NCBI RefSeq assembly: GCF_001592435.1 | Contig: NZ_CP014750.1 | Coordinates: 620,001 to 684,000, forward strand | DNA length: 64,000 bases | From: Thermococcus peptonophilus | GTDB taxonomy: Archaea > Methanobacteriota_B > Thermococci > Thermococcales > Thermococcaceae | Direction: 5' to 3' | Shown here: in pieces, positions 1 through 64,000 of the stretch | How positions within the stretch are numbered: the stretch's first letter is position 1 | Layout of the letters: each line of letters starts with the position of its first letter | Notes under the pieces: generated by a model | The model's database searches: none | Seen by the model: only the letters and a program-made list of their open reading frames with translations | What the model was told of the DNA's origin: nothing | Made by a program: the position numbers and the translations under genes

Positions 1-443
1 CCATTGACGTCGATGAGGACAGGGAAGCGGCTATGGCATCAATAACCGGGAAGCTGGCGTCGTTTAATCCAAGAAAAGCCGGGGAGTTTTACCTGGTCGG
101 GAACACGTTCATCGTGCCACTCATAATAGGCCTCCCCTTTGAGGACGAGCTTATTGACTGGAAGAAGCCGACGGTTGAGGATTTGATGCTTCACCTCATA
201 AGCGCGGAGGGCCTTCTTGAGAAGCTCCGGCCTGCCCTTAGGGCTTTCGAGGAGAGCCTCGGCAGGAAACTCAAGCCAAAGGATGTCATGTATCTGGCCC
301 TCTCCGCTTACGGGCACTGGGGCAACCTTGAGGGCTTTTACGAGCTCTTCGTGATGCGCTCCCGCCACAGAAACATCAAGGACGTGCTCAGGAGGGCAGG
401 GCTCATGGAGGGCCTGCGCTTTCTCGCCTTTGCCGAGCGCTGA
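1..443 (+). CDS. Uncharacterised protein, 3' part only
   Basis: The frame is open from base 3 to the TGA at 441-443, so this is the end of a gene that starts before the window. The ATG at 33 has no ribosome binding site and is preceded by in-frame codons reading IDVDEDREAA, so it is probably internal. About 146 residues are visible: a hydrophobic stretch (residues 25-35 after that ATG), then a mostly helical, Lys/Arg/Glu-rich part ending LRFLAFAER. I do not recognise the family and see no catalytic motif. It ends 39 bases before the next gene on the same strand. Codon use is normal for the window. Confidence 0.7.
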   Translation, partial: IDVDEDREAAMASITGKLASFNPRKAGEFYLVGNTFIVPLIIGLPFEDELIDWKKPTVEDLMLHLISAEGLLEKLRPALRAFEESLGRKLKPKDVMYLALSAYGHWGNLEGFYELFVMRSRHRNIKDVLRRAGLMEGLRFLAFAER

Positions 444-482
444 GTTTTTAACTCCCTTTCCCATCTCCAAGTGGTGGTGTTC

Positions 483-1223
483 ATGAAGCTGGTCTCATTT
501 GACGTCTGGAACACACTTCTCGATATGAACGCAATGCTCGACGCTTTCTCCGCCGAGCTCTCAAACCTCATGGGAACGTGCATCGTCGACGTTGTGGAGG
601 CCATAATGCTGACGAGGGCGAGGATAAAGGGAATGAGGGCCCGGGGCGAAGGTGACCCAAAAAGGGCGCTTGAGGAGAGCCAGGAAATGCTCGCGGAAAT
701 TCTTGGCGTGGACATTGAGGTTATAAGGAGGGCCGCGGCGAGGGCCACACTAAACCTCGGTGACCTCGTCCTACCCGGGGCGGAGGGTGCCCTCAAGGAC
801 GCCAAGAGGCGCGGTCTGAAGGTTACTGTGACGGGCAACGTTATGTTCTGGCCTGGTTCCTATACGAGACTGCTCCTCGAGAGGTTCGGCCTCATGAGGT
901 ACATAGACCGGACGTTCTTCGCGGATGAGGTTGGGGCCTTCAAGCCGCTCCCAGAGATGTTTAGAAAGCCTCTGGAGGTCTTCGGCGTTGAGCCGGAAGA
1001 GGCCCTTCACGTCGGCGACACCTATGCGGAGGACTTTGAAGGAGCTCTGAGGGTTGGCATGTGGGGGGCGTGGATAAACCCCGAGGCTAAAGGCGTCAGG
1101 AGAATCTCCGAGAGGGGCTTTGAGATACCCTCAATTGGTGAGCTGCCCGAAGTCCTTGATACGTTAACGGGGGATATGGGAAAAGCTTATAAATCGACTG
1201 GGCAACGCTCACCAGAGGTTTAA
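483..1223 (+). CDS. HAD-superfamily hydrolase
   Basis: About 246 residues of a haloacid-dehalogenase fold phosphatase. Motif I is FDVWNTLLD near residue 5, where the usual DxD second Asp is replaced by Trp-Asn, as in the dehalogenase/REG-2-like branch. Motif II is VTVTGN, motif III is the Lys in FKPLPEMF, and motif IV is GDTYAED. A helical cap lies between motifs I and II. The substrate cannot be told from sequence; small phosphorylated metabolites are usual for the family. ATG at 483 is chosen over the upstream GTGs because GGTGGTG lies just before it. It is separate from the downstream zinc-ribbon/aEF-1beta pair, which has its own ribosome binding site. Confidence 0.85.
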
Positions 1224-1251
1224 AAACCCACCTTTCTTGGAGGTGTTCGCA

Positions 1252-1431
1252 GTGGAGATGAAGTTCGAGGTACCCGTATGCACCTCATGCGGAAAGGAGA
1301 TAACCCCAAGGGAACACGCCACTCACTTCGTTTGCCCGAACTGCGGTGAGGCAATCATATGGCGCTGCGAAAGCTGCAGGGTACTCAGCGTGCCCTACAA
1401 GTGTCCCAAGTGCGGCTGGGAAGGGCCGTGA
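1252..1431 (+). CDS. Small zinc-ribbon protein (HVO_2753 type)
   Basis: A 59-residue protein made of two zinc ribbons. The Cys pairs are CTSC, CPNC, CESC and CPKC, four CxxC knuckles that can bind two zinc ions. Archaeal proteins of this type are conserved directly upstream of elongation factor 1-beta and are annotated as zinc-ribbon RNA-binding proteins; the exact role is not established. The start is GTG at 1252 (next ATG at 1258), six bases after GGAGGTG. The TTG at 1237 would overlap that ribosome binding site. The aEF-1beta gene follows after 18 bases, so the two are probably one transcript, which points to a translation-linked role. Confidence 0.85.
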
Positions 1432-1449
1432 ATTAGGAGGTGAAAGGAA

Positions 1450-1725
1450 ATGTCCGACTACAACCTTGTTGGTGTCATAAAAGTCATGCCGACCGACCCG
1501 GACGTCAACCTCGACGAGCTCGAGGAGAAGCTCAAGGCGGTCATCCCTGAGAAGTACGGCCTTGCCAAGGTCGAGAGGGAGCCGATAGCCTTCGGACTCG
1601 TCGCCCTCAAGTTCTACATCCTCGGAAGGGACGAGGAAGGCTACTCCTTCGACGAAGTTGCAGACATCTTCAGGCAGGTCGAGAACGTCGAGTCGGCTGA
1701 AGTCGAGACCGTTTCGAGGATCTGA
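1450..1725 (+). CDS. ef1b: Elongation factor 1-beta (aEF-1beta)
   Basis: A 91-residue protein matching archaeal aEF-1beta over its full length: N-terminal VGVIKVMPTDPDVNLDELE, a central segment ending IAFGLVALKFYI, and a C-terminal VESAEVETVSRI strand. The factor is the guanine nucleotide exchange factor for aEF-1alpha, swapping GDP for GTP after aminoacyl-tRNA delivery. It is a single alpha/beta exchange domain like the C-terminal domain of eukaryotic eEF1B-beta, with none of the extra eukaryotic regions. The start is ATG at 1450 after AGGAGGTGAAAGGAA. It sits just downstream of the zinc-ribbon gene, the usual archaeal arrangement. Confidence 0.95.
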   Translation: MSDYNLVGVIKVMPTDPDVNLDELEEKLKAVIPEKYGLAKVEREPIAFGLVALKFYILGRDEEGYSFDEVADIFRQVENVESAEVETVSRI

Positions 1726-1747
1726 GGGCTCCGCCCTCTTTTGCTAA

Positions 1748-2221
1748 TTATCTGCACGGAAAGTTCCCGCATTTTCTCTCCCCTGTTAACTCGTAGCTTT
1801 TCCCGTCGAGGCTGTCCATTATTAGTTTTTTTCCGTTTTCCTCGTACACCCAGAAGACCTTGTAGGCAAGCTCTTCTCTCACTATCTCAATCCTTGGCAA
1901 CCACCACGAGATAACTCGCGAGTTTCCCCAGGTTATTGCGCTCTCGAAGGCCTTCATCCTCGCTTCCTCTTCAGTAACGAGAGGCTTCATAACGTTTTTC
2001 TCGTCAACTTCCCATTCCTCAAGGTCTATAAAGTCGTCTCCCCTCTCGGCACCGAGGCGGTAGAGGTCTATGTACGCGTAATAGTCAAAGACCCTGTCCT
2101 TCATGCCCAGCCTCTTGTAGAAGAGCCTGAGGTGGTATATCCTGTAGGGGTAGAGAACGAAGCTTTCAGCGACCTCCGGTTTAAAGATCGGCCTCATAAC
2201 CTTAACTTTGATCCCGTCCAT
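1748..2221 (-). CDS. Uncharacterised Thermococcales protein
   Basis: A 157-residue soluble protein without signal peptide or membrane segment. It is rich in aromatic residues (Trp, Tyr, Phe), with VLYPYRIYHLRLFYKR near residue 22 and ITWGNSRVISWW near residue 96, and ends in CGNFPCR with two Cys. I do not recognise a family or motif. It runs convergently with the aEF-1beta gene (22 bases between stops) and divergently from the proline symporter operon, so the 130 bases to its right hold both promoters. Confidence 0.7.
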   Translation of the reverse strand: MDGIKVKVMRPIFKPEVAESFVLYPYRIYHLRLFYKRLGMKDRVFDYYAYIDLYRLGAERGDDFIDLEEWEVDEKNVMKPLVTEEEARMKAFESAITWGNSRVISWWLPRIEIVREELAYKVFWVYEENGKKLIMDSLDGKSYELTGERKCGNFPCR

Positions 2222-2266
2222 ATTCTAACACCCTTTTGCAAGTCCTGAGATTTCCTTACACCAAAC

Positions 2267-2290
2267 GTTTCAAACGATAGGTTTATAATT
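2267..2290 (+). promoter_or_regulatory. Promoter of the proline-symporter operon with SurR-type motif
   Basis: GTTTCAAACGATAGGTT at 2267-2283 fits GTTn3AACn5GTT, the published consensus of the Thermococcales redox regulator SurR. It abuts the TATA box TTTATAATT (2282-2290), so the expected transcript start is near 2310. A factor bound here would touch the BRE/TATA region. The motif match is seen directly; SurR binding is inference. Confidence 0.55.
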
Positions 2291-2309
2291 TTTTAGCCAT
2301 ACATGTACA

Positions 2310-2330
2310 ATGCTGGTCTCCAACCAGCAT
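2310..2330 (+). promoter_or_regulatory. Perfect inverted repeat at expected transcript start
   Basis: ATGCTGGT at 2310-2317 and ACCAGCAT at 2323-2330 form an 8-bp inverted repeat with a 5-base spacer. It begins about where the TATA box at 2282 would place the transcript start and ends 22 bases before the start codon. It could be a DNA operator or an mRNA hairpin ahead of the ribosome binding site. No known regulator is assigned. Confidence 0.4.
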
Positions 2331-2351
2331 ATGCATTCAGAGGTGATGAAT

Positions 2352-2531
2352 ATGGGGCTGGGCGCCGAAGGCTGGGCATTGCTTCTGGTTCCAACGATTT
2401 TGGGTTTTTTGGTGATGGTTCTTTACGGCTACTGGGACAAAATAACTGGCAAGGAGTACTACGTCGACGCGGACATTCTGGCATACGACGAGGATCTCAT
2501 TGAAGAGCTAAAGAAGGAGGGTAAGGCATGA
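2352..2531 (+). CDS. Small membrane protein paired with the Na+/proline symporter
   Basis: A 59-residue protein with one membrane helix (about residues 7-25, LLLVPTILGFLVMVLYGYW) followed by an acidic cytoplasmic tail (VDADILAYDEDLIEELKKEG). ATG at 2352 is five bases after AGGTGATG; the ATG at 2346 sits inside that ribosome binding site. The stop overlaps the start of the symporter by four bases, so the two are translationally coupled. Small helper proteins occur next to some sodium/solute symporters. By position I infer a stabilising or regulatory role, but no family is recognised. Confidence 0.75.
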   Translation: MGLGAEGWALLLVPTILGFLVMVLYGYWDKITGKEYYVDADILAYDEDLIEELKKEGKA

Positions 2532-4144
2532 ACGGGCAGATACTAATAGGCTTCCTGTTCTATCTGGCCCTCCTCGCTTACATAGGCTGGTGGGCCAACA
2601 GGTACACCAAAACAGAAGACCAGTACTTCGTTGGCGGTAGGAAGGTCCACGTTTTGGCGGCCACCCTCTCGGACAAGGCAAGCGACTTCTCCGGCTGGCT
2701 GATGCTTGGATATCCCGGAAGCGCGTTTAAGGCAGGCCTTGGAGCCTTCTGGGCGGGAATAGGCTGTCTCTTCGGTACTCTCGCTGACTACGTTCTTATC
2801 GGTCCGAGGCTCAGAATCTACGCAGGTAAATTTAGAGCAATAACCGTCCCGGACTACCTGGAGGCCAGGCTCAAGGACACCACCAAGCTCATAAGAATAC
2901 TCAGCGCGCTGATCATCATAGTCTTCATGACCGCTTACGTTGCCGCCCAGTTCGCGGCCGGCGGAAAGACCTTCGCCGAGGGCTTCGGTATAAGCGACAA
3001 CGCGGGTATAATCCTGACGGTCATAATCATGACGGCCTACGTTATCACCGGCGGCTTCTTCGCTGTTGTCTGGACAGACGTTGTGCAGGCCCTCTTCATG
3101 CTTCTGACCCTCATCGTGGTCCCGTTCCTCGCCTTAGCTAAGATAGGCGGCCTCGACAAGGCGACCCAGGTAATAGCCTCCGCAGACCCCAACAAGCTCC
3201 ACCCCTTCGGCGGCGCAACCGGCTGGGCCGCGATAATCTTTGCCATAGGCTATGCCTCCTGGATAGTCGGCTACCTCGGCCAGCCGCACATAGTCACCCG
3301 TTACATGAGCGTTGAGGACCCGAGGAAGCTCAGGAGGCCGGGTATCTTCATCAGCGGCATCTGGACAACCATAGTCCTCTGGGGAGCCTTCTTCGCCGGA
3401 TTCCTTGGCTTCGCAATGTATCAAGCAGGAATACTCCAGGTCAGCGACCCGGAGAAGGTTATACCCGCTATGGCTGTTGAGCTCATGCCCGGCTGGATAG
3501 CGGGCTTCGTCATAGCGGGCATAATCTCAGCGGTTATGAGCACCGCAGATTCACAGCTTCTCGTCGCTTCCTCGGCGATAGCGAGGGACTTCTACCACAA
3601 GGTTCTCGGCAAGGAACTCGGCAAGAAGCAGATGGTCAACATCTCCAGGGTCGTTGTTGCCGTCGTTGCACTTGTCGGCCTCTGGTTCGCAATAAGTGGC
3701 CCGAAGGTCATCTACCAGATGGTCGCAACGGCCTGGGGTGGACTCGCTGTCGGCTTCGGCCCGATACTCACGCTGAGCCTCTGGTGGAAGCGCGTCACGA
3801 AAGAAGGAGGAATCGTCGGAATGGCCTACGGTCTCATCAGCGAGGTCATCTTCGAGGCCAAGATATACGGCTGGGCCTTCAACCCGGACGCTCCGGGCTT
3901 CTTCGGCACCCTCGGAAGCTGGTTCAACGGCGTCCCGGTGTTCTTCATTAACTTCTTCATAACACTATTCATCATAATAATCGTCAGCCTCTTCACCAAG
4001 CCGCCCGAGGACATCGTGAGGCTTCACGAGGAGCTCTTCAGGAAAGTACCCATCGAGACAGGAGAGAAAACGGTGATGGAGACCCGGGCTAAGAGCCAGG
4101 CCGAGAACGTCGCGGACTTCCTGATTGAGAAGGGCCTTGCCTGA
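2528..4144 (+). CDS. putP: Sodium/proline symporter, SSS family
   Basis: A 538-residue integral membrane protein of the sodium:solute symporter family, with about 13 predicted helices. Family features include the N-terminal YFVGGRKVH segment, DFSGWLMLGYPG in helix 2 (the Na+/substrate region), and SAVMSTADSQLLVASSA around residue 340, the helix 8 motif that supplies Na+2 ligands. It should bring proline in with Na+. The role is supported by its place directly before the two proline dehydrogenase operons. It overlaps the small membrane protein gene by four bases. The C-terminal 50 residues are hydrophilic. Substrate is inferred from family and context; other SSS substrates are not excluded by sequence. 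Confidence 0.88.
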   Translation: MNGQILIGFLFYLALLAYIGWWANRYTKTEDQYFVGGRKVHVLAATLSDKASDFSGWLMLGYPGSAFKAGLGAFWAGIGCLFGTLADYVLIGPRLRIYAGKFRAITVPDYLEARLKDTTKLIRILSALIIIVFMTAYVAAQFAAGGKTFAEGFGISDNAGIILTVIIMTAYVITGGFFAVVWTDVVQALFMLLTLIVVPFLALAKIGGLDKATQVIASADPNKLHPFGGATGWAAIIFAIGYASWIVGYLGQPHIVTRYMSVEDPRKLRRPGIFISGIWTTIVLWGAFFAGFLGFAMYQAGILQVSDPEKVIPAMAVELMPGWIAGFVIAGIISAVMSTADSQLLVASSAIARDFYHKVLGKELGKKQMVNISRVVVAVVALVGLWFAISGPKVIYQMVATAWGGLAVGFGPILTLSLWWKRVTKEGGIVGMAYGLISEVIFEAKIYGWAFNPDAPGFFGTLGSWFNGVPVFFINFFITLFIIIIVSLFTKPPEDIVRLHEELFRKVPIETGEKTVMETRAKSQAENVADFLIEKGLA

Positions 4145-4148
4145 CTTC

Positions 4149-4163
4149 TCGTCTCTTTTTAAC
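4149..4163 (+). terminator. T-rich stretch after putP
   Basis: CTCGTCTCTTTTTAA follows the putP stop codon. Thermococcales transcription commonly ends at T-runs without a hairpin, so this may terminate the symporter transcript before the PDH1 promoter 20 bases further on. Only base composition supports it. Confidence 0.35.
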
Positions 4164-4168
4164 TTTCG

Positions 4169-4192
4169 GTTCACAACCTTAGGGTTTATAAG
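4169..4192 (+). promoter_or_regulatory. Promoter of the PDH1 operon
   Basis: TATA box GTTTATAAG at 4184-4192, predicting a transcript start near 4213, 26 bases before the ATG. A GTTCACAAC half-site (GTTn3AAC) at 4169-4177 lies just upstream; the third GTT of the SurR consensus is off by one base in spacing. The 5' leader contains CCGC and GCGG flanking ATGTACA, a heptamer also present in the putP leader. Confidence 0.5.
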
Positions 4193-4238
4193 CATCGGTG
4201 TCCATCTTTATCCGCATGTACAGAAGCGGGGTGGAAGC

Positions 4239-5717
4239 ATGAGACCGCTCGATTTGACAGAAAAAGACCCTTCTAAGAAAATCACGATCTACCTTGACGG
4301 AAAGCCCTACGAGGCCTATGAGGGCGAAAAGTTTCCGGTGGCAATGCTTGCCAATGGGGTTTACTGGCTCACGACGAGCACAGAAGGAAGGCATAGGGGG
4401 GCCTTCACCTTCGGCCCCGTTCCCGTTACCGTGAACGGGATCAAAAACGTCAACGGGAGGAAGCTCAAGCTCAAGGACGGCATGAGGATTGAGAGGCAGC
4501 GCTACGATGAGTTTCAGGAGCAGGTTGAAATAGACGACGGGAAGCCCGTTCTCCGCTACGTCGTGGACGTTGCAGTCATCGGAGCCGGCCCTGCAGGGCT
4601 CGGCGTCGTTGAGGAAATCGGCGGAAAGCTCACCGTTGCCCTCATCGAGGAGAAGGGCTGGCTTGGCGGCGACATGTGGCTCAAGGGAGTTGAGCAGGAG
4701 GAGTTTGGAAACCCGAGGGAAGCGATAGAAAGGCTCACTAACTTCCCTGAGAACGTCAGGGTTTTCCTCAAGACGGCAGCACTGGGCATCTATGACAAGG
4801 GCGAATACCTTCTCGTCCCAGCCGTTAGGAACGACCAGCTCATAGAGTTCATGGCAAAGCGCGTTGTCCTTGCAACGGGAGCGGTTGACAGCATAATGCT
4901 CTTCGAGAACAACGACTGGCCTGGCGTTTTCAGAAGGGCGGATGCGCTGGAAGTAATCAACGTCTGGGGAGTCGCTCCCGGAAGGAAGGTCGCCGTCACG
5001 GGGGCTTTCCCAGAGGAGATTACAGCCGAATTGGAGCGCTGGGGCATTGAGTACATCGTTGTCCCCAACGTCAGGCGCGTCGAGGGCGAAGACAGAGTTG
5101 AGCGCGTCATAGACGAGAACGGCAACGTCTACGAGGTTGATGCACTGATAATGGCCAATGGAAGGATTCCTGACATCAACCCGATCACCCAGGCCGGAGG
5201 AAAGCTCCGCTTCAAGCGCGGCTACTACATGCCGGTTCTCGACGACGAGCACAGGATAAGGGACGGGATATACGTAGCAGGAAGCGCGGTCAGCATAAAG
5301 CCGCACTACGCGAACTACCTCGAAGGAAAGCTCGTTGGGGCGTACCTCCTGAGGGAGTTCGGCCACGAGAGCGAGCCCTGTATCTACGAGGAGAGGCTGA
5401 AGGAGTACGAGCCGATAGCGAGGCCGGTTCCGAAGCTCCCGCTCGATAACTTCAACGGCGAGGACGTCCAGATATGCGGCTGTGGTGTCACCCTCGGGAA
5501 GGTTGACGACGTCGTCAGGAGCGGCATAACAGATCTGCAGATCATCAAGAGGCTCACTCACCTGGCCATGGGCTTCTGTCAGGGACGCTTCTGCCTCTTC
5601 AACGGCGCTCTGCTGGTCTCTCAGAGGAGCGGAATGGGAATGGACAGGCTCGACATACCGGTCGCGAGGCCGCCCATAAAGAACGTCAAGATGAAGGTTG
5701 TCGCGGGGAGGGAGTGA
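4239..5717 (+). CDS. Dye-linked L-proline dehydrogenase 1, alpha subunit
   Basis: A 492-residue flavoprotein. An N-terminal ferredoxin-like region (1-100, ITIYLDGKPYEAYEGE) is followed by an FAD-binding Rossmann domain ([12 protein letters not shown] near residue 110), a second nucleotide-binding region (KVAVTGAFP near 248), and a C-terminal BFD-type domain with CGC (about 410) and CQGRFC (about 447). It pairs with the beta subunit to oxidise proline to pyrroline-5-carboxylate; Pyrococcus PDH1 is an alpha4-beta4 complex with FAD, FMN and ATP. Unlike the PDH2 alpha subunit, its ferredoxin-like domain has lost every cluster Cys. The first nucleotide motif is intact, while the second glycine-rich loop is altered (GAFPEE). 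ATG at 4239 follows GGGGTGGAAGC. It is three bases from the beta gene. Confidence 0.85.
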   Translation: MRPLDLTEKDPSKKITIYLDGKPYEAYEGEKFPVAMLANGVYWLTTSTEGRHRGAFTFGPVPVTVNGIKNVNGRKLKLKDGMRIERQRYDEFQEQVEIDDGKPVLRYVVDVAVIGAGPAGLGVVEEIGGKLTVALIEEKGWLGGDMWLKGVEQEEFGNPREAIERLTNFPENVRVFLKTAALGIYDKGEYLLVPAVRNDQLIEFMAKRVVLATGAVDSIMLFENNDWPGVFRRADALEVINVWGVAPGRKVAVTGAFPEEITAELERWGIEYIVVPNVRRVEGEDRVERVIDENGNVYEVDALIMANGRIPDINPITQAGGKLRFKRGYYMPVLDDEHRIRDGIYVAGSAVSIKPHYANYLEGKLVGAYLLREFGHESEPCIYEERLKEYEPIARPVPKLPLDNFNGEDVQICGCGVTLGKVDDVVRSGITDLQIIKRLTHLAMGFCQGRFCLFNGALLVSQRSGMGMDRLDIPVARPPIKNVKMKVVAGRE

Positions 5718-5719
5718 AG

Positions 5720-6880
5720 ATGCCGACGAGGGAGCTTCCCAAGAAGAGTGAGATAACGATAATAGGCGGTGGAATAGTCGGCGTCACCATCGCCCACGAA
5801 TTAGCCAAGCGCGGTGAGGAAGTTACGGTGATAGAGAAGCGCTTCATCGGTTCAGGCTCCACCTTCCGCTGTGGAACGGGGATAAGGCAGCAGTTCAACG
5901 ACGAAGCGAACGTCCAAGTCATGAAGCGCTCCGTCGAGCTCTGGAAGAAGTACAGCGAAGAATACGGCTTCCCGTTCCAGCAGACGGGCTACCTCTTCCT
6001 CCTCTACGACGACGATGAAGTCGAGACCTTCAAGAGGAACATAGCGATACAGAACAAGTTCGGCGTCCCAACAAGGCTCATAACTCCTGAGGAAGCGAAG
6101 GAGATAGTTCCTCTCCTCGACATAAGCGAGGTTGTCGCCGCTTCCTGGAACCCGACCGACGGAAAGGCCAGCCCGTTCCACTCGACGGCGAAGTTCGCCC
6201 TCCACGCCGAAGAGTTCGGGGCAAAGCTCGTTGAATACACCGAGGTCAAGGACTTCATAATCGAGAACGGTGAGATAAAAGGGCTAAAGACGAGCAGGGG
6301 GACGATAAAGACGGGAATAGTGGTCAATGCCACCAACGCCTGGGCCAAGCTCACCAACGCGATGGCGGGTATAAGGACGAAGATACCCATAGAACCCTAC
6401 AAGCACCAGGCGGTTATAACCCAGCCCATAAAGAAGGGCTCTGTTAAGCCGATGGTCATCTCGTTCAGGTACGGACATGCTTACCTCACCCAGACGGCAC
6501 ACGGCGGGATAATAGGCGGTGTCGGCTACGAGGAAGGCCCGACCTACGACCTCAACCCGACCTACGAGTTCCTCCGCGAGGTGAGCTACTACTTCACCAA
6601 GATAATTCCCGCCCTAAGGGAACTCCTCATCCTGAGGACTTGGGCCGGTTATTACGCCAAGACACCCGACAGCAACCCGGCGATAGGCAAAATCGAGGAG
6701 CTGAGCGACTACTACATAGCGGCTGGCTTCAGTGGGCACGGATTCATGATGGCTCCGGCTGTGGCGGAGATGGTAGCTGATCTCATTACAAAGGGCAGGA
6801 CAGATTTGCCGGCCTGGTGGTACGACCCGTACCGCTTCGAGAGGGGAGAGCTAAGGGGCAAGGCCCTGCAGATGGGCTGA
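5720..6880 (+). CDS. Dye-linked L-proline dehydrogenase 1, beta subunit
   Basis: A 386-residue FAD protein of the D-amino-acid oxidase/glycine oxidase fold. The N-terminal dinucleotide fold reads ITIIGGGIVGVTIAHELAKRG and the C-terminal FAD loop is YYIAAGFSGHGFMMAPAVAE. In the characterised Pyrococcus enzyme this subunit holds FAD and carries the proline dehydrogenase active site; electrons pass to the alpha subunit. ATG at 5720 follows GGGAGGGAGTGAAG and lies three bases after the alpha stop, so the two form a two-gene operon. It closely resembles the PDH2 beta subunit at 9266 (shared STFRCGTGIRQQF and ending YRFERGELRGKALQMG), so the two operons look like old duplicates. Confidence 0.88.
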   Translation: MPTRELPKKSEITIIGGGIVGVTIAHELAKRGEEVTVIEKRFIGSGSTFRCGTGIRQQFNDEANVQVMKRSVELWKKYSEEYGFPFQQTGYLFLLYDDDEVETFKRNIAIQNKFGVPTRLITPEEAKEIVPLLDISEVVAASWNPTDGKASPFHSTAKFALHAEEFGAKLVEYTEVKDFIIENGEIKGLKTSRGTIKTGIVVNATNAWAKLTNAMAGIRTKIPIEPYKHQAVITQPIKKGSVKPMVISFRYGHAYLTQTAHGGIIGGVGYEEGPTYDLNPTYEFLREVSYYFTKIIPALRELLILRTWAGYYAKTPDSNPAIGKIEELSDYYIAAGFSGHGFMMAPAVAEMVADLITKGRTDLPAWWYDPYRFERGELRGKALQMG

Positions 6881-7024
6881 TTTCCATTTTCAGTTCTCTT
6901 TTTCACCTCCAACGGCAAATCTCAGTTATAACATCTACCTCTTCTCAGTAAACCAAAGGTGGAAAACCTTTTTATGAAAAAATCCTCATAAACAGCTTCC
7001 CTCAACACACATTGGTGAGAGCTC
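6881..7024 (+). promoter_or_regulatory. PDH1-PDH2 intergenic region: T-rich end and PDH2 promoter
   Basis: The PDH1 stop is followed by T-rich sequence (to about 6905) that may end the transcript. A likely TATA box CTTTTTATGAAA lies at 6968-6979, with transcript start expected near 7000 and leader about 25 bases. TTATGA and TCATAA (6973-6992) form a 6-bp inverted repeat beside the box. The ribosome binding site TTGGTGAGAGC precedes ATG 7025. No GTTn3AAC motif is seen here, unlike the putP and PDH1 promoters. Confidence 0.45.
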
Positions 7025-8476
7025 ATGCGCATCACTGAACATCCTGTTCTGCAGTTTAGGCGGGGCAGAAAGGTCACTATCTACTTTGAAGGCCAGCCGA
7101 TAGAGGCCTACGAGGGGGAAACGATAGCAATGGCCCTCCATGCCGCTGGAATTAGAGTCCTCAGCCACAGCGGCGAGAAGCATAGGCCCAGGGGTCTCTT
7201 CTGTGCGATAGGCAAGTGTTCCTCCTGCCTCGTTAAGGTGAACGGCATTCCTAACGTCCGCTCGTGCATAACCCTCGTCGAGGACGGCATGAGGATTGAT
7301 ATGCAGAGGGGGAAGGAAACCCTTCCAAGGACTGTGAAGCCGCCGGAGTGGGGGGATGCACCGCGCTATAAGGCGGATGTAGTTGTCATCGGTGGCGGGC
7401 CCGCCGGCCTGATGGCGGCAATCCATGCGGCCGACGCCGGTGCGAGGGTAATCCTCATTGACGAACAGCCAAAGCTGGGCGGCCAGCTCGTCAAGCAGAC
7501 TCACAAGTTCTTCGGGAAGAGGGAGCAGTTCGCCGGCGTTAGGGGAGTGGAGATAGCCAGGATCCTCACGGAGGAGGTGAAAAAGAGGGAGAAAATACAG
7601 GTTTTTACAGAGACTTCTGCCGTTGGGATCTTCCAGGATGGCGACGAGAAGCTTGTGGTCGGTGTCAGGAAGAACCGCGAGCTCCTGGAGTTTGCTGGTA
7701 AGACCCTCGTCGTTGCAACCGGCGCGATGGAGAAGATGATTCCCTTCGAGAACAACGATCTGCCCGGAATTTACGGGGCTGGAGCAATCCAGACCCTCAT
7801 GAACACCTACGGAGTCAAGCCAGGCGATAGGATTCTCATCGTCGGAGCGGGCAATGTGGGGCTGATTTTGGCATACCAGCTCATCCAGGCAGGCGTTGAG
7901 GTGAAGGCGATAGTCGAGGCCATGCCCAAGGTCGGCGGCTACTTCGTCCACGCGGCCAAGGTGAGGAGGCTTGGCATTCCAATTCTCACGAGACACACAA
8001 TCCTGAGAGCCGAGGGGAAGGAGAGAGTCGAGAAGGCGGTAGTTGCCCAGCTAGACGAGAACTGGGGGCCAATTCCGGGGACGGAGAAGGTATTCGAGGT
8101 GGACACGATAGCCCTTGCCGTTGGCCTCAGGCCGAGCATAGAGCTCCTTCACCAGGCAGGATGTCAGATAAAGTACGTCCGCGAGCTGGGTGGCCACGTT
8201 GCGCTCAGGGACGAGAGGATGGAAACCACCGTCCAGGGGATCTTCGTGGCGGGGGATTCGGCAGGGATAGAGGAGGCAACGACCGCGATGCTCGAAGGTA
8301 AGATAGCCGGAATTGCCGCGGCGCTCAAGGCGGGGGTTGCTTCTCCGAAGTGGCTGAAGGAGATAGAGAAGGCCCAGCATGATCTGGAGGAGTTCCGCTC
8401 AGGGCCCTTCGGAAAACACGTCATTGAGGGGATAAAGAAGGCCCTTCTGCCCGCTGGGGGTGATTCCAATGCCTGA
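7025..8476 (+). CDS. pdhA: Dye-linked L-proline dehydrogenase 2, alpha subunit
   Basis: A 483-residue protein. Residues 1-100 form a [2Fe-2S] ferredoxin-like domain with intact Cys (CAIGKCSSCLVKVNG and a further Cys in NVRSC). Next are an FAD Rossmann motif (VVVIGGGPAGLMAA, about 120) and an NAD(P)H-type motif (RILIVGAGNVGLILA, about 270), ending with an FAD loop (GIFVAGDSAGIEEA). In the characterised Thermococcus profundus and P. horikoshii PDH2 complexes this subunit has NADH:acceptor activity, and beta has proline dehydrogenase activity. It is first in the pdhA-F-X-B operon and overlaps the ferredoxin gene by eight bases. Unlike PDH1 alpha it has no fused BFD domain; that part is the separate pdhX gene. 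Confidence 0.88.
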   Translation: MRITEHPVLQFRRGRKVTIYFEGQPIEAYEGETIAMALHAAGIRVLSHSGEKHRPRGLFCAIGKCSSCLVKVNGIPNVRSCITLVEDGMRIDMQRGKETLPRTVKPPEWGDAPRYKADVVVIGGGPAGLMAAIHAADAGARVILIDEQPKLGGQLVKQTHKFFGKREQFAGVRGVEIARILTEEVKKREKIQVFTETSAVGIFQDGDEKLVVGVRKNRELLEFAGKTLVVATGAMEKMIPFENNDLPGIYGAGAIQTLMNTYGVKPGDRILIVGAGNVGLILAYQLIQAGVEVKAIVEAMPKVGGYFVHAAKVRRLGIPILTRHTILRAEGKERVEKAVVAQLDENWGPIPGTEKVFEVDTIALAVGLRPSIELLHQAGCQIKYVRELGGHVALRDERMETTVQGIFVAGDSAGIEEATTAMLEGKIAGIAAALKAGVASPKWLKEIEKAQHDLEEFRSGPFGKHVIEGIKKALLPAGGDSNA

Positions 8477-8987
8477 AATCCTAGAATACCTGAAGAGGGG
8501 CTATATAACGCCCGAAGAGCTCTTCGAGATAATCCCAAAGCCGAGCGAAGAACGGCTGAGGGCGAGGCCAGTGGCGATTCCAGAGTGCCCGCAGGAGATA
8601 CCGTGCGCCCCGTGCAGGGAGGTCTGCCCTACGGGAGCGATAAGTATGCTGACTCCAAATGACATTCCAATCGTTGACTACGAGAAGTGCGTTGGCTGCT
8701 CCCTCTGCGTCCAGATATGCCCCGGTTTGGCATTCTTCATGGTTCACTACGTTGGGGACAAAGCGAGAATAACGATGCCCCACGAGCTTCTCCCGGTTCC
8801 AAAACGAGGTGATGAAGTGGTTCTCCTCAACCGTGTCGGCGAGCCCGTCGGGAAGGGGAAGGTCACTCTCATCATACCGCGCGAGAAGAGCATGGGAGAC
8901 ACGGCAGTGGTCACGGTGGAAGTTCCAATCGAGCTTGCCTGGGAAGTGAGGGCCATTCGCGTGCCGGGAGGGGATGACGATGACTGA
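8469..8987 (+). CDS. pdhF: Ferredoxin-like subunit of PDH2 complex
   Basis: A 172-residue iron-sulfur protein. It has one set of Cys in CPQEIPCAPCREVC (residues 36-49) and a second in CVGCSLCVQICPG (about 73-85), giving two [4Fe-4S] ferredoxin-like binding sites, although the first set has unusual spacing. After the clusters comes a beta-rich region (LLNRVGEPVGKGKVTLI) with no recognised motif. It should carry electrons between the flavin subunits of the proline dehydrogenase complex. Start is ATG 8469 after GGGGGTGATTCCA; the GTG at 8460 lies within this ribosome binding site. It overlaps both neighbours by eight bases. Confidence 0.85.
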   Translation: MPEILEYLKRGYITPEELFEIIPKPSEERLRARPVAIPECPQEIPCAPCREVCPTGAISMLTPNDIPIVDYEKCVGCSLCVQICPGLAFFMVHYVGDKARITMPHELLPVPKRGDEVVLLNRVGEPVGKGKVTLIIPREKSMGDTAVVTVEVPIELAWEVRAIRVPGGDDDD

Positions 8988-9276
8988 AGACCCGAGGGAG
9001 AAGATAATCATCTGCCGCTGCAACGACGTCACGCTCAAGGAGATCGAAGACCTCATAGACGGGGGGATAATCGACATCGAGGAAATCAAGAGGCTTCTTC
9101 GAGTGGGCATGGGGCCGTGTCAGGGAAGGACCTGCCTTCCGCTCGTGATAGGAATTCTCGCGAGGAAGACCGGACAGAAACCGGATGAAATTCCGCTTCC
9201 CGCAACGCGCGTTCCCGTCAGGCCGGTGATGATGGGAGTTTTAGCGGGTGAGATGGGTGATGACGATGAAGAGTGA
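8980..9276 (+). CDS. pdhX: BFD-type [2Fe-2S] subunit of PDH2 complex
   Basis: A 98-residue protein with a BFD-like [2Fe-2S] binding domain. Cys ligands are in IICRCNDVT (residues 11-19) and CQGRTC (about 44-49), with the helical spacing typical of the domain. The C-terminal part (TRVPVRPVMMGVLAGE) matches the end of the PDH1 alpha subunit, where the same domain is fused. ATG 8980 is chosen because GGAGGGG precedes it. It overlaps pdhF by eight bases and pdhB by eleven, so the four subunits are made together. Confidence 0.87.
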   Translation: MTEDPREKIIICRCNDVTLKEIEDLIDGGIIDIEEIKRLLRVGMGPCQGRTCLPLVIGILARKTGQKPDEIPLPATRVPVRPVMMGVLAGEMGDDDEE

Positions 9277-10423
9277 AGCTAAAACCGTCATCATCGGCGG
9301 CGGCATAATAGGTCTCAGCATAGCCTACAATCTCGCCAAGCTCGGCGAGAGCGAGATCGTGGTTCTTGAGAAAGGCTATCTCGGAAACGGTTCGACATTC
9401 CGCTGCGGAACTGGAATAAGGCAGCAGTTCGGCGACGAGGCGAACATAAGGATGATGAAGCGCTCAGTGGAGCTCTGGAAGGGCCTAAAAGAGGAGCTTG
9501 GCATGGACGTCGAGTTTACCCAGAGCGGCTACCTCTTCCTAATCTATGATGAGGAAGAGCTTGAGACGTTCAAGAACAACGTCCGGCTCCAGAACAGGTT
9601 TGGAGTGCCATCGAGGATAATAACGCCCGAGGAGGCCAAGGAAATCGTCCCTCCCCTCAACACCGATGGGGTGATAGCGGCCGCGTGGAACCACACAGAC
9701 GGAAAGGCAAACCCGTTTAAGGCAGTTTTCGCCTATGCAAACGCGGCCAAGAGGCTGGGCGTTGAGATATACGAGTACACTGAGGCGAAGGACATCAAGG
9801 TCGAAGACGGGAAGATAAAGGCCGTCGTTACCAACAGGGGAGAGATAAGGACGGGCAGGGTAATCAACGCGGCCAACGCCTGGGCACCAATCATAAACAA
9901 AATGGCTGGAGTGCCTATCAACATCCCGATAGAGCCCTACAAGCACCAAGGAGTGAAGACCGAACCCATAAAGCCCGGCCAGATAGAGCCGATGGTCATC
10001 TCCTTTAAGCACGGCGGCGTTTATTTAACTCAGGAGGCGAACCAGGGTGGCGTCATCGGCGGCTACGGCCTCAAGTACGGGCCGACATACGACATAACGC
10101 CGACCTACGAGTTCCTCAGGGGAGTGAGCTACCGCTTCTCCCAGATAATCCCAGCGCTCAAGTACGTGAACGTCATAAGGATTTGGGCCGGCTACTACGC
10201 CGAGACTCCCGACCACAACGCGGCCATCGGGAGGATAAACGAGATAGACGAGTTCTATATCGCGGCGGGCTTCTCCGGCCACGGCTTCATGCTTGCCCCG
10301 GTTGTTGGAGAGGCACTGGCTGAGCTCATCGTGGACGGGAAGACCAACAAGCCTCTCGACTTCTACGATCCGTACCGCTTTGAAAGGGGCGAACTTAGGG
10401 GCAGGGCACTTCAGATGGGGTGA
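9266..10423 (+). CDS. pdhB: Dye-linked L-proline dehydrogenase 2, beta subunit
   Basis: A 385-residue FAD oxidoreductase of the D-amino-acid oxidase family, with an N-terminal VIIGGGIIGLSIAYNLAKLG fold and C-terminal FYIAAGFSGHGFMLAPVVGE loop. It is the proline-oxidising subunit of the four-subunit PDH2 complex. It aligns along its full length with the PDH1 beta subunit (5720-6880). ATG 9266 fits the GGTGA ribosome binding site five bases upstream; ATG 9260 would overlap it. It is last in the operon, and 64 bases follow before the transporter gene. Confidence 0.88.
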   Translation: MKSEAKTVIIGGGIIGLSIAYNLAKLGESEIVVLEKGYLGNGSTFRCGTGIRQQFGDEANIRMMKRSVELWKGLKEELGMDVEFTQSGYLFLIYDEEELETFKNNVRLQNRFGVPSRIITPEEAKEIVPPLNTDGVIAAAWNHTDGKANPFKAVFAYANAAKRLGVEIYEYTEAKDIKVEDGKIKAVVTNRGEIRTGRVINAANAWAPIINKMAGVPINIPIEPYKHQGVKTEPIKPGQIEPMVISFKHGGVYLTQEANQGGVIGGYGLKYGPTYDITPTYEFLRGVSYRFSQIIPALKYVNVIRIWAGYYAETPDHNAAIGRINEIDEFYIAAGFSGHGFMLAPVVGEALAELIVDGKTNKPLDFYDPYRFERGELRGRALQMG

Positions 10424-10449
10424 TTTCACTCCTTTTCTCATCATTTCGA

Positions 10450-10463
10450 CGGAAATTTTATAA
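10450..10463 (+). promoter_or_regulatory. TATA promoter of MFS gene
   Basis: AATTTTATAAAATT at 10454-10463 is a strong TATA element. With 25-bp spacing the transcript would begin within a few bases of ATG 10488, implying a leaderless mRNA, and no ribosome binding site is seen before that ATG. Confidence 0.5.
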
Positions 10464-10487
10464 AATTCCCGTTTCCTCTCAAGAGCG

Positions 10488-11726
10488 ATGCCGAAGAGGG
10501 AAAAAGCAGTACTCCAGGGGAAGCGCGAGAGAACCCTCAAGTTCAAAAAGCTCAGGGTTAAGCGGAGAAACATTGTTATCCTAGCTGTTTCCATGTTCAT
10601 TGCCAACGTTGCCTTCGGAATGGCCTTCCCCTACCTGAGCGTCTACATGCAGTACCTCGGTGCGACGATGTTCATGGTTGGCCTTTTGAGCGTGGCCTTC
10701 AACCTTACCTCTACTATCTTCCAGTACCCCTTCGGTTGGCTCTCCGATGCCACGAGAAACAGAAAAGGCTTCATTGCCCTCGGAACTGCGTCGATTGGAC
10801 TTTTCTACGCTGTAATGGCGTTCGTCTCTTCCCCCGTTCAGGTGCTCTTCCTCAGGACGCTCCAGGGGATTTTTGGCTCTGCTATGACGCCGGCCCATTC
10901 TGCTCTCATCTCAGAGCTTTCAACGAGGGCTGGATCAATCTTCGGCCTGTTCAACTCCATAGAGAACGCCGGCTACATGGTGGGCAACTTCATAGGCTCC
11001 GCGATGGTTGAATACCTCGGTATAAAGAGCCTCTTTGTGATCTCCGGCCTCCTCCTCTTCCTCTCGGCCGGGATAGTTCTCCTTATCAGGGAGAGGCCCG
11101 CTGGAAGGAGGAGCCTCATGGGAATGATCCTTGTGCAGGAGGGCAGGGAGAGCTGGAGGGCAACTGTAAAAAGCTCGGCCTTCAAGAAGCTCATGAGAGG
11201 CTACCTCGGGCTGTTCTACTTTACCGTCTTCCTCGTGATGGTCGCCAGTGGGCAGTTCTACAGCGTCTCCTCGGTCTACTTCAAGGAGGCCTTCGGAGAG
11301 TGGAGTGTTGGCGTTCTCTTCGGAATAGAGAGCCTCGCCGCCGCGTTGACCGGCTACTTCCTCGGCAGGTTGATAGACAGGTACGGAGCGAAGAAGTTCT
11401 ACCTAATGGCGGTATTCGGCTATGCACTTGTTTTTATTCTCTACGCGATCGTTAGAAACGTCTGGCTGGCCTTTGGGATTGCCTTCCTCTCGGGAATCAA
11501 GTGGATACTCACGATAAACTCGACTTCAGCCTATGTTGCCCAGAAGGTCAGTGTTTCCGAAAGGGCGCAGGGCATGGGGCTTCTAAATGCGATGATGAGC
11601 CTCGGCTGGGTAGTTGGGCCGCTTATAGGCGGCTATCTTTCTGGAATAAGCTTCCAGCTCAACTTCTTCAGCACTGTGGTGCCGCTCTCAATAGCTTTTA
11701 TCCTGGCCCTAAGGCTTCCAGAATGA
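10488..11726 (+). CDS. Major facilitator superfamily transporter
   Basis: A 412-residue membrane protein with about 12 predicted helices after a basic 28-residue N-terminal tail. The loop between helices 2 and 3 has GWLSDATRNRKG, the MFS signature (G-x-x-x-D-x-x-G/R-R-[K/R]); a similar loop LGRLIDRYGAKK follows helix 8. Both mark a proton- or gradient-driven transporter; the closest general group is drug/metabolite efflux. The substrate cannot be read from sequence. It follows the PDH2 operon but has its own promoter, so a link to proline is only positional. It runs convergently to the next minus-strand gene (21 bases). Confidence 0.85.
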   Translation: MPKREKAVLQGKRERTLKFKKLRVKRRNIVILAVSMFIANVAFGMAFPYLSVYMQYLGATMFMVGLLSVAFNLTSTIFQYPFGWLSDATRNRKGFIALGTASIGLFYAVMAFVSSPVQVLFLRTLQGIFGSAMTPAHSALISELSTRAGSIFGLFNSIENAGYMVGNFIGSAMVEYLGIKSLFVISGLLLFLSAGIVLLIRERPAGRRSLMGMILVQEGRESWRATVKSSAFKKLMRGYLGLFYFTVFLVMVASGQFYSVSSVYFKEAFGEWSVGVLFGIESLAAALTGYFLGRLIDRYGAKKFYLMAVFGYALVFILYAIVRNVWLAFGIAFLSGIKWILTINSTSAYVAQKVSVSERAQGMGLLNAMMSLGWVVGPLIGGYLSGISFQLNFFSTVVPLSIAFILALRLPE

Positions 11727-11747
11727 GATGTTATTAAAAAGAAAACG

Positions 11748-12038
11748 TCAGGCCCTCTCTATCTTCATCTTCTCCCCGCTCTCAAACTCAAGCTCAAGCT
11801 TCCCCTTCTGCATCTTCACCTTGACGCCGTCAACGACGGTATCTATCTTTCCGTCTTTGGCCTCGACGCCGAGCATTTCTGCTACCTCTTCCACGCTCTT
11901 GAGCGAGCCGCTCATGGTCGTCTCGAGGGTCCCCTCACCCTCGATGGTCACCTTAAGCTTCCCCTTTCCTTCCCTTATGAAACTCTCTTCCTTCATGTCT
12001 TTCACCTTCTCTAGAGTTGGGGGATGTATGCACGGCAT
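11748..12038 (-). CDS. Uncharacterised 96-residue protein
   Basis: A small soluble protein of mostly beta-strand character, rich in Lys, Glu and Gly (GKGKLKVTIEGEGTLETT; VDGVKVKMQKGKLELEFESG). The pattern suggests a lipocalin- or TBP-like antiparallel sheet, but I recognise no family. ATG 12038 has GGTGGTT a few bases upstream; an in-frame ATG at 11999 is an alternative. It lies 20 bases after the GNAT acetyltransferase on the same strand, so the two are likely co-transcribed. Confidence 0.6.
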   Translation of the reverse strand: MPCIHPPTLEKVKDMKEESFIREGKGKLKVTIEGEGTLETTMSGSLKSVEEVAEMLGVEAKDGKIDTVVDGVKVKMQKGKLELEFESGEKMKIERA

Positions 12039-12058
12039 AAGCTTAACCACCAATAAAA

Positions 12059-12568
12059 CTACTTCTCTTCCCGCTTTATCTCCTTTTTGGTGTCCTTCAC
12101 CATTCGAACCCATATCCCGTGCTGACCGACTTTTTTGAAGCCGTACTTCTCGTAGAATTTAATCGCCCCGTAGTTCTTCTCGCCGACCCACAGCTCTATC
12201 CTGCCCGTATCCTTCAGGTATTCGAGGCACTTGTCCATCAGCTTGTGGCCGATGCCGTGGCCCTGATAGGCTTTATCAACTGCGAACTCGTGGATCGCTC
12301 CAACTGTTTTTCCCTCGTACTTGCTGTACCAGTCCTTGTCGCAGACGATGAAGCCGACTATCTTATCCCCAATCTTGGCTACGAAAAAGCCATCCTTGGC
12401 CTTGCCCCAGCACCAGCGGAGGTAGCGCTTCGCGTAGCTCTCTCCCTCGCCACCGTACTCTCTCATACCCTCGTAGGCACTCATGTATATTTCAATGAGC
12501 CTCTCAAGAGTTTCCTGGTCGAGCTTCTGAAGCTTCTCTATCTTCACTTCTTCGTTCTTCTCTGTCAT
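12059..12568 (-). CDS. GNAT-family N-acetyltransferase
   Basis: A 169-residue acetyltransferase of the GNAT fold. Motif A, the acetyl-CoA pyrophosphate-binding loop, is VDKAYQGHGIGHKLM (Q-x-x-G-x-G). The preceding strand is VGAIHEFAV, and motif B is NYGAIKFYEKYGFKKVG, a strong family signature. The acceptor may be a protein N-terminus, a small amine or an antibiotic-like molecule; sequence alone does not decide. It is first in a two-gene minus-strand unit, and its promoter region (12569-12639) is shared with the divergent MBF1 gene. Confidence 0.85.
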   Translation of the reverse strand: MTEKNEEVKIEKLQKLDQETLERLIEIYMSAYEGMREYGGEGESYAKRYLRWCWGKAKDGFFVAKIGDKIVGFIVCDKDWYSKYEGKTVGAIHEFAVDKAYQGHGIGHKLMDKCLEYLKDTGRIELWVGEKNYGAIKFYEKYGFKKVGQHGIWVRMVKDTKKEIKREEK

Positions 12569-12587
12569 CGAAGTTGATTGAATCGTC

Positions 12588-12598
12588 GGGTTTAAAAA
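12588..12598 (+). promoter_or_regulatory. TATA promoter of MBF1 gene
   Basis: GGGTTTAAAAA at 12588-12598 predicts a transcript start near 12617 and a leader of about 23 bases. The leader holds CTCTCTATGTCAGAGAG, a short inverted repeat (CTCTC/GAGAG) just before the AGAAGGTGGTTGAG ribosome binding site. Confidence 0.45.
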
Positions 12599-12639
12599 GC
12601 CTGTCCAGTACTCTCTATGTCAGAGAGAAGGTGGTTGAG

Positions 12640-13182
12640 ATGGGAAAGGCCAAGCCGAGGTACTGTGAAATATGCGGCTCCCCCATCAGGGGACCGGGCC
12701 ACAGGATAAGGATAGAGGGAGCTGAGGTTCTCGTATGTGACAGGTGCTACGAAAAGTACGGCGGTAAGAAGCCGGGAACCTTCAGCATAATGCCCACCGG
12801 AAGGCAGCCGAGGAGGACTGCAAGACCGGCATCCCGTCCAAAACCCCAGCCGAGACCATACCAGCCGAAGCCGCTCGTTACAGAGGAGATCGTCGAGGAC
12901 TTTGCGGAGAGGGTTTACAGGGCAATCCAGCGCTCGGGCAAGAGCTACGAGGAGCTTTCACACGAGATCGGGCTTTCTGTGAACGATCTCAGGGCAATAG
13001 CCCACGGCTACCGCGAGCCAACGATAAAAGAGGCGAGAAAGCTTGAGAAGTACTTCAAGATAAAGCTCATCGAAAGTGCCGGCGAAGAGTCCTTCGAGGA
13101 GAAAAAGACAATTCCAAGGGACTACGAACCAACGCTCGGCGACATCGCCAACATAAGGATCAAGAAGAGGAAGAAGAAGTGA
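12640..13182 (+). CDS. mbf1: Multiprotein bridging factor 1 homologue (aMBF1)
   Basis: A 180-residue protein with an N-terminal zinc ribbon (CEIC near residue 9 and CDRC near 35), a Pro/Arg-rich linker (residues 55-80), and a C-terminal Cro/C1-type helix-turn-helix (SYEELSHEIGLSVNDLRAIA, about 105-125). This order is the archaeal MBF1 type. Eukaryotic MBF1 links activators to TBP; the archaeal protein binds the ribosome and its regulatory role is less clear. The tail is very basic (IRIKKRKKK). ATG 12640 follows GAAGGTGGTTGAG. The TBP gene is nearby at 15232 but not in the same operon. Confidence 0.92.
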   Translation: MGKAKPRYCEICGSPIRGPGHRIRIEGAEVLVCDRCYEKYGGKKPGTFSIMPTGRQPRRTARPASRPKPQPRPYQPKPLVTEEIVEDFAERVYRAIQRSGKSYEELSHEIGLSVNDLRAIAHGYREPTIKEARKLEKYFKIKLIESAGEESFEEKKTIPRDYEPTLGDIANIRIKKRKKK

Positions 13183-13226
13183 AAGTTTAAATTTTCTTTT
13201 TCAAAAAAACTTTATTGGTGGGAATC

Positions 13227-13397
13227 ATGGGTGAGATAGTCATTGTGGTCCCGAAGGGCCTTGAGAAAATCATCCAGAGAAAAATATCCCTGCTGTTGAG
13301 GAAGGAAGAGAAAAAGGGTCTAAAAAAGGACATCCTTAAAAAGTACCTCGGTAAGTTCTCTGGTTCGGTAGACGAGGAGGAGTGGTATCTCCAATGA
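13227..13397 (+). CDS. VapB-like antitoxin
   Basis: A 56-residue basic protein (MGEIVIVVPKGLEKIIQR...) with a short N-terminal beta strand followed by helices rich in Lys and Leu, then an acidic tail ending DEEEWYLQ. This is the look of Thermococcales VapB-type antitoxins: DNA-binding front, toxin-binding tail. The stop overlaps the start of the PIN-domain gene as ATGA. ATG 13227 is preceded by GGTGGGA. A TATA-like AGTTTAAATTTT sits at 13192-13203. Because the paired toxin gene is broken, this antitoxin may be an orphan. Confidence 0.7.
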   Translation: MGEIVIVVPKGLEKIIQRKISLLLRKEEKKGLKKDILKKYLGKFSGSVDEEEWYLQ

Positions 13398-13808
13398 TCG
13401 AAGTCTTCGTTGATTCTTCCGTTCTTATCGAAGGACTAAAAGGAAACCCAAAGGCTGTGGAGGTTCTAAATTATCTCGCTGATACGGGGGCAGTTGCAAT
13501 AATAAACGACCCTGTTCCATTATATCCGCCTGAAATCTGGAGTATCGCCTCTTACACTCAAAAGCTCTGGAAAAATACCAGAGTTCATAAAGGAGGATGA
13601 ACCGCTCGACTTCATAACCCAGTTCCACATTCTTCCAACGGATGAAGAGGCCTTACTTCAGGCCTACAACTTCATGAGGAAGTACAACATTCTTCCAAAC
13701 GACGCCATAATCCTAGCGGCGTGCAAAGTTAACAACATCGAGCGGCTCGCTACTTTGGACGAAGATTTAATAAAAGAGGCTAAGAAAGAGGAGCTAGAAC
13801 TCCTATAA
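13394..13808 (+). pseudogene. VapC-type PIN toxin, frameshifted
   Basis: The N-terminal half begins MIEVFVDSSVLIEGLKGN (first PIN Asp present) and runs to GAVAIINDP in one frame. The rest, from HYIRLKSGVSPL to the end ERLATLDEDLIKEAKKEELELL, is in another frame ending at TAA 13806-13808. The later PIN acidic residues (NDAIILAACK and the TLD segment) are there. The shift falls near 13509-13518, where VapC proteins usually carry IVYSE or similar with the second catalytic acid, so several codons look deleted together with the frame change. Read as it stands, translation ends at 13600 and yields no complete nuclease. Either the toxin is dead or there is an assembly error. Confidence 0.8.
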
Positions 13809-14219
13809 GTCCAAATCTTCATCTTCCCGCTTTTTCCTCTTCCTCTCGATCTCCTCGGCCTTCGTTCTCTTCGGAGGATGGAAGCCCCTCAGCTTCTCGA
13901 AAGTTCCCCAGAGCCTCATCAGCTCTTCCCACGCCTCGCTGTCCGGCGGGACTACGAGAACGTGGGCTGGAGGATGAATGTCCATCAGCCTGCCTATGGC
14001 CTTCCTCGGCGGAAGGTCTATCTGGGCAACTACATGGGCTTTAAACTTTCTCCTCGGCTTCTCGCCGCTAACCTTCTCAAAGACCCACTCAGAGAGGGCC
14101 GGCGGTATTATCCTCGGGTCTCCCCTTATCTTCATCCCGCCGTAGCGGACGAGATCAGCTAGAGCCACGCTCGCCTTCTGGAAGTTGTCGGCCCTCACGA
14201 GCACTATCGTGTTTCTCAT
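13803..14219 (-). CDS. Uncharacterised protein, DUF356-like
   Basis: A 138-residue protein with N-terminal RNTIVLVRADNFQKASVAL, a middle RGDPRIIPPALSEWVFEK segment and KAIGRLMDIHPPAHVLVV, which together resemble the DUF356 family of Euryarchaeota. The C-terminal 30 residues are highly charged (ERKRKKREDEDL). No function is established for the family. ATG 14219 is chosen because CGGTGAGAAC precedes it; ATG 14246 lacks such a site. The stop overlaps the end of the broken toxin gene by six bases. The gene shares a 71-bp divergent promoter with the protease gene. Confidence 0.65.
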   Translation of the reverse strand: MRNTIVLVRADNFQKASVALADLVRYGGMKIRGDPRIIPPALSEWVFEKVSGEKPRRKFKAHVVAQIDLPPRKAIGRLMDIHPPAHVLVVPPDSEAWEELMRLWGTFEKLRGFHPPKRTKAEEIERKRKKREDEDLDL

Positions 14220-14248
14220 GTTCTCACCGGCGTAAGTTGCTGGCACAT

Positions 14249-14258
14249 CTTTATAAAG
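14249..14258. promoter_or_regulatory. Perfectly palindromic TATA box between divergent genes
   Basis: CTTTATAAAG reads the same on both strands and lies 40 bases from the minus-strand start (14219) and 33 from the plus-strand start (14291). Both distances suit a transcript start about 25 bp away, so one element could serve both directions. Confidence 0.5.
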
Positions 14259-14290
14259 GATTAGGATGAAACTAACTGGAGGTGAATACT

Positions 14291-15130
14291 GTGGACCCGT
14301 TAAGTGGATTTTTTGGGTCTCTGCTATGGTGGCTCTTCTTCCTCTACCTGCTGATGTGGCCCCAGCTTCAATTCAGGGCACTCCAGGCTGCCAGAGCAAG
14401 GCTCATGGCCCAGCTTTCGAGGAAGAGGAACTCCACGGTAATAGCAATGATCCACAGGCAGGAGAGCATAGGGCTCTTTGGAATACCCGTTTACAGGTTC
14501 ATCAGCATAGAGGACAGCGAGGAAGTGCTCAGGGCAATTAGGAGTGCACCAAAGGACAAGCCGATAGACCTCATAATCCACACCCCCGGGGGCCTTGTCC
14601 TGGCGGCAACCCAGATAGCGAGAGCGCTTAAGGAGCACCCGGCTGAGACGCGCGTTATAGTCCCACACTACGCCATGAGCGGCGGCACACTCATAGCACT
14701 CGCCGCTGACAAGATAATCATGGATCCAAATGCTGTCCTCGGGCCCGTTGACCCACAGCTTGGGCAGTACCCCGCTCCAAGCATACTGAGGGCTGTTGAG
14801 AAAAAGGGTCCGGAGAAGGTTGACGACCAGACCCTAATCCTGGCCGACGTTGCCGAGAAGGCCATAAAGCAGGTTCAGGACTTCGTGTTTAACCTCCTTA
14901 AGGACAAGTACGGAGAGGAGAAGGCAAGGGAGTTGGCCCAGATACTCACGGAGGGCAGATGGACGCACGACTACCCGATAACCGTTGACCACGCCAGGGA
15001 GCTGGGCCTCAACGTTGAGACCGATGTCCCTGAGGAAGTCTACGCCCTTATGGAGCTTTACAAACAGCCGGTTAAGCAGAGGGGAACTGTCGAGTTCATG
15101 CCATACCCGGTGAAGCAGGAAAAGAAGTGA
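14291..15130 (+). CDS. Membrane-anchored Clp-fold serine protease (SDH/SppA type)
   Basis: A 279-residue protein of the SDH-proteinase family (Clp/crotonase fold). One N-terminal helix (about residues 5-25, FFGSLLWWLFFLYLLMW) anchors it, followed by the catalytic domain. DLIIHTPGGLVLAATQIA gives the oxyanion region, and the nucleophile Ser is in HYAMSGGTLIALAAD (about residue 130). A downstream GEEKARELA segment may supply the Lys/His partner. Such ATP-independent proteases are thought to clear membrane or signal peptides. GTG 14291 follows GGAGGTGA with ideal spacing. Monocistronic by context. Confidence 0.85.
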   Translation: MDPLSGFFGSLLWWLFFLYLLMWPQLQFRALQAARARLMAQLSRKRNSTVIAMIHRQESIGLFGIPVYRFISIEDSEEVLRAIRSAPKDKPIDLIIHTPGGLVLAATQIARALKEHPAETRVIVPHYAMSGGTLIALAADKIIMDPNAVLGPVDPQLGQYPAPSILRAVEKKGPEKVDDQTLILADVAEKAIKQVQDFVFNLLKDKYGEEKARELAQILTEGRWTHDYPITVDHARELGLNVETDVPEEVYALMELYKQPVKQRGTVEFMPYPVKQEKK

Positions 15131-15165
15131 GTTTTCGCACTTTGCCTGCAACTTCTTTAACCTAA

Positions 15166-15212
15166 ACCTTTAAAAAGCACCGGCCCTCATTTATAAAGGG
15201 TTTTTAAACCCA
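15166..15212 (+). promoter_or_regulatory. TBP promoter with three TATA-like elements
   Basis: Three AT boxes precede the tbp start: CTTTAAAAAG near 15168, ATTTATAAAGG near 15189, and TTTTTAAAC near 15203. The first, about 60 bp from the TTG start, and the second, about 40 bp away, both give plausible leaders. GGGTTTTTAAACCC (15199-15212) is a near-perfect palindrome. Several TBP-binding elements before the TBP gene could allow autoregulation. Confidence 0.4.
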
Positions 15213-15231
15213 CCATTCGGAGGTGTAAACC

Positions 15232-15804
15232 TTGGTGGATATGAGCAATGTAAAGCTCAGGATTGAGAATATAGTCGCTTCTGTCGATCTCTTTACAGAC
15301 CTCAACCTTGAGAAGGTCATAGAGATCTGCCCGAGCTCCAAGTACAATCCAGAGGAGTTCCCGGGCATAATCTGCCGCTTTGACGACCCGAAAGTTGCTC
15401 TTCTGATATTCAGCTCTGGAAAGCTCGTTGTAACGGGTGCAAAGAGCGTTGATGACATCAAGAGAGCCGTGTATAAGCTAATCGAGATGCTGAAGAAAAT
15501 AGGTGCCAAATTCACCAGGGAGCCCCAGATAGACATCCAGAACATGGTCTTCAGCGGTGACATTGGTATGGAGTTCAACCTCGATGCCGTTGCTCTGATC
15601 CTTCCGAACTGTGAATACGAGCCCGAGCAGTTCCCGGGCGTTATATACCGCGTCAAGGAACCTAGGGCCGTAATACTGCTCTTCTCCTCCGGAAAGATCG
15701 TCTGTTCGGGCGCCAAGAGCGAGCAGGACGCCTGGGAAGCCGTCAAGAAGCTCCTCCGCGAGCTGGAGAAGTACGGCCTCATCGAGGAAGAAGAGGAATG
15801 GTGA
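15232..15804 (+). CDS. tbp: TATA-box binding protein
   Basis: A 190-residue archaeal TBP made of the two direct repeats of the saddle fold: [14 protein letters not shown]... with [22 protein letters not shown] in the first, and [11 protein letters not shown]... with [22 protein letters not shown] in the second. The phenylalanines that kink the TATA box are present, and the acidic C-terminal tail (IEEEEEW) is typical of Thermococcales. It recruits TFB and RNA polymerase. The start is TTG 15232 after CGGAGGTGTAAACC, a weak start codon for an essential factor; ATG 15241 is an alternative. Confidence 0.97.
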
Positions 15805-15879
15805 TCCCTTCCACTCATCTTTTTGTGACCCCAATATTGTTTTAAGGACATGTTCTCTATGTGTTAAAGGTGGTATCCG

Positions 15880-16479
15880 ATGCATACCCAGGTTCTAGAG
15901 TGGCTTAAAGCGGGCAACGATGATGCCGAGGACATAGTTGATCTCCCCTGGAACGTCAGGCAGGTGGGAGAGAACCACTACGTTGCCGAGCATCCGAAGA
16001 TACCGTTTCTCCTGAACGTCCTGTTCATGGACGGATTTGTCCGGCTGGCCGTTCCGAGCGGGATTGAGACCATAGCGATGAGACTCGAGGAAAAGGTCAA
16101 GGTGTATCATACGCTCCTCATCCTGAACGAGCGCATGAACCTCCTCAAGTTCACCCTCAGCGGGATGAACGATGAGGTAACCCTCAGGGTTGATCTGGAC
16201 GAGAAAAGCCTCGGAAAGGAGGAGTTCAACGATGCCTTGACAGCTCTCCTCGTGGGTATGAACGTCCTCATGGACTCCCTTGGCCTGACCCAGGAGTTCC
16301 AGGAGATGGTATTCGAGAGACTCGCCCTTATGGTGTTTGAGAGAATGCAGAACGGTGCCAGCGAGAGGGAGATACTTGAGTTCCTCACGAAGAAGGTTGG
16401 CATGAGCAAGGAAGATGCCGAAGCACTTCTGGCGGAACTTAAAAAGGCTGTCAAAGAGGACGAGAGGGGGTACATTTGA
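15880..16479 (+). CDS. Uncharacterised 199-residue protein
   Basis: A soluble protein with an N-terminal alpha/beta part (residues 20-100, with FLLNVLFMDGFVRLAVPSG) and a helical C-terminal half (residues 120-195, with repeated VFERL/VFERM heptads and FLTKKVGMSKEDAEALLAEL). The first part looks like the compact chaperone-like fold seen in some archaeal proteins of unknown function, but I can name no family with confidence. It overlaps the HDAC-family gene by four bases (ATTTGA), so the two are co-translated, and may help or regulate that deacetylase. ATG 15880 follows AAGGTGGTATCCG. Confidence 0.7.
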   Translation: MHTQVLEWLKAGNDDAEDIVDLPWNVRQVGENHYVAEHPKIPFLLNVLFMDGFVRLAVPSGIETIAMRLEEKVKVYHTLLILNERMNLLKFTLSGMNDEVTLRVDLDEKSLGKEEFNDALTALLVGMNVLMDSLGLTQEFQEMVFERLALMVFERMQNGASEREILEFLTKKVGMSKEDAEALLAELKKAVKEDERGYI

Positions 16480-17480
16480 AGTTCGGGATTCTCTATACTC
16501 CGATTTCCCTTGAACACCGGCCCGATGGATACCACCCAGAGAATCCGGGTAGGCTGAAAAGAGCTGTTGAGGGACTTAAAAAAGCCGGTCTGTGGAAAAA
16601 TGTTATCGAACCTGAAGCAGTTCAGGAAAAGGAGCTCCTCAGGGTTCATGATGGGGAGTACGTGGAGCTGGTAAAAGAACTGGGAAGGTCTTTTGACTAT
16701 CTTGATCCCGACACCTACGTTTCTCCCGGCACGTTTAATGCCGCGCGCCACGCCTTTGGTGCTGTTAAGAAAGCGGTTGAGCTTGTCCTCGATGAGAAAG
16801 GGCTTTACCTTGCCCTGGTCAGACCGCCGGGCCATCACGCCGGCAGGAAGGGAAGGGCCTTCAACGCGCCGACTCTCGGCTTCTGCATCTTCAACAACGC
16901 GGCCTATGCTGCAAAGCTCCTCGAAGGACTCACCGGAAAGGCCCTGGTTATTGACTTCGACGCCCACCATGGCAACGGAACACAGGAGATACTCTGGAAC
17001 GATTCCGATGTTGTTCATATAGATCTCCACGAGAGGGACATCTATCCCGGTAGTGGCTACGAATATGAGATTGGAGGAAAGGGTGCAGAGGGAACCAAGG
17101 TCAACATCCCGATGCCCCATTATTCGGGTGACGATGACTACATCTATGCCTGGAATGAGGTTGTTCTGCCGATAGTTGCCCAGTTCAAGCCCGATGTTAT
17201 AATCGTCTCAGCTGGCTTTGACGGCTTCCACGGAGACGGCCTTACAACGCTCCGGCTGAGTGAGGTCTTCTACGCCTACGCCGGGACAACACTGGCAAGA
17301 TATCCCCTGACAGTAGTACTAGAAGGGGGATACAGCGTGGGGCTTGAGAAGGGACTGCCGGCTTTTATGGCGGGATACCTCAGTAAAGAGCGCCTTGAAG
17401 TTCCAGTGCATCCGTCCTTTGAGACTTTAAACACAGTAGAAAGGATTAAAGAAATACTGGGTGAGTGGTGGGAGTTCTAA
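16476..17480 (+). CDS. Histone deacetylase family protein (AcuC/APAH type)
   Basis: A 334-residue zinc-dependent deacetylase of the arginase/deacetylase fold. All catalytic motifs are visible: RPPGHHAG (tandem His, about residue 115), DFDAHHGNGTQ (zinc Asp and His, about 160), and SAGFDGFHGD (zinc Asp, about 247), with the Tyr-containing LEGGY loop near 286. It should remove acetyl groups from lysine side chains or small acetylamides such as acetylpolyamines. The start is TTG 16476, overlapping the upstream stop. The TBP gene lies 670 bases upstream. Substrate is not shown by the sequence. Confidence 0.9.
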   Translation: MKFGILYTPISLEHRPDGYHPENPGRLKRAVEGLKKAGLWKNVIEPEAVQEKELLRVHDGEYVELVKELGRSFDYLDPDTYVSPGTFNAARHAFGAVKKAVELVLDEKGLYLALVRPPGHHAGRKGRAFNAPTLGFCIFNNAAYAAKLLEGLTGKALVIDFDAHHGNGTQEILWNDSDVVHIDLHERDIYPGSGYEYEIGGKGAEGTKVNIPMPHYSGDDDYIYAWNEVVLPIVAQFKPDVIIVSAGFDGFHGDGLTTLRLSEVFYAYAGTTLARYPLTVVLEGGYSVGLEKGLPAFMAGYLSKERLEVPVHPSFETLNTVERIKEILGEWWEF

Positions 17481-17503
17481 CAAAAGAGAAAAATAGTGGA
17501 ACT

Positions 17504-18112
17504 TCAAAGCCCCAGCATCTCCTTTGCCGCCTTGACCCCAAGCTCAAAGGCCTTCATATTGACATCTACCGTCTTCGGCGGAACGCTGATCCTGATGACC
17601 TCCTTTATCAGCTCCTCCGAGAGCGGGAAGCCGGGTGTCTGGCTGAGGGCGCCGATTAGGACGACGTTTGTGGTTACGATGTTGCCAGCCTCCATGGCCA
17701 ACTTCTCAGCATCGAAGGCCATGAACTTGCCGCCGAAGTCTTCTTCAACTATCTTCTTCATCTCCTCAAGCGTTGGGTAGGTTGCTAGCCCCATCGAGAC
17801 CTGGACAGGTGGAATAGGCCTCGCGTTGGTGAAGACAAGGCCACCTTTCTTGAGGTAGTTGATGTAGCGGAGAGCTTCGACAGGCTCGAAGGAGAGTATG
17901 ACGTCGGCTTTCCCCTCGGGAACCATAGCACCGTAAACGTTCTCTCCAAACCTGACATAGGCTATGACGCTTCCAAAGCGCTGGCTCATTCCGTGAACCT
18001 CGCCGACACGAACCTTGTAGCCTGCCCTCAGGGCAGCCCAGCCGAGAAGGTTGGCAGCGGTGAGAATTCCCTGCCCGCCAACTCCGGTGATAACGATGTT
18101 ATACTCCTTCAT
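17504..18112 (-). CDS. iorB: Indolepyruvate:ferredoxin oxidoreductase, beta subunit
   Basis: About 202 residues of the gamma-type domain of 2-oxoacid:ferredoxin oxidoreductases. Key segments: [18 protein letters not shown] at the N terminus, [19 protein letters not shown], and [11 protein letters not shown]. With IorA it oxidises aryl pyruvates (from Trp, Phe, Tyr transamination) to aryl-acetyl-CoA while reducing ferredoxin. ATG 18112 fits GGAGGGTG eight bases upstream, a site inside the iorA 3' end. It is the last gene of the acdA-iorA-iorB transcript and ends 24 bases from the convergent deacetylase gene. Confidence 0.92.
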
Positions 18113-18113
18113 C

Positions 18114-20057
18114 TCACTCACCCTCCTTCATGGGCTCGAACGCATCGAACGGACATACCTGGGCACATCCGCCGCAGCCCCAGCACATCGTCGGGTCAAT
18201 CTTTGCCTTCTTCTTCTCGGCGTCCCAGTAGATCGCCGGACAGCCGTAGGCGTTGATACAGATCTTACAGCCGGTGCACTTGTCCTCGATGACGTGGTAG
18301 ATGGGCCACTTCTCGCCCCTCCTGCGCATCTGGCCGATCCTGTAAAGGGCGCACGGCTGTCTTGAGACGACTACGCTCACTCCATCCACCTTGAGGGCCT
18401 TCTTTATGGTCTCATAGGTGGCCTTTATGTCGTACGGGTCAACTACTTCAACGAAGTCAGCACCCATAGCCCTTGCAACTTCTTCGATGAGTATCCTCTT
18501 TCCTGGCCCGTGGGGCGTCTGCCCCGTTCCGGGGTTCGGCTGGTCGCCGGTCATGGCCGTAACTTCGTTGTCGAGGACGACTATGAGAACGTTGGAGCGG
18601 TTATAGATGGCGTTGGCAAGGGCTGGCAGGCCTGTGTGGTAGAACGTTGAATCACCGATGGTAGCGACGATAATCTGCTTCTCCTTGCCCCCCTTGTGTT
18701 TTTCCTCGGCGAGTGAGCCATTCATCGCTATGCTGAGGCCATGGCCGATACCGATGGAGGCACCCATGGCAACCGTTGTATCAACAGTTCTGAGCGGCGG
18801 GAGGACACCGAGGGTGTAACAGCCTATGTCGCTCGGGTATATCGCCTTGGGGCCAGCTGCCTTCCTTATGGCGAAGAATGTGTTCCTGTGCGGGCACGCT
18901 GGACAGAGGCTCGGCGGCCTCGGCGGAACTATCTGGGAGACCTTCTCGTACTTCTCGTCGATCTCGGCGAAGTTTATTGGCGTTTCAAGGCCGAGGAACT
19001 TTGCTATGGCCTCGACTGCCCTCCTCGTGGTCATCTCGTAAACTCTCGGCACGAGGTCCTTTCCGTGGATCGGGATTCTCAGGCCCTTGTCGTAGGCCCA
19101 GGTCTTAACCTGCTCCTCAACCACCGGCTCAAGCTCCTCAACGATTAGAACCTTCTCGAGGCCGTCGAAGAACTTCTCAAGCAGGCCGTACGGAACCGGG
19201 AACGGCGTTCCGAGCTTGAGCACCTTGACGTTATCAACTCCGAGCCAGGCAAGGGCCTCCTTGACGTAGGCATAGCTTAGACCGGGGGCTATGATCCCGA
19301 CCTTTGCGTCCTCTTTGCCCTCGATCCAGTTGAACGGACAGTTGTTGAGTTCCTCGCGTATCTTCTCGATCTTCTCAAGTATCTGTGGGTGGAACTTCCT
19401 AGCGTGAGCGGGAATGTCAACGAACCTCGTCGGATCCTTCTTGAACTTTCCGAATTTCCTCTTACCGGTCTTTATCTCCTCAGGAAGTTCGCCGAGGACG
19501 ACGTCGCCTCTCGCGTGGGAACTCCTAGTTGTAGTTCTCAGGATGACGAAGTGCTTGAACTTCTCGCTCAGCTCGAAGGCGTACTTCGTCATCTCCTTTG
19601 CCTCGTGGGGTGAGCTCGGCTCGAGAACCGGGACATTGGCGAATTTGGCGTAAACTCTTGTGTCCTGCTCATTCTGTGAAGACCACATGCTCGGGTCGTC
19701 GGCAACCATTATGACGAAGCCGCCTTCAACCCCCATACCGACCGAGCTGAGGAAGCTATCGGCCGCGACGTTAAGACCAACGTGCTTCATTGCAGTCATT
19801 GCCCTCAGGCCGCTCCATGCTGCGGCTAAAGCCGTCTCGAAGGCGACCTTCTCGTTGGTCGAGTACTCCATGTAGACTCCTGCCTTTTTTGCGACGGCTG
19901 CCATCGTGTCGGTGAGCTCTGAACTCGGCGTTCCTGGATAGGCGGCGTAAACGGCTATGTTCGCCTCGAGCGCTCCCCTCGCTATCGCGTGGTTGCCTAG
20001 GAGAAGCACCTTTTCCCCGGGCTTGTCCCACAACACTATGTCGGTAACTTTCGCCAT
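18114..20057 (-). CDS. iorA: Indolepyruvate:ferredoxin oxidoreductase, alpha subunit
   Basis: A 647-residue catalytic subunit. The N-terminal pyruvate-ferredoxin-type domain has [13 protein letters not shown]. The thiamine diphosphate domain carries [19 protein letters not shown] (residues about 465-485, the TPP/Mg motif), preceded by [11 protein letters not shown]. The C terminus has two ferredoxin cluster motifs: [13 protein letters not shown] and [11 protein letters not shown]. Aryl pyruvate is decarboxylated on thiamine and electrons leave through the clusters to ferredoxin. It starts at ATG 20057 after CTGGAGGTGCAG, directly behind the PIN-domain gene stop (20058), so it belongs to the same transcript. 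Confidence 0.95.
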
Positions 20058-20519
20058 CTAAACTGCACCTCCAGATACCTCTTTCAGGAAATCCTCAAGT
20101 TCAGCTTCGTCCAAAATGTAAAACGCCTTAACGCCCATTTTTCGGGCCCTGCTAACCATATCTCTGTCTGAGGAGATTAAAATTGCGTCAAATTTCTTGG
20201 CAGTAGAGATGAAGTATGCATCAGCAGCCCGAGGGTGGATTTTTCTTGCGACATCTTTTGCGTCTTCGAATATCCAATCCTCTGAAACCTGGAGAACTCT
20301 GCTCGATAGGTACTCTTCAATGAGAGCGACTGCCTCATCCTTCCCAGTAAGCCGCTTGACAAGGCTTATAGTCTCAACTACCCCAAGTCGTGGCATAGCT
20401 AATGGAATTCCAGCGCTCTCGGCACTGGATATCGCTTGTCTCGCCAGTTCATTTCTGTGCTCTTTTCCCTTCACGGGTATTACGGCGTCCACCAGAGCGG
20501 AAGTATCAACCACGAGCAT
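20058..20519 (-). CDS. PIN-domain ribonuclease toxin (VapC type)
   Basis: A 153-residue intact PIN nuclease. Acidic residues fall where expected: VVDTSALVDA (first Asp), VVETISLV (Glu), RAADAYFISTAKKF (Asp), and ISSDRDMVSRA (last Asp). Such toxins cut RNA and are held inactive by the partner antitoxin. Its start overlaps the end of the small antitoxin gene by 14 bases. The pair sits between acdA and iorA in one operon. Whether it still acts as a toxin or regulates this operon's mRNA is unknown. Confidence 0.85.
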   Translation of the reverse strand: MLVVDTSALVDAVIPVKGKEHRNELARQAISSAESAGIPLAMPRLGVVETISLVKRLTGKDEAVALIEEYLSSRVLQVSEDWIFEDAKDVARKIHPRAADAYFISTAKKFDAILISSDRDMVSRARKMGVKAFYILDEAELEDFLKEVSGGAV

Positions 20520-20664
20520 CCCGCATCTCCTTCAGGAGTTTGTGAGGGTCTTTTTCGACTTCTCCAATTAGTTCCTTCATCCTTTCGTAGAGGTCGTTGA
20601 TCGTGGGTGGAGCCACCTTGGGAAGCTTTGTCCCCTTGCCCTCGGGCTTTGCGTGGGTTTCCAT
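20506..20664 (-). CDS. Small VapB-like antitoxin, 52 residues
   Basis: Starts at ATG 20664 after GGGAGGAGTGATT, two bases beyond the acdA stop, and ends TGA at 20506-20508, overlapping the PIN gene start. The translation begins METHAKPEGKGTKLPKVAPP and ends LLKEMRDARG. It is a basic, Pro-rich leader followed by an amphipathic helix (TINDLYERMKELIGEVEK), consistent with an antitoxin that wraps a PIN partner. It is below the usual length cut-off for automated gene calling. Family assignment rests on size, position and overlap. Confidence 0.7.
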   Translation of the reverse strand: METHAKPEGKGTKLPKVAPPTINDLYERMKELIGEVEKDPHKLLKEMRDARG

Positions 20665-20666
20665 AA

Positions 20667-22043
20667 TCACTCCTCCCTCAGTACCCCAACGTTCTTCGCC
20701 TGCTGGACGAGAGCGTAGGCGCCAGCAGCCACATCCTCAGGCCTCTCGTAGCTCGGGATTCCGTTCTCCTCAAGAAGCTCTTTGGCCTTCTCGCTGACGT
20801 AGCCTGCCATGAAGAGTCCGAGGACAGGTTTTCCGTTGTTGACCTCTTTTACGGCTTTGATGACGCCCTCGGCGTGCTCAGTCGGGGTCATTCCGGCGAA
20901 GGTTGGGACGACGCAGATTGCTATCAGCATGTCCACGTTAGGATCTTCAAGCAGGAGCTTCGCAGTCTTGTAGTAGTCCTCTCCGCGAGCAGAGGCTATC
21001 ATATCAACAGGGTTCTTCACGGCCGCCATCGGCGGGAGAAAGGAGCGGAGCTCCTCAATAGTTTTCTCCTCAAGGTTTGCCAGCTTGAGGCCCTTCCTGT
21101 CTATGGCATCGGCAGTGAGAACTCCCGGGCCGCCGGCGTTGGTCATTATGGCTACGCGTTTGCCCTTCGGGAGCGGCTGGGTAAAGGCCCTTGCCATGCT
21201 GATCATGTCGTCGATTGTATCAGCAACTAAAACCCCGCTCTGCTTGAAGGCCGCCTCGTAGATCTTCCAGCTTCCGGCGAGTGAACCTGTGTGGCTTGAT
21301 GCTGCCCTCGCACCGCTCTCGCTCCTGCCTGCCTTGAGCGCTATGACGGGCTTCTTCTTGGTGACCTTCTTGGCAACGTCAATGAACTTCCTGCCGTCCT
21401 TGAGACCCTCGATGTAGAGGGCTATCGCCTTGTCCTCCTCCGTGTCGGCGAGGTACTCCATAAGCTCGGAGAAGTCAACGTCGGCCATGTTGCCTATGCT
21501 GACGAATTTGGAGAAACCTATACCTTCCTTAACGGTCTTGTAGACTATTCCAGCCCCCAGAGCTCCGCTCTGGCTGATGAAGGCTATGCTCCCCTTCTTG
21601 GCGTCCATGATGAAGGTCGCGTTCATGTCGTTGTGGGTGTCCATAACACCGACGCAGTTCGGCCCGATGAGCCTCATGCCGTACTTGTGGGCAATCTCCA
21701 CGAGCTCCCGTTCTTCCCTCTTGCCTTCCTCACCGGTCTCACCGAAGCCGGCAGTTATTATGACCGCGCCCTTGACGCCCTTCTCACCGGCGTCTATTAT
21801 CGCCTGTTTAACGAACCTCTTGGGCACGACGATAATAGCGAGATCAACCTCTCCCGGGATGTCCTTGATGTTTTTGTAAGCCTTAACTCCCTGAACTACC
21901 TCATCTTTGACGTTGACTGGATAAACATTCCCAGCTTTGTACTTCTTGAGGTTCTTGAAGACCTCGTAGCCCAGCTTGAGCGAGTCGTTTGATGCTCCTA
22001 TGACCGCTATTCCCCTCGGCTTGAAGAAGTAGTCGAACGTCAT
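20667..22043 (-). CDS. acdA: ADP-forming acyl-CoA synthetase, alpha subunit
   Basis: A 458-residue alpha subunit of the NDP-forming acetate/aryl-acetate:CoA ligase. The CoA-binding Rossmann domain begins IAVIGASNDSLKLGYEVF. A second domain has NCVGVMDTHNDMN, and the phosphohistidine region is ASSHTGSLAGSW (about residue 250). The enzyme turns acyl-CoA plus ADP and Pi into acid plus ATP, the main substrate-level ATP step in these fermenters. Its place upstream of iorAB suggests use of aryl-acetyl-CoA (AcdAII/ACS-II type). The beta subunit is not in the window. ATG 22043 is used rather than TTG 22046, as GGTGAGTGATTG precedes it. Confidence 0.9.
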   Translation of the reverse strand: MTFDYFFKPRGIAVIGASNDSLKLGYEVFKNLKKYKAGNVYPVNVKDEVVQGVKAYKNIKDIPGEVDLAIIVVPKRFVKQAIIDAGEKGVKGAVIITAGFGETGEEGKREERELVEIAHKYGMRLIGPNCVGVMDTHNDMNATFIMDAKKGSIAFISQSGALGAGIVYKTVKEGIGFSKFVSIGNMADVDFSELMEYLADTEEDKAIALYIEGLKDGRKFIDVAKKVTKKKPVIALKAGRSESGARAASSHTGSLAGSWKIYEAAFKQSGVLVADTIDDMISMARAFTQPLPKGKRVAIMTNAGGPGVLTADAIDRKGLKLANLEEKTIEELRSFLPPMAAVKNPVDMIASARGEDYYKTAKLLLEDPNVDMLIAICVVPTFAGMTPTEHAEGVIKAVKEVNNGKPVLGLFMAGYVSEKAKELLEENGIPSYERPEDVAAGAYALVQQAKNVGVLREE

Positions 22044-22221
22044 CAATCACTCACCGTTTAAATCTTGGTTAGAGCGTATATAAGCTTTCCCAAAACGGGC
22101 ATCGGAGAATTTTTCGGCATTGTTGAGCTTAAAGAGTCCTTTATGAGCATAATAAGTCATTCAAAGAACACCCGAAACCTTTAAGTAAGCTTCGGTTATT
22201 TTAACTCTGGAGGTGGTGGCG
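22044..22221. promoter_or_regulatory. Divergent promoter region acdA / metallo-hydrolase
   Basis: On the minus strand GCTTATATACG (around 22074-22084) is the likely acdA TATA box, with transcript start near 22055. On the plus strand CCTTTAAGTAAGC (22178-22190) fits the metallo-hydrolase gene, placing its start near 22207 just ahead of GGAGGTGGTGGCG. The middle 80 bases are AT-rich with no evident gene. Confidence 0.45.
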
Positions 22222-22896
22222 ATGGTGAAGGTGAAGTTCCTGGGCCACGCGGCTTTTCTGATCGAGGGAAGCAAGAAGATACTCATAGATCCGTTCCTCA
22301 GCGGCAACCCAAAGGCCGCCGTCAAGCCCGAAGAGGTTGAAGCAGACCTCATACTCGTTACCCACGCCCACGGCGACCACATCGGAGATGCCATAGAGAT
22401 AGCCAGGAGAACCGGGGCGAAAATAGTTGCAATGTACGACATAGCCAACTACATCTCCCAGAGGGCGAGCGATGTCGAGACCGTTGGCATGAACTACGGG
22501 CCAACCACCATTGACGGGGTCTTCATCGTCCAGGTTCCGGCCTGGCACTCAAGCAGTGACGGAGTGCATAGCATAGGCAATCCCTGCGGCTACATAGTTA
22601 AGCTCGACGGAGTGACTATCTACCACGCAGGAGACACATTTGTCTTTGGAGACATGGCGCTCTTCAACGAGCTCTACGGCCCGATTGACGTTGCCCTCCT
22701 CCCGATAGGTGGACACTTCACGATGGGGCCGAGGGAAGCCGCCAAAGCAGTCGAACTCCTCAAGCCGAGGAAGGTTGTTCCGATGCACTACAGCACCTGG
22801 CCGCCGATAGCCCAGGACCCCGAGGAGTTCAAGAAGCTCGTCGGTGACAGGGCCGAAGTTGTTATCCTCCAGCCCGGAGAGGAGCTTGAGCTTTGA
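22222..22896 (+). CDS. Metal-dependent hydrolase, UPF0173 (beta-lactamase fold)
   Basis: A 224-residue metallo-beta-lactamase fold protein. The zinc motif THAHGDHIGD lies near residue 51, with further His in YHAGDTFVFGDMAL (about 137), IGGHFTMGP (about 162), and PMHYSTWPP (about 193). This is the UPF0173 pattern, whose members hydrolyse unknown substrates; some are likened to UlaG lactonases. ATG 22222 follows the strong GGAGGTGGTGGCG, so the GTG at 22213 is not used. Monocistronic; the neighbours suggest no pathway. Confidence 0.87.
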   Translation: MVKVKFLGHAAFLIEGSKKILIDPFLSGNPKAAVKPEEVEADLILVTHAHGDHIGDAIEIARRTGAKIVAMYDIANYISQRASDVETVGMNYGPTTIDGVFIVQVPAWHSSSDGVHSIGNPCGYIVKLDGVTIYHAGDTFVFGDMALFNELYGPIDVALLPIGGHFTMGPREAAKAVELLKPRKVVPMHYSTWPPIAQDPEEFKKLVGDRAEVVILQPGEELEL

Positions 22897-22942
22897 AAAA
22901 CCTTTTTAAATTTCTCTTCTTAGCTTACTCTCAGGTGGTGAA

Positions 22943-23941
22943 ATGGACAGAAAAATCTCAGCGGTAGCAGTAATGGCGCTATTCCTTCTTCCGCTGTTGC
23001 TCCCAACCGTGAGCGCACAGAACTCCGAATACGACCTCATAATAGTCCGCAACGATGACCTCATAGACTACATAGTTGCGCTTCCATACTCCAAGCACCT
23101 CGATGTCCCAATTCTCCCCGTAAACCCCCAGGAGCTTGACCCTGCCACCCTGGCTCAGCTTCAAAGCTATGAGCAGTTCGGATGGTACCACGTCCTCGTT
23201 ATAGGAGACTACCAAGCAATAAGCCAGAGGGTTCAGGAGCAGCTGATGAGCCTTGGCTTTCAGGTCACCAGGATAGGTGGTGAAACCAGGGTTGATACCG
23301 CTGCGAAGCTGGCCGAGGAGTTCTACCCATCTGGAATTGACGCCGTTGTCCTAGCCAGTGCGAGCGACTACGGTTCTGCTCTCGCCGCTGCCAGATGGGC
23401 GATGGCCTACGACAGGCCGTTCCTCCTTACCAACCCATCGAATATATCTCAGTCCGTTAAGGACACCCTCTCCCGGTTGAAGCCAGAGACCGTCATTCTC
23501 ATTGGAGCGGGTCTCTCCAAAAATATTGAGAAAGAACTCCAAGCTATGGGATACAGCACCTATTGGCTCCAGGAGAACATAACTATATCCGTACCAACTT
23601 CCACGGTTCCGGAGAAGACAAACTGGGGTTATGTAATCGGGGCTGTTATACTTACACTCGCCGTTGCAATTCCCGCTTCGCTGTACTACGCCAAAAAGAA
23701 GTGGGCCGCCAACAGAGTTCCCATCGAGGTTCTGACTGAGAAGGAGCGTGCGGTCGTTAAGGCAATACTTGAAAAGGGCGGAACCATAAAACAGGAGGAG
23801 CTTCCAGAGCTCACCGGCTATTCACGCCCAACTATAAGCAGGATAATCCAGGAGCTCGAAAAGAAACAGCTCGTTGAACGCGAAAAAACCGGAAAGACCT
23901 TTATTGTGAAGCTGACGAAGGAAATCATTATGCGCGAGTGA
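22943..23941 (+). CDS. Membrane-tethered winged-helix regulator with CWB2-like ectodomain
   Basis: A 332-residue protein in four parts. Residues 1-27 are a signal-type helix (ALFLLPLLLPTVSAQ). Residues 28-225 form an outside domain resembling cell-wall-binding repeat 2 (CWB2), with RIGGETRVDTAAKLAEEFYP, then VVLASASDYGSALAA and ETVILIGAGLSKNIEKEL. A single helix follows (WGYVIGAVILTLAVAIPASL, about 226-247). Last is a cytoplasmic winged helix-turn-helix (LTEKERAVVKAILEKGG..., YSRPTISRIIQELEKKQLV). It looks like a one-component sensor: outside signal in, DNA binding inside. ATG 22943 follows CAGGTGGTGAA; TATA CCTTTTTAAATTT is at 22901-22913. Ligand and targets unknown. Confidence 0.8.
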   Translation: MDRKISAVAVMALFLLPLLLPTVSAQNSEYDLIIVRNDDLIDYIVALPYSKHLDVPILPVNPQELDPATLAQLQSYEQFGWYHVLVIGDYQAISQRVQEQLMSLGFQVTRIGGETRVDTAAKLAEEFYPSGIDAVVLASASDYGSALAAARWAMAYDRPFLLTNPSNISQSVKDTLSRLKPETVILIGAGLSKNIEKELQAMGYSTYWLQENITISVPTSTVPEKTNWGYVIGAVILTLAVAIPASLYYAKKKWAANRVPIEVLTEKERAVVKAILEKGGTIKQEELPELTGYSRPTISRIIQELEKKQLVEREKTGKTFIVKLTKEIIMRE

Positions 23942-24021
23942 GGGTCGGACAAGCCCTCCGTTCATCACTTTTCTCAGGGTCCTGGCTGTCTCCTCATCCC
24001 CAAAAAAGAGGGAAAGCTGAA

Positions 24022-24165
24022 TCACTTGCGGAAGAGATGGCCGTGGGCCTTGTTCACGTGCCTCGTGTATGCCTTGGCACTGCGGAAGACCATTCCACAC
24101 CTCGGGCAGCGGAAGAGTATCTCTCCATCCCTGTCCTCGATCTTGATGGCCTTCAGCACCGCCAT
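24022..24165 (-). CDS. Archaeal C2H2 zinc-finger protein, 47 residues
   Basis: A small gene too short for usual callers. The product begins [18 protein letters not shown] and carries one finger, [20 protein letters not shown], with the second His in NKAH, so spacing is C-x2-C-x12-H-x4-H. Single C2H2 fingers of this length are conserved in Thermococcales; they may bind nucleic acid. GGTGGAGG precedes the ATG at 24165. It lies between the regulator gene (opposite strand, convergent) and a minus-strand gene of unknown function. Confidence 0.8.
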
Positions 24166-24215
24166 CTCCTCCACCCCCGGCCATCCTTCGGGTTTGGACT
24201 TTTAAATTTTGCTGG

Positions 24216-25025
24216 TTACACCCATATTCTGTTCCCCTTGACTTTCAGATACCCAAGCGTTTGTAGAGTTTTGAGGAAGTCCTCTACGGTGTCCTCATCG
24301 TAGTAGATGTTCACCCTGTCCCCGTCGGTTTCCACTGTTATGGGTTCTATCTCCATAAGCGCTTCTACAAGTTCGTTCTTTCTCCTGTGCTTTTCTGCAA
24401 GCTCAAGGATTTTTTCAGCCAATACAGAGCGAGCTATCGCATCAAAAGTCGCTTCAACTAGACTTTCATCAGTCGTGTACTCCTCTGCAATCTCAAGCGC
24501 GTTCTCGAGGAGCTCCCTGTCAACTTCAAGGACTTCAACGTAGTAGTGCTTGCTCAGGGTGTACTCCGTTATGAGGGTTGCATTCAGATTATCGAGCTCA
24601 TCAAGCTCCTCTTCAAGCTCATCAATGGGGAACCTGAGCTCAAGTTCAAGGTTATCCAAAGGGGGTTTATTCCTCAGGACGAGCACCCCGTCGCGCTCCT
24701 CGACGGCTCCCTCACCTATCAGGGCCGTTATCAGGGACAGCTTCGAGAGATCGGGCTCTCCAAAAAGCTCGCTCAAGGGCTTTTCCTGGCCGACTTCCCA
24801 GTCGCGCATAAGCTCCTCATAGGCAAGCTGAATTGCCTCAAGTTCTTCCCCAAGAATAGGCGCCTTTGGACTGAGTTCAACGAGTTTTGAGTATTTCCCT
24901 CTAACTATCAGGTAGTGCTCTATCTCCGGTTTCGTTTCTTCAACCGGTCTGTTCATTATTCCTGCCCGGCTGAGCTTTCTGGAGAGTTCGTTCATATCCT
25001 CACGGCTTAACACTTCAAGCCTCAC
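24216..25025 (-). CDS. Uncharacterised acidic protein
   Basis: A 269-residue soluble, strongly acidic and leucine-rich protein, with a run ELEEELDELDNLN near residue 135 that could form a coiled coil. The C-terminal 45 residues (TVETDGDRVNIYYDEDTVEDFL) look like a small alpha/beta domain. No family recognised. The start is GTG 25025 because AGGTGGAG lies just before it; it overlaps the upstream membrane-protein gene by 11 bases, so the two are translated together. Function may be linked to that partner at the membrane. Confidence 0.7.
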   Translation of the reverse strand: MRLEVLSREDMNELSRKLSRAGIMNRPVEETKPEIEHYLIVRGKYSKLVELSPKAPILGEELEAIQLAYEELMRDWEVGQEKPLSELFGEPDLSKLSLITALIGEGAVEERDGVLVLRNKPPLDNLELELRFPIDELEEELDELDNLNATLITEYTLSKHYYVEVLEVDRELLENALEIAEEYTTDESLVEATFDAIARSVLAEKILELAEKHRRKNELVEALMEIEPITVETDGDRVNIYYDEDTVEDFLKTLQTLGYLKVKGNRIWV

Positions 25026-25686
25026 GGTCTCCACCTATCTTAGACTGTTCTTGAGGATTATAACCTTTCCTCAGCAGGGCCTCAAGGAGGGCCTTCGTTG
25101 GTTTGTTCGTCACAATGTTGAGAGTCTCTTTCACCTCATTTTCCAGTCCTGGTTCGTACCTTGCATATAGTAAGAGTGCGTAGGCGACTATTTTCGGGTC
25201 TCCTTCGTTCAGAATCTCCATGGAAGAAGCAAGTATGGGGTCCTCTAGTAGCCTGTTCGCCAGTTCCTCAATTTTCACCCTGTCATCTGCCTGTACTGCC
25301 TCCCTGAACGGTTTGTAAAACCTTTCAAGGAGTATCCTTGCCATGCGCTCCCTCTCAACGAGGTCTGAGCCAGGACTTTCCTCGGGTTTCCGATTAAAGA
25401 GAATGTAGTAGACCGCAGGTATTGAAAACAAGAGTAAGAGCACTGCATACAGCTTTATTGGGATGTTTATCCTGCTTCCAACCCTTCTGGAAACGAAAGC
25501 AAGAACGGCAGTCCCAAGGATGATGCCGATCAGCGTGATGAAAACATAGTAAGCGGAATAATCTTTTATCTGGGGCCCCTTAGCTTTCACACCTAACTCC
25601 TCGATGTGTTTCAGCCTGTCCTCTGCAATCTCTATTATTGCATTGAGCCGTTTTTCACGCTTTTCTATTTCTTCAAAGACGTCCAT
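25015..25686 (-). CDS. Membrane protein with cytosolic helical domain
   Basis: A 223-residue protein. An N-terminal coiled coil (residues 1-35, EEIEKREKRLNAIIEIAEDR) precedes two membrane helices (about 45-67, YYVFITLIGIILGTAVLAF, and 77-96, LYAVLLLLFSIPAVYYILF). Next is a helical repeat-like domain to the end (ELANRLLEDPILASS; YALLLYARYEPGLENEV). No family is recognised. ATG 25686. It overlaps the downstream acidic-protein gene and lies 32 bases after a flippase-like gene, so speE, flippase and these two may form one minus-strand operon. Confidence 0.7.
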   Translation of the reverse strand: MDVFEEIEKREKRLNAIIEIAEDRLKHIEELGVKAKGPQIKDYSAYYVFITLIGIILGTAVLAFVSRRVGSRINIPIKLYAVLLLLFSIPAVYYILFNRKPEESPGSDLVERERMARILLERFYKPFREAVQADDRVKIEELANRLLEDPILASSMEILNEGDPKIVAYALLLYARYEPGLENEVKETLNIVTNKPTKALLEALLRKGYNPQEQSKIGGDREA

Positions 25687-25718
25687 AGCTCTGCCCCTTG
25701 ATACTTGGTGCTCGAAGG

Positions 25719-26600
25719 TTAATAGTCTTCTGGTCTTCCAGCGGCGACAACCCTGTAGAATGCAACCGCTCCAGCGAGGGCATAGAGGTAAGTTGTGAGG
25801 GTCTTGTAGAGGAATGCAGTAACGATCTGGGCTGCTCCGTTGCCTATGGCAATGGTAACACCCAGTTCATTTGCTCCAATTCCCCCTGGTGTTCCCAGGA
25901 CTCCTCCTAGGAACGATGAGTAAAGAACTCCCTTGAGTGCTTTTCCATAGGGAATATAAACTCCAAGGGCTTCTCCTACGAGAACTAAGGTTGCCGCATT
26001 TGTAAATATCATTGCAGTCCCAACCAAAAAGGCCAACAATACAGAGCTTCCACCCCTAGCTTCTTTCCATCCTCTGTACGTTTTGTCAAACCTTTCTCGG
26101 AATTTTACTGGATGGATACGGGAGTGGGCTATGATGTAGGCAACTCTCTCGGATATTATCGTACTAGCCAGCATTACTGCAACTATACCTGCCGCTATGT
26201 CTTTTTCAAGGATTGCAATCAGTGTGAGGCCTGAGACATATTCCGTTGTCATAGCCAAAAGCCCAACGCCGAAGGTGTACCAGTAGTCCGTCCCAAGCAG
26301 GCGAACCTTAACCAGAAACCCGACCGCAGAGTTAAGGGAAAACCCAAGGTACGTCCCCGAGAGCGTCGCAAGCAGTGTTCTCTTGAAACCGATGCCCCTT
26401 TTCTTCAGGTAGACGTACCAGAGCATAGTGTAGAGGAGATAGCCGGCTAAACCTGTGATGCAGGCGAGGAGAAAATATTGAGAGAACAACAGCTCCGGAC
26501 TGAACTCAACCGACGAAGCCTCCGAGTGAACACGGTATATTAGGTAAGATGTTATACCCACCGTCAGTACTATTGTTAGAGCTTTTCTCTTGTTGCTCAA
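25719..26600 (-). CDS. UPF0104/LPG-synthase TM-type membrane protein
   Basis: A 293-residue protein with about eight membrane helices. The family mark GTPGGIGANELG is near residue 245 (P-G-G-x-G-x-x-E), together with SGTYLGFSLNSAVGFLVKVRLL near residue 85 in the region that follows RTLLATL. Members of this fold include MprF synthase transmembrane domains and archaeal AglD-like lipid-glycan enzymes, so a lipid flippase or transfer role is likely but unproved. The start is TTG 26600, directly after the spermidine synthase stop codon (TAATTG), so translation should depend on that of speE. Confidence 0.8.
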   Translation of the reverse strand: MSNKRKALTIVLTVGITSYLIYRVHSEASSVEFSPELLFSQYFLLACITGLAGYLLYTMLWYVYLKKRGIGFKRTLLATLSGTYLGFSLNSAVGFLVKVRLLGTDYWYTFGVGLLAMTTEYVSGLTLIAILEKDIAAGIVAVMLASTIISERVAYIIAHSRIHPVKFRERFDKTYRGWKEARGGSSVLLAFLVGTAMIFTNAATLVLVGEALGVYIPYGKALKGVLYSSFLGGVLGTPGGIGANELGVTIAIGNGAAQIVTAFLYKTLTTYLYALAGAVAFYRVVAAGRPEDY

Positions 26601-27467
26601 TTACTGTCCCTCTAGGAGTTTTCTGACGTAGCGCGGCATCTGGAAGAGGGTCTCGTGCCTTTCAGGGTCATAATAGTAGAGGTCGAGCTTCTTTGCTCTC
26701 TCAAGGTCTATCCTAGTGAAGTCAACGTCTCCCTTGACTCCAATGAGGAAGCTCCAGGGCGAGGCGTAGCCTATTACCGGGAAGCTGAAGTAGTACACTC
26801 TGTCAAAGACTTTCTTCATAGCCTTATATGCGTCGAGGAGCTCGTTCGTGAACAGGTAGACGCTGCCGGCCTGGGTAATGTAAAGACCCTCATCGTTCAG
26901 CTTCTCGTAGGCGTCCCTGTAAAACTCCTCGGAGAACAGGAGCTTCGCTGGGCCAACGGGATCGGTTGAGTCGACGATTATAACGTCGAAGCGTTCCCCT
27001 GTTTCCCTGAGGTACTTGACGCCGTCGCCGATTATCAGCTCTGCCCTCGGCTCTTCCTTCTTTATAAGCCTGTCAAGGAGGTCTTTGGCGACGTCCAGGT
27101 AGAGGTAAGATGCTTCCACGACACCTTCGTCTATCTCCACCATTATAGCCTTCTCAACGGTGTCGTGCCTAAGAACCTCACGGAGCGTTCCGCCGTCTCC
27201 ACCACCTATGACGAGAACTCTCTTCGGGTTCGGATGTGCAAGCATCACCGGGTGTACAAGAACTTCGTGGTAGCTCTCCTCGCCAATCTCCACAAGCTGA
27301 ACTGTCCCATCGAGTACGAGGAGCTTTCCAAAGCCCTCTGTTTCGTATATTTCAAGGCGCTGGTACTCTGTCTGTGTCTCAAACAGCCTCCTCTTTACCT
27401 TAAAGCCAACTCCATAGCCCCGAGGATACCATTCGATGAAAGCCCTCTCCTGCTCGTTGTATCCCAT
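26601..27467 (-). CDS. speE: Polyamine aminopropyltransferase (spermidine synthase family)
   Basis: A 288-residue spermidine synthase. The tetramer arm is at the N terminus ([16 protein letters not shown]), the gate/active site has [19 protein letters not shown], the decarboxylated-SAM fold has [18 protein letters not shown], and the catalytic Asp lies in [12 protein letters not shown]. In Thermococcales this enzyme uses N1-aminopropylagmatine or agmatine to build spermidine and longer polyamines that protect nucleic acids at high temperature. ATG 27467 follows GATGGTGGGACTC. Arginine decarboxylase (pdaD), which makes agmatine, lies 560 bases away. Confidence 0.95.
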
Positions 27468-27558
27468 GAGTCCCACCATCAGTGGATACGATGTTGGGTT
27501 TTAAAGCTTAGTGTGAGCGAGAGATTTATTAAAGGGAAGCTCGTATTTTCCCAGTTGT

Positions 27559-28029
27559 ATGGAGAGAAAGGATACTGCGAGAATCGTAGCTGAGAAAATT
27601 GTAGAGGTGTGGGACGAACTTCTAAACAGTGAGGTAGTTGGGATTCCTCACCTGGTTGGCAGGATCTCTTCAGATGGGGAAGTCGAGATGTCCCTGGTGT
27701 TCTTTGATGAGCCCACGTATGAAAGGATAATAGAGGATGGATGCGTCAGCTTTACTTTCCCACTTGAAGTCAAAGACCCGAAGGAGCTCTTTATGTCCCT
27801 CCTGAAGTTTATCCGGGAAGGAACAACACCCAGCATTCTAGAACCCGGCGAAAAGATAAAAGAGCCTCTTAAGGAGAATTTAATGAAAAGAGGCTTTGAG
27901 GTTCTTTGGATTGCCGGAGACAGTTACGTTGACGCATGGGTTTCTAAGAACGGGATAAGGTACCACCTGAGCTTTGAACGGACGGGAAAAGATGAGTACA
28001 CTCTTATGAGAAAAGAAAAAGTTCAGTAG
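27559..28029 (+). CDS. Uncharacterised 156-residue protein
   Basis: A soluble alpha/beta protein (RIVAEKIVEVWDELLNSEVV; MSLVFFDEPTYERIIEDG) with a Trp-rich C-terminal half (VLWIAGDSYVDAWVSKNG). No recognised family or catalytic motif. ATG 27559 follows CCCAGTTGT, so the ribosome binding site is weak; a TATA-like TTTATTAAA at 27525-27533 puts the transcript start close to the ATG, which fits a leaderless mRNA. It overlaps the convergent pdaD stop by seven bases. Confidence 0.65.
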   Translation: MERKDTARIVAEKIVEVWDELLNSEVVGIPHLVGRISSDGEVEMSLVFFDEPTYERIIEDGCVSFTFPLEVKDPKELFMSLLKFIREGTTPSILEPGEKIKEPLKENLMKRGFEVLWIAGDSYVDAWVSKNGIRYHLSFERTGKDEYTLMRKEKVQ

Positions 28030-28496
28030 GGGAACATAACAACGACAGCTATTGCGGCGGCGGGCTTGTCCTTAACTGTTATCTCGGCGCTCGCAACCTT
28101 GAACTCACCGAGCTCCCAGCCCCTCTGCCTGAAGCCCTCCTCGACCATCTTCCTGACCATTTCCTCAGCTTCTTCCTTGGTGCAGTAGCCCGAATACTCG
28201 TAGATTAGACCGCCTTCGTTGTTCTTGCTTATCCCGACGCCCAGTGCGGCGCTGATCGTCATCCCCGGCTCGTCGCTCTCAATGTGAGCGTAAACCGTCG
28301 GCAGGAGCATTCCTATCGGAACGTCGTGTACCTTTTCAATCCACTCGATGTGCGCGGGGATGACGCTGCTTAGCTTGACCAGGTTAACGTTTCCTATGCC
28401 CAGCTTGAGGAGTGCGTTGTCAAAGGCGTTCAGCTTAGTCCCACCCTCAGCGGCCGCAGCACCTATAAAAGCTCTCTTGGGGGTTGTCCAGCTCAT
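28023..28496 (-). CDS. pdaD: Pyruvoyl-dependent arginine decarboxylase
   Basis: A 157-residue proenzyme. Self-cleavage should occur between Ser43 and Ser44 in VKLSSVIPAHIEW, making a beta chain and a pyruvoyl-capped alpha chain. The glycine-rich GAAAAEGGTKLNAFDNALLK at the N terminus and the catalytic IYEYSGY region match characterised archaeal PdaD. It turns arginine into agmatine, the first step of polyamine synthesis in Thermococcales, feeding SpeE. ATG 28496 follows GGAGGAGGTTGAG. The 420 bases upstream are non-coding. Confidence 0.95.
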   Translation of the reverse strand: MSWTTPKRAFIGAAAAEGGTKLNAFDNALLKLGIGNVNLVKLSSVIPAHIEWIEKVHDVPIGMLLPTVYAHIESDEPGMTISAALGVGISKNNEGGLIYEYSGYCTKEEAEEMVRKMVEEGFRQRGWELGEFKVASAEITVKDKPAAAIAVVVMFPY

Positions 28497-28918
28497 CTCA
28501 ACCTCCTCCTTTTCTCGTTAAGTATACTCTCCTCCATTTATTGGATGAGCAGGCTGTTTAATCAAACGCGACTTCTTTACCAGCTTAAAAACGTTTCGCT
28601 ATATCTAAAAGAGGCGGTATGGTGGTATTTTTGCGGCACATAAGGTCAATAAAGGGAAAAACACACTCTAAAACGTCATTCTCGGTGCCATTGAATAGAG
28701 AACGAAGATAGTTATGATGAGCGCGATTATGTAGACATCACCTCGCCGAACACCGCGTTTGCACTTATTGGCTGCTCGCAATAAATTTGGCAAGCAACGT
28801 CAATAATCAAGGAATTTCGACTGAACTCGCTATTTCTAAGCACGCTAAAAGCACAGACAACAGCTTGGACATGATAAGGTTTAAATGCTCAAAGTTGCAA
28901 CCATGAACGGTGATGCTC
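28497..28918. other. 422-base AT-rich intergenic region
   Basis: It holds the pdaD promoter on the left and the gcvH promoter on the right (TTTAAATG at 28880-28887). Base composition is more AT-rich than the genes. One 41-codon minus-strand frame (28668-28793, listed separately) is the only protein-like stretch. I see no tRNA, guide RNA or long repeat. Confidence 0.6.
28668..28793 (-). CDS. Possible membrane microprotein or gene remnant
   Basis: A 41-codon frame from TTG 28793 to TAG 28668. The C-terminal part, DVYIIALIITIFVLY then SMAPRMTF, looks like a genuine membrane helix followed by a short tail, preceded by a basic segment (KCKRGVRRG). There is no good ribosome binding site before the TTG, and an in-frame TGA lies just upstream. 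It may be a real microprotein, or the end of a decayed gene. Confidence 0.25.
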   Translation of the reverse strand: MPNLLRAANKCKRGVRRGDVYIIALIITIFVLYSMAPRMTF

Positions 28919-29323
28919 ATGATCGAAGTCGGCGAATACAAGGTCAAGGAAGGCCTCTACTACACGAAAGACCACGAGTGGGCCCAGGTTCTTGATGACG
29001 GCACGGTTCTTGTTGGCATAACAGACTACGCCCAGAAGGAGCTGGGCGACCTTGCCTACGTCGAGCTCCCGGAGGTCGGCAAGGAAGTCAGCAGGGGCGA
29101 CGTTCTCTGTGAGATTGAGAGCGTCAAGGCCGTTAGCGAGGTCTACGCCCCCGTCAGCGGTGAAGTCATCGAGGTCAACGAGGCCCTCGAGGACAGCCCC
29201 GAGCTCCTCAACGAAGACCCCTACGAGAACTGGATCGCCAAGCTCAAGCCAAGCAACCTTGAGGAAGAGCTTAAGGAGCTTATGGACGCCCAGGCCTACG
29301 CCGAATACCTGAAGAGCCTCTGA
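28919..29323 (+). CDS. gcvH: Glycine cleavage system H protein
   Basis: A 134-residue lipoyl-carrier protein. The lipoylation Lys is in CEIESVKAVSEVYAPVSG (about residue 64), surrounded by the hammerhead fold (KDHEWAQVLDDGTVLVGITD). It shuttles the methylamine group between the P, T and L proteins when glycine is split. The other gcv genes are not in this window. ATG 28919 has GGTGATG five bases upstream; earlier starts at 28910 and 28913 overlap that site. TATA TTTAAATG is at 28880-28887. Confidence 0.95.
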   Translation: MIEVGEYKVKEGLYYTKDHEWAQVLDDGTVLVGITDYAQKELGDLAYVELPEVGKEVSRGDVLCEIESVKAVSEVYAPVSGEVIEVNEALEDSPELLNEDPYENWIAKLKPSNLEEELKELMDAQAYAEYLKSL

Positions 29324-29392
29324 TTGGCTTTTCTTCTCTCCTTATTCCAGAACATTTAAGTACGCTGATGCATATTTTCTACGGTGATTCAC

Positions 29393-29731
29393 ATGAAGGT
29401 TCTGAAGGAATGGGACATTAAGGTAAAGCTAGTGAGGACAAAGAGGGGGGCGATCCTTCATATGATAGAGCTTGAGCCCGGCCACTTCTACCTCGAACAG
29501 AACCCGCTAAAGGATTCGAAGTACGGTGTTGCTTACAGGAAGATAAAGGAGAACTTCCCGGAGTTCTACATGTTCTGGGAGATAAAGGACAACCGATACA
29601 CGGGCAGACTTCTAGCTGGGGCTTTTCTCGAAAAGAAGGAGATCGATGAGTTCGTGACTCTCCTCGCCAAGACAGAAGACTTCAAGAATTTTGAGGAGAT
29701 CTTCGAGGAGATCGAGGAGATAGGAGAGTGA
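29393..29731 (+). CDS. Uncharacterised 112-residue protein
   Basis: A small charged protein (KVKLVRTKRGAILHMIELE; KYGVAYRKIKENFPEFYMFW), mostly beta in the first half and helical with acidic heptads at the end (FEEIFEEIEEIGE). No recognised family. ATG 29393 is preceded by ACGGTGATTCAC; a TATA-like CATTTAAGT lies at 29352-29360. The last codons overlap by two bases the end of a box C/D guide RNA on the other strand. Confidence 0.65.
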   Translation: MKVLKEWDIKVKLVRTKRGAILHMIELEPGHFYLEQNPLKDSKYGVAYRKIKENFPEFYMFWEIKDNRYTGRLLAGAFLEKKEIDEFVTLLAKTEDFKNFEEIFEEIEEIGE

Positions 29732-29788
29732 GCTCAGCCATCTTTCTTCATCATTTCCCATCAGATACCCTAGAGATCGTCATCGCTC
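29730..29788 (-). ncRNA. Box C/D guide RNA candidate 1
   Basis: Reading the minus strand: GAGC stem and C box GCGATGA (29780-29786), 15-nt guide, D' box CTGA (29761-29764), C' box ATGATGA (29748-29754), 10-nt guide, D box CTGA (29734-29737) and closing GCTC. All four boxes and a perfect 4-bp terminal stem are in standard order with standard spacing. It should direct 2'-O-methylation; the guides are CGATCTCTAGGGTAT and AGAAAGATGG. Targets not assigned. Confidence 0.85.
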
Positions 29789-29823
29789 CTTGTGATATCC
29801 AAACTTGGAAGTTAAAAGGGTAG

Positions 29824-29881
29824 CGGCTCGGCCAGTATGCCCTTCATCACACATCAGCTATCGTGAGGCTCGTCATCGCCG
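29824..29881 (-). ncRNA. Box C/D guide RNA candidate 2
   Basis: Minus strand: CGGC stem overlapping C box GCGATGA (29873-29879), guide CGAGCCTCACGATAG, D' CTGA (29854-29857), C' GTGATGA (29844-29850), guide AGGGCATACTGG, D box CCGA (29828-29831, one base off consensus), stem GCCG. It lies 35 bases upstream of candidate 1 in the same direction, so the two may be made from one precursor. It starts ten bases after the stop of the glycosyltransferase gene. Confidence 0.7.
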
Positions 29882-29890
29882 TGGTGCTGT

Positions 29891-31045
29891 TTACAATCCC
29901 CTTAAAACCTCTTCGTACACCTTTTCGATCTCACTCGCGATCACTTTCCACGAGTAGCGCCTTTCGACTGCCTTTCTTCCGGCCTCTCCCAGATTCCTGG
30001 CGAGTTCTTTGTCGGAGAGGAGCTTTGAGACCGCCTCGACAAGTGCAAGCTCGTCGCCGGGTGGAACGAGAACACCGCTTCCGCTCTCCCCGACGACTTC
30101 AGGTATTCCACCAACTGTTGTCGTAACCACCGGGACGCCGGAGGCCATTGCCTCAAGAACGACTATGCCAAAGGCCTCGGCCATTATCGACGGCAGTACA
30201 AAAACATCGGCGGAAGCGTAGAGTTTTGAGAGGAGATCATCTGAAACGTAGCCCAGGAACCTCACGCGGTCTTCAATGCCCAGGAATTTCGCCTGCGCCT
30301 TCAGGAATGGAAGCATCTCACCCGAGCCGACCATCACTAGGACAGCATCATCCCTTTCCCTTACTATGTTCTGGAAGGCGTTGAGGAGCACGTGCGGCCC
30401 TTTCCTGAAGGACATTCTGCTGACGTAAAGGATTAGGTCGCCGCTTATTCCGAGCTCTTCTCTCACCCGTTCTTTTTCCCTCTCTCCTATCGGCCTGAAG
30501 CGCTCGTCATCAACGCCGTTTGGAATCACTCTAACAGGGGAGTCGGTAAAGTGCTCTATGAAGGCCTTTGCGGCCTTGCTAACGGCTATTACCTCGTGGG
30601 GATACCTGAGGTAGTGGCTGAAGAGGGGGAAGGTCAATCCAAGGGCCTTCCAGAGGGAGGACTCGTGGGAAAAGGATATGCTGTGAGTGGTGAGCAGTGT
30701 TGCCTTTCCAAGCGTTCTCCCGGCTTTAACCGCCTTCAGAGAGAGGGGAGTGAAGGCGTGGTGGGCGTGGACAACGTCAAAATCCCGAAGAAACTCACCC
30801 AGTTCCCTGTTCGACTTCAGACCGTAGGTTATGTTTATCCCAAGTAAAGGGCTGACCACGCCGGGAACCTTAACGAGTTCTATTCCGAGCTCTTTAAGCT
30901 CCTCCTCTTTTCCAGTTTTCAAGTCGTTGGTCACTATTGAAACCTCGTGGCCTCGCTTCCTCAGGTAGGTCGCAAGCTGGTGCATATGAGTGGCAACGCC
31001 GCCGACCTTTGGATAGTACCAGTCGCTGACGAGAGCGATCCTCAT
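29891..31045 (-). CDS. Glycosyltransferase family 4
   Basis: A 384-residue GT-B fold glycosyltransferase. The N-terminal acceptor domain has SDWYYPKVGGVATHMHQLA. The C-terminal donor domain has VIPNGVDDERFRP, YVSRMSFRKGPHVLLNAF, and the GT4 signature MAEAFGIVVLEAMASGVPVV with the E-x7-E motif for the nucleotide sugar. It probably adds a hexose to a lipid-linked or protein glycan. ATG 31045 follows CTGGTGAATACAGAACC; ATG 31066 is too close to the TATA-like ACTTTTAAG. Sugar specificity is not readable. Its 3' end leads directly into the C/D guide RNA pair. Confidence 0.88.
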   Translation of the reverse strand: MRIALVSDWYYPKVGGVATHMHQLATYLRKRGHEVSIVTNDLKTGKEEELKELGIELVKVPGVVSPLLGINITYGLKSNRELGEFLRDFDVVHAHHAFTPLSLKAVKAGRTLGKATLLTTHSISFSHESSLWKALGLTFPLFSHYLRYPHEVIAVSKAAKAFIEHFTDSPVRVIPNGVDDERFRPIGEREKERVREELGISGDLILYVSRMSFRKGPHVLLNAFQNIVRERDDAVLVMVGSGEMLPFLKAQAKFLGIEDRVRFLGYVSDDLLSKLYASADVFVLPSIMAEAFGIVVLEAMASGVPVVTTTVGGIPEVVGESGSGVLVPPGDELALVEAVSKLLSDKELARNLGEAGRKAVERRYSWKVIASEIEKVYEEVLRGL

Positions 31046-31111
31046 GGTTCTGTATTCACCAGACATTCACTTAAAAGTTACGAGAAACCAACAGAGAAAG
31101 ATAAAGGGAGA

Positions 31112-33432
<2,321 letters not shown>

Positions 33433-33475
33433 GATGAACACCTCCGTACATGAGACCAAATCTGGACATCTAAAG

Positions 33476-33526
33476 GTTCACAACGTTGAGTGCTTATAAA
33501 TCTGTTGTTAACCAAAGGTTTGGAAC
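33476..33526 (-). promoter_or_regulatory. nfn promoter with SurR-type motifs
   Basis: TATA box on the minus strand is GATTTATAAGC (33492-33502), transcript start near 33472. Upstream of it, GTTCCAAACCTTTGGTT (minus strand, 33510-33526) fits the SurR consensus GTTn3AACn5GTT exactly. A second half-site GTTGTGAAC (33476-33484) lies at the transcript start, with GAT in place of the third GTT. An upstream site plus a start-site element suggests activation and repression by one factor. Confidence 0.55.
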
Positions 33527-33606
33527 GGCGAAGGTTTTTCAGCCCGACCTTAGAAGAGTGGAAGAAATGTTTTTAATTGACCATGAGAAGTGAGCCGGGG
33601 ATTGCT

Positions 33607-33813
33607 ATGAAGAGGGTTGCCTACACTTTCGCAGTAATAATGGCCGCCTTCGGCATGTTCCTTCCGCTGATCTACGGGGCAGTGCCGGTCATCCAGAGGC
33701 TCCTGGGTGAGAACCCGCTCCTGAAATCGCTTGGGATATCGATTATCTTCTGGGTTCTGGCGTACGTTCTGTTCGAGGAAGAAGAAAAGGGTGCCGACTT
33801 CACAGCTTCCTGA
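33607..33813 (+). CDS. Small two-helix membrane protein
   Basis: A 68-residue protein with two membrane helices (VAYTFAVIMAAFGMFLPLIYG and SLGISIIFWVLAYVLF) and an acidic tail (EEEEKGADF). No family recognised. ATG 33607 is favoured since a TATA-like TTTTTAATT at 33569-33577 puts the transcript start near 33597; the in-frame ATG at 33583 would precede it. No strong ribosome binding site. Its stop lies inside the convergent TrmI gene (14-base overlap). Confidence 0.6.
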   Translation: MKRVAYTFAVIMAAFGMFLPLIYGAVPVIQRLLGENPLLKSLGISIIFWVLAYVLFEEEEKGADFTAS

Positions 33814-34561
33814 GGAAGGTTATATAGCCTGTGTGAGAAAGCATCGTCGTCTTCGGCCTCATGCATTCCCTTTTGACTTCCTGTTCTCTAACGAGAACCT
33901 CTACAACCCTCGGCTTCATGAACTCTCCCCTGAACTCCTCAAGCGCCCTGAAAAAGCGGTGCACCTGGTTCATGCATGGGGTATAGGCAACAAAATACCC
34001 CCCCGGCTTGAGTACATCTACGGCATGAGGCAGGACATTTTCGGGCTGGGGAAGGTCGAGGACTATGTGGTCGGCTTCCTCCTCATCTATCCCGTTGTAG
34101 ATGCTCTTGTTCTTCAGGACTACCCTATCGGAAAAGCCCGCAAGCTCCACGTTCTTCTGTGCTATCTCGTAGAAGTCCTTTCTCACTTCGTAGCTTATGA
34201 CCTTTCCTGATGACCCAACTGCGTTTGCCAGGAATATGGTGAGCGCCCCGCTTCCCGCTCCGGCCTCGATGACTGTGTCGCCTGGAGAGATTCCAGCGTA
34301 GGCGATGATTATTCCAGCGTCCTTAGGGTGGACTATCTGAGGGCCTCTCTTCATCTTGGCTATGATGTCGTTGATGTCGGGCTTGAGAGCTGTAAACGTC
34401 TCTCCCCTGTGGCTCTTGATTTTCGTACCGTAAGGCTTTCCTATAAGCTCACCTAGGTTCAGGATGCCCAGGTCAGTGTGGAACTCCTTATCCTCAACCT
34501 TTACAAGGTATCTTTTCCCTCTGGGATCAACAAGAAGAACCCTTTCCCCGGCTGATATCAT
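33800..34561 (-). CDS. trmI: tRNA (adenine-57/58-N1)-methyltransferase
   Basis: A 253-residue SAM-dependent enzyme. The N-terminal beta domain (ERVLLVDPRGKRYLVKVED) is followed by the methyltransferase fold with EAGAGSGALTIFLANAVG (SAM loop, about residue 98). Next are ISYEVRKDFYEIAQKN, the DLPQPENVL catalytic strand and the C-terminal sheet. Two Cys (TPCMNQ and RECMRP) match those that form inter-subunit disulfides in the Pyrococcus enzyme. It makes m1A at positions 57 and 58 of tRNA. It overlaps the upstream DUF257 gene by four bases. Confidence 0.92.
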   Translation of the reverse strand: MISAGERVLLVDPRGKRYLVKVEDKEFHTDLGILNLGELIGKPYGTKIKSHRGETFTALKPDINDIIAKMKRGPQIVHPKDAGIIIAYAGISPGDTVIEAGAGSGALTIFLANAVGSSGKVISYEVRKDFYEIAQKNVELAGFSDRVVLKNKSIYNGIDEEEADHIVLDLPQPENVLPHAVDVLKPGGYFVAYTPCMNQVHRFFRALEEFRGEFMKPRVVEVLVREQEVKRECMRPKTTMLSHTGYITFLRKL

Positions 34562-35181
34562 ATTCTCTCTCCTCCGGTTGCGGTAAGCTTCCCACCTGAA
34601 ACCTCAGCGACTTTTGTGCTAAGCTCTTCGAGGATTCCAACATGAGTCTCGTTGAGTATGCTGGTGTTAACGAAGCTGATAATAGCGATATCCTCCGTCG
34701 GTATCGTGCTGACCGCCGTCAATATGGATTTTATGGCTTTTTCGGGGTTGAAGTATATATAGTGGGAAAGTCCGAACATTATCCCATACCTCGGTTTCCT
34801 CGGGAGCCGAGAGATTTTGCTTAGGATAGAGTAATAGTTCCTCAAGAAATTCTGAGGTTCGTATGTGGGGACGATGTCCTCGAGTACTTCGCCGTATGAA
34901 GCTGTCCCAGGCCCAATTTTGATGACCTTTATTTCCCTTATAACGTCGAGGATTTTTGTGTACTCAACCCCACTGGTCTTTGCAAACTTCCTCATAAGTA
35001 TGTCACCAATGCCCCAGAAATCTATCGACACGATCCCGTGATCACAAAGGGAGGGTATTATTTCACCCCACGCTATTCTCTCCACGGGTTCATTGGAGGT
35101 GTACTTGATTAAAACTATATCGCCTGGCATGATAGCCCCAATGACGTTATTAAAGTTATGAGGGGTTTTTTCATTGGGCAT
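34558..35181 (-). CDS. DUF257-family protein
   Basis: A 207-residue protein with PGDIVLIKYTSNEPVERIAW, IVSIDFWGIGDILMRKF and KVIKIGPGTASYGEVLED, the conserved run of the Thermococcales-limited DUF257 family. The fold looks like a RecA/KaiC-type alpha/beta sheet without the Walker A loop. Function unknown. ATG 35181 follows CTGGTGGTAAATA. It is translationally coupled to TrmI (ATGA overlap). SRP19 diverges from it 58 bases away. Confidence 0.75.
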   Translation of the reverse strand: MPNEKTPHNFNNVIGAIMPGDIVLIKYTSNEPVERIAWGEIIPSLCDHGIVSIDFWGIGDILMRKFAKTSGVEYTKILDVIREIKVIKIGPGTASYGEVLEDIVPTYEPQNFLRNYYSILSKISRLPRKPRYGIMFGLSHYIYFNPEKAIKSILTAVSTIPTEDIAIISFVNTSILNETHVGILEELSTKVAEVSGGKLTATGGERI

Positions 35182-35239
35182 TATTTACCACCAGAAGGGT
35201 TTTAACGGCTTAACTTTTAAATCTTGCCGGGTGAAGAGA

Positions 35240-35566
35240 ATGAAGTTCGTTGTGTGGCCTAGCGAGATAGATTCGAGGTTACCCAAGAAGTACGGCAGAC
35301 TGGTTAAAAAAGCGGTTGCCGTTAATGCTCCCACCATCGACGAAATACGCGACGCCGCGGAGATCCTTGGTATGAAGGTTGTTGAATTCGAACCTGAAAA
35401 GCTAAATCCTAGGCTCTCGGGCATTGATGAGGAACTCAGAACCAAAGGGATGCTGAGGATTGAGAGTCCATACCCCAAGGGCAAGAGCCTCAGAATGATC
35501 TGCGAGAAAATCAGAGAACTCAGGGCAAAGAAGCGTAAAGCCCATGGTAAGAGGAAGAAGAAGTAA
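35240..35566 (+). CDS. srp19: Signal recognition particle 19 kDa protein
   Basis: A 108-residue SRP19. Conserved parts: FVVWPSEIDSRLPKKYGRLV (RNA-binding loop 1), the middle NAPTIDEIRDAAEILGM helix, the second RNA-contacting segment YPKGKSLRMICEKI, and a very basic tail (RAKKRKAHGKRKKK). It binds the tips of helices 6 and 8 of 7S RNA to let SRP54 assemble. ATG 35240 is preceded by GGGTGAAGAGA. It is convergent with the small AsnC-domain gene, with no gap between the stop codons. Confidence 0.95.
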   Translation: MKFVVWPSEIDSRLPKKYGRLVKKAVAVNAPTIDEIRDAAEILGMKVVEFEPEKLNPRLSGIDEELRTKGMLRIESPYPKGKSLRMICEKIRELRAKKRKAHGKRKKK

Positions 35567-35809
35567 TCACTCCTCCTCTGTCTCCACCACTATTGCTGTA
35601 GTCGTGTCGATAACGCCGTCAATGTTGTGTATGTCGTGGAGTATCTTTCTGGTAAGCTCGCCGAGGTCCTTGGCCTCGATGTGGACTATCGCATCGTAGG
35701 GGCCGGTGACGGCGTCTGCCTTTGTAACGCCCGGCATTTTTCTGAGAGCATCTATAACGCTCTCGACCTTTCCAATTTCAACAGTAAGCAACACATAGGC
35801 CCTAACCAT
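35567..35809 (-). CDS. Stand-alone AsnC/Lrp ligand-binding (RAM) domain protein
   Basis: An 80-residue protein that is only the RAM/ACT-like domain of Lrp-family regulators: VRAYVLLTVEIGKVESVIDAL, TKADAVTGPYDAIVHIEA and IDGVIDTTTAIVV. There is no helix-turn-helix. Such proteins form ligand-binding rings and modulate full-length Lrp regulators by mixed assembly. ATG 35809 follows GAGGTGGTTCCC. A second, less typical domain of this sort is at 60549. Confidence 0.85.
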   Translation of the reverse strand: MVRAYVLLTVEIGKVESVIDALRKMPGVTKADAVTGPYDAIVHIEAKDLGELTRKILHDIHNIDGVIDTTTAIVVETEEE

Positions 35810-36031
35810 GGGAACCACCTCGGAGTTTTACGATATTATTTTAACGGGCGTTAATTTAAGCTTTTCGCAGGAGCTGTATATTCAAAACCCCCCAGTTCTA
35901 GGAGGCATTTAAATGAACATTAGCATACATTTTTTGCGGGCACACTTCAGAACCATAGTCGAAAGATTTATTATGTACTACCTAGATACCTAGAAATGCC
36001 TTAATGTGTTTAATTTCGGAGGGATGTCCAC
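35810..36031 (+). promoter_or_regulatory. oppA promoter region with inverted AGGCATTT sites
   Basis: TATA TTTATTA at 35967-35973 puts the transcript start near 35995. AGGCATTT (35903-35910, within the palindrome CATTTAAATG at 35906-35915) is repeated inverted as AAATGCCT (35994-36001) over the start site, 84 bases apart. Beside it, ACCTAGAT and ACCTAGAA form an 8-base tandem pair (35980-35995). These look like operator sequences; no regulator assigned. Ribosome binding site GGAGGGATG. Confidence 0.45.
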
Positions 36032-38152
36032 ATGAAGTCAGGCGGCAAACTCGTTGCCCTTTTGATTTTGTTTTTAATGGCCTTCTCAGTGGCTGCCAGC
36101 GGCTGCATTGGTGGCGGCGAAAAGTCCACTACAACCTCAACCTCCTCGGCTACACCAACTCAAACGACTTCCACTTCTGCCACATCCCAAGTTGGAATAC
36201 TTGAAATGGACAAGGTCTATGTGATAGCCACAGACAAGAGCGTTGTCATCGTTGGACCCAAGGGCGAAAGCCCGACTGTGAACATTCCCAGTGGAAAGAA
36301 AGTGATTAAGGTTCAGTACGAGGTTGATGCTGAGAATACTCCTTCCGTAAAGGACCTTATGGATCAGGGACAGGGATTCGGTGCCATTAACCCTGCATTC
36401 TTCAGAGATGAACACGTTGATGCCCTGGTCGTTGCGGCGAGAAGGGAGACCGACCCAACGATAAGGACTGAACTATTTAAGGCCCTCTACATCCTCGGAA
36501 ACCACCTCGTCCCAGAGGCCATTCTCGGCCAGAACAAGCAGCTCCGTGTTTACTGGAGCTGGGTGAAGGGCCGCTACTACCACCCGACCCTTGCCGAGCG
36601 CTACGACCTCCTCAGCGAGGATTCAAACGCCCCGGCCGTTGACATCGGAATCAAGGACTACAAGAACGACCCGGAGACCTACGTCATAGGTACCTTCGGC
36701 TGGCCGGAGAGCTTCGATCCTGCCTGGACGTACGAGACCTTTGGATGGGAAATCTGGCACGAGATAGGCGACACACTCGTCACCTACTGGAAGGAAGAGA
36801 CCGAGCAGGTCAGCCCCGACCTCGCTGTTGCATGGGCACACAACAAGGACGGTACCGAGTGGTACTTCCTAATCAGGGGTGGTGTAAAGGCCTACGACCC
36901 GTGGAACGACAAGACCTACCCGATAGACGCAACGGACGTTGCGTTCACCTTCCTACGCGTTGAGAGGCTCGGCCACTCCGTTAGCTGGATGGTCGACAGC
37001 TTCATGGACGTCAACCACTCCGCTGCCCTCACCGAGGACGAATTCGACCAGTACCTCAAGGAGCACCCACTCGTAGCTGAGTACAAGGGCAAGAGCACCA
37101 CCGTTAAGAGCCTCGACGAGCTGAAGAAGTTCTTCGGCTACAACGGTGAAACCGCCGGCGTCTTCAAGCTCGTCCTCCCGCAGCCCTACGCCCCCGTCCT
37201 CGGAATCCTCGCCGACCCGTTCCTCAGCGTCGTCCCGATGGAGTACCTCCTCGGCGACAAGTACGAGGAGGCCCTGAAGGCCAGCAACAATGGCCACGAC
37301 CCGAGCGCCTGGTGGAACTACCTCCAGGAGGGACAGGACGACCCGACCCACCAGCTCATGCACAAGAAGCCCGTTGGAACCGGTCCGTTCTACGTCAAGG
37401 ACTACCAGGAGAACAGCTACATAGTCCTTGAGTACAACCCGTACTACTGGAACGCCACAAACAACCCCGGCCACACCAGGGTCATCTACGTCCTCAACAA
37501 GGATCCAATGGCAAGAATACAGCTCTTCAAGACCGGCACTGTTGACGCCGTCGCAATCCCACCCGACAAGATGGACACCGTTAAGGGACTCGAGCTCAAC
37601 GGCTTCAAGTCAGTCGTCAAGACTGACATCCTCGAGCCGATACTGACGTTCATCGTCTTCAACACCCAGAAGGAGCCCTTCAACAACCCGAAGGTCAGGC
37701 AGGCCATAGCCTATGCCATTCCGTACGACCAGATAGCCAAGCTCGTCTACAACAACCTCCTCGAGAGGAACTACGGTCCGATACCCAAGCCGTGGCCGGG
37801 CTACATCGAGGAGGGCATCATCAAGTACAACTACAACCTTGCCAAGGCCCAGCAGCTGCTCAAAGAGGCCGGCGTTGACCCGAGCAAGTACAGCATCGAG
37901 CTGATCTACAACTCAGGAAACAGCGCCCGTGAGAAGATAATGACCTACCTCCAGAACACTCTCACCCAGCTCGGCTTCCAGGTCACGGTCAACAGCTACG
38001 AATGGCCGACATACCTCAGCAAGACCGAGCACGGACAGTACGACATATACGTCGTCGGTTGGGTTCCAGACTACCTCGACTCTGACAACTGGGTCGGCCC
38101 GTTCCTATACGGTGCCACCGAGTTCAAGAGCGTTGAAGTTACCACCAGCTGA
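36032..38152 (+). CDS. Peptide-binding lipoprotein of ABC importer, circularly permuted
   Basis: A 706-residue solute-binding protein of family 5 (DppA/OppA). The signal ends in a lipobox with Cys25 (SGCIGGG), followed by a Thr/Ser-rich tether (about 30-55). Residues 118-195 (DALVVAARRETDPTIRTELF, then WVKGRYYHPTLAERYDLL) match what is normally the C-terminal end of the family. Residues from 203 (YVIGTFGWPESFDP) match the normal N-terminal start, and the protein ends GPFLYGATEFKSVEVTTS where family members usually continue. So the order is permuted around the natural ends. It should catch peptides outside the membrane and pass them to DppBC. Confidence 0.88.
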   Translation: MKSGGKLVALLILFLMAFSVAASGCIGGGEKSTTTSTSSATPTQTTSTSATSQVGILEMDKVYVIATDKSVVIVGPKGESPTVNIPSGKKVIKVQYEVDAENTPSVKDLMDQGQGFGAINPAFFRDEHVDALVVAARRETDPTIRTELFKALYILGNHLVPEAILGQNKQLRVYWSWVKGRYYHPTLAERYDLLSEDSNAPAVDIGIKDYKNDPETYVIGTFGWPESFDPAWTYETFGWEIWHEIGDTLVTYWKEETEQVSPDLAVAWAHNKDGTEWYFLIRGGVKAYDPWNDKTYPIDATDVAFTFLRVERLGHSVSWMVDSFMDVNHSAALTEDEFDQYLKEHPLVAEYKGKSTTVKSLDELKKFFGYNGETAGVFKLVLPQPYAPVLGILADPFLSVVPMEYLLGDKYEEALKASNNGHDPSAWWNYLQEGQDDPTHQLMHKKPVGTGPFYVKDYQENSYIVLEYNPYYWNATNNPGHTRVIYVLNKDPMARIQLFKTGTVDAVAIPPDKMDTVKGLELNGFKSVVKTDILEPILTFIVFNTQKEPFNNPKVRQAIAYAIPYDQIAKLVYNNLLERNYGPIPKPWPGYIEEGIIKYNYNLAKAQQLLKEAGVDPSKYSIELIYNSGNSAREKIMTYLQNTLTQLGFQVTVNSYEWPTYLSKTEHGQYDIYVVGWVPDYLDSDNWVGPFLYGATEFKSVEVTTS

Positions 38153-38190
38153 TTTTAGTTTTTTCCTTTTTGCAGTCTTTTTCGAATTTT
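38153..38190 (+). terminator. T-rich transcription end after oppA
   Basis: TTTTAGTTTTTTCCTTTTTG starts right after the oppA stop and is followed by CTTTTTCGAATTTTTTAG, three T-runs in 38 bases with no hairpin. This is the usual archaeal termination signal and may lower transcription into the permease genes, so that binding protein exceeds transporter. Confidence 0.55.
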
Positions 38191-38197
38191 TTAGTCC

Positions 38198-38241
38198 GAT
38201 GAAACGTAAATTTATAAGTTTCGAGCACCATTGAAACGTAA
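38198..38241 (+). promoter_or_regulatory. Promoter of dppBCDF with flanking direct repeats
   Basis: TATA AAATTTATAAG at 38206-38216 predicts transcription near 38240. TGAAACGTAA occurs on each side, at 38198-38207 and 38231-38240, 33 bases apart. Such a pair around a TATA box suggests a repressor site. The permease genes therefore can be read separately from oppA. Confidence 0.45.
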
Positions 38242-38262
38242 CAGCATGCAGAGGTGATAGGG

Positions 38263-39264
38263 TTGGCCAACCTGAAGAAGTTCCTCGTGAGGAGAACTCT
38301 AACGTTTATACCAACAATAATCGGAGTTACCCTGATAGTCTTCCTCATAGCCTACGTCATTCCAGCGGATCCGGCCAGGGCCTGGGCGGGTGGTGAGAAG
38401 GCAAGCCAGCAGGCCATAGAAAGGGTGAGAAAAGCCTACCACATAGACGACCCATGGTACGAGCAGTACTGGTTCCTCATGAGCAGTCTCGCGAAGAACA
38501 AGCTGATAGACCCGAGGACGTCAAACTACGTGTTCGATGACGTGGGTAAATACTTTCCCGTGACGTTTGAACTAGCGCTTATAGCGTTCGTGTTTATCAT
38601 AATCATCGGAATCCCGCTCGGTATCATTGCTGCCCTTAAGAGGAACACCTGGATTGATACCATCGTCAGAATTTTCGCACTCACCGGCGTCTCCATGCCC
38701 GTTTTCTGGCTTGGCTACCTGCTCATCTACATATTCTTTGTGAAGTGGCGCGTCATAACCCTCGCCGGCTTCCCTGCACCGCCTGAACACACGATAACAC
38801 ACATTCCGATGATAGACGCTCTCCTCACCGGAGACTTCCAGACGTTCTACCAGCACATCCACAGGCTGTGGCTTCCTGGCTTCACCCTCGGCTTCATGAG
38901 CTCCGGCGTGCTCGCTAGGTTCGTCAGGAACTCCTTCCTTGAAGCCCTCAGCAGCGACTACGTCGCTTTCCTCAAGGCCAAGGGTGTCCCCAAGCTCAGG
39001 ATATACAGGCACGCCCTCAAGAACGCCCTCGTGCCGATAGTTACAGTCCTTGGTCTCCAGTTCGGCGGTCTTCTCGGCGGAACTCCGATTACCGAGACGG
39101 TCTTCGGCCTTCCCGGAATGGGTTCCTACGCTATAGACTCCATCCGGAATCTGGACTTTCCAGTGGTCGTTGCAATAACCTTCGTCTATGCCATAATCTT
39201 CGTGACCACGAACCTGATAGTTGACATCCTCTACGCGGTCATAGACCCAAGGGTGAGGTACTGA
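38263..39264 (+). CDS. dppB: Peptide ABC transporter permease, DppB type
   Basis: A 333-residue permease with six predicted helices. The first helix is LTFIPTIIGVTLIVFLIAYV. The EAA loop that docks on the ATPases is near residue 225: DYVAFLKAKGVPKLRIYRHA followed by LKNALVPIV. The typical end is a helix followed by YAVIDPRVRY. It forms the channel with DppC. The start is TTG 38263 after AGAGGTGATAGGG. It is 10 bases from dppC. Confidence 0.92.
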   Translation: MANLKKFLVRRTLTFIPTIIGVTLIVFLIAYVIPADPARAWAGGEKASQQAIERVRKAYHIDDPWYEQYWFLMSSLAKNKLIDPRTSNYVFDDVGKYFPVTFELALIAFVFIIIIGIPLGIIAALKRNTWIDTIVRIFALTGVSMPVFWLGYLLIYIFFVKWRVITLAGFPAPPEHTITHIPMIDALLTGDFQTFYQHIHRLWLPGFTLGFMSSGVLARFVRNSFLEALSSDYVAFLKAKGVPKLRIYRHALKNALVPIVTVLGLQFGGLLGGTPITETVFGLPGMGSYAIDSIRNLDFPVVVAITFVYAIIFVTTNLIVDILYAVIDPRVRY

Positions 39265-39274
39265 GGTGGTTGAA

Positions 39275-40456
39275 ATGCAGGAAGAGTACAAGAAAGGCAT
39301 CCTCGACAGGCTCGCCGATAAATTTGTTGATCTCCTCGGCTCGTTCATATCCCTCTTCAAAAAGGACTGGAAGAAAAAGAACCGCTCCAAGATGGAAGAA
39401 TGGCGCCTTATGCTCTACGCCCTCAACCGCTCGCCGCCTGGCCTAATAGGCCTCGTCCTCGTCCTCATGTTCGTCTTCCTCGGAGTATTCGGCCCGCGGT
39501 TGGCCCCGTGGGACTACAGGTTCTTCCCCTCACTTTACAACCCGAACACATACCTCGCTCCACCGGGCTCAACTTTCACCCTCAATGTTACCGAGCTTAA
39601 GGACGGCCAGTTCATAAACTATGTGACACAGATACACTACACCCTCGGGGCTGACCACTACGGCAGGGACCTTGTCAGCCTCATCCTCTACGGTGCAAGG
39701 GTCTCCTTTGTGATTTCAATAATAGTCATAGTGCTCGGCGTTCCCCTCGGTATAATCCTCGGCCTTATAGCTGGCTACTACGGTGGCAAAGTTGACGAAC
39801 TTATCATGCGTATAACAGACATGTTTCTGGCCTTTCCCGCGCTGATACTAGCGATAGCCTTCTCGGCGGTGCTACCGCAGAGACTTCAGATGTTCATATC
39901 CTCTCATGAGACCCTTGAAAAGATTGTCCTCTGGCTCTTTGCCTTGCAACCCCAGGACGCTGGAAACCTAGGAAAACTGCTGGCGGTCATCTTTGCAATG
40001 ATCATAGTCTGGTGGCCGGGCTACGCGAGGATAACGAGGGGCTCAACGCTCACTGAAAAGGAGAACCTCTACGTTGAAGCGGCAAGGGCAATAGGTCTCA
40101 GCTCAAGGACGATAATGTTCAAGCACATTCTCCCCAACATCATAGGCCCGATACTCGTCTACGTCACCCTCGACTTCGGCGGGGTTGTCCTAATGGAGGC
40201 AGGGCTGAGCTTCCTCGGGCTCGGTGCGACGCCGCCGATAGCCGACTGGGGCAGGATAGTCTACGACGGTTCCCAGTACTTCCCCGAGAAGTGGTGGCTG
40301 GTCACGTTCTCGGGCTTCATGATCATGCTCGTGGCGCTCGGCTGGAACCTGCTTGGAGACACCCTCAGGGACATCCTCGACCCGAAGACGAGGAGGAGCA
40401 TTGAGTTCAAGGTAAAGAAGGCCAAGCAGATGGAGGAGGGTGAGGGCAATGCCTGA
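39275..40456 (+). CDS. dppC: Peptide ABC transporter permease, DppC type
   Basis: A 393-residue permease with six helices and a long charged N-terminal tail (residues 1-45, KKDWKKKNRSKMEEWRL). An outside loop of about 90 residues follows helix 1. HYGRDLVSLILYGARVSF is the family mark before helix 2. The EAA loop reads VEAARAIGLSSRTIMFKHIL with PNIIGPILVYV. It pairs with DppB. ATG 39275 follows GAGGTGGTTGAA. Its end overlaps dppD by eight bases. Confidence 0.92.
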   Translation: MQEEYKKGILDRLADKFVDLLGSFISLFKKDWKKKNRSKMEEWRLMLYALNRSPPGLIGLVLVLMFVFLGVFGPRLAPWDYRFFPSLYNPNTYLAPPGSTFTLNVTELKDGQFINYVTQIHYTLGADHYGRDLVSLILYGARVSFVISIIVIVLGVPLGIILGLIAGYYGGKVDELIMRITDMFLAFPALILAIAFSAVLPQRLQMFISSHETLEKIVLWLFALQPQDAGNLGKLLAVIFAMIIVWWPGYARITRGSTLTEKENLYVEAARAIGLSSRTIMFKHILPNIIGPILVYVTLDFGGVVLMEAGLSFLGLGATPPIADWGRIVYDGSQYFPEKWWLVTFSGFMIMLVALGWNLLGDTLRDILDPKTRRSIEFKVKKAKQMEEGEGNA

Positions 40457-41429
40457 ACCTATCCTCGAAGTTAGGGACCTCACAGTTCACTTCTACACCT
40501 ACGCAGGAATCGTCAAGGCCATAGAAAAGGTCTCCTTCGACGTTTACAAGGGTGAAACCTTCGCGCTGGTTGGAGAAACCGGATGTGGAAAGAGTGTAAC
40601 CTCAAGGGCGCTCACCCAGCTAATAGAGAGTCCTGGAAGGATCGTTGGGGGAAAAGTCATCTACCACAGGGATGACGGCTCGACGGTTGACCTCCTAAAG
40701 CTGAGTGAAGAGGAGATAAGAGAGATCAGGGGCAAAGAGATAGCCTACATCTTTCAGGATCCTCACGCTTCCCTCGATCCGCTCTACACTGTCGGCTACC
40801 AGATAGCCGAGGCCATGGTGGTTCACAAGACGGTCAAGGATTGGAAGGAGGGCTTTAAGAGGGCAGTTGACATCCTCCGCCAGGTTCTCATCCCAGATCC
40901 TGAGAAGAGAGTAAAGAACTACCCCCATGAGATGAGCGGAGGTATGAAGCAGCGTGTGGTCATTGGGATAGGAGTCTCGAACAACCCAAGGATACTCATA
41001 GCTGACGAGCCGACGACTGCCCTCGACGTTACGGTTCAAGCGCAGATTCTCGACCTCATGAACGAGCTGAAGAGGAAATACAACACCACTCTTATACTGA
41101 TCACACACAACATGGGTGTTGTAGCCGAGATGGCAGACAGGGTCGCCGTGATGTACGCTGGAAAGATAGTCGAGGTAGGCTCTGTTGACCAGATCTTCAA
41201 GAACCCGCTGCACCCGTACACGAAGGGCCTTCTCAGGGCCGTCCCGAACCCGCTTGGAAAGATAGAGAAGCTCGAGGCAATTCCTGGAACGGTGCCGAAC
41301 CTCATAACACCGCCCGCCGGCTGCCGCTTCCACCCGAGGTGCCCATACGCCAGCGAAGTCTGCAGGCAGAAGATCCCCGAGCTGAAGGAGATAGAGCCGG
41401 GCCACTTCGTTGCCTGCCACCTGTACTGA
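40449..41429 (+). CDS. dppD: Peptide ABC transporter ATPase, DppD type
   Basis: A 326-residue ATP-binding subunit. Walker A is GETGCGKS (about residue 42), the Q-loop is IFQDPHASLDPL, and the signature is EMSGGMKQRVVIG. Walker B is ILIADEPTTALDV, with the H-switch in ITHNMGVV. The C-terminal oligopeptide-transporter extension has the cluster-like Cys set CRFHPRCPYASEVC plus a later Cys (FVACHLY), which in some homologues binds [4Fe-4S]. It powers uptake with DppF. ATG 40449 fits GGAGGGTGAGGGCA. dppF follows. Confidence 0.92.
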   Translation: MPEPILEVRDLTVHFYTYAGIVKAIEKVSFDVYKGETFALVGETGCGKSVTSRALTQLIESPGRIVGGKVIYHRDDGSTVDLLKLSEEEIREIRGKEIAYIFQDPHASLDPLYTVGYQIAEAMVVHKTVKDWKEGFKRAVDILRQVLIPDPEKRVKNYPHEMSGGMKQRVVIGIGVSNNPRILIADEPTTALDVTVQAQILDLMNELKRKYNTTLILITHNMGVVAEMADRVAVMYAGKIVEVGSVDQIFKNPLHPYTKGLLRAVPNPLGKIEKLEAIPGTVPNLITPPAGCRFHPRCPYASEVCRQKIPELKEIEPGHFVACHLY

Positions 41430-41439
41430 GGTGATGAAA

Positions 41440-42417
41440 GTGAGCGAGCCAATACTCAAGGTTGAGCACCTGAAGAAGTATTTCCCCGTTAGGGGCCTCT
41501 TCAAGACCATCGGCTATGTCAAGGCGGTCGACGATATCAGCTTTGAAATCTACCCCGGTGAAACCTTCGGTCTCGTCGGTGAGAGCGGTTGCGGAAAGAC
41601 TACAACCGGAAGGACGATCCTCAGACTCATAGAACCGACCAGCGGGATGATCATCTTCAAGGGAAAGGACGTGACGAAGCTCAAGGGCGACGAGATGAAG
41701 TGGTTCAGGCGGCATGCTCAGATAATGTTCCAAGACCCATACTCATCCCTCAACCCGAGGCAGACGGTCTTTGAGATAATCATGGAGCCCGTGAGGTTCC
41801 ACGGCATAGAAGTTGACGACCCCGAGGAGTTCGTCATAAGGCTCCTAGAGAGCGTCGGTCTAAACGAGATGCACCTCTACCGCTATCCCCACGAGTTCTC
41901 CGGCGGACAGAGGCAGAGGATAGCACTCGCGAGACTCTTAGCTTTAAAGCCAGAGTTCATCGTTCTTGACGAGCCTACATCGGCACTTGACGTTTCAGTC
42001 CAAGCAAACATCCTCAACACTCTGAAAGACCTCCAGAAGAAGTACGGCTTTACCTACCTCTTCATTTCCCACGACCTTGGTGTCGTCAAGTACATGAGCC
42101 ACAGGATAGGAGTGATGTACCTTGGAAAGCTGGTAGAAGTTGGCCCAGCGGACAGGATATTCGAGAACCCGCTCCACCCGTACACCAAGTTCCTCCTCTC
42201 GGCGATACCAGTTCCCGACCCGGAACTTGCTAGGGAACTCAAGAAAAAGCGCATGAAGGTTGAAGGCGAGCCGCCGAGCCCGATAAACCCGCCCGCCGGC
42301 TGCCGCTTCCACCCGAGATGTCCCTTCGTGATGGACAGATGCAGGAAGGAAAAACCGCCACTTATTGAAGTTGAGAAAGACCACTATGTCGCCTGCTGGC
42401 TCTACGCCAAGTCCTAG
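41440..42417 (+). CDS. dppF: Peptide ABC transporter ATPase, DppF type
   Basis: A 325-residue ATP-binding subunit. Walker A GESGCGKTT, Q-loop MFQDPYSSLNPR, signature EFSGGQRQRIALARLL, Walker B FIVLDEPTSALDVS and H-switch FISHDLGVV are all intact. The C-terminal Cys set CRFHPRCPFVMDRC plus a Cys in YVACWLY mirrors that of DppD. GTG 41440 is preferred, with GAGGTGAT five bases upstream; ATG 41434 lies within the site. The stop overlaps the convergent hypothetical gene by four bases. Confidence 0.92.
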   Translation: MSEPILKVEHLKKYFPVRGLFKTIGYVKAVDDISFEIYPGETFGLVGESGCGKTTTGRTILRLIEPTSGMIIFKGKDVTKLKGDEMKWFRRHAQIMFQDPYSSLNPRQTVFEIIMEPVRFHGIEVDDPEEFVIRLLESVGLNEMHLYRYPHEFSGGQRQRIALARLLALKPEFIVLDEPTSALDVSVQANILNTLKDLQKKYGFTYLFISHDLGVVKYMSHRIGVMYLGKLVEVGPADRIFENPLHPYTKFLLSAIPVPDPELARELKKKRMKVEGEPPSPINPPAGCRFHPRCPFVMDRCRKEKPPLIEVEKDHYVACWLYAKS

Positions 42418-42980
42418 CCCTTTTCTCCTTTTATCCTGAGCCAGCTCAGGGCCATTCCTGCTATGGGGTCGACCTTGAAGAGCTCCCTGTAAACCGGGTC
42501 ATTAACATTTCCGCCTTCTATTTCGAGTTCAAAAATGCCATACCCCTCGAATTCTATCCCCGCTTTCTCAATATCTTCAGGCTTTTTTATACCGAGCACT
42601 TTCCTTAGTATCGCCAACGCCAGCAGTGCCTCCCGGTTCTCGCGCGCCAGTTCTTCTTCCTTCTCAACGTGCCTCTGGTGACCTGACGGAATCCCAATGA
42701 GCCTTAACAGGTTCCAGCGCCTTATGTGGCTCGTCCTTTCTTTCATTCTCTCGCCGCTCAGTTCGTAGAGCTTGGAGAACAGCCCTAAAAGGTACTCCTC
42801 AACATCTTCTCCGCTGAGAAGGGCGGTTGACGGTTTTTTGGAGATCAGCTTCAAGTCCTCCGCCTTCCGGATGAGCGTTGCCCTCCGCTCTACTTTCTCA
42901 ACGTTCAGGAAAAAGTAAGCATCAAGTCCATACTCCCCGGTTTTTGTCCTAAACACCACATAGGGCACATCAACTTTCAT
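42414..42980 (-). CDS. Uncharacterised 188-residue protein
   Basis: A soluble protein: an N-terminal beta part (VPYVVFRTKTGEYGLDAYFF), then a long helical region rich in Glu/Arg (EKVERRATLIRKAEDLKL; KEEELARENREALLALAIL), ending SWLRIKGEKG. It resembles no family I can name. ATG 42980 has a weak upstream site. It shares a 73-bp divergent region with hel308 and is convergent with dppF. Confidence 0.65.
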   Translation of the reverse strand: MKVDVPYVVFRTKTGEYGLDAYFFLNVEKVERRATLIRKAEDLKLISKKPSTALLSGEDVEEYLLGLFSKLYELSGERMKERTSHIRRWNLLRLIGIPSGHQRHVEKEEELARENREALLALAILRKVLGIKKPEDIEKAGIEFEGYGIFELEIEGGNVNDPVYRELFKVDPIAGMALSWLRIKGEKG

Positions 42981-43053
42981 CCATCACACCGTGCATATCT
43001 CAGCGGTAGGCATATAAAACCACTTTCCTCACTCCATCGGGATGTGAGCGGAG

Positions 43054-45222
43054 ATGAAGGTTGATGAGCTTCCCGTTGATGAGAGGATAAAGCGCGTTAT
43101 CAGGGGAAGGGGTATTGAAGAGCTTTACCCACCCCAGGCAGAGGCACTGAAAAGCGGCGTTCTTGAAGGAAAGAACCTCGTGTTAGCTATTCCAACGGCG
43201 AGCGGAAAGACCCTTGTGAGCGAGATAGTGATGGTGAACAAGCTCTTAAGCGAGGGCGGAAAGGCCGTCTACCTCGTCCCACTCAAGGCCCTCGCCGAGG
43301 AGAAATACCGTGAGTTCAAGGAGTGGGAAGTCCTCGGTCTGAGAGTCGCCGCAACGACAGGGGACTACGATTCAACCGACGAATGGCTCGGAAGGTACGA
43401 CATCATAGTAGCTACCGCCGAAAAGTTTGACTCCCTTCTGAGACACGGGGTAAGCTGGATTAAGGATGTGAAGCTCGTTGTTGCCGACGAAGTCCACCTC
43501 ATAGGCTCGTACGACAGAGGAGCAACGCTTGAGATGATACTCACCCACATGCTTGGAAAGGCCCAGATTTTGGCCTTAAGTGCCACCGTCGGAAATGCTG
43601 AAGAGCTCGCAGAGTGGCTGGACGCTTCCCTCGTGGTCAGTGACTGGCGTCCGGTGGAGCTGAGGAAAGGCGTCTTTCACCTCGGCCAGCTCTTCTGGGA
43701 AGACGGTAAAATCGACCGCTATCCTGAGAACTGGGAGAGTCTGGCAGTTGATGCAGTTAAAAAAGGAAAGCAGGCTTTAGTTTTTGTCAACACGCGGAGG
43801 GGTGCCGAGAAGGAGGCAATCTCACTTTCATCCAAAGTTTCAAAACTTCTCACAAAACCTGAAACCAGAAGGCTCGAGGAGCTGATCTCCTCCATAGAGG
43901 ACAACCCAACTACGGAGAAGCTCAAACGCGCCCTGCGGGGAGGAGTAGCCTTCCACCACGCCGGCCTGAGCAGGACAGAGAGGACGCTGATAGAGGATGC
44001 ATTCCGCTCCAGAACTGTAAAAGTCATCGTAGCAACGCCGACATTGGCCGCAGGAGTGAATACTCCTGCCTTCCGCGTAATAATCCGCGATACAAAGAGA
44101 TACGCCAACTTCGGCTGGATAGACATCCCCGTTCTGGAGATACAGCAGATGATGGGTCGCGCTGGAAGGCCGAAGTACGACAAGGTCGGTGAGGCCATCA
44201 TCGTCGCGAGAACCGAAGACCCCAAGAAGCTAATCGACAAGTACATCCATGGAAAACCTGAGAAGCTGTTCTCGATGCTGGCCAACGAGCAGACCTTCAG
44301 GAGTCAGGTTCTGGCGCTGATAACCAACTTTGGCGTCGAGGACTTCAGGGAGCTGATTGAGTTCCTCTCAAGGACTTTCTACGCCCACCAGAGGGGTGAT
44401 ACTTCCTCGCTCGAGTACAAGGCCAAGGACATCGTCTACTTCCTGATAGAGAACGAGTTCATCGACATGGACATCGAGAACCGCTTTATAGCGCTCCCGT
44501 TTGGAAAGAGAACATCCCAACTCTACATAGACCCCCTCACGGCAAAGAAGTTCAAAGACGCTTTTCCGGCCATCGAGAGGAACCCGAACCCCTTCGGCAT
44601 ATTCCAGCTCCTTGCCTCAACCCCAGATATGGCCACTCTCACAGCCAGAAGGCGGGAGATGGAAGACTATCTCGATTTGGCCTACGAGATGGAGGAGCAC
44701 CTATATTCGAACATTCCCTACTACGAAGACTCCCGCTTCCAGGGCTTTCTGGGACAGGTCAAGACCGCCAAAGTCCTCCTCGACTGGATAAACGAAGTCC
44801 CGGAAGCGAGGATATACGAGACCTACAACATAGACCCCGGCGACCTGTACAGAGTCCTTGAACTCGCCGACTGGCTGATGTACTCTCTCATCGAGCTCTA
44901 CAAGCTCTTCGAGCCGAAGGAAGATGTCCTCCAATACCTCCGCGACCTGCACCTCCGCCTGAGACATGGTGTACGGGAGGAGCTCCTTGAGCTGGTTAAG
45001 CTGCCCAACATTGGAAGAAGAAGGGCGAGGGCGCTCTACAACGCTGGCTTCAGGAGTGTTGACGACATACTGAAGGCAAAGCCGAAGGATCTCCTCCAGG
45101 TAGAGGGAATCGGTCTGAAAATCCTTGAGGGGATTTACAGACACCTCGGCGTTGAATACACAATCTCAGAGAAGGAAAAGCCGAAGAAACGGAAGGGGAA
45201 CCTCTACGACTTCCTCAAGTAG
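43054..45222 (+). CDS. hel308: ATP-dependent DNA helicase Hel308
   Basis: A 722-residue superfamily 2 helicase. Motif I is AIPTASGKTL (about residue 48), motif Ia is VPLKALAEEK, and motif II is DEVH. Motif III is ALSATVGNAEELAEW, motif IV is AFHHAGLSRTER-like (VAFHHAGLSRTERTL), and motif VI is QMMGRAGRP. The winged-helix and ratchet domains follow, and the end has helix-hairpin-helix (LPNIGRRRARALYNAGF) plus a basic tail. It unwinds 3'-to-5' at stalled forks and works with Holliday-junction repair. ATG 43054 has GGATGTGAGCGG before it; TATA ATATAAAA is at 43009-43016. It ends 137 bases before a kinase-like gene. Confidence 0.95.
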   Translation: MKVDELPVDERIKRVIRGRGIEELYPPQAEALKSGVLEGKNLVLAIPTASGKTLVSEIVMVNKLLSEGGKAVYLVPLKALAEEKYREFKEWEVLGLRVAATTGDYDSTDEWLGRYDIIVATAEKFDSLLRHGVSWIKDVKLVVADEVHLIGSYDRGATLEMILTHMLGKAQILALSATVGNAEELAEWLDASLVVSDWRPVELRKGVFHLGQLFWEDGKIDRYPENWESLAVDAVKKGKQALVFVNTRRGAEKEAISLSSKVSKLLTKPETRRLEELISSIEDNPTTEKLKRALRGGVAFHHAGLSRTERTLIEDAFRSRTVKVIVATPTLAAGVNTPAFRVIIRDTKRYANFGWIDIPVLEIQQMMGRAGRPKYDKVGEAIIVARTEDPKKLIDKYIHGKPEKLFSMLANEQTFRSQVLALITNFGVEDFRELIEFLSRTFYAHQRGDTSSLEYKAKDIVYFLIENEFIDMDIENRFIALPFGKRTSQLYIDPLTAKKFKDAFPAIERNPNPFGIFQLLASTPDMATLTARRREMEDYLDLAYEMEEHLYSNIPYYEDSRFQGFLGQVKTAKVLLDWINEVPEARIYETYNIDPGDLYRVLELADWLMYSLIELYKLFEPKEDVLQYLRDLHLRLRHGVREELLELVKLPNIGRRRARALYNAGFRSVDDILKAKPKDLLQVEGIGLKILEGIYRHLGVEYTISEKEKPKKRKGNLYDFLK

Positions 45223-45348
45223 TTCTTTGTGCTTCTTCAAAATATCCCGAGCCAGCAACTCACAGAGATCCCTTTGTAGGAGATAACCTATCATATGGTG
45301 GCTTTCCACGTTAGTCTTTACTTTAGATTCCTGATACCTAACCACCAT
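45166..45348 (-). CDS. Possible small protein or gene remnant
   Basis: A 60-codon frame from ATG 45348 running into the 3' end of hel308 (57-base overlap). Its first 46 residues contain ESHHMIGYLLQRDLCELLAR and DILKKHKELLEE, a composition that looks protein-like (helical, charged) rather than shadow-like. The final residues, VVEVPLPFLRLFLL, are shadow of hel308. It could be a short antitoxin-type gene or a remnant whose end was lost. No clear ribosome binding site. Confidence 0.25.
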   Translation of the reverse strand: MVVRYQESKVKTNVESHHMIGYLLQRDLCELLARDILKKHKELLEEVVEVPLPFLRLFLL

Positions 45349-45389
45349 CAGGTTTTTAAATGGGTTTCCAGCTACTTCTGGTGGGCACG

Positions 45390-45947
45390 ATGATAGTCAT
45401 AGTAACAGGAATGCCCGGTTCTGGGAAGAGTAAAATCGTAAAGGAGTTTGAAAAGAGGGGTTTTCCAAGCGTTTCTCTCGGGGACATCGTGAGGGAGGAA
45501 ACCCTAAAGCGCGGCCTTGAGCTTACCAAGGAGAACGTTGCCAAGGTCAGCATACGGCTTAGACAGGAACTCGGACAGAACGCTGTGGCAAAGCTCGCCG
45601 TTGAGAAGGTAAAAGCGCTTTTAAAGGGTTCAAAAGTCGTCGTTATAGACGGCGTCCGTTCCCTTGATGAGGTCGGAACCTTTAGGGGGGCTTTTCCGGA
45701 AGAGAAAATTATTATAGTTGCAGTCCACACACCACCGAGACAGCGCTTCGAGAGGCTCAAGGCGAGGGGCAGACACGACGACCCTCAGACCTGGGAGGAC
45801 TTTGAGGAGAGGGACTGGAAGGAGCTCCGCTTTGGCATTGGGGGAGTTATAGCGATGGCCGACTATATGGTGGTGAACGACGGCTCCAGGGAGGAATACG
45901 AACGAACAGTGAGAAAGCTCGTTGATGAAATCCTCTCGAAGCTTTGA
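45390..45947 (+). CDS. P-loop nucleotide kinase-like protein, UPF0200
   Basis: A 185-residue protein with Walker [10 protein letters not shown] at the N terminus, a [14 protein letters not shown] segment like the nucleoside-monophosphate lid, [13 protein letters not shown] (Walker B type) and [14 protein letters not shown] (mobile lid with Arg). It resembles adenylate/dephospho-CoA kinases and is the UPF0200 family, whose substrate is unknown. ATG 45390 follows CTGGTGGGCACG. TATA TTTTTAAAT is at 45353-45361. UPF0201 follows after 43 bases, a pairing common in archaea. Confidence 0.82.
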
Positions 45948-45990
45948 GAAGCTTTTTAATCCCCTTCCCCAATCCAGGCAGGGTGAGACC

Positions 45991-46407
45991 ATGAGCGAGC
46001 TGTTTGAGGAAGTTGAGGTTGAGGCTTACGTTTACCCGACGGAGGACATTGAGAAGGTAAAGAGAGCGATGCTCAACCTTATCCCAGACTTGGAGTTCGA
46101 GGCCTTTGACAAGGGAGATTACATAATCCTCACCGGAAAGACCAGGAGCAGGAAAGCCCTCAGCAGGCTCTATGAACTCTTCAGGGGGCAGGCGATACTT
46201 GATACTGCGAGAAGCTTCCTTGAGGAGGGCTACTTCGGCGAGGAGATAATCATTAAGGTGAACAAGCAGGCCGCTTATGCAGGTGTTGTTAACTTCAACG
46301 AGGAGAGCCCGCTCGGCCCGATAACGATAATCATAAGGACGAAAGACCCGCAGAGGCTCATGAAGTGGCTCGCGCCGAGGACTAAGGACGGCGTTCCGAT
46401 AGAGTGA
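45991..46407 (+). CDS. UPF0201 protein
   Basis: A 138-residue protein matching the archaeal UPF0201 family: [42 protein letters not shown], and the C-terminal [20 protein letters not shown]. It has the alpha/beta shape of an RNA-binding fold, and the family is thought to bind RNA, though its role is unproved. ATG 45991 follows CAGGGTGAGACC. It sits directly after UPF0200 and ends 17 bases before the convergent ABC permease gene. Confidence 0.82.
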
Positions 46408-46423
46408 AAGATGGAAGAAAAAG

Positions 46424-47695
46424 TCATGCCCTCTTCTTTCCCCAGCTTATCTTTGCCGTTAGAACCTTCTCGCTTGAGAAGACCCTCGCCGTCAGGTAGA
46501 GGGTTATGAGGGCCACAACTGCAAGGTAAGCGACGCTGAAGAGCATTGGGGCATACTCACCGGTTATAGCGTACCTGTAGGCCGCTATCGGGTGGGTAAA
46601 CGGGATCGCCAGCAGGCCGTAGCGGGCAAAGGCCGGAAGCTGGGAGAGGTCGACAAACATCAGCAGGAAGGCCGGAAAGGCCAGCGGCAGGATAACCGAA
46701 CTTACAACCGTGTTGGCGCTCTGGACGTCCTCAGCGTAAACCGCTAGGAGCATAGCTAGAGAGAGCGCAAAGACTATCGTCAAGAACACAACGAGGGTGA
46801 ATAGGAGCATTCCCTCGGGAGTAACTCCAAGACCAAGGTCACTTAGACTTATCCCTGTCTCTGTCTGGAAGGTGCCGAGATAGCTCCTCAAACCGACCAT
46901 GTAGGCTAAAGCCGCGATGAGACCCATAACCGCTGTTCCAGTTATCTTCGACGCTACTATCGTCGTCCTCTTCACCGGAAGGGTCAGCAGGGTCTCTAAG
47001 GTTTTATTCTCCTTCTCGGCCGCCACTGCTCCAGCCGACATCTGGGCGGTTATCGTGACCATCAGGAACACTATGATCGGCAGGCTGGTGGACTGGGAGG
47101 CGAGGACGGACGAAACGAGCGAGGGCGAAACGTCCACTACCCTGCCGCGGATGACTGACCTGCTGACCGCGTTGATCGGGTGCAACACGGCATCGGGATT
47201 TTCAAAGCCCGCGTTCTTTATTTTTATCTTCGCAAGCTCTTCTGAGAGCACATCTAGGACAGCCTTTATTCTCGCCTCGCTGACGCTCTCCCTGATTCCC
47301 GTTCCGATGGTGTTGAATATGCCGTATATCTCCACCTCAGCCCTCTGGTTGTTTTCTATCGCCGCGCTGAAGTTATCTGGAATAACAACAAGGACGTTTT
47401 GTTTCATAGCAGAGGCCTTTTTGAGGGCTTCTTTAGGCGAGGACACGCTTATAACGGTAACCGTCACGTTTGGAGTAACGTTAAGTGCCCTTATCAAAAG
47501 CTCACCGTACTTTCCGTCGTCGAAGTTGGCTATCGCGACGTGGGTTTCCTTCTGAGCCTGTTCTATCCCAACCTGCATCATCTTCCCGAGGGCAGGGTAA
47601 AGAACAAGGGGGACAATGATTAGGCCAAAGAGGAGCTTCTTATCTCTGATGAGGTTCATTATCTCCTTTTTTGCAAGAACCCAGAAGTCGCTCAT
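46424..47695 (-). CDS. ABC-2 type permease (NatB-like)
   Basis: A 423-residue exporter permease. Its first helix (LLFGLIIVPLVLYPALG, about residue 20) is followed by a large outside domain (residues 45-210). Five helices come next in the C-terminal half, with the ABC-2 feature EKENKTLETLLTLPVKRTTI (about residue 230) before helix 2. Similar to NatB of the Na+-exporting NatAB. It pairs with the ATPase just upstream, which its start overlaps by four bases. Substrate unknown (Na+, a peptide or a drug). Last gene of a six-gene minus-strand operon. Confidence 0.85.
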   Translation of the reverse strand: MSDFWVLAKKEIMNLIRDKKLLFGLIIVPLVLYPALGKMMQVGIEQAQKETHVAIANFDDGKYGELLIRALNVTPNVTVTVISVSSPKEALKKASAMKQNVLVVIPDNFSAAIENNQRAEVEIYGIFNTIGTGIRESVSEARIKAVLDVLSEELAKIKIKNAGFENPDAVLHPINAVSRSVIRGRVVDVSPSLVSSVLASQSTSLPIIVFLMVTITAQMSAGAVAAEKENKTLETLLTLPVKRTTIVASKITGTAVMGLIAALAYMVGLRSYLGTFQTETGISLSDLGLGVTPEGMLLFTLVVFLTIVFALSLAMLLAVYAEDVQSANTVVSSVILPLAFPAFLLMFVDLSQLPAFARYGLLAIPFTHPIAAYRYAITGEYAPMLFSVAYLAVVALITLYLTARVFSSEKVLTAKISWGKKRA

Positions 47696-48450
47696 GAGCC
47701 TTCACCCCCAACTGGCTCCGGAATCTCGACGCCAACGGCCCTCATGAAGACCTCCTCGAGGTTTTCGGCGTCGTACTTCTCCTTCAGCTCGGCTGGAGTT
47801 CCAGACTCGACGATCCTCCCCTCGTTTATCAAGGCAACCCTGTCGCAGAGGAACTCAACTTCGAGCATGTTGTGGCTGGAGACCAGGAAAGTAACGCCCT
47901 TCTCCCTGGCGAAGCTCTTTATCGTCTTCCTTATCGTGTAGGCGTTGACTATGTCCAGACCGCTAGCGGGTTCATCCAGGATGGCCAACTTTGGCCTCAC
48001 CATCAGCGCCCTCGCGAGGAGGAGCTTCCTCGTCATCCCCTTGGAGTACGTCGAGACCTTATCTCTGAGCCTGTCGCCGAGGCCGGCTATTTTAATTCCA
48101 AGCTCAACCATCTCCTCCGCTTTCCTCTCGTCCTTCGCGTAGAGCCTCGCCATTAGGCGTAGGTACTCAAGTCCGGTCAGGTTCTTGTAGGCTCCCGCCT
48201 CCTCAGGAAGGTAGCTTATCAGCGCCCTTACTTTCTCTGCTTCCTCAACGACATCGTGGCCAAAGACTTCCGCTTTTCCGCCGGTTGGACGGAGAAGCGT
48301 TGCGAGTATCTTGAGCGTGGTACTCTTCCCAGCCCCGTTTGGGCCTATGAGTCCGAATATTTCCCCCTCTTTGATCTCAAAGCTTATCCCCTTCAGGGCC
48401 TTGACCTTTCCGTAGTCTTTCTCAAGGCCCTCAACGAGGACTGCCTTCAT
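47692..48450 (-). CDS. ABC transporter ATPase (NatA-like)
   Basis: A 252-residue ATP-binding protein. Walker A GPNGAGKST (about residue 35), Q-loop YLPEEAG, signature VSTYSKGMTRKLLLARAL (YSKGM in place of LSGGQ, seen in this exporter class), Walker B LAILDEPASGLD and H-switch SSHNM. It drives the ABC-2 permease downstream. It overlaps the upstream small membrane protein gene by four bases. Co-regulation by the XRE protein encoded two genes upstream is likely. Confidence 0.9.
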   Translation of the reverse strand: MKAVLVEGLEKDYGKVKALKGISFEIKEGEIFGLIGPNGAGKSTTLKILATLLRPTGGKAEVFGHDVVEEAEKVRALISYLPEEAGAYKNLTGLEYLRLMARLYAKDERKAEEMVELGIKIAGLGDRLRDKVSTYSKGMTRKLLLARALMVRPKLAILDEPASGLDIVNAYTIRKTIKSFAREKGVTFLVSSHNMLEVEFLCDRVALINEGRIVESGTPAELKEKYDAENLEEVFMRAVGVEIPEPVGGEGS

Positions 48451-48806
48451 TTCAATCCCCCCAGTTTGTAGAGGAGCAGACCAAGAGTCGCGAGCAAAGC
48501 GCCGAATATGACAACCTCATTCAGTTCCGAAAAACCTCCGATTATGGCGATGCCGAGCCCGCTCACCACTCCAAGCCACCCGTTACGCTCGTGGGTGTTT
48601 TTGAATGGGTGGCCGAGAGCAACGAGGAGAGAACCTATCATCACAAGCCCGAGGTGGAGCGTGAGAAAGAACGGGTTGATGCCCGTGCAGACCTCTCCAC
48701 TGGGGAGCACTGTGCAGGCCAACCTATCTACTGGAGGCCGGATAACTGAAAGAACCAAGGCTAGAGCGTAGAGCACTTCCCCAGCCAGTTTCTCGTTGAT
48801 ATTCAT
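48447..48806 (-). CDS. Small membrane protein of the XRE/ABC operon
   Basis: A 119-residue protein with about four membrane helices (VLYALALVLSVI; FFLTLHLGLVMIGSLLVALG; WLGVVSGLGIAIIGG; VVIFGALLATLGLLLY). Two Cys lie in an outside loop (RLACTVLPSGEVC). No family recognised. ATG 48806 has GGGTGACTAGA upstream and lies just before the end of the regulator gene, so it is coupled to it. It may be an accessory subunit of the exporter. Confidence 0.7.
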   Translation of the reverse strand: MNINEKLAGEVLYALALVLSVIRPPVDRLACTVLPSGEVCTGINPFFLTLHLGLVMIGSLLVALGHPFKNTHERNGWLGVVSGLGIAIIGGFSELNEVVIFGALLATLGLLLYKLGGLK

Positions 48807-48807
48807 T

Positions 48808-49005
48808 CTAGTCACCCTCGTAAATGAATATGTCCTCAATATTGAGCCCAAAAAACCTTGCTATCTTGAAAGCGAGCTTGAGGGATGGGTCGTACTTTCC
48901 CTTTTCAATGGCGATTATAGTCTGTCTCGTAACGCCGAGGGCCTTTGCGAGCTCCTCTTGGGTCAAGCCACGCTCCTCTCTCAGCTCGCGGAGACGGTTC
49001 TTCAT
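48808..49005 (-). CDS. XRE-family transcriptional regulator
   Basis: A 65-residue helix-turn-helix protein, essentially only the Cro/C1 domain: RLRELREERGLTQEELAKAL then GVTRQTIIAIEKGKYDPSLK, ending IEDIFIYEGD. Such small regulators, set beside DUF2178 membrane proteins, are common in archaea and Firmicutes. ATG 49005 follows AGGATGTGACT. It is the third gene of a six-gene operon whose promoter carries two copies of a palindrome (49804-49835), the likely binding sites for autoregulation. Confidence 0.9.
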   Translation of the reverse strand: MKNRLRELREERGLTQEELAKALGVTRQTIIAIEKGKYDPSLKLAFKIARFFGLNIEDIFIYEGD

Positions 49006-49007
49006 AG

Positions 49008-49307
49008 TCACATCCTCCTTGCATAGTACGCCCTGAATACCCAGATGCCAAAGAACATCATCAGAAAGATTATCAGAGCCGTGTCCCTGGCGGCGCTGTT
49101 TTTTGTGATAAACCAGTGATAATACAGCAAAATCATGTCCCCAATCATGACGAGCTTAAGGGTGCTAATGGCCGCCCGTTTGTCTATTCCCATCGCCCTC
49201 TCATCGGGAGGAATACCAATTTCCTTAAGCATAAGTCTTGTCATCAAAACTCCGAGAATAGCCCCGCCAACAAGGGAGACAATTGCAACAATGGTCAATT
49301 CGTCCAT
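49008..49307 (-). CDS. DUF2178-like membrane protein
   Basis: A 99-residue protein with three helices (LTIVAIVSLVGGAILGVLM; LKLVMIGDMILLYYHW; TALIIFLMMFFGIWVF) and a conserved-looking loop PDERAMGIDKRAAI between the first two, as in DUF2178 proteins (DER...). The downstream XRE gene begins three bases before its stop region. No biochemical role is known; it may sense membrane state and influence the regulator. ATG 49307 after GAGGGTGATGTGA. Confidence 0.75.
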   Translation of the reverse strand: MDELTIVAIVSLVGGAILGVLMTRLMLKEIGIPPDERAMGIDKRAAISTLKLVMIGDMILLYYHWFITKNSAARDTALIIFLMMFFGIWVFRAYYARRM

Positions 49308-49787
49308 TCACATCACCCTCGAATAGTATTGGAGCAGTGCCCAGTGGAGCACAAAGACGAGGGCAAGGACACCAGAAACGACCTTGAATGCCATTTCGAG
49401 CTCCGGATTCATTGTCTTTTCCACGGAAAAATACACCGTCAAAGCGGCCAGGAGGAGCATTGTAACCTGAAGCGTCCTTCTCGAAGCGGCCTCCTCTATC
49501 CTCAGCGTCCTCTCATCACTCAGAACATAGCCCCTTTTTTCAAGCTCTCTGTAGTAGATGTGAAGAAGGATAGCACCTGCCATGAAGACTGAAAAGGCCG
49601 CTGCAAGATTATCATTGCTAACCGTCCAGCCGAGGAAGTAGCCCATAGTAAGGACTACGAGAAAAGCCGGGATGGAAGCCTTTCTGCGTTCACTGTCTTC
49701 CGATCGCTTCGAGAGAATCAGGAGAGTGAGGAAAGCTCCTAAGACAATCCCAGCCCAGAGTAGGATGCTCTCAAGGGCTTCGTTCAT
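49308..49787 (-). CDS. DUF2178-like membrane protein, first gene of operon
   Basis: A 159-residue protein with four or five helices (SILLWAGIVLGAFLTLLIL; FLVVLTMGYFLGW; AAAFSVFMAGAILL; VTMLLLAALTVYF; VVSGVLALVFVLHWALL) and the loop LSDERTLRIEEAASRRT, similar to the DER loop of its neighbour. ATG 49787 follows AGGTGGTGGAAGTA. It is directly downstream of the double operator, so it is first on the transcript. No recognised enzyme activity. Confidence 0.75.
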   Translation of the reverse strand: MNEALESILLWAGIVLGAFLTLLILSKRSEDSERRKASIPAFLVVLTMGYFLGWTVSNDNLAAAFSVFMAGAILLHIYYRELEKRGYVLSDERTLRIEEAASRRTLQVTMLLLAALTVYFSVEKTMNPELEMAFKVVSGVLALVFVLHWALLQYYSRVM

Positions 49788-49803
49788 TACTTCCACCACC
49801 TAT

Positions 49804-49847
49804 GTAAAGTTTACTTTACGTAAAGCTTCCTTTACATCATTATAAAT
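49804..49847 (-). promoter_or_regulatory. Promoter with tandem palindromic operator
   Basis: Two adjoining copies of GTAAAG-N4-CTTTAC: 49804-49819 (spacer TTTA) and 49820-49835 (spacer CTTC). The minus-strand TATA ATTTATAAT is at 49839-49847, so transcription should start near 49818, inside the operator. Binding there would block transcription. The likely ligand is the XRE protein encoded in the same operon. Confidence 0.75.
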
Positions 49848-49856
49848 TTTTCCCCA

Positions 49857-49868
49857 AAATTTTTAAAT
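49857..49868 (+). promoter_or_regulatory. tRNA-Leu promoter
   Basis: AAATTTTTAAAT just upstream gives a TATA box centred near 49864, about 29 bases before the tRNA 5' end at 49893, matching archaeal tRNA promoters. It is within 20 bases of the divergent TATA of the XRE operon. Confidence 0.6.
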
Positions 49869-49892
49869 CTCGGATGAAAAGGGTAAGACGAA

Positions 49893-49980
49893 GCGGGGGT
49901 TGCCGAGCCTGGTCAAAGGCGGTGGACTCAAGATCCACTCCCGTAGGGGTTCCGGGGTTCAAATCCCCGCCCCCGCACCA
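49893..49980 (+). tRNA. tRNA-Leu (anticodon CAA)
   Basis: An 88-base class II tRNA with CCA encoded. The acceptor GCGGGGG pairs with CCCCCGC, the D arm is GCC...GGC, and the anticodon stem GTGGA/TCCAC holds loop CTCAAGA (anticodon CAA, codon UUG). A long variable arm follows (TCCCGTAGGGGTTC), then the T arm CGGGG-TTCAAAT-CCCCG. No intron. Confidence 0.96.
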
Positions 49981-49983
49981 TTA

Positions 49984-50024
49984 CAAACTTCGCCTGCGCG
50001 AAGTTTGATCAAGGTTCGTGGTTC
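49984..50024. repeat. Left inverted repeat with hairpin
   Basis: CAAACTTCGC-CTGC-GCGAAGTTTG (49984-50007) is a 10-bp hairpin, followed by ATCAAGGTTCGTGGTTC. The whole block is repeated in inverted form at 50243-50283 with few changes, right after the tRNA gene (3 bases). Confidence 0.75.
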
Positions 50025-50121
50025 CGTTTAAAACTACTTTTCTGCCAGGATTTTCAAGATACACAAGCTAGCATTAGTGAATTCCCAATTTCAGCCTTCT
50101 AAAAGGAGTTTCTAACACCCC

Positions 50122-50137
50122 GACGCCCTACAGCGTC
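50122..50137. repeat. Central hairpin of unit 1
   Basis: GACGC-CCTACA-GCGTC, 5-bp stem. It lies 256 bases before the matching hairpin of unit 2. Confidence 0.5.
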
Positions 50138-50242
50138 CATTACAAAGCGAACTCACACCGGGAGCCCTTGCTAAAATCGAATTCGCACTCATACAGCGAG
50201 CTCCTGAATGAAAATCTCTCCCCAGAACCACCTTCTAATCAA

Positions 50243-50283
50243 GAACCACGAACTTTGATGAAACTTTGCAAAGCAAAGTTTCA
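50243..50283. repeat. Right inverted repeat with hairpin
   Basis: GAACCACGAACTTTGATG runs into an 11-bp hairpin (50259-50283: TGAAACTTTGC-AAA-GCAAAGTTTCA). It is the inverted partner of 49984-50024: about 22 bases match with two changes outside the hairpin. Confidence 0.75.
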
Positions 50284-50377
50284 GCGCTGGCGGAAGAAAA
50301 GTATGCGTTTTTAAGCACGCTCATTTTATGAGGGTTTACTTTCAATTGGCCAATTCAAAGGATTTTTCTCACCGTAT

Positions 50378-50394
50378 AGTGCCCAAAGGGCACT
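50378..50394. repeat. Central hairpin of unit 2
   Basis: AGTGCCC-AAA-GGGCACT, a 7-bp stem, preceded by CACCGTAT and followed by an A-run. AATTGGCCAATT (50344-50355), a 12-bp palindrome, lies 22 bases upstream. Confidence 0.65.
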
Positions 50395-50515
50395 AAAAAG
50401 AAAGCTAAAATCACAATTAGCGGGAAGATTTGGAATTAAACCCTTGTGAGCCCGCCTTCTAGGAGACCATACGCTTACAAGAGAGCAAGTTCAAAAAGAA
50501 AGGAACATTTTTGGT

Positions 50516-50556
50516 CAAGCTTTTCCAAAAGCTTGCTAGAAAAGTTTCATCAAAGA
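50516..50556. repeat. Boundary hairpin of units 2 and 3
   Basis: CAAGCTTTT-CC-AAAAGCTTG (50516-50535), a 9-bp stem, followed by AAAGTTTCATCAAAG, which matches part of the inverted repeat at 50243-50283 read on the other strand. Confidence 0.65.
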
Positions 50557-50636
50557 GAGAATGTCTTTTTAAACTGCTAAGTTTCCAGCGATTCTCTCAC
50601 TTCAATTAGCGGTTTTAACGGGGTTTACTCACAATA

Positions 50637-50655
50637 TAACGCCCGAAAGGCGTTA
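50637..50655. repeat. Central hairpin of unit 3
   Basis: TAACGCC-CGAAA-GGCGTTA, a 7-bp stem, preceded by CACAATA and followed by an A-run, 260 bases after the matching hairpin of unit 2. Confidence 0.65.
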
Positions 50656-50737
50656 AAAAATAAGAAAATCCGCATTCCCTTGCCCGTTCACCGGGGGAAT
50701 CCTCTATTCTCAGCTAATTTCAAGAAGACATCCACGC

Positions 50738-50782
50738 TTTTGGTGAAGCTTTTTCTAAACGCTTCCTCGTGAAGTTTGATTA
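50738..50782. repeat. Right-end hairpin block of unit 3
   Basis: TTTTGGTGAAGCTTTTTC...GCTTC...GAAGTTTGATTA aligns with the block at 50508-50552 (TTTTTGGTCAAGCTTTTCC...AAAGTTTCATCA). GAAGC/GCTTC at 50745-50765 form a weak stem. Confidence 0.55.
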
Positions 50783-50973
50783 TTAAGCTTAGAAACACCG
50801 CACTGCGAGCTTAAAATGAAGTCTCAATGTAGCGTAAAATATTGAACTACACCTTCCAGGTTCATGGGTGCATAATTGATAACACAACAACTTAACATAA
50901 AATATCAGTAAAATGAAAGCACTTTCGATGACCTTATAATCTTTAATTCGAAAATCCTTCGGGTGATTCTGGT

Positions 50974-52875
50974 ATGGAAGCCAAGGGTGGATACTGGGGA
51001 AAGATTCTGAGAGTTAACCTGACCACAAAGGAAGCTAAAGTTGAGCCCCTCCCGGAGGAGTTCCCAAGGAAGTACCTCGGCGGCGTCGGTTTCGGTACTA
51101 GAGTTCTCTACGACGAGGTTCCGAAGGGGGCCGACCCGCTCGGGCCGGAGAACAAGATGATAATAACCCCCGGTCTCTTCGTTGACACCGGTATTGGAAC
51201 GGGCTCAAAGACGGCCTTCAACTTCAAGAGCCCGCTCACCGGCGGCTACGGAAGGGCGATGGCAGGTGCTCAGCTCGGCGTCCAGCTCAAGAGAGCTGGC
51301 TATGACATGCTCATCATCGAGGGTCAGAGCGAGGAGCCCGTTCTCCTCGTCATTGAGGACGACGAAGTCAAGATCGTTCCGGCAGATGCTTACTGGGGTC
51401 TGACAACCGGCGAGGCAAGGAGCAGAGCCAAGGATGAGTACCCGGGCTACGCCACGGCCTTCATCGGTCCGGCCGGTGAGAGGCTCAGCCTCATCTCAAT
51501 AATCGAGACCGACGACAGGCAGGCCGCCCGCGGCGGTCCCGGTGCAGTTTTGGGAAGCAAGAAGCTCAAGGGAATACTCGTAAAGGGAAGCAAGAAGGTC
51601 CCGATAGCCGATCCGGAGAAGCTCCGTGAGCTGATAAAGAAGTGGGCGCTCATCTTCAAGGACCACCCGGCCACCAAGGCCGACATGGACTACGGAAGCG
51701 GCGAGTTCCTCGACTGGATGAACCGCGAGAGGGGAACCTTCCCGACCAGGAACTGGCAGATGGGCTTCTTCAAGAAGGCCTACGAGAAGGCCAAGGAGGA
51801 GGGCAGGGAGCACATTGGAATAGACCCATACTTCTGGGCTCCGAAGTACAGGAAGGGACGGAAGCCGTGCCCGCTCTGTAACAAGCCGTGCAGCCAGTAC
51901 GTCCACGTTGAGAGCCAGAAGTGGGGAACCTTTGAGGTCGATGGTCCAGAGTACGAGACCCTCTACTCCTTCGGCGGTGTTCTTGAGCTCGACGACTTCG
52001 AGACCGTTGCCTACCTCAACTACCTAGCAGACCAGCTCGGTCTCGACACGATTTCGGCCGGTGTTACTATCGCATGGGCCATGGAAGCCTACGAGCGCGG
52101 CCTCCTCACCAAGGAGGACACAGATGGCATAGAGCTGACCTTCGGCAACGGCGAGGCCGCCGTAGAGGCCCTCAGGAAGATGGCTTACCGCGAGGGCAAC
52201 CTCGGAAAGCTCCTCGCAGATGGTGTCAAGAGGGCCAGCGAGAGGCTCGGAAAGGAGAGCTGGAAGTTCGCCATGCACGTCAAGGGTATGGAGCCTCCAG
52301 CCTATGACGTCCGCGGCATAAAGGGAATGGCCTTGGCCTTCGCCGTAAGCGTCCGCGGTGCCGATCACCTCACTGCCGGAGCCTACGGAACCGAGCTCGT
52401 CGGCAGGTGGTGGAAGTTCGAGGGCGTTGACAGAACGAAGGGCGAGAACAAGGGATTCGAGATAGCCTTCCACGAGAACCTCATGGCCATCTACGACGCC
52501 ACCGGAACGTGCAAGTTCTCGAGGCACATGTACTTCCTCGAGGGCTTCCCGGAGCTCATCGAGGCAGTGACTGGGATGCACATGAGCGAGGCAGAGCTCA
52601 TGGTCATCGGCGAGAGAATAATGAACATCGCAAGAGCCTTCAACGTCAGGGAGGGCTTCAGCAGGAAGGACGACACGCTTCCGTACAGAATCATGTGGGA
52701 GCCGATTCCAGAGGGAGTCAGCAAGGGCCTGCACGTCCCGCCGTGGGAGCTCGACAGGATGCTGGATGAATACTACCAGGCCCGCGGCTGGAGCAGAGAC
52801 GGAATCCCAACCAAGGCCAAGCTCGTTGCCCTCGACCTCCCAGACATCGCAGAGGACATCGGGGCTGGAAGTTGA
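50974..52875 (+). CDS. Aldehyde:ferredoxin oxidoreductase family tungsten enzyme
   Basis: A 633-residue AOR-family protein. The N-terminal tungstopterin domain has YWGKILRVNLTTKEAKVE and KSPLTGGYGRAMAGAQLGVQLKRAG-type pterin contacts (AMAGAQLGVQLKRAGYD), with RGGPGAVLGSKKLKGI. The [4Fe-4S] ligands are Cys305, 308 and 312 in CPLCNKPC and Cys512 in ATGTCKF. It probably oxidises an aldehyde to the acid and reduces ferredoxin. Start and length are closer to AOR/FOR than to GAPOR; I think it belongs with the WOR4/WOR5-type enzymes of unknown substrate, but this is uncertain. ATG 50974 follows TCGGGTGATTCTGGT. No partner ferredoxin gene is adjacent; a small Cys-rich gene follows. Confidence 0.85.
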   Translation: MEAKGGYWGKILRVNLTTKEAKVEPLPEEFPRKYLGGVGFGTRVLYDEVPKGADPLGPENKMIITPGLFVDTGIGTGSKTAFNFKSPLTGGYGRAMAGAQLGVQLKRAGYDMLIIEGQSEEPVLLVIEDDEVKIVPADAYWGLTTGEARSRAKDEYPGYATAFIGPAGERLSLISIIETDDRQAARGGPGAVLGSKKLKGILVKGSKKVPIADPEKLRELIKKWALIFKDHPATKADMDYGSGEFLDWMNRERGTFPTRNWQMGFFKKAYEKAKEEGREHIGIDPYFWAPKYRKGRKPCPLCNKPCSQYVHVESQKWGTFEVDGPEYETLYSFGGVLELDDFETVAYLNYLADQLGLDTISAGVTIAWAMEAYERGLLTKEDTDGIELTFGNGEAAVEALRKMAYREGNLGKLLADGVKRASERLGKESWKFAMHVKGMEPPAYDVRGIKGMALAFAVSVRGADHLTAGAYGTELVGRWWKFEGVDRTKGENKGFEIAFHENLMAIYDATGTCKFSRHMYFLEGFPELIEAVTGMHMSEAELMVIGERIMNIARAFNVREGFSRKDDTLPYRIMWEPIPEGVSKGLHVPPWELDRMLDEYYQARGWSRDGIPTKAKLVALDLPDIAEDIGAGS

Positions 52876-52900
52876 GCCCTCTCATTCTTTTTCTTTCCCG

Positions 52901-53041
52901 ATGGATCAGAACCTTAGGGTCTGCAAGAACTGCCGCTGGTTTGGCCCGATAGATTCCTGCCTGCCAAACCACGGGATATGGAGGAAGCGCGTGAAAACCG
53001 TCCACATGAACTTCGTCTGCGACGACTGGGAGCCGCTCTGA
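52901..53041 (+). CDS. Small Cys-rich protein
   Basis: A 46-residue protein: LRVCKNCRWFGPIDSCLPN then a basic middle (WRKRVKTVHMN) and FVCDDWEPL. Four Cys (C-x2-C-x9-C ... C) fit a zinc knuckle or a small iron-sulfur site. It begins 25 bases after the tungsten enzyme stop; no good ribosome binding site, so it may be translated by read-through coupling or be leaderless. Role unknown; an accessory to the oxidoreductase is a guess from position. Confidence 0.6.
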   Translation: MDQNLRVCKNCRWFGPIDSCLPNHGIWRKRVKTVHMNFVCDDWEPL

Positions 53042-53056
53042 GGAGAGAGGGAGTAG

Positions 53057-53893
53057 TTACCTCTTATAGACCCTGATATCGACTACAACGTGCCAGACTC
53101 CTGGGGCGTAGCGCTTTATCACAAGCTCCTTCAGCTTCTCCGCATCATAACCATGCTCCCTTGCGATTCTCTTGAAGGTTGCAAAAGGCTCCTCAGGCCT
53201 TAGCTTCTCTGGAACCGTGTTGTGGTAGTGGATTATCGCCTCGTCCTTCGCTATGCTCAACGCCTTTGGGATGAACTCATGGGTTGTTACCACGTAGCCC
53301 ATGAGAATTCTGTCGGCGATGTTTTCAGCCGGAAAGTCGCGGTTGTCCATGTTGTACGGCGTCATCAAATCCTGGACGCCGTTGAGCCAGATGTTTTCAA
53401 CCAAAAAGCGGAAGGTGTAGGGGTTCTTCTCGATGGCGATAACCCTCGCACCCTTGTGGACGGCCATAGGAAGGCTCAGGTGGCCGATTCCGGCGAACAT
53501 GTCAACTACAAGCTCGCCAGGTTTAGCTACCTCTGCCATCCTCACGCGCTCCTTCACGTTGGCGGGTGAAAACATTACTCTGGCAACGTCCAGCTTGTAC
53601 TTAACGCCGTTTTCAACGTGAACCGTAACCGTGTCTTTCCCGTAGAGAAGCTCATAGTCGGGCTTTCTGGTCTCGCCGTGGATGTGTCCCTTCCTCAGAA
53701 CGGTTTTTGCGCCGATAACCTGAGCGTAGACCTCCGCTATCCTCCTTTTGTAAGGCTCAAGCTCAGGCCTTAACGGGAGGATTAAAACGTCCCCTATCTG
53801 AACCCAGTGCTTGGGAAGGAGGGATACACGCTCAGGAGGAAGCTCCTTTGAGAGTATTTCTCGTATTCGGGGCTTGATTACCTGCGTCCGCAT
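53057..53893 (-). CDS. taw2: tRNA-Phe wyosine aminocarboxypropyltransferase Taw2
   Basis: A 278-residue Trm5-like fold enzyme that transfers the aminocarboxypropyl group of SAM to the wyosine precursor at G37 of tRNA-Phe. VVDMFAGIGHLSLPMAVHKG is the SAM loop and ARVIAIEKNPYTFRFLVEN the next strand. YNMDNRDFP and ILMGYVVTTHEFIPKAL follow, and HYHNTVPEKLRPEEPF is the Taw2 mark; it lacks the NPPY motif of true Trm5. It closely matches the P. horikoshii TYW2 enzyme. The ATG at 53893 has no ribosome binding site, and a TATA-like CTTTTAAGG (about 53917-53925) places the transcript start close to it, so leaderless. Confidence 0.92.
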   Translation of the reverse strand: MRTQVIKPRIREILSKELPPERVSLLPKHWVQIGDVLILPLRPELEPYKRRIAEVYAQVIGAKTVLRKGHIHGETRKPDYELLYGKDTVTVHVENGVKYKLDVARVMFSPANVKERVRMAEVAKPGELVVDMFAGIGHLSLPMAVHKGARVIAIEKNPYTFRFLVENIWLNGVQDLMTPYNMDNRDFPAENIADRILMGYVVTTHEFIPKALSIAKDEAIIHYHNTVPEKLRPEEPFATFKRIAREHGYDAEKLKELVIKRYAPGVWHVVVDIRVYKR

Positions 53894-54013
53894 CGGATAA
53901 AAAACCGAGGAGTGCCTTAAAAGGGTTCCGTCGTTTCGTCAAAAAACGATGAGAAAGGCTTAAAAGATGAAACAACGAGAAATAAAAATAGACAACCTTT
54001 GAACCGGAGGTCG

Positions 54014-54358
54014 ATGAAGGGTATGGAGGACGAACCCCCGAATAGTCGGTTCTTTGGCCTTTTGGGTAAGAAGAAAGAGGAGGCTGTTTTGGAACAGACC
54101 CTCAGCAGGGAAGCCTACGAAAACTACCGCCGGCTTTTGATGAGGGCCAGGCCTGAAGTCACGGGCTCAAAGCTTGTGGTGCACCTGCCCGACGCGGATA
54201 TTGAGCTTGACGAAGGCAGACTGAGGGTCAAGGCCAAGAGCAAGAAGAACGCCGAGAAGGTCTTAAGGAACCTGCACCACTACGAAAGTCCTCCGAGCCT
54301 CTGGCCGGCCTACGGGCTGAGCTATTCAATAAAGCGGAAAAGACGAGTTGTCCTCTGA
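54014..54358 (+). CDS. Uncharacterised 114-residue basic protein
   Basis: A protein with SREAYENYRRLLMRARPEVTG then KLVVHLPDADIELDEGRLRV, a beta hairpin, and a basic C-terminal part (KSKKNAEKVLRNLHHYES; SIKRKRRVVL). It may bind nucleic acid, but I recognise no family. ATG 54014 follows GGAGGTCG. It is divergent from taw2 and followed by a guide RNA and the Cas4-like gene. Confidence 0.6.
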   Translation: MKGMEDEPPNSRFFGLLGKKKEEAVLEQTLSREAYENYRRLLMRARPEVTGSKLVVHLPDADIELDEGRLRVKAKSKKNAEKVLRNLHHYESPPSLWPAYGLSYSIKRKRRVVL

Positions 54359-54370
54359 TCCAAACCAGAA

Positions 54371-54380
54371 CCTTTAAATT
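54371..54380 (+). promoter_or_regulatory. TATA promoter of C/D guide RNA 3
   Basis: CCTTTAAATT lies about 28 bases before the C/D RNA at 54404, giving it its own promoter; the same transcript could continue into the Cas4-like gene 55 bases beyond. Confidence 0.5.
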
Positions 54381-54403
54381 CTCCCCTTCTTCAACTTTTC
54401 TTC

Positions 54404-54459
54404 GCGGATGACGACCCTTGCCCAGTCTGAACTGTGATGACGTCGGTATTAGCTGACGC
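54404..54459 (+). ncRNA. Box C/D guide RNA candidate 3
   Basis: GCG stem, C box CGGATGA (54405-54411, overlapping the stem), guide CGACCCTTGCCCAGT, D' CTGA (54427-54430), C' GTGATGA (54434-54440), guide CGTCGGTATTAG, D CTGA (54453-54456), CGC stem. The D guide could pair over eight bases with CUAAUACC, a run conserved in 16S rRNA, but that is short and untested. Confidence 0.75.
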
Positions 54460-54514
54460 AGGGGGCGGGGAGGTTTGCGGGCCGATGATCCGTCCCGCTT
54501 ATGGAGGTGAAGCG

Positions 54515-55162
54515 ATGAACAACAACGGAGAGGACGGCGGCTTCATCGAGTTCTACGCCAGTGAGGCCCTGACCTGCCCGAGGAGGATATACTTCAGGCT
54601 CAAGGGGTATCTCCCAAAGTGGCCGGAGTTCGTGAGGGTCAGGCTCAACCAGGGAACCAACACTCACCAGATACTCGGACGGATACTGCAAGAGCGCTTT
54701 GGTGTTGAACTTGAAAAACACCTTGTCCTGCGCTCCAGCAAGCTCGGATTTGAGATACACGGGCGAATAGACGCTTTCAAGGACTTCCCCATTGAAATAA
54801 AGGGAAAAACGAGCCTGCCAAAGGTGCCCTACGACTACCACCTCGCCCAGCTCAACGTCTATCTCCGCTGGGCAGAATCCGAGTACGGCTACTTGTACTA
54901 CATAAAGCTCCACGAGGAGCCTATGAAAATCATCAACAAGCTGGACATATCCTCTTTTCCCGTGATAAAAGGCCCAAACTTCAGAGTTTTTGAAGTGCCC
55001 TACGATAAGTCACTGTTCAAAGAAACGCTGCGTCACTTCTACAAGGTCAAGAAGGCTTACGAAAACGACCGCCTCCCCAAGGGCTGGAAGAGCTACGCCT
55101 GCAGATTCTGTCCATACAGACACATCTGCTATCCTGATAGGGACTGGGAGGAGTCGGAATGA
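54515..55162 (+). CDS. Cas4/Dna2-like PD-(D/E)XK nuclease with iron-sulfur Cys
   Basis: A 215-residue nuclease. Near the N terminus are YASEALTCPRRIYF (first cluster Cys), then GRIDAFKDFPIEIKGKT (the D...ExK core, catalytic Asp and Lys), and HLAQLNVYLRWAESEYG (the QxxxY motif). Three C-terminal Cys follow in CRFCPYRHIC. This is the Cas4/RecB-nuclease pattern. No CRISPR array or cas gene is nearby, so it is a stand-alone type, perhaps for repair. ATG 54515 follows GGAGGTGAAGCG. It overlaps the next gene by four bases. Confidence 0.87.
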   Translation: MNNNGEDGGFIEFYASEALTCPRRIYFRLKGYLPKWPEFVRVRLNQGTNTHQILGRILQERFGVELEKHLVLRSSKLGFEIHGRIDAFKDFPIEIKGKTSLPKVPYDYHLAQLNVYLRWAESEYGYLYYIKLHEEPMKIINKLDISSFPVIKGPNFRVFEVPYDKSLFKETLRHFYKVKKAYENDRLPKGWKSYACRFCPYRHICYPDRDWEESE

Positions 55163-55491
55163 GGCTTAAACCCCTTATGATCTCAACGCTCCTCCTGACC
55201 GTCTACGGATTAATGTTTATGGGATATTACTACAGAACAGGCTCGAGGGTTTACCTAGCGTTCTCGCTGTTTGCACTGACCTTGGCATATGGAACGGGCA
55301 GAAAAACCAAGATTGCCGTCAAAGTGACCCTCATATTCGCCGGTCTGGAATTCCTGATGGCGCTTTTCTACCTGATATCAGGGGCCCTAGTGTATGCCGT
55401 GGACGCCGCCATGAGCTTTTTCATAATCCACGACATAATGAGCTATATTGGAGAGGTCTACAAGGAAGAGAAAGAGAAGGCATCGGAGTGA
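55159..55491 (+). CDS. Small membrane protein
   Basis: A 110-residue protein with three or four helices (LMISTLLLTVYGLMFMGYYY; VYLAFSLFALTLAYGTG; VTLIFAGLEFLMALFYLISG; LVYAVDAAMSFFIIHDIM) and a charged end (EVYKEEKEKASE). No recognised family. It is coupled to the Cas4-like gene (ATGA overlap) and convergent with nadM by one base. Confidence 0.7.
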   Translation: MRLKPLMISTLLLTVYGLMFMGYYYRTGSRVYLAFSLFALTLAYGTGRKTKIAVKVTLIFAGLEFLMALFYLISGALVYAVDAAMSFFIIHDIMSYIGEVYKEEKEKASE

Positions 55492-55492
55492 A

Positions 55493-56065
55493 TTAGAACT
55501 CCGGAATCCTTATCGGTGCCTGAAGCTCCTTCTCCGAGCTTTCCAGATTCGTTGCAAGCATCTTTATCCTCTCAACGCCCTTAATCTCCCTTATATACTC
55601 TGCAACGCTCCTGGGAACGAGCTCTTCCCAAGGCTCTCCTTCAATCATGCGCCTCCGTATCTCGGTGGCAGAGAGAATGTCCTTCCTGAACATCGGTTGG
55701 ACGATGACCTCGTAGCCCTTCTCTCTGAACAGCTGCGCAACGAGGGAGTTCCCAGTAAAGACCACATCAAAGCGTGGAACCATGTTCACCACGTAGGTCG
55801 CCCATATGGCGTTGAAGTTTATATCCGGGAGCGGGATTAAGTAGTATCTCTTTTCAGTTAGCCCCGCCTCCTCGAGCGCCCTTATCAGCATCTCCATTCT
55901 TTCACTCGTTGTGAATGGATTCTTTAAGGTATGACTGGCCTGAGCGCTACCGATGCCTATTATTACCTCATCGACCTGTGAAAAAACAAATTCAAGTGCC
56001 TTTATGTGGCCGTTGTGAACGGGTTGGAAGCGGCCGACGAAGAGGCCTCTTTTTGGTCTTGACAT
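55493..56065 (-). CDS. nadM: Nicotinamide-nucleotide adenylyltransferase
   Basis: A 190-residue archaeal NMN adenylyltransferase. GRFQPVHNGHIKALEF holds the HxGH nucleotidyltransferase motif near residue 15, and LSATEIRRRM is the ISSTxxR-type motif near residue 130. GIGSAQASHTLKNPFTTSERM is the conserved archaeal insert. It makes NAD+ from NMN and ATP. ATG 56065 follows GGAGGTTGAAAGTC. It sits 25 bases downstream of the SAM-adenosyltransferase gene on the same strand, the order also found in Pyrococcus. Confidence 0.95.
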   Translation of the reverse strand: MSRPKRGLFVGRFQPVHNGHIKALEFVFSQVDEVIIGIGSAQASHTLKNPFTTSERMEMLIRALEEAGLTEKRYYLIPLPDINFNAIWATYVVNMVPRFDVVFTGNSLVAQLFREKGYEVIVQPMFRKDILSATEIRRRMIEGEPWEELVPRSVAEYIREIKGVERIKMLATNLESSEKELQAPIRIPEF

Positions 56066-56090
56066 GACTTTCAACCTCCGCTCAATATTT

Positions 56091-58508
<2,418 letters not shown>

Positions 58509-58512
58509 GAAG

Positions 58513-59046
58513 ATGATAGCAGTCCTCAGACTTGGACACAGACCAGAGAGGGACAAGAGGATAACGACCCATGTAGCACTGACGGCAAGGGCCTTCGGGG
58601 CCGATAAAATCATAATAGCCGCAGAAGAGGACGAGCACGTGAAAGAGAGTGTTGAGGACGTTGTGAACCGCTGGGGCGGTCCCTTCGAAATTGAATTCAA
58701 TCCAAGCTGGAAGAAAATCCTGAGAGAATGGAAAGATAGGGGGATTATAGTCCACCTCACGATGTACGGGGTACATATCGACAAGGCAATCCCCATCATA
58801 AAGGACGAGCTTAAGTCTGGAAAAGACTTGCTGGTAGTCGTCGGTGCTGAAAAAGTGCCGAGGGAGGTCTACGAGATTGCAGACTACAACGTGGCCGTCG
58901 GCAATCAGCCACACAGCGAGGTGGCGGCCCTGGCTGTCTTCCTAGATAGGTTGCTCGACGGAGCCGGCCTTAGGAAGGAGTTCCAGAACGCAAAGCTCAA
59001 GATCGTCCCGCAGGAGCGCGGTAAGAAAGTCCTCCAACTCGAATGA
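58513..59046 (+). CDS. tRNA (cytidine-56-2'-O)-methyltransferase aTrm56
   Basis: A 177-residue SPOUT-family enzyme. It begins [20 protein letters not shown], with [11 protein letters not shown] and [20 protein letters not shown] forming the trefoil knot that holds SAM. It methylates the ribose of C56 in the T loop of tRNA, an archaeal-only modification. ATG 58513 follows GAGGGTGAGAAG. It lies four bases after the transglutaminase-like gene and ten before the lipid synthase, so the three form one transcript. Same gene order is known in Pyrococcus. Confidence 0.93.
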
Positions 59047-59055
59047 GGTGGGAGT

Positions 59056-59625
59056 ATGCTCAACAGATACAGGGAGAACGTCAAAGGTTACCTTGAAACC
59101 CTTGTAAAGCCCCTAGCAAAAGCCGGTGTCACACCGAACACGATAACGTTCATAGGTCTCTTGATAAGCCTGCTTGGGGCGTACCTCTTCTATCTCCAGC
59201 GTCCAAGGCTCGCCGCAGTGATACTCCTCATAGGATCTGCCATAGATGCCCTCGATGGAACCTTAGCCAGGATGACGGGAAAAACGAGCCGCTTTGGAGC
59301 GTTCTTGGATTCTACCTTTGACAGAATAAGCGATGGTGCGGTACTCTTTGGTATAGCACTTGGCAACCTTGCGGACTGGCGCTGGACATTCCTGACATTC
59401 ATGGGTGCATACCTAGTTAGCTACGAGCGCTGTAGGGCTGAGCTCGCAGGCTCAGGGAAACTCGCAGTTGGAATAGCAGAGAGAGCCGAGAGGTTGTTGA
59501 TCCTAATAGGGTTCTCCCTCGCAGGAGCAGAGTACGTGAAGTGGGGTGTTTACATCGTCGGAGTGCTCGCCTGGATAACGGTCTTCCAGAGAATGTGGGC
59601 GGCCTATCAGAGGCTCAAGGAGTGA
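59056..59625 (+). CDS. CDP-alcohol phosphatidyltransferase (archaeal lipid synthase)
   Basis: A 189-residue membrane enzyme with six helices. The family motif is DALDGTLARMTGKTSRFGAF then LDSTFDR, that is D-x2-D-G-x2-A-R-x8-G-x3-D-x3-D; the Asp residues bind two metal ions. It adds inositol phosphate or a related alcohol to CDP-archaeol; by family, archaetidylinositol phosphate synthase is likeliest. ATG 59056 follows AGGTGGGAGT. Last gene of the plus-strand unit. Confidence 0.87.
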   Translation: MLNRYRENVKGYLETLVKPLAKAGVTPNTITFIGLLISLLGAYLFYLQRPRLAAVILLIGSAIDALDGTLARMTGKTSRFGAFLDSTFDRISDGAVLFGIALGNLADWRWTFLTFMGAYLVSYERCRAELAGSGKLAVGIAERAERLLILIGFSLAGAEYVKWGVYIVGVLAWITVFQRMWAAYQRLKE

Positions 59626-59631
59626 GAAAGA

Positions 59632-59695
59632 GGGGGAATGATGATAATTTCGCTAAACGAGGCAAACGATGAAGAGCCCTGCCGTTGCTGACCCC
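59632..59695 (+). ncRNA. Box C/D guide RNA candidate 4
   Basis: GGGG stem (59633-59636), C box ATGATGA (59638-59644), 12-base guide TAATTTCGCTAA, a poor D' box (ACGA near 59657), C' ACGATGA (59666-59672), guide AGAGCCCTGCCGTTG, D box CTGA (59688-59691), CCCC stem (59692-59695). Boxes C and D and the stem are convincing; D' is degenerate. It ends at the stop of the opposite-strand HAD gene. Confidence 0.75.
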
Positions 59696-60399
59696 TAACC
59701 CTTCAGGCCCTTCACGATCTCCACGACCTCCGGAAGGCTTGAGACAATGAAGTCGCAGTTTTCCCACAGCTCTCTCTTTTCCCCATTTGGATCGAGGAGC
59801 ACACTGGTCATTTCAACGTTTTTTGCTCCTACACAGTCCTTTTTCGGGTTGTCCCCGACGTAAAGAGCTTCCTCTGGCTTGACGCCAGCCTTTTCAAGGG
59901 CAAGCTGGAACGGCCTCGGATGGGGCTTGAAGAAACCAGCTTCTTCACTCGTCGTTATGCTGTCGAAGAGGTCGTATATTCCGAGAGCCTTCAGGTGAGC
60001 GGTGATGTAGTCGTTGTCGGAGTCAGTTATTATACCTACATGGAGTCCCATTCCCTTGAGGGCTTTTATTGCATCCACTGCATCAGGAAAGAGCTGGCCG
60101 TATTTTTCGTGCATCCTTATGCTTATCTCCCAGAAGCCCTCTGGCACCGTAAAGCCGTATCTCTCAGCGACCCTTCTCATGGCCTCAGTGTCCACATCCC
60201 TTATCTTTACTGCTTTTTTACCGGCAAGTTCTGAGAAGAGCGCGGAGCTCTCTTCCTCGTAGGCTCTCCAAACTTCTTCAGCGTCCAGGTCATCCCGGCC
60301 AGCTTTTTTCAGCACTTCCCTGACTATGTTCAGGTGAGTCACATTTTCACCGGCCTTTGTTATGAGAGTGCCAACGAAGTCAAAAAAGACAGCTTTCAT
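59695..60399 (-). CDS. HAD-superfamily phosphatase
   Basis: A 234-residue phosphatase. Motif I is FFDFVGTLI (DFVGT; usual second Asp replaced by Val), motif II is GIITDSDN, motif III is the Lys in FFKPHPRPF, and motif IV is GDNPKKDC. The cap (residues 15-95) is helical. It is similar to the TIGR02253-type archaeal phosphatases acting on small sugars; the substrate is unsettled. ATG 60399 is chosen since GGTGATGCT precedes it, and upstream in-frame ATGs lack such a site. A TATA-like ACTTAAAGG on the other strand (60430) may serve it. Confidence 0.85.
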   Translation of the reverse strand: MKAVFFDFVGTLITKAGENVTHLNIVREVLKKAGRDDLDAEEVWRAYEEESSALFSELAGKKAVKIRDVDTEAMRRVAERYGFTVPEGFWEISIRMHEKYGQLFPDAVDAIKALKGMGLHVGIITDSDNDYITAHLKALGIYDLFDSITTSEEAGFFKPHPRPFQLALEKAGVKPEEALYVGDNPKKDCVGAKNVEMTSVLLDPNGEKRELWENCDFIVSSLPEVVEIVKGLKG

Positions 60400-60548
60400 T
60401 AGCATCACCATCATTTCTTTTCTCACTAACTTAAAGGACTTTCTGACATTATGACAACAATAGACCGAAAATAGTTGGACAATTGGGCACAAATTCAGAA
60501 AATCTTTGGAAAAAAATATAACTCCGATTTGAGCACAAACCAGAGGTG

Positions 60549-60828
60549 ATGAGGGATCGAGGCAATACTGCTTGTGTGGGGCGTGAGGGACGAAATCCTC
60601 AGGGAACTCCCCGTCGAGGGACAGTGGCTCTATGGAGAGTATGACTTTATAGCAAAGGTAGACTTCTCCAGCGAGTCCGAGATGGAGGACTTTGAGAAGC
60701 TCCTTAGAAAGCTCGTAAACGGCAACACTTTCAAGCTCATGCCCGTAAAGCTCTCAGCGAGTAAAACTGATGTAAATGGAGAGGAGAAGATAACAATCAT
60801 GGAGAGCGTTAAAGTTTCGGCCCCATGA
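60549..60828 (+). CDS. Small RAM-like domain protein, apparent frameshift at start
   Basis: An 84-codon frame from GTG 60574 encodes WGVRDEILRELPVEGQWLYG, EYDFIAKVDFSSESEMEDFE and a C-terminal beta part, similar to Lrp-like ligand-binding domains. The frame stays protein-like upstream to IEAILLV before it meets a TGA. ATG 60549 after AGAGGTG is one base out of frame: with one G fewer in the GGG at 60553-60555 it would read M-R-I-E-A-I-L-L-V-W-G. Either a real frameshift near the start or a base-call error. Confidence 0.65.
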
Positions 60829-61378
60829 TCCCCCTCTTTTTCAGCTCTTCATAGGCCCGCCTCAGGGCCTCCCTTATCAGGTATCTCTTGTTCAGTCCAC
60901 CGAGCCTGTAGGCGGCCTTTCTCAGGCTTCCCGTTCTGAGGAACAGCTCTATCAGTTTTCTGTCCCCTTCAGGAAGGTCAAGATATTTGAGGGCCTTTTC
61001 CGCGATTTCAACTGGCAGGTTGCCCTCGTAGGCGTAGTCAGAGCTCATAACGGGCTTATCAAACTTCTCAACGAGCCTGAATACAATAACGTGGGCAGGA
61101 GAGTCGTCGTTTACATACCTGTAGTGCCCCTTGAGTGCCCTTATCAGCTCTTCCCTGCTGGAGAACCCGTCCAGAAAGGCGTCCTCGTCCGTAAGCTCAC
61201 CGACAGTCTTGCTTTCAACTTTCTCTATGACGGCCTTTCCGAGGGCATAGCCGCCTGCGTGTATGAGTACTGTGTCGCCCTCCTTGAGGTTTGGCTTCCT
61301 GCCAAGCCTAACAGTTGCCCGCTTTTTCCCCCTTAATATGTCCTCCGCGTACCTCCCGTCGAATTCGAGGTGCTTCAT
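60809..61378 (-). CDS. ASCH-domain protein with C-terminal helical domain
   Basis: A 189-residue protein. The N-terminal ASCH (PUA-like RNA-binding) part starts [20 protein letters not shown] and has [13 protein letters not shown] and [14 protein letters not shown]. The C-terminal 70 residues ([37 protein letters not shown]) look like a helix-turn-helix. It probably binds RNA or a nucleotide and may regulate translation. It overlaps the upstream ASCH gene by four bases. Confidence 0.8.
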
Positions 61379-61713
61379 CTCCCCTCACCGAGGAGCTTGA
61401 ATTTGATGGCAATCACACCGTAGCGGTTCTCCTTCCATTTGGGATAGAGGTTGTGGAACCTCTGCACAGCCCGCTCAAAGCTCGGTTCGTCTGGGAATAT
61501 CTTCTTTATTGGTTCTTCCCTGAGAACCTGTCTAAACGTTTCGTACTTCTTCACCTCCGTTACGACAGCAGGAATTGAGTCGTTGAATATTATCTTGTCT
61601 CCCGGCTTAATGTTCCTAAACTGGGGGTATGCAACTCTAACCTCAATCCTCTTTTCACCGGAACGGATGAAGTCGAGGTACTCATCCCTGACAAAGAGTC
61701 TGTAGACCTTCAT
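61375..61713 (-). CDS. ASCH-domain protein
   Basis: A 112-residue single ASCH domain: [20 protein letters not shown], then [17 protein letters not shown] and [16 protein letters not shown]. Proteins of this fold bind RNA; some remove acyl groups from modified nucleosides. First gene of a two-gene unit with the longer ASCH protein. ATG 61713 follows GTAGGGAAA, a weak site; TATA-like CTTTAAAAG on the opposite strand near 61755. Confidence 0.8.
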
Positions 61714-61787
61714 TTTCCCTACCGAATCTCAACTGCAATAGAGAAACTTTTAAAGCTTTGGAGTCGAAGAAATATAAGGTGCAAAAG

Positions 61788-61955
61788 ATGATGCGCAGGG
61801 CGCAGGGTGCACTGGAGTACCTGTTTATGCTCGCAGCAGTTCTTGTGCTGGTGGCGATAGCTATTAAGGTGGCCGCTGACTCCACAAATGAGCTGAACAA
61901 GTCGGTTACAGAGTACACCAAGGAGATTAGGAAGAAGATCCTAGAAGACCTGTGA
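61788..61955 (+). CDS. Type IV pilin-like protein, class III signal peptide
   Basis: A 55-residue protein: MMRRAQGALEYLFMLAAVLV... Basic residues, A-Q junction and the Glu five residues on (QGALEYL) are the class III signal pattern; cleavage by the archaeal prepilin peptidase should occur before Gln. The hydrophobic segment (LFMLAAVLVLVAIAIKVA) assembles the pilus core. The mature C-terminal part is only about 30 residues, so a minor pilin. RBS AGGTG precedes ATG 61788. The peptidase gene is next, 14 bases away. Confidence 0.85.
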   Translation: MMRRAQGALEYLFMLAAVLVLVAIAIKVAADSTNELNKSVTEYTKEIRKKILEDL

Positions 61956-61968
61956 CGGCGGTGATAGA

Positions 61969-63171
61969 ATGGAAATGATACCTCTTTTGATGGGTCTCCT
62001 AACTGGTATTTTGGCATCGTACACGGACATAAAAACGGGCTTTGTCTTCGATGTGCACGCGTTCCCAACACTTCAGCTCATTGGGAAACTGCTCGGATGG
62101 GAAGAGGAGGAAGACGATGTTGGGCTTCCCAAGTGGGTTGAACGAATAATCATACCCTCTGCCGAGATAGGAATTCTTTACTACCTGTACCTTGGACTCA
62201 AAAGCGGGGACACTCTTCTGGCACTTTCTGGACTCATTGGGCTTTTAGTAGGTTTTGGACTCGGCCTTCTCCTGTACTATATAGGCGCTTGGGCCAGCGG
62301 TGATGTGGTAATACTTGCCGCGTTCTCCGCACTTCTACCCCTTGCTCCCTCGACCGCTAAGATTGTCCCACCTTATGGAAACGGGTACCCACTTTACCCA
62401 ATCTCCATACTGTTCAACAGCATCCTTGCGGTCTTTCCGTTTATAATAGCCTATGCACTTGGGGTTCTTATCGTGAGAAAGGAAAAAGACGTCATAAAGG
62501 GAATTTTCACCGAAGGCGTAAGGGACACCATTGAGGTAACGCTGTGGATAATGTTAGGGATAGCAGTTACGGCCCTGCTGAACCCCAACAGGCCTCTGCT
62601 CGGACTTCTCGTAACTATCCTTGCGTTTCCGATATTCCTCAGATACCGCACAATGGGAGATGCCCTCGGAGTTGCAGGCATTCTCTACCTTCTGTACCTC
62701 CAGTCGGATACGGCACTCTTCGCCCTGTTAAAGGTGCTTGCAACTATTTACGCTGTAAAGATTATCCTCTCGACGGTAAAAATACTCCGGGAAAAAGTCC
62801 TCGTGGAAGAAGTCCCAGTTGAGGAGCTCCGCGAATGGGACATCCTTGGTGAGACCATTCACGAAATTAACGGCGAGATAAAACGCGAGAGAGAAAGCAC
62901 CCTCGAACGGTTCAAAAAGGCACTATTGACAGGGGACTTCTCGAAAATTAGGCCGACCCTGGGTAGTGTAATAGCCTCCTCAACTGCAGAGGGACTCACC
63001 AAGGAGCAGATCGAAGAACTGAAGAAGCTCGTCGAACAAGGCAGGCTTGAGAACAGATTCCTGAGAAAGAAAGCGATGCCCTTTGCACCGGCCATATTCC
63101 TCGGCTTCCTGATAAGCTACTTCTGGGGAGACATCTTCTGGTGGCTGGAGCTTAAGATTATGGGCCTTTAA
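61969..63171 (+). CDS. Prepilin peptidase, A24 family (EppA/FppA type)
   Basis: A 400-residue membrane aspartyl protease with about nine predicted helices. The two catalytic Asp are in ASYTDIKTGFVFD (about residue 20) and GAWASGDVVILAAF (about 110, a GxGD-type motif). Large C-terminal soluble region (ERESTLERFKKALLTGDFSK) before the last helix. It cuts class III signals from pilins such as the gene just upstream. ATG 61969 follows GGCGGTGATAGA. Followed by a guide RNA cluster. Confidence 0.9.
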   Translation: MEMIPLLMGLLTGILASYTDIKTGFVFDVHAFPTLQLIGKLLGWEEEEDDVGLPKWVERIIIPSAEIGILYYLYLGLKSGDTLLALSGLIGLLVGFGLGLLLYYIGAWASGDVVILAAFSALLPLAPSTAKIVPPYGNGYPLYPISILFNSILAVFPFIIAYALGVLIVRKEKDVIKGIFTEGVRDTIEVTLWIMLGIAVTALLNPNRPLLGLLVTILAFPIFLRYRTMGDALGVAGILYLLYLQSDTALFALLKVLATIYAVKIILSTVKILREKVLVEEVPVEELREWDILGETIHEINGEIKRERESTLERFKKALLTGDFSKIRPTLGSVIASSTAEGLTKEQIEELKKLVEQGRLENRFLRKKAMPFAPAIFLGFLISYFWGDIFWWLELKIMGL

Positions 63172-63201
63172 AGTTTTAAAGATTGAACCTAAAAGTCTCC
63201 G

Positions 63202-63259
63202 GGCCTGGCGTCCCGCCCTCCCCGGGGAAACGTGAACCGGGGCTTCTGCCAGGCCGACA
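63202..63259 (+). ncRNA. H/ACA guide RNA candidate
   Basis: A single hairpin. Lower stem GGCCTGGC (63202-63209) with GCCAGGCC (63248-63255), 8 bp perfect; pocket strands GTCCCGCCCT and CTTCT; upper stem CCCCGG (63220-63225) with CCGGGG (63237-63242). The loop GGAAACGTGAA has a K-loop-like GUGA. ACA at 63257-63259 is one base after the stem, and 14 bases from the top of the 3' pocket strand, the standard distance. It should guide pseudouridylation of a target like AGAAGUNAGGGCGGGAC; target not identified. Confidence 0.8.
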
Positions 63260-63260
63260 C

Positions 63261-63319
63261 CGGGGGATGAAGAGCTTTTGCTTTGCTGACTGTGATGAAC
63301 ACGCCCTTCACTGACCCCG
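63261..63319 (+). ncRNA. Box C/D guide RNA candidate 5
   Basis: CGGGG stem (63261-63265) overlapping C box GGGATGA (63264-63270), guide AGAGCTTTTGCTTTG, D' CTGA (63286-63289), C' GTGATGA (63292-63298), 12-base guide ACACGCCCTTCA, D CTGA (63311-63314), CCCCG (63315-63319). Canonical box order and spacing. It follows the H/ACA RNA by one base, so both could come from one precursor. Confidence 0.85.
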
Positions 63320-63937
63320 CGTCAGCTCTTCTATTATCTCCTTGACCTCGTAGAGGCTCTCGACGTTGTGATCGCCTTCAACGCCTTCATGCGGGTTTAT
63401 CGCTATGGCCACGTCAGCTTCCTTGAACATGCTGATGTCGTTGTAGCCATCTCCAACGGCCACACTCAGCTCCGGCTTCAGCTCATCCTTAAGCTTGCGG
63501 AGTATTGCGCCCTTGCCTTGGAAATCAACAACCGGGTTAACTTCTCCGGTTATCCTACCCGCCTTATCGAAAATAAGTTCGTTGGCGTAGACGTAGTCTA
63601 CACCAAGCTCTTCACTCACTCTCTTAGCTAGGCACATAAGTCCACTGCTCAGGATGGCTATTTTAAAGCCGTTTTTCTTGAGGAACTCAATTAGCTCCTG
63701 TGCACCATCCATGTACTCGACGGAGTTTACCCACTCCAGTATTTCATCCTTAGTATGCCCCTTCCAGAGTGAAGCGTCCAGTCTCGCCCACGTGGCATAG
63801 TCTATCTCGCCGCTGAAAAAGGCCTCAGCGTACTCTTTTCCCTTCTCCCATGTTCCAAACTTTTTGTGAAGTTCAACCCATCCCGAAACCGACTTAACCA
63901 GCGTACCCTCAAGGTCAAAAGCTATGAGCCTAACCAT
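63308..63937 (-). CDS. HAD-superfamily phosphatase (SerB-like)
   Basis: A 209-residue phosphatase with DxDGT-type motif I AFDLEGTLV, motif II ILSSGLM, motif III Lys in FQGKGAILRKLK, and motif IV VGDGYNDISMFKEAD. This matches the phosphoserine phosphatase branch, though motif I is DLE rather than DxD. ATG 63937 follows GGTGGTATA. It starts 63 bases from the window edge; its 3' end overlaps the C/D RNA by 12 bases. Confidence 0.85.
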   Translation of the reverse strand: MVRLIAFDLEGTLVKSVSGWVELHKKFGTWEKGKEYAEAFFSGEIDYATWARLDASLWKGHTKDEILEWVNSVEYMDGAQELIEFLKKNGFKIAILSSGLMCLAKRVSEELGVDYVYANELIFDKAGRITGEVNPVVDFQGKGAILRKLKDELKPELSVAVGDGYNDISMFKEADVAIAINPHEGVEGDHNVESLYEVKEIIEELTRGQ

Positions 63938-64000
63938 TATACCACCTAAATAAATGCGGGGAAAGGCCACTTAAAAAAGCTACTCCTCCCACCCGTATTC

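Follow-up and report, generated by a model that had tools for sequence, protein, structure and literature searches.

The promoter of the xfn (nfnII, FNOR1) operon of Thermococcus peptonophilus is probably a SurR operator-promoter, repressed in the absence of sulfur through two sites, called B and C below, and derepressed in its presence. It carries three exact SurR-type sites, in a register kept across the order Thermococcales; the operon encodes the NfnII/Xfn paralogue, and the genome holds a surR gene with a CxxC switch. SurR binding and repression are inferred from these features; that B and C act in concert is deduced from reports on the orthologue. Positions refer to the window, i.e. the whole stretch of 64,000 nucleotides that was analysed; papers cited by PMC number are quoted from excerpts.

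The xfn operon, its promoter and SurR

The relevant features of the window are the following.

31112-32560, minus strand: nfnL (xfnL), encoding the large subunit and overlapping the stop of nfnS; TIGR01316, 698 bits
32557-33432, minus strand: nfnS (xfnS), encoding the small subunit of NfnII/Xfn, a ferredoxin:NADP oxidoreductase; ATG start; NF004862, 337 bits
33430-33472, minus strand: leader conserved in orthologues, extending to the start codon of nfnS; may hold a second control element
33476-33484, minus strand: site C, GTTGTGAAC, exact GTTn3AAC; downstream of the TATA box, ahead of the predicted transcription start
33494-33500, minus strand: TATA box TTTATAA, between B and C; same place in 81/81 orthologues
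33504-33512, minus strand: site B, GTTAACAAC, exact GTTn3AAC; 3 bases from TTTATAA, its start 14 bp ahead of TATAA
33518-33526, minus strand: site A, GTTCCAAAC, exact GTTn3AAC; its start 28 bp ahead of TATAA; left half in 22/81 orthologues
33504-33520, plus strand: long SurR motif GTTGTTAACCAAAGGTT (GTTn3AACn5GTT), the order-conserved form; central AACn5GTT in 75/81 orthologues

Among solved structures, the best match of the small subunit is 5vj7_B (476 bits, vs. 224 bits for 5jca_S, P. furiosus NfnI), and that of the large subunit 5vj7_A (838 bits, vs. 755 for 5jca_L). The 5vj7 entry, whose molecules are named ferredoxin-NADP reductase and oxidoreductase, is taken here to be Xfn of P. furiosus. 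One further Nfn-like small subunit, 35% identical, is encoded in the genome (C1:1286487) and is here called NfnIII; the operon of the window is nearer to Xfn than to either NfnI or NfnIII. The orthologue of the small subunit in T. kodakarensis is 97% identical. In the genome of this relative, presumably that of strain KOD1, surR is found at 954,255, the orthologue at 1,170,962-1,171,834 and NfnIII at 1,478,850. Since T. kodakarensis surR is TK1086 (PMC4247193), dividing the distances from it by the difference in gene numbers yields 906.6 bp with the orthologue taken as TK1326, and 877 bp with NfnIII taken as TK1685, by which the window gene is assigned to FNOR1 (TK1326/TK1325) and NfnIII to FNOR2. 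In T. kodakarensis, FNOR1 (TK1325-1326) is described as more abundant with sulfur, and FNOR2 (TK1684-1685) as more abundant without it (PMC12016516); in P. furiosus, sulfur is described as raising the expression of nfnII and lowering that of nfnI (PMC6405883).

Sites A and B together form the full double palindrome GTTn3AACn5GTTn3AAC, and the promoter contains, in all, three short sites and two overlapping long motifs (33504-33520, plus strand, and 33510-33526, minus strand), every one of them exact. The sites follow a 14-bp register, with A and B separated by 14 bp and B and C by 28 bp, the vacant slot being occupied by the TATA box. Site B should overlap the BRE. If, as a rule of thumb, the transcription start is taken to lie 26 bp from the centre of the TATA box, site C would be placed at about -13 to -5.

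The preliminary description of this DNA had reported an exact SurR-type motif and a half-site at the start site. Both sequences are located exactly at 33510-33526 and 33476-33484 (minus strand), and the former is a genuine long motif; the latter is a complete short motif rather than a half-site, and is predicted to lie just upstream of the start. Site A and the left half of B had been recognized, as had site C, but the third exact site, B, had been overlooked. To describe Nfn as balancing ferredoxin and NAD(P)H, as was done there, is imprecise for this paralogue, as P. furiosus NfnII is said, in the excerpt of PMC6405883, to be without NAD-dependent activity.

A small divergent frame (33577-33813, plus strand, 78 aa, hydrophobic by eye) lies about 144 bp from nfnS and gave no match in a Pfam search; sites A and B could act on it too.

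The motif is enriched both in the window and in the genome. GTTn3AAC occurs 21 times in the window, whereas shuffled sequences contain 12.25 copies on average and attain 21 in 2 of 100 cases. For the 17-base long motif, one mismatch being allowed, the count is 28 vs. 10.73 in shuffled sequences, and none of 100 shuffles attains 28. Genome-wide, over the two strands, the exact long motif is found 51 times and its reversed pattern 5 times; full double palindromes, each counted once, number 6 vs. 0 for the reversed control. Close pairs, in which two sites are separated by at most 30 bases, number 14 vs. 8 in the control; among these 14 the 28-bp spacing is seen at the xfn promoter only, and the idea of a general 28-bp spacing of SurR sites was rejected. 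Two other exact long motifs were observed in the window: GTTGTGAACCGAAAGTT at 4161-4177 (minus strand), its core 18 bp ahead of TATAA, upstream of a gene (L160) whose N-terminal part matches the 2Fe-2S domain PF13510, and GTTTCAAACGATAGGTT at 2267-2283 (plus strand, locus L159).

The surR gene is located at C1:1798006-1798713, head to head with pdo. Its product carries the N-terminal switch C24-T-E-C27, numbered from the ATG of MSEPD, a start chosen inside a 239-aa frame; cysteines at 24 and 27 are also given for SurR in PMC12162507. The best match among solved structures is PF0095 (2qlz, E 4e-97), and a SurR relative is present in 92 of the 94 Thermococcales genomes. According to the excerpt of PMC12162507, SurR activates its own gene and those of hydrogen metabolism, and acts as an activator upstream of the TATA box and as a repressor downstream of it; in some cases repression needs an upstream and a downstream site, for which Hidese 2017 is cited there. 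The same source gives no direct support for xfn control, since T. barophilus nfn and xfn are described as hardly altered by pressure and the available part of its Table 2 has no nfn promoter among the entries.

Site conservation and geometry in the NfnII and NfnIII promoters

From 94 Thermococcales genomes, 81 full NfnII promoters were obtained and compared, leaving 13 genomes without one (G003, G035, G045, G052, G063, G064, G073, G078, G082, G083, G085, G088 and G091). Site B matches at 5 or more of its 6 defined positions in all 81 promoters and is exact in 43, site C at 5 or more in 74 and exact in 60, and site A at 5 or more in 47 and exact in 22. The right half of B is AAC in 43 of the NfnII promoters, and differs by one base in the remaining ones. 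Because B is kept in 81/81, and the left half of A is found in 22/81, the conserved long motif is the one reading on the plus strand (33504-33520). When the motif was slid over 140 offsets in the 81 promoters, exact sites were found at three of them only, the A, B and C slots; the anchor was picked to maximise A, B, C and TATA together, and the register is somewhat favoured by it, but this choice does not account for the absence of exact sites at the other offsets. On the protein tree, at least 8 state changes are required for A, 9 for B and 12 for C.

Two further relations between sites were tried and dropped. Exact A and exact B are negatively associated, as alternatives would be (6/16/37/22, Fisher p 0.006), but independent tree pairs gave a median p of 1. 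For covariation between B and C at their inner bases, 3.2 pairs changed the same way vs. 0.0, too few to be of use, and the rank by mutual information was 65th.

Two of the genomes without a full promoter, G073 and G078, are 99% complete and hold no NfnII-level match (best E 1.4e-11 and 1.4e-46). NfnII genes are said to occur in all sequenced Thermococcales (PMC6405883, excerpt).

A different arrangement was found in the 20 NfnIII promoters retrieved, a sample of the existing ones. An exact A-type site starts 28 bp ahead of TATAA in 20/20, the right half of B reads AAC in 0/20, and a site within 75 bases downstream of TATA is present in 18/20; two (L106 and L108) carry an extra GTTataAAC overlapping the TATA box. 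NfnII and NfnIII promoters differ in this respect, since the latter have A exact throughout and are devoid of the TATA-side half of B. The distances suggest one fixed hinge, AACn5GTT, common to both paralogues: the repressed one has it extended to a full site next to TATA, the activated one on the opposite flank. In the xfn promoter of the window, with the A core 28 bp and the B core 14 bp ahead of TATAA, both flanks are complete.

The same upstream distance recurs elsewhere in the genome. The core lies 29 bp ahead of the TATA element in the surR promoter, and 28 bp ahead of it at L139, a thioredoxin-like 2Fe-2S ferredoxin gene (PF01257). In nine other promoters, hand-picked from those with SurR motifs in this genome, among which SurR activation is known by report only, the distance from core to TATAA/TTAAA is 26-29 bp in seven, 32 bp in L176 and 18 bp in L160; for L184 it is either 15 or 28 bp.

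The xfn promoter of the window has both an exact site predicted to lie over the BRE, beside the TATA box, and an exact site downstream of TATA, which is the FNOR1-type layout. The FNOR2-type layout, an upstream site at about 28 bp with none over the BRE, is matched by the distance of A, but B is exact as well. Order-wide SurR control of xfn with a rigid 14-bp geometry is supported by the comparison, and the half-site that distinguishes the repressed (NfnII) from the activated (NfnIII) layout provides a rule, simple and testable, by which SurR repression and activation could be predicted.

The conserved leader

Between site C and the nfnS start codon, the leader (minus strand) is composed as follows.

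33468-33463: TGTCCA, followed by four variable bases
33458-33453: TGGTCT, followed by TGTACG
33445-33439: Shine-Dalgarno sequence GGAGGTG, followed by TTCAT

The 81 leaders, anchored on the Shine-Dalgarno sequence, share nearly invariant letters: TGnnCA is present in 76, TGnnC ten bases further on in 78, and both in 74; TGnAC and GGAGGTGTTCAT follow. The distance from site C to this Shine-Dalgarno-anchored unit is 39 in 48 leaders, 41 in 26, 40 in 6 and 42 in 1 and, as it varies, the unit belongs with the leader and not with site C. The pattern TGNNCAN4TGNNCN3TGNNC has six matches in the genome, four of them within coding frames; the remaining two are those in the leaders of NfnII and NfnIII.

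A first model (R1) was built on 31 leaders, namely 26 of 29 diverse NfnII leaders (L033, L194 and L230 were left out, being out of register) and five of the eight NfnIII leaders fitting the pattern among nine looked at. Among the matches listed, at E up to 0.1, it is found in at least 85 of the 94 genomes, with at least two matches in T. peptonophilus itself. Fifteen further matches were inspected, of which 11 precede NfnIII and 4 (E 7e-5 to 0.014) do not; the NfnIII matches are partly obtained by construction, since NfnIII leaders are part of the model. A second model (R2), based on NfnII leaders alone, found 4 of the 9 NfnIII leaders and matched 0/20 NfnI and 0/7 other loci.

The strict three-part pattern fits 13 of 20 NfnIII leaders. 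In six of the 20 (L255, L260, L262, L263, L106 and L108) a perfect palindrome, TGAACA-n4-TGTTCA, is placed at the predicted start, and resembles an operator covering it. In 43 of the 94 genomes this palindrome is present (0 for the reversed control); of 30 loci inspected, 8 precede NfnIII, the others preceding a DUF354 gene, an SRP54 gene (N-terminal pieces) or nothing clear. T. peptonophilus has two exact copies (C1:390480 and C1:446198), neither at nfn genes, and its own NfnIII leader, TGAACATATCTGATCA, is an imperfect palindrome.

Several other explanations of the leader were tried and rejected. As to RNA structure, the z-score is +0.5 for the window and -1.2, -2.5 and -2.0 for three relatives, so that two of four beat most shuffles, with no common fold; an Rfam search of the leader returned one weak match, far below the cut-off. 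A dyad was discarded because perfect complementarity at both variable base pairs is limited to 16/81 leaders, and selection on a leader peptide because the three codon positions hold about 1.2, 1.0 and 1.2 bits, with no coding pattern. An ATG opens the leader in 76/81, and in all 76 its frame passes the nfnS start; the leader may contain a short translated frame.

It is tentatively proposed, at somewhat less than even confidence, that a second control element, perhaps undescribed, is common to the leaders of the two SurR-controlled Thermococcaceae paralogues, NfnII and NfnIII, and located directly at the transcription start (TGnnCA-n4-TGnnC, at a fixed Shine-Dalgarno distance in NfnII and sharpened to TGAACA-n4-TGTTCA in some NfnIII), bound by a second regulator that would perhaps sense the NADP(H)/ferredoxin state and be combined with the sulfur signal of SurR. 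If the element is real, the NADPH supply of these archaea would have a second input besides sulfur.

Sign of control and comparison with known systems

Control of the operon by the redox regulator SurR, as proposed in the preliminary description, is well supported by the sites, their register, the conservation across the order, the SurR gene with its CxxC and the literature on orthologues. Without sulfur, reduced SurR would occupy site B, over the BRE and beside the TATA box, and site C, in the gap between TATA and start; in T. peptonophilus the adjoining exact site A would assist its binding. The B- and C-bound molecules would together exclude TBP/TFB and RNA polymerase from the xfn promoter. 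Elemental sulfur would oxidise the C24xxC27 switch, upon which SurR would be released and xfn expressed. Joint repression through B and C in the absence of sulfur is likely, because the gene is the orthologue of FNOR1, reported to be more abundant with sulfur. Site A may also contribute some activation in T. peptonophilus, judging from its activator-type distance of 28 bp to TATAA, as in NfnIII promoters, and close to the 29 bp of surR.

Alternatively, SurR bound upstream may activate the operon and SurR bound to the start-site copy may block it, as the preliminary description had suggested. Site A, exact and at the NfnIII distance from TATAA, speaks for such a model, as do its exact preservation in 22/81 orthologues, across at least 8 state changes on the tree, and the description of FNOR2 as SurR-activated (PMC12401011, excerpt). 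We nevertheless consider it unlikely, since the conserved site is B, expected to lie over the BRE and kept at 5 or more of 6 positions in 81/81; NfnIII promoters, with A exact in 20/20, are without the TATA-side half of B, and T. kodakarensis FNOR1, 97% identical, is listed at higher abundance in the presence of sulfur (PMC12016516, excerpt) and has one mismatch in its site A. Activation upstream with blocking at the start is the layout of FNOR2/NfnIII, and is not reported for NfnII/Xfn, i.e. FNOR1, in the sources consulted.

Control of xfn mainly by a second regulator acting at the leader, with SurR in a secondary role, would fit the conservation of the leader, which is close to that of site C (about 1.2 bits per column in the 24 columns that precede the Shine-Dalgarno sequence, vs. 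1.21), and its occurrence in both NfnII and NfnIII. It is nonetheless very improbable, as no regulator was found for this element, its conservation could in part reflect the context of the translation start, and the leader of the window, with its z-score of +0.5, has no RNA fold. That the sites are chance or decayed matches, devoid of function, is scarcely credible: the motif is indeed short, with about 12 of the 21 window copies expected by chance, and close pairs just reach 14 vs. 8, but the double palindrome occurs 6 times vs. 0, and the 81 orthologues preserve the register, exact sites being confined to 3 of 140 offsets. SurR repression through B and C is thus retained, and the xfn promoter of T. 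peptonophilus is best read as a further example of the published FNOR1/Xfn-type SurR-repressed promoter.

The closest known system is the FNOR1 (TK1326-TK1325) promoter of T. kodakarensis, in which B and C have the same sequence and spacing as in the window; site A has one mismatch there, whereas it is exact in T. peptonophilus. This promoter, with an upstream and a downstream site, is reportedly repressed by SurR (Hidese et al. 2017, Extremophiles 21:903), and the abstract of that work is said to state that repression of FNOR1 needs both sites and that FNOR2 is activated from the upstream one.

For T. piezophilus NfnII/Xfn, the table excerpted from PMC8595942 places short motifs at distances of 44 and 72 bp, counted from the start codon, exactly as for C and B here and, unlike in T. 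peptonophilus, gives no third upstream site. The 72-bp distance alone is not specific to NfnII, since T. piezophilus NfnI, another paralogue, has a long motif at 72 bp (same excerpt). 'Nfn' is named there as being under negative control by SurR, in a sentence covering Nfn as a whole and not each paralogue.

FNOR2/NfnIII (L102/L173 in T. peptonophilus; n=20) resembles xfn in the upstream site 28 bp from TATA and in the TGnnCA leader (strict pattern in 13/20), and differs from it in the absence of the right half of B (0/20) and in being described as SurR-activated (PMC12401011, excerpt). The SurR regulon of P. furiosus (Lipscomb 2009, 2017, as cited in the excerpts of PMC8595942 and PMC12162507) relies on the same GTTn3AAC / GTTn3AACn5GTT motif, SurR activating from sites upstream of TATA and repressing from those downstream of it, and the xfn promoter shows no difference in kind from it.

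Follow-up and report, generated by a model that had tools for sequence, protein, structure and literature searches.

Several kinds of dispersed or clustered repeats have been described in prokaryotic genomes. REP, BIME and REPIN sequences are bacterial dispersed extragenic palindromic repeats with units of about 20-40 bp and an associated RAYT transposase. Integrons are made up of tandem gene cassettes with attC sites, an integron integrase and a single attI anchor. MITEs have terminal inverted repeats, target-site duplications at scattered targets and a related autonomous element, and CRISPR loci carry identical 20-40-bp direct repeats, unique spacers and cas genes. The locus analyzed here, an island behind a tRNA-Leu gene, belongs to a family of non-coding repeats whose units are longer than those of REP or CRISPR. 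We found no prior description of this family in the open-access literature; one may exist elsewhere.

A three-unit island and its relatives

The window is a 64,000-nucleotide stretch of this 1.9-Mb genome (G000), corresponding to G000:C1:620001-684000. Positions 49981-50973 lie between the end of tRNA-Leu(CAA) (49980, ARAGORN) and the start at 50974 of the next gene, which encodes an AOR-like protein of 633 amino acids. Inspection of ORFs in this 993-base interval identified none that was plausible, in agreement with the original prediction, made from the sequence alone, that it is non-coding, and no Rfam match above gathering score was obtained that would place it in a known structured RNA. 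The island consists of three units, in the order A-B-C, of a non-coding repeat family whose arrays are anchored at the 3' ends of Thermococcus tRNA genes (Table 1). Three units with central hairpins, separated by boundary hairpins, had been predicted, and all were found; the central hairpin centers are approximately 257 and 260 bp apart. The inverted repeats of about 40 bases said to surround the first unit are also real (49998-50024 and 50243-50269, 27 bp, 89% identity). The likeness noted between units 2 and 3 extends to unit 1, which belongs to the same family, as iterated profiles merge all three types. The last 100 bp or so before the AOR gene are also conserved 5' of AOR in other species, and the junction of array and distal flank is a synteny breakpoint.

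Table 1. Features of the island (window coordinates) and positions of arrays in genome G011, taken to be T. kodakarensis KOD1
Feature	Position	Strand	Remarks
tRNA-Leu(CAA)	49893-49980	+	ARAGORN; anchors island array; CCA gene-encoded
Unit A	49984-50283	+	block starts about 30-31 bp apart
Unit A left hairpin	49984-50007	+	
Unit A left blocks	50018 GTGGTTC, 50049 GATTTTC, 50079 GAATTC, 50106 GAGTTT	+	
Unit A central hairpin	50122-50137	+	
Unit A mirrored right blocks	50149 GAACTC, 50178 CGAATTC, 50210 GAAAATC, 50243 GAACCAC	+	
Unit A right hairpin	50260-50282	+	
Unit B	50283-50543	+	
Unit B left blocks	50301 GTATGC, 50332 GGGTTTAC, 50360 GGATTTTT	+	
Unit B central hairpin	50378-50394	+	
Unit B mirrored blocks	50407, 50436, 50467	+	
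Unit B right hairpin	50516-50535	+	
Unit C	50538-50782	+	
Unit C left blocks	50559 GAATGTC, 50590 GATTCTC, 50621 GGGTTTAC	+	exactly 31 bp apart
Unit C central hairpin	50638-50654	+	
Unit C mirrored blocks	50665, 50696, 50727	+	exactly 31 bp apart
Unit C right hairpin	50745-50765	+	
Distal flank	50783-50973	+	AOR gene upstream region; outside array
G011 arrays 1-5	62039-62837, 259713-260337, 319208-320058, 424340-424684, 655165-655815		
G011 arrays 6-10	685213-686077, 1127023-1127895, 1201631-1202661, 1240951-1241448, 1249504-1250265		
G011 arrays 11-15	1311354-1311891, 1320176-1321206, 1349342-1349765, 1482752-1483636, 1499211-1499666		
G011 arrays 16-20	1722937-1723369, 1726096-1727156, 1769773-1769991, 1910266-1911333, 2048875-2049875		

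When the island was used as a blastn query on the genome that carries it, 53 matches were obtained, scattered over about 17 places. To read the gap as decayed DNA is wrong, for it is one of approximately 17 arrays in the genome. We counted 17 arrays in G000, all intergenic, from stretches around matches and tRNAs, and about 20 in G011. Iterated profiles started from units A, B and C converged on a single family. As every unit is a quasi-palindrome, members are matched on both strands; the first locus set contained 161 units. With blastn the family was detected in 35 of 61 relatives, every one of them in the genus. A covariance model of the unit center extended this to 54 of 61 genus genomes, so that the unit does recur in relatives, with sporadic occurrences in three other genera of the taxonomic family and none in the nine genomes of genus g12 (Pyrococcus-like). 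Plasmids, phages and viral contigs gave no match, and a plasmid or virus origin was therefore rejected.

Unit architecture and anchoring to tRNA genes

Each unit is a dyad of 220-290 bp with a central palindrome, mirrored blocks and palindromic ends. The consensus consists of conserved 6-9-bp blocks with unconserved spacers of constant length between them, and the mirrored blocks, of 6-7 bp, recur every 31 bp or so, equivalent to three helical turns. Distances of the blocks from the dyad are about 21, 51 and 82 bp in types A, B and C, with an additional position at 113 bp in A, giving steps of 29-31 bp. Spacers measure 24±1 bp in both arms, and left and right lengths are uncorrelated. Terminal inverted repeats are present: type A ends in inverted repeats of about 40 bp, and the outer blocks are mirrored in A, B and C. 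Perfect central stems of at least 5 bp were found in 120 of 139 complete units, compared to 29 of 139 in shuffles; for stems of at least 7 bp the corresponding numbers were 101 and 3.

Blocks at mirror positions are complementary and covary. The outer block of A is paired at 0.91-0.93 versus 0.62-0.71 when permuted, and pairing in the spacers is at chance (0.35 versus 0.34). When 46 diverse units were aligned, 138 double-changed cells were counted in the central stem and two of the block pairs, compared to 48.9±9.2 in shuffles, which control relatedness incompletely, and to no more than 58 in slid controls, which are the better guard. Compensatory changes are thus present, and structure is kept while sequence drifts, as had been supposed. 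Mismatches in the hairpins included 62 G.T and 72 A.C; since G.T does not exceed A.C, the hairpins give no sign of G.U tolerance on either strand. Distal blocks had 130 G.T versus 79 A.C, mainly from two blocks. The rigid three-turn spacing and the absent G.U tolerance lead us to favor a unit that acts as duplex DNA rather than RNA. The 31-bp phasing would be explained most simply by an oligomeric protein binding one face of the duplex, and the mirror-symmetric architecture predicts such a DNA-binding protein.

In G000, 16 of 17 arrays begin directly behind a tRNA gene, and arrays extend outward from the tRNA, on the same strand. Sixteen of the 20 arrays in G011 are clearly behind tRNA genes; among those remaining, one lies beside a doubtful intron-type tRNA prediction and one beside a tRNA 3' fragment. 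Across 20 genomes, 54 of 67 arrays begin directly 3' of a tRNA, these loci having been picked by similarity to the island with its first unit included and the tRNA excluded. A sample picked independently with the unit-center model gave a similar picture, 19 of 20 loci adjoining tRNA genes. The exceptions among the 67 include three arrays behind a 3' tRNA fragment such as integration of an element into a tRNA leaves, and two pairs behind other small-RNA-like sequences; further ones are separated from a tRNA by about 80 bp or more. Approximately one third of tRNAs carry arrays.

The tRNA junction is the same for every unit type: CCA, 2-6 nt, then the left hairpin of A, B or C. At internal junctions only the loop and right arm of the left hairpin are retained behind the right hairpin of the previous unit. 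No direct duplications were found in array flanks, the junctions being RNA-gene 3' ends or other units; this agrees with the lack of tRNA 3'-end duplication noted earlier, as units begin 2-6 nt past CCA without any att-like duplication. The suggestion that the island is the remains of a mobile element using the tRNA as its target was supported in substance, given the placement of most arrays directly behind tRNA genes, but the word remains does not suit the proximal units, which are visibly under constraint.

Some loci have unusual anchors. At G000:C1:255910-258694 (L037/L139), about 2.7 kb separate tRNA-Val(TAC) from a tRNA-Val 3' fragment that precedes the array, as expected of a small integrated element splitting the tRNA. 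The array of two species is preceded by a short sequence that is rich in GC and in hairpins and has a TATA-like element upstream of it (L017, about 1810-1930; L019, about 1390-1510); this sequence lacks an Rfam match and is apparently a small RNA gene that escaped annotation. In two species a second short sequence, TTTAAAAGG..CCACCCTTTTGGGTTG..TTTTTTT, precedes arrays (L072, about 2411-2530; L027, about 1544-1660) and looks like another small transcription unit. Unit-like sequence also occurs straight after a protein-gene stop codon near tRNA-Gln in L177, L180 and L181; RNA genes are therefore not the sole anchors.

Turnover of arrays and synteny breakpoints

In 39 of 47 arrays the unit closest to the tRNA is better preserved than the distal one (p~2e-6), and the same polarity is seen without the seed genome (29 of 34 arrays, p~1e-5). 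Units of the same type are neighbors in 3 of 85 adjacencies. Both observations fit acquisition of cassettes beside the tRNA and decay farther out. Orthologous tRNAs of G000 and G011, whose coding DNA is about 90% identical, have differing arrays. The G011 ortholog of the tRNA-Leu(CAA) locus (G011:1201523), a comparison that the original prediction had put forward, also carries an array, which reads C-B-A-B versus A-B-C in G000. The arrays are A-C in G000 versus B-A-C in G011 at Ser, B-C versus C-B-A at Ile, and A-B-A versus B-C-B-A at Gln. Units at orthologous loci are often not mutual best matches, and vertical orthology of units was rejected; the B-A array at Ala in G000 matches the distal B-A of the G011 Gln array over 662 bp. 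No clean empty site was found, the Arg(cct) locus having 295 bp of non-unit DNA in G000 versus an array of about 1 kb in G011. Simple MITE insertion was rejected, there being neither a target duplication nor such a site.

Several units and loci are mosaic. In L055 (about 2073-2197) and L069 (about 1843-1967) the left half is of type C and the right half of type A, with the join in the central hairpin (TAACGCCC..GGGCGTC), which suggests that recombination took place at the unit center. A nested insertion of about 50 bp occurs at the same point in the A left hairpin in several species (L053, L050, L064, L067, L079, L081 and L082); it contains two small hairpins (CGTTGAAGC..GCTTCAACGCACGGGACG..AGTCCCGTTG) and resembles a mini-element within the element. 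Another insertion, of about 40 bp (CGCTTTCACTATCGTTCAAGCGTCCTTAACGGATG), recurs at unit junctions between AGCGC and GCGGAA in L048, L053, L074, L077 and L078. Finally, G000:C1:1493884-1494774 and G011:C1:1240853-1241448 have orthologous flanks with tRNA-Arg(TCG) in one and tRNA-Arg(CCG) in the other, and the tRNA gene itself has therefore seemingly been swapped.

The 5-kb flanks of the 17 G000 arrays were mapped onto stretches of G011, mainly array and tRNA regions. Eight arrays are collinear with one G011 array; for the other nine, the tRNA-side and distal flanks are at different places in G011, mostly at other arrays. Distal flanks lie beside G011 arrays in 16 of 17 cases, one of them 2 kb off. 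This share is partly by construction, since mapping used mainly array and tRNA stretches, but these make up only some 13% of G011; the share of breakpoints at arrays is approximate. When the flanks were followed outward, about 3 breaks were seen in about 132 gene gaps, compared to nine at the 17 arrays (odds ratio ~48, p~6e-8, both approximate). The island's tRNA side runs collinear to G011 1.167-1.183 Mb, followed in that genome by an insert of about 19 kb before tRNA-Leu, and its AOR side to G011 at about 60 kb. Elsewhere in the window, positions 1-20000 correspond to G011 89-111 kb and 30000-49900 to 1.167-1.183 Mb; the breakpoint between 20000 and 30000 has neither array nor tRNA, and arrays are therefore not the sole break sites.

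Among the genomes analyzed, G062 is presumably T. onnurineus NA1, G013 T. sp. 4557 and G035 T. nautili. The first two identities are supported by two inversions, which we located from tRNA positions and which measure about 142/136 kb and 73/99 kb. For T. onnurineus and T. sp. 4557, inversions close to these in size (139/143 and 102/74 kb) have been reported, with tRNA-Leu/tRNA-Gly and tRNA-Leu/tRNA-Thr at their borders; they were ascribed to tRNA genes and the pTN3 integrase, an enzyme that proved unable to recombine tRNA-Leu and tRNA-Thr (PMC5495485). The loci are the same as those found here; in our analysis the border of the Gly/Leu exchange lies 3' of the tRNAs, in the arrays. In this second inversion the flanks beyond tRNA-Gly(TCC) and tRNA-Leu(TAG) are exchanged, both tRNAs keep their upstream neighbors, and at three of the four junctions a stretch of unit sequence separates the tRNA from the exchanged flank; at the fourth, Gly in G013, no unit was detected. 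The first inversion is a more complex rearrangement, in which units were seen behind Leu(CAA) in both genomes and, in G013, also behind Pro.

Arrays are associated with breakpoints. Being intergenic, they are also tolerant of breaks, but the exchange of one array's flank for another's points to recombination of array with array and not to random breaks. The arrays may be causes of rearrangement rather than tolerated sites. Against this, array homology within one genome is 75-94%, below the identity over at least 500 bp reported for recombination in T. kodakarensis (PMC5495485).

Explanations considered and comparison with known systems

On balance we lean toward arrays of DNA-level cassettes at tRNA 3' ends that are turned over by insertion and ectopic recombination. 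Units would be acquired or replaced at the hairpin beside the tRNA 3' end by a putative recombinase or transposase acting in trans, and would decay once pushed outward from the tRNA. They would also recombine with units of other arrays, which would make arrays preferred sites of chromosome rearrangement. A more specific version, in which a putative recombinase adds one of a few palindromic cassette types at the hairpin beside the tRNA gene, same-type neighbors are excluded and exchange between arrays is a main route to inversions, is tentative, and we would sooner doubt it than rely on it. Thermococcus chromosomes rearrange fast, with hundreds of synteny blocks counted within the genus (PMC2718504), although insertion sequences and repeats had been considered scarce (PMC2718504, PMC5495485). 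A tRNA-3'-end cassette system, if true, would account for such rapid reshuffling in a genus with few insertion sequences, and the array family supplies, genus-wide, candidate recombination substrates at the published borders of tRNA-to-tRNA inversions. With array coordinates available in the genetically tractable T. kodakarensis, the question is directly testable.

Turnover and polarity could also arise without insertion, by homologous exchange, collapse of same-type neighbors and relaxed selection on distal units. The main rival reading, which matches the chromosome-organizing site among the original proposals, is a role in chromosome architecture, with units serving as host sites or insulators for a nucleoid protein and rearrangements a by-product of dispersed homology. 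Candidates are histones (about 30 bp per dimer), TrmBL2, and SMC loading or stalling beside highly transcribed tRNA genes; a study of SMC and TrmBL2 boundaries has reportedly been published for T. kodakarensis. Phasing at 31 bp on one face of the helix, mirrored blocks that are conserved between random spacers of fixed length, tRNA anchoring and persistence throughout the genus are all consistent with such a role, and archaeal histone particles grow by steps of about 30 bp (PMC11946384). Histones, however, show little sequence preference, orthologous tRNAs differ freely in the number and type of their units, distal units decay and two thirds or so of tRNAs lack arrays, and we consider this role rather unlikely. 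Nor does dif lie inside a unit. A guessed Pyrococcus dif motif had no match, a relaxed search located dif-like sites, and a dif/XerA function was rejected since no unit was found within 1.5 kb of the dif candidates checked.

A structured RNA, one of the functions originally proposed, would arise by read-through from the tRNA, folding into a hairpin-rich non-coding RNA or into 3' processing or termination structures. The arrays are indeed immediately downstream on the tRNA strand, their stems are covariant, the G.T excess in distal blocks is a weak hint, and T. kodakarensis has many orphan small RNAs (PMC4247193). As a main reading it was rejected: the island has no Rfam match, the hairpins show no G.T excess over A.C, the spacing is rigid with spacer lengths that do not co-vary, and at 85 C one would not expect a rod built from 6-7-bp helices and 24x24-nt loops, all of which makes such an RNA improbable. 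Slightly more improbable still are accessory sites or remnants of tRNA-targeting integrative elements of the pTN3/TKV or pT26-2 type, for example integrase arm sites left by excision. These elements do use Thermococcales tRNA genes as att sites (PMC8371274, PMC6972569), and the three arrays behind 3' tRNA fragments look as they would after integration, but the att sites lie within the tRNA 3' region and not in 220-290-bp units behind it. No tRNA duplication bounds the island, which showed neither a pTN3 or pT26-2 element nor an att site, and plasmids and phages gave no match. Provirus-like inserts sit between tRNA and array, and the array was therefore there first. Neutral decay with chance hairpins has low overall sequence identity in its favor and nothing further; recurrence, covariation, rigid spacing and tRNA anchoring make it vanishingly unlikely, and the prediction's fallback of ordinary decayed DNA falls with it.

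The cassette arrays that we favor can be compared with the systems named at the outset. They differ from CRISPR in having diverged units of 220-290 bp and no identical direct repeats. Like archaeal MITEs and palindrome-associated elements, the units are short, non-coding and present in many copies with inverted-repeat ends; unlike MITEs, they lack target-site duplications, have no autonomous relative among plasmids and phages, and stand behind RNA genes or other units in tandem arrays of constant orientation. The resemblance to integron cassettes lies in the tandem arrangement, in the presumed entry of new cassettes next to a fixed anchor, in the polarity from that anchor (in 39 of 47 arrays preservation is best beside the tRNA) and, with regard to attC, in palindromic recombination sites conserved in structure rather than sequence. 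Here, however, the cassettes have no ORFs, the array no integrase gene, and the anchors are many tRNA genes. REP, BIME and REPIN sequences share with our arrays a dispersed, extragenic, palindromic character, mosaics of a few alternating unit types, and a conserved structure with drifting sequence. The present units are far longer, at 220-290 bp with several 31-bp-phased mirrored blocks, and they are archaeal, anchored at tRNA 3' ends and of one orientation in each array.
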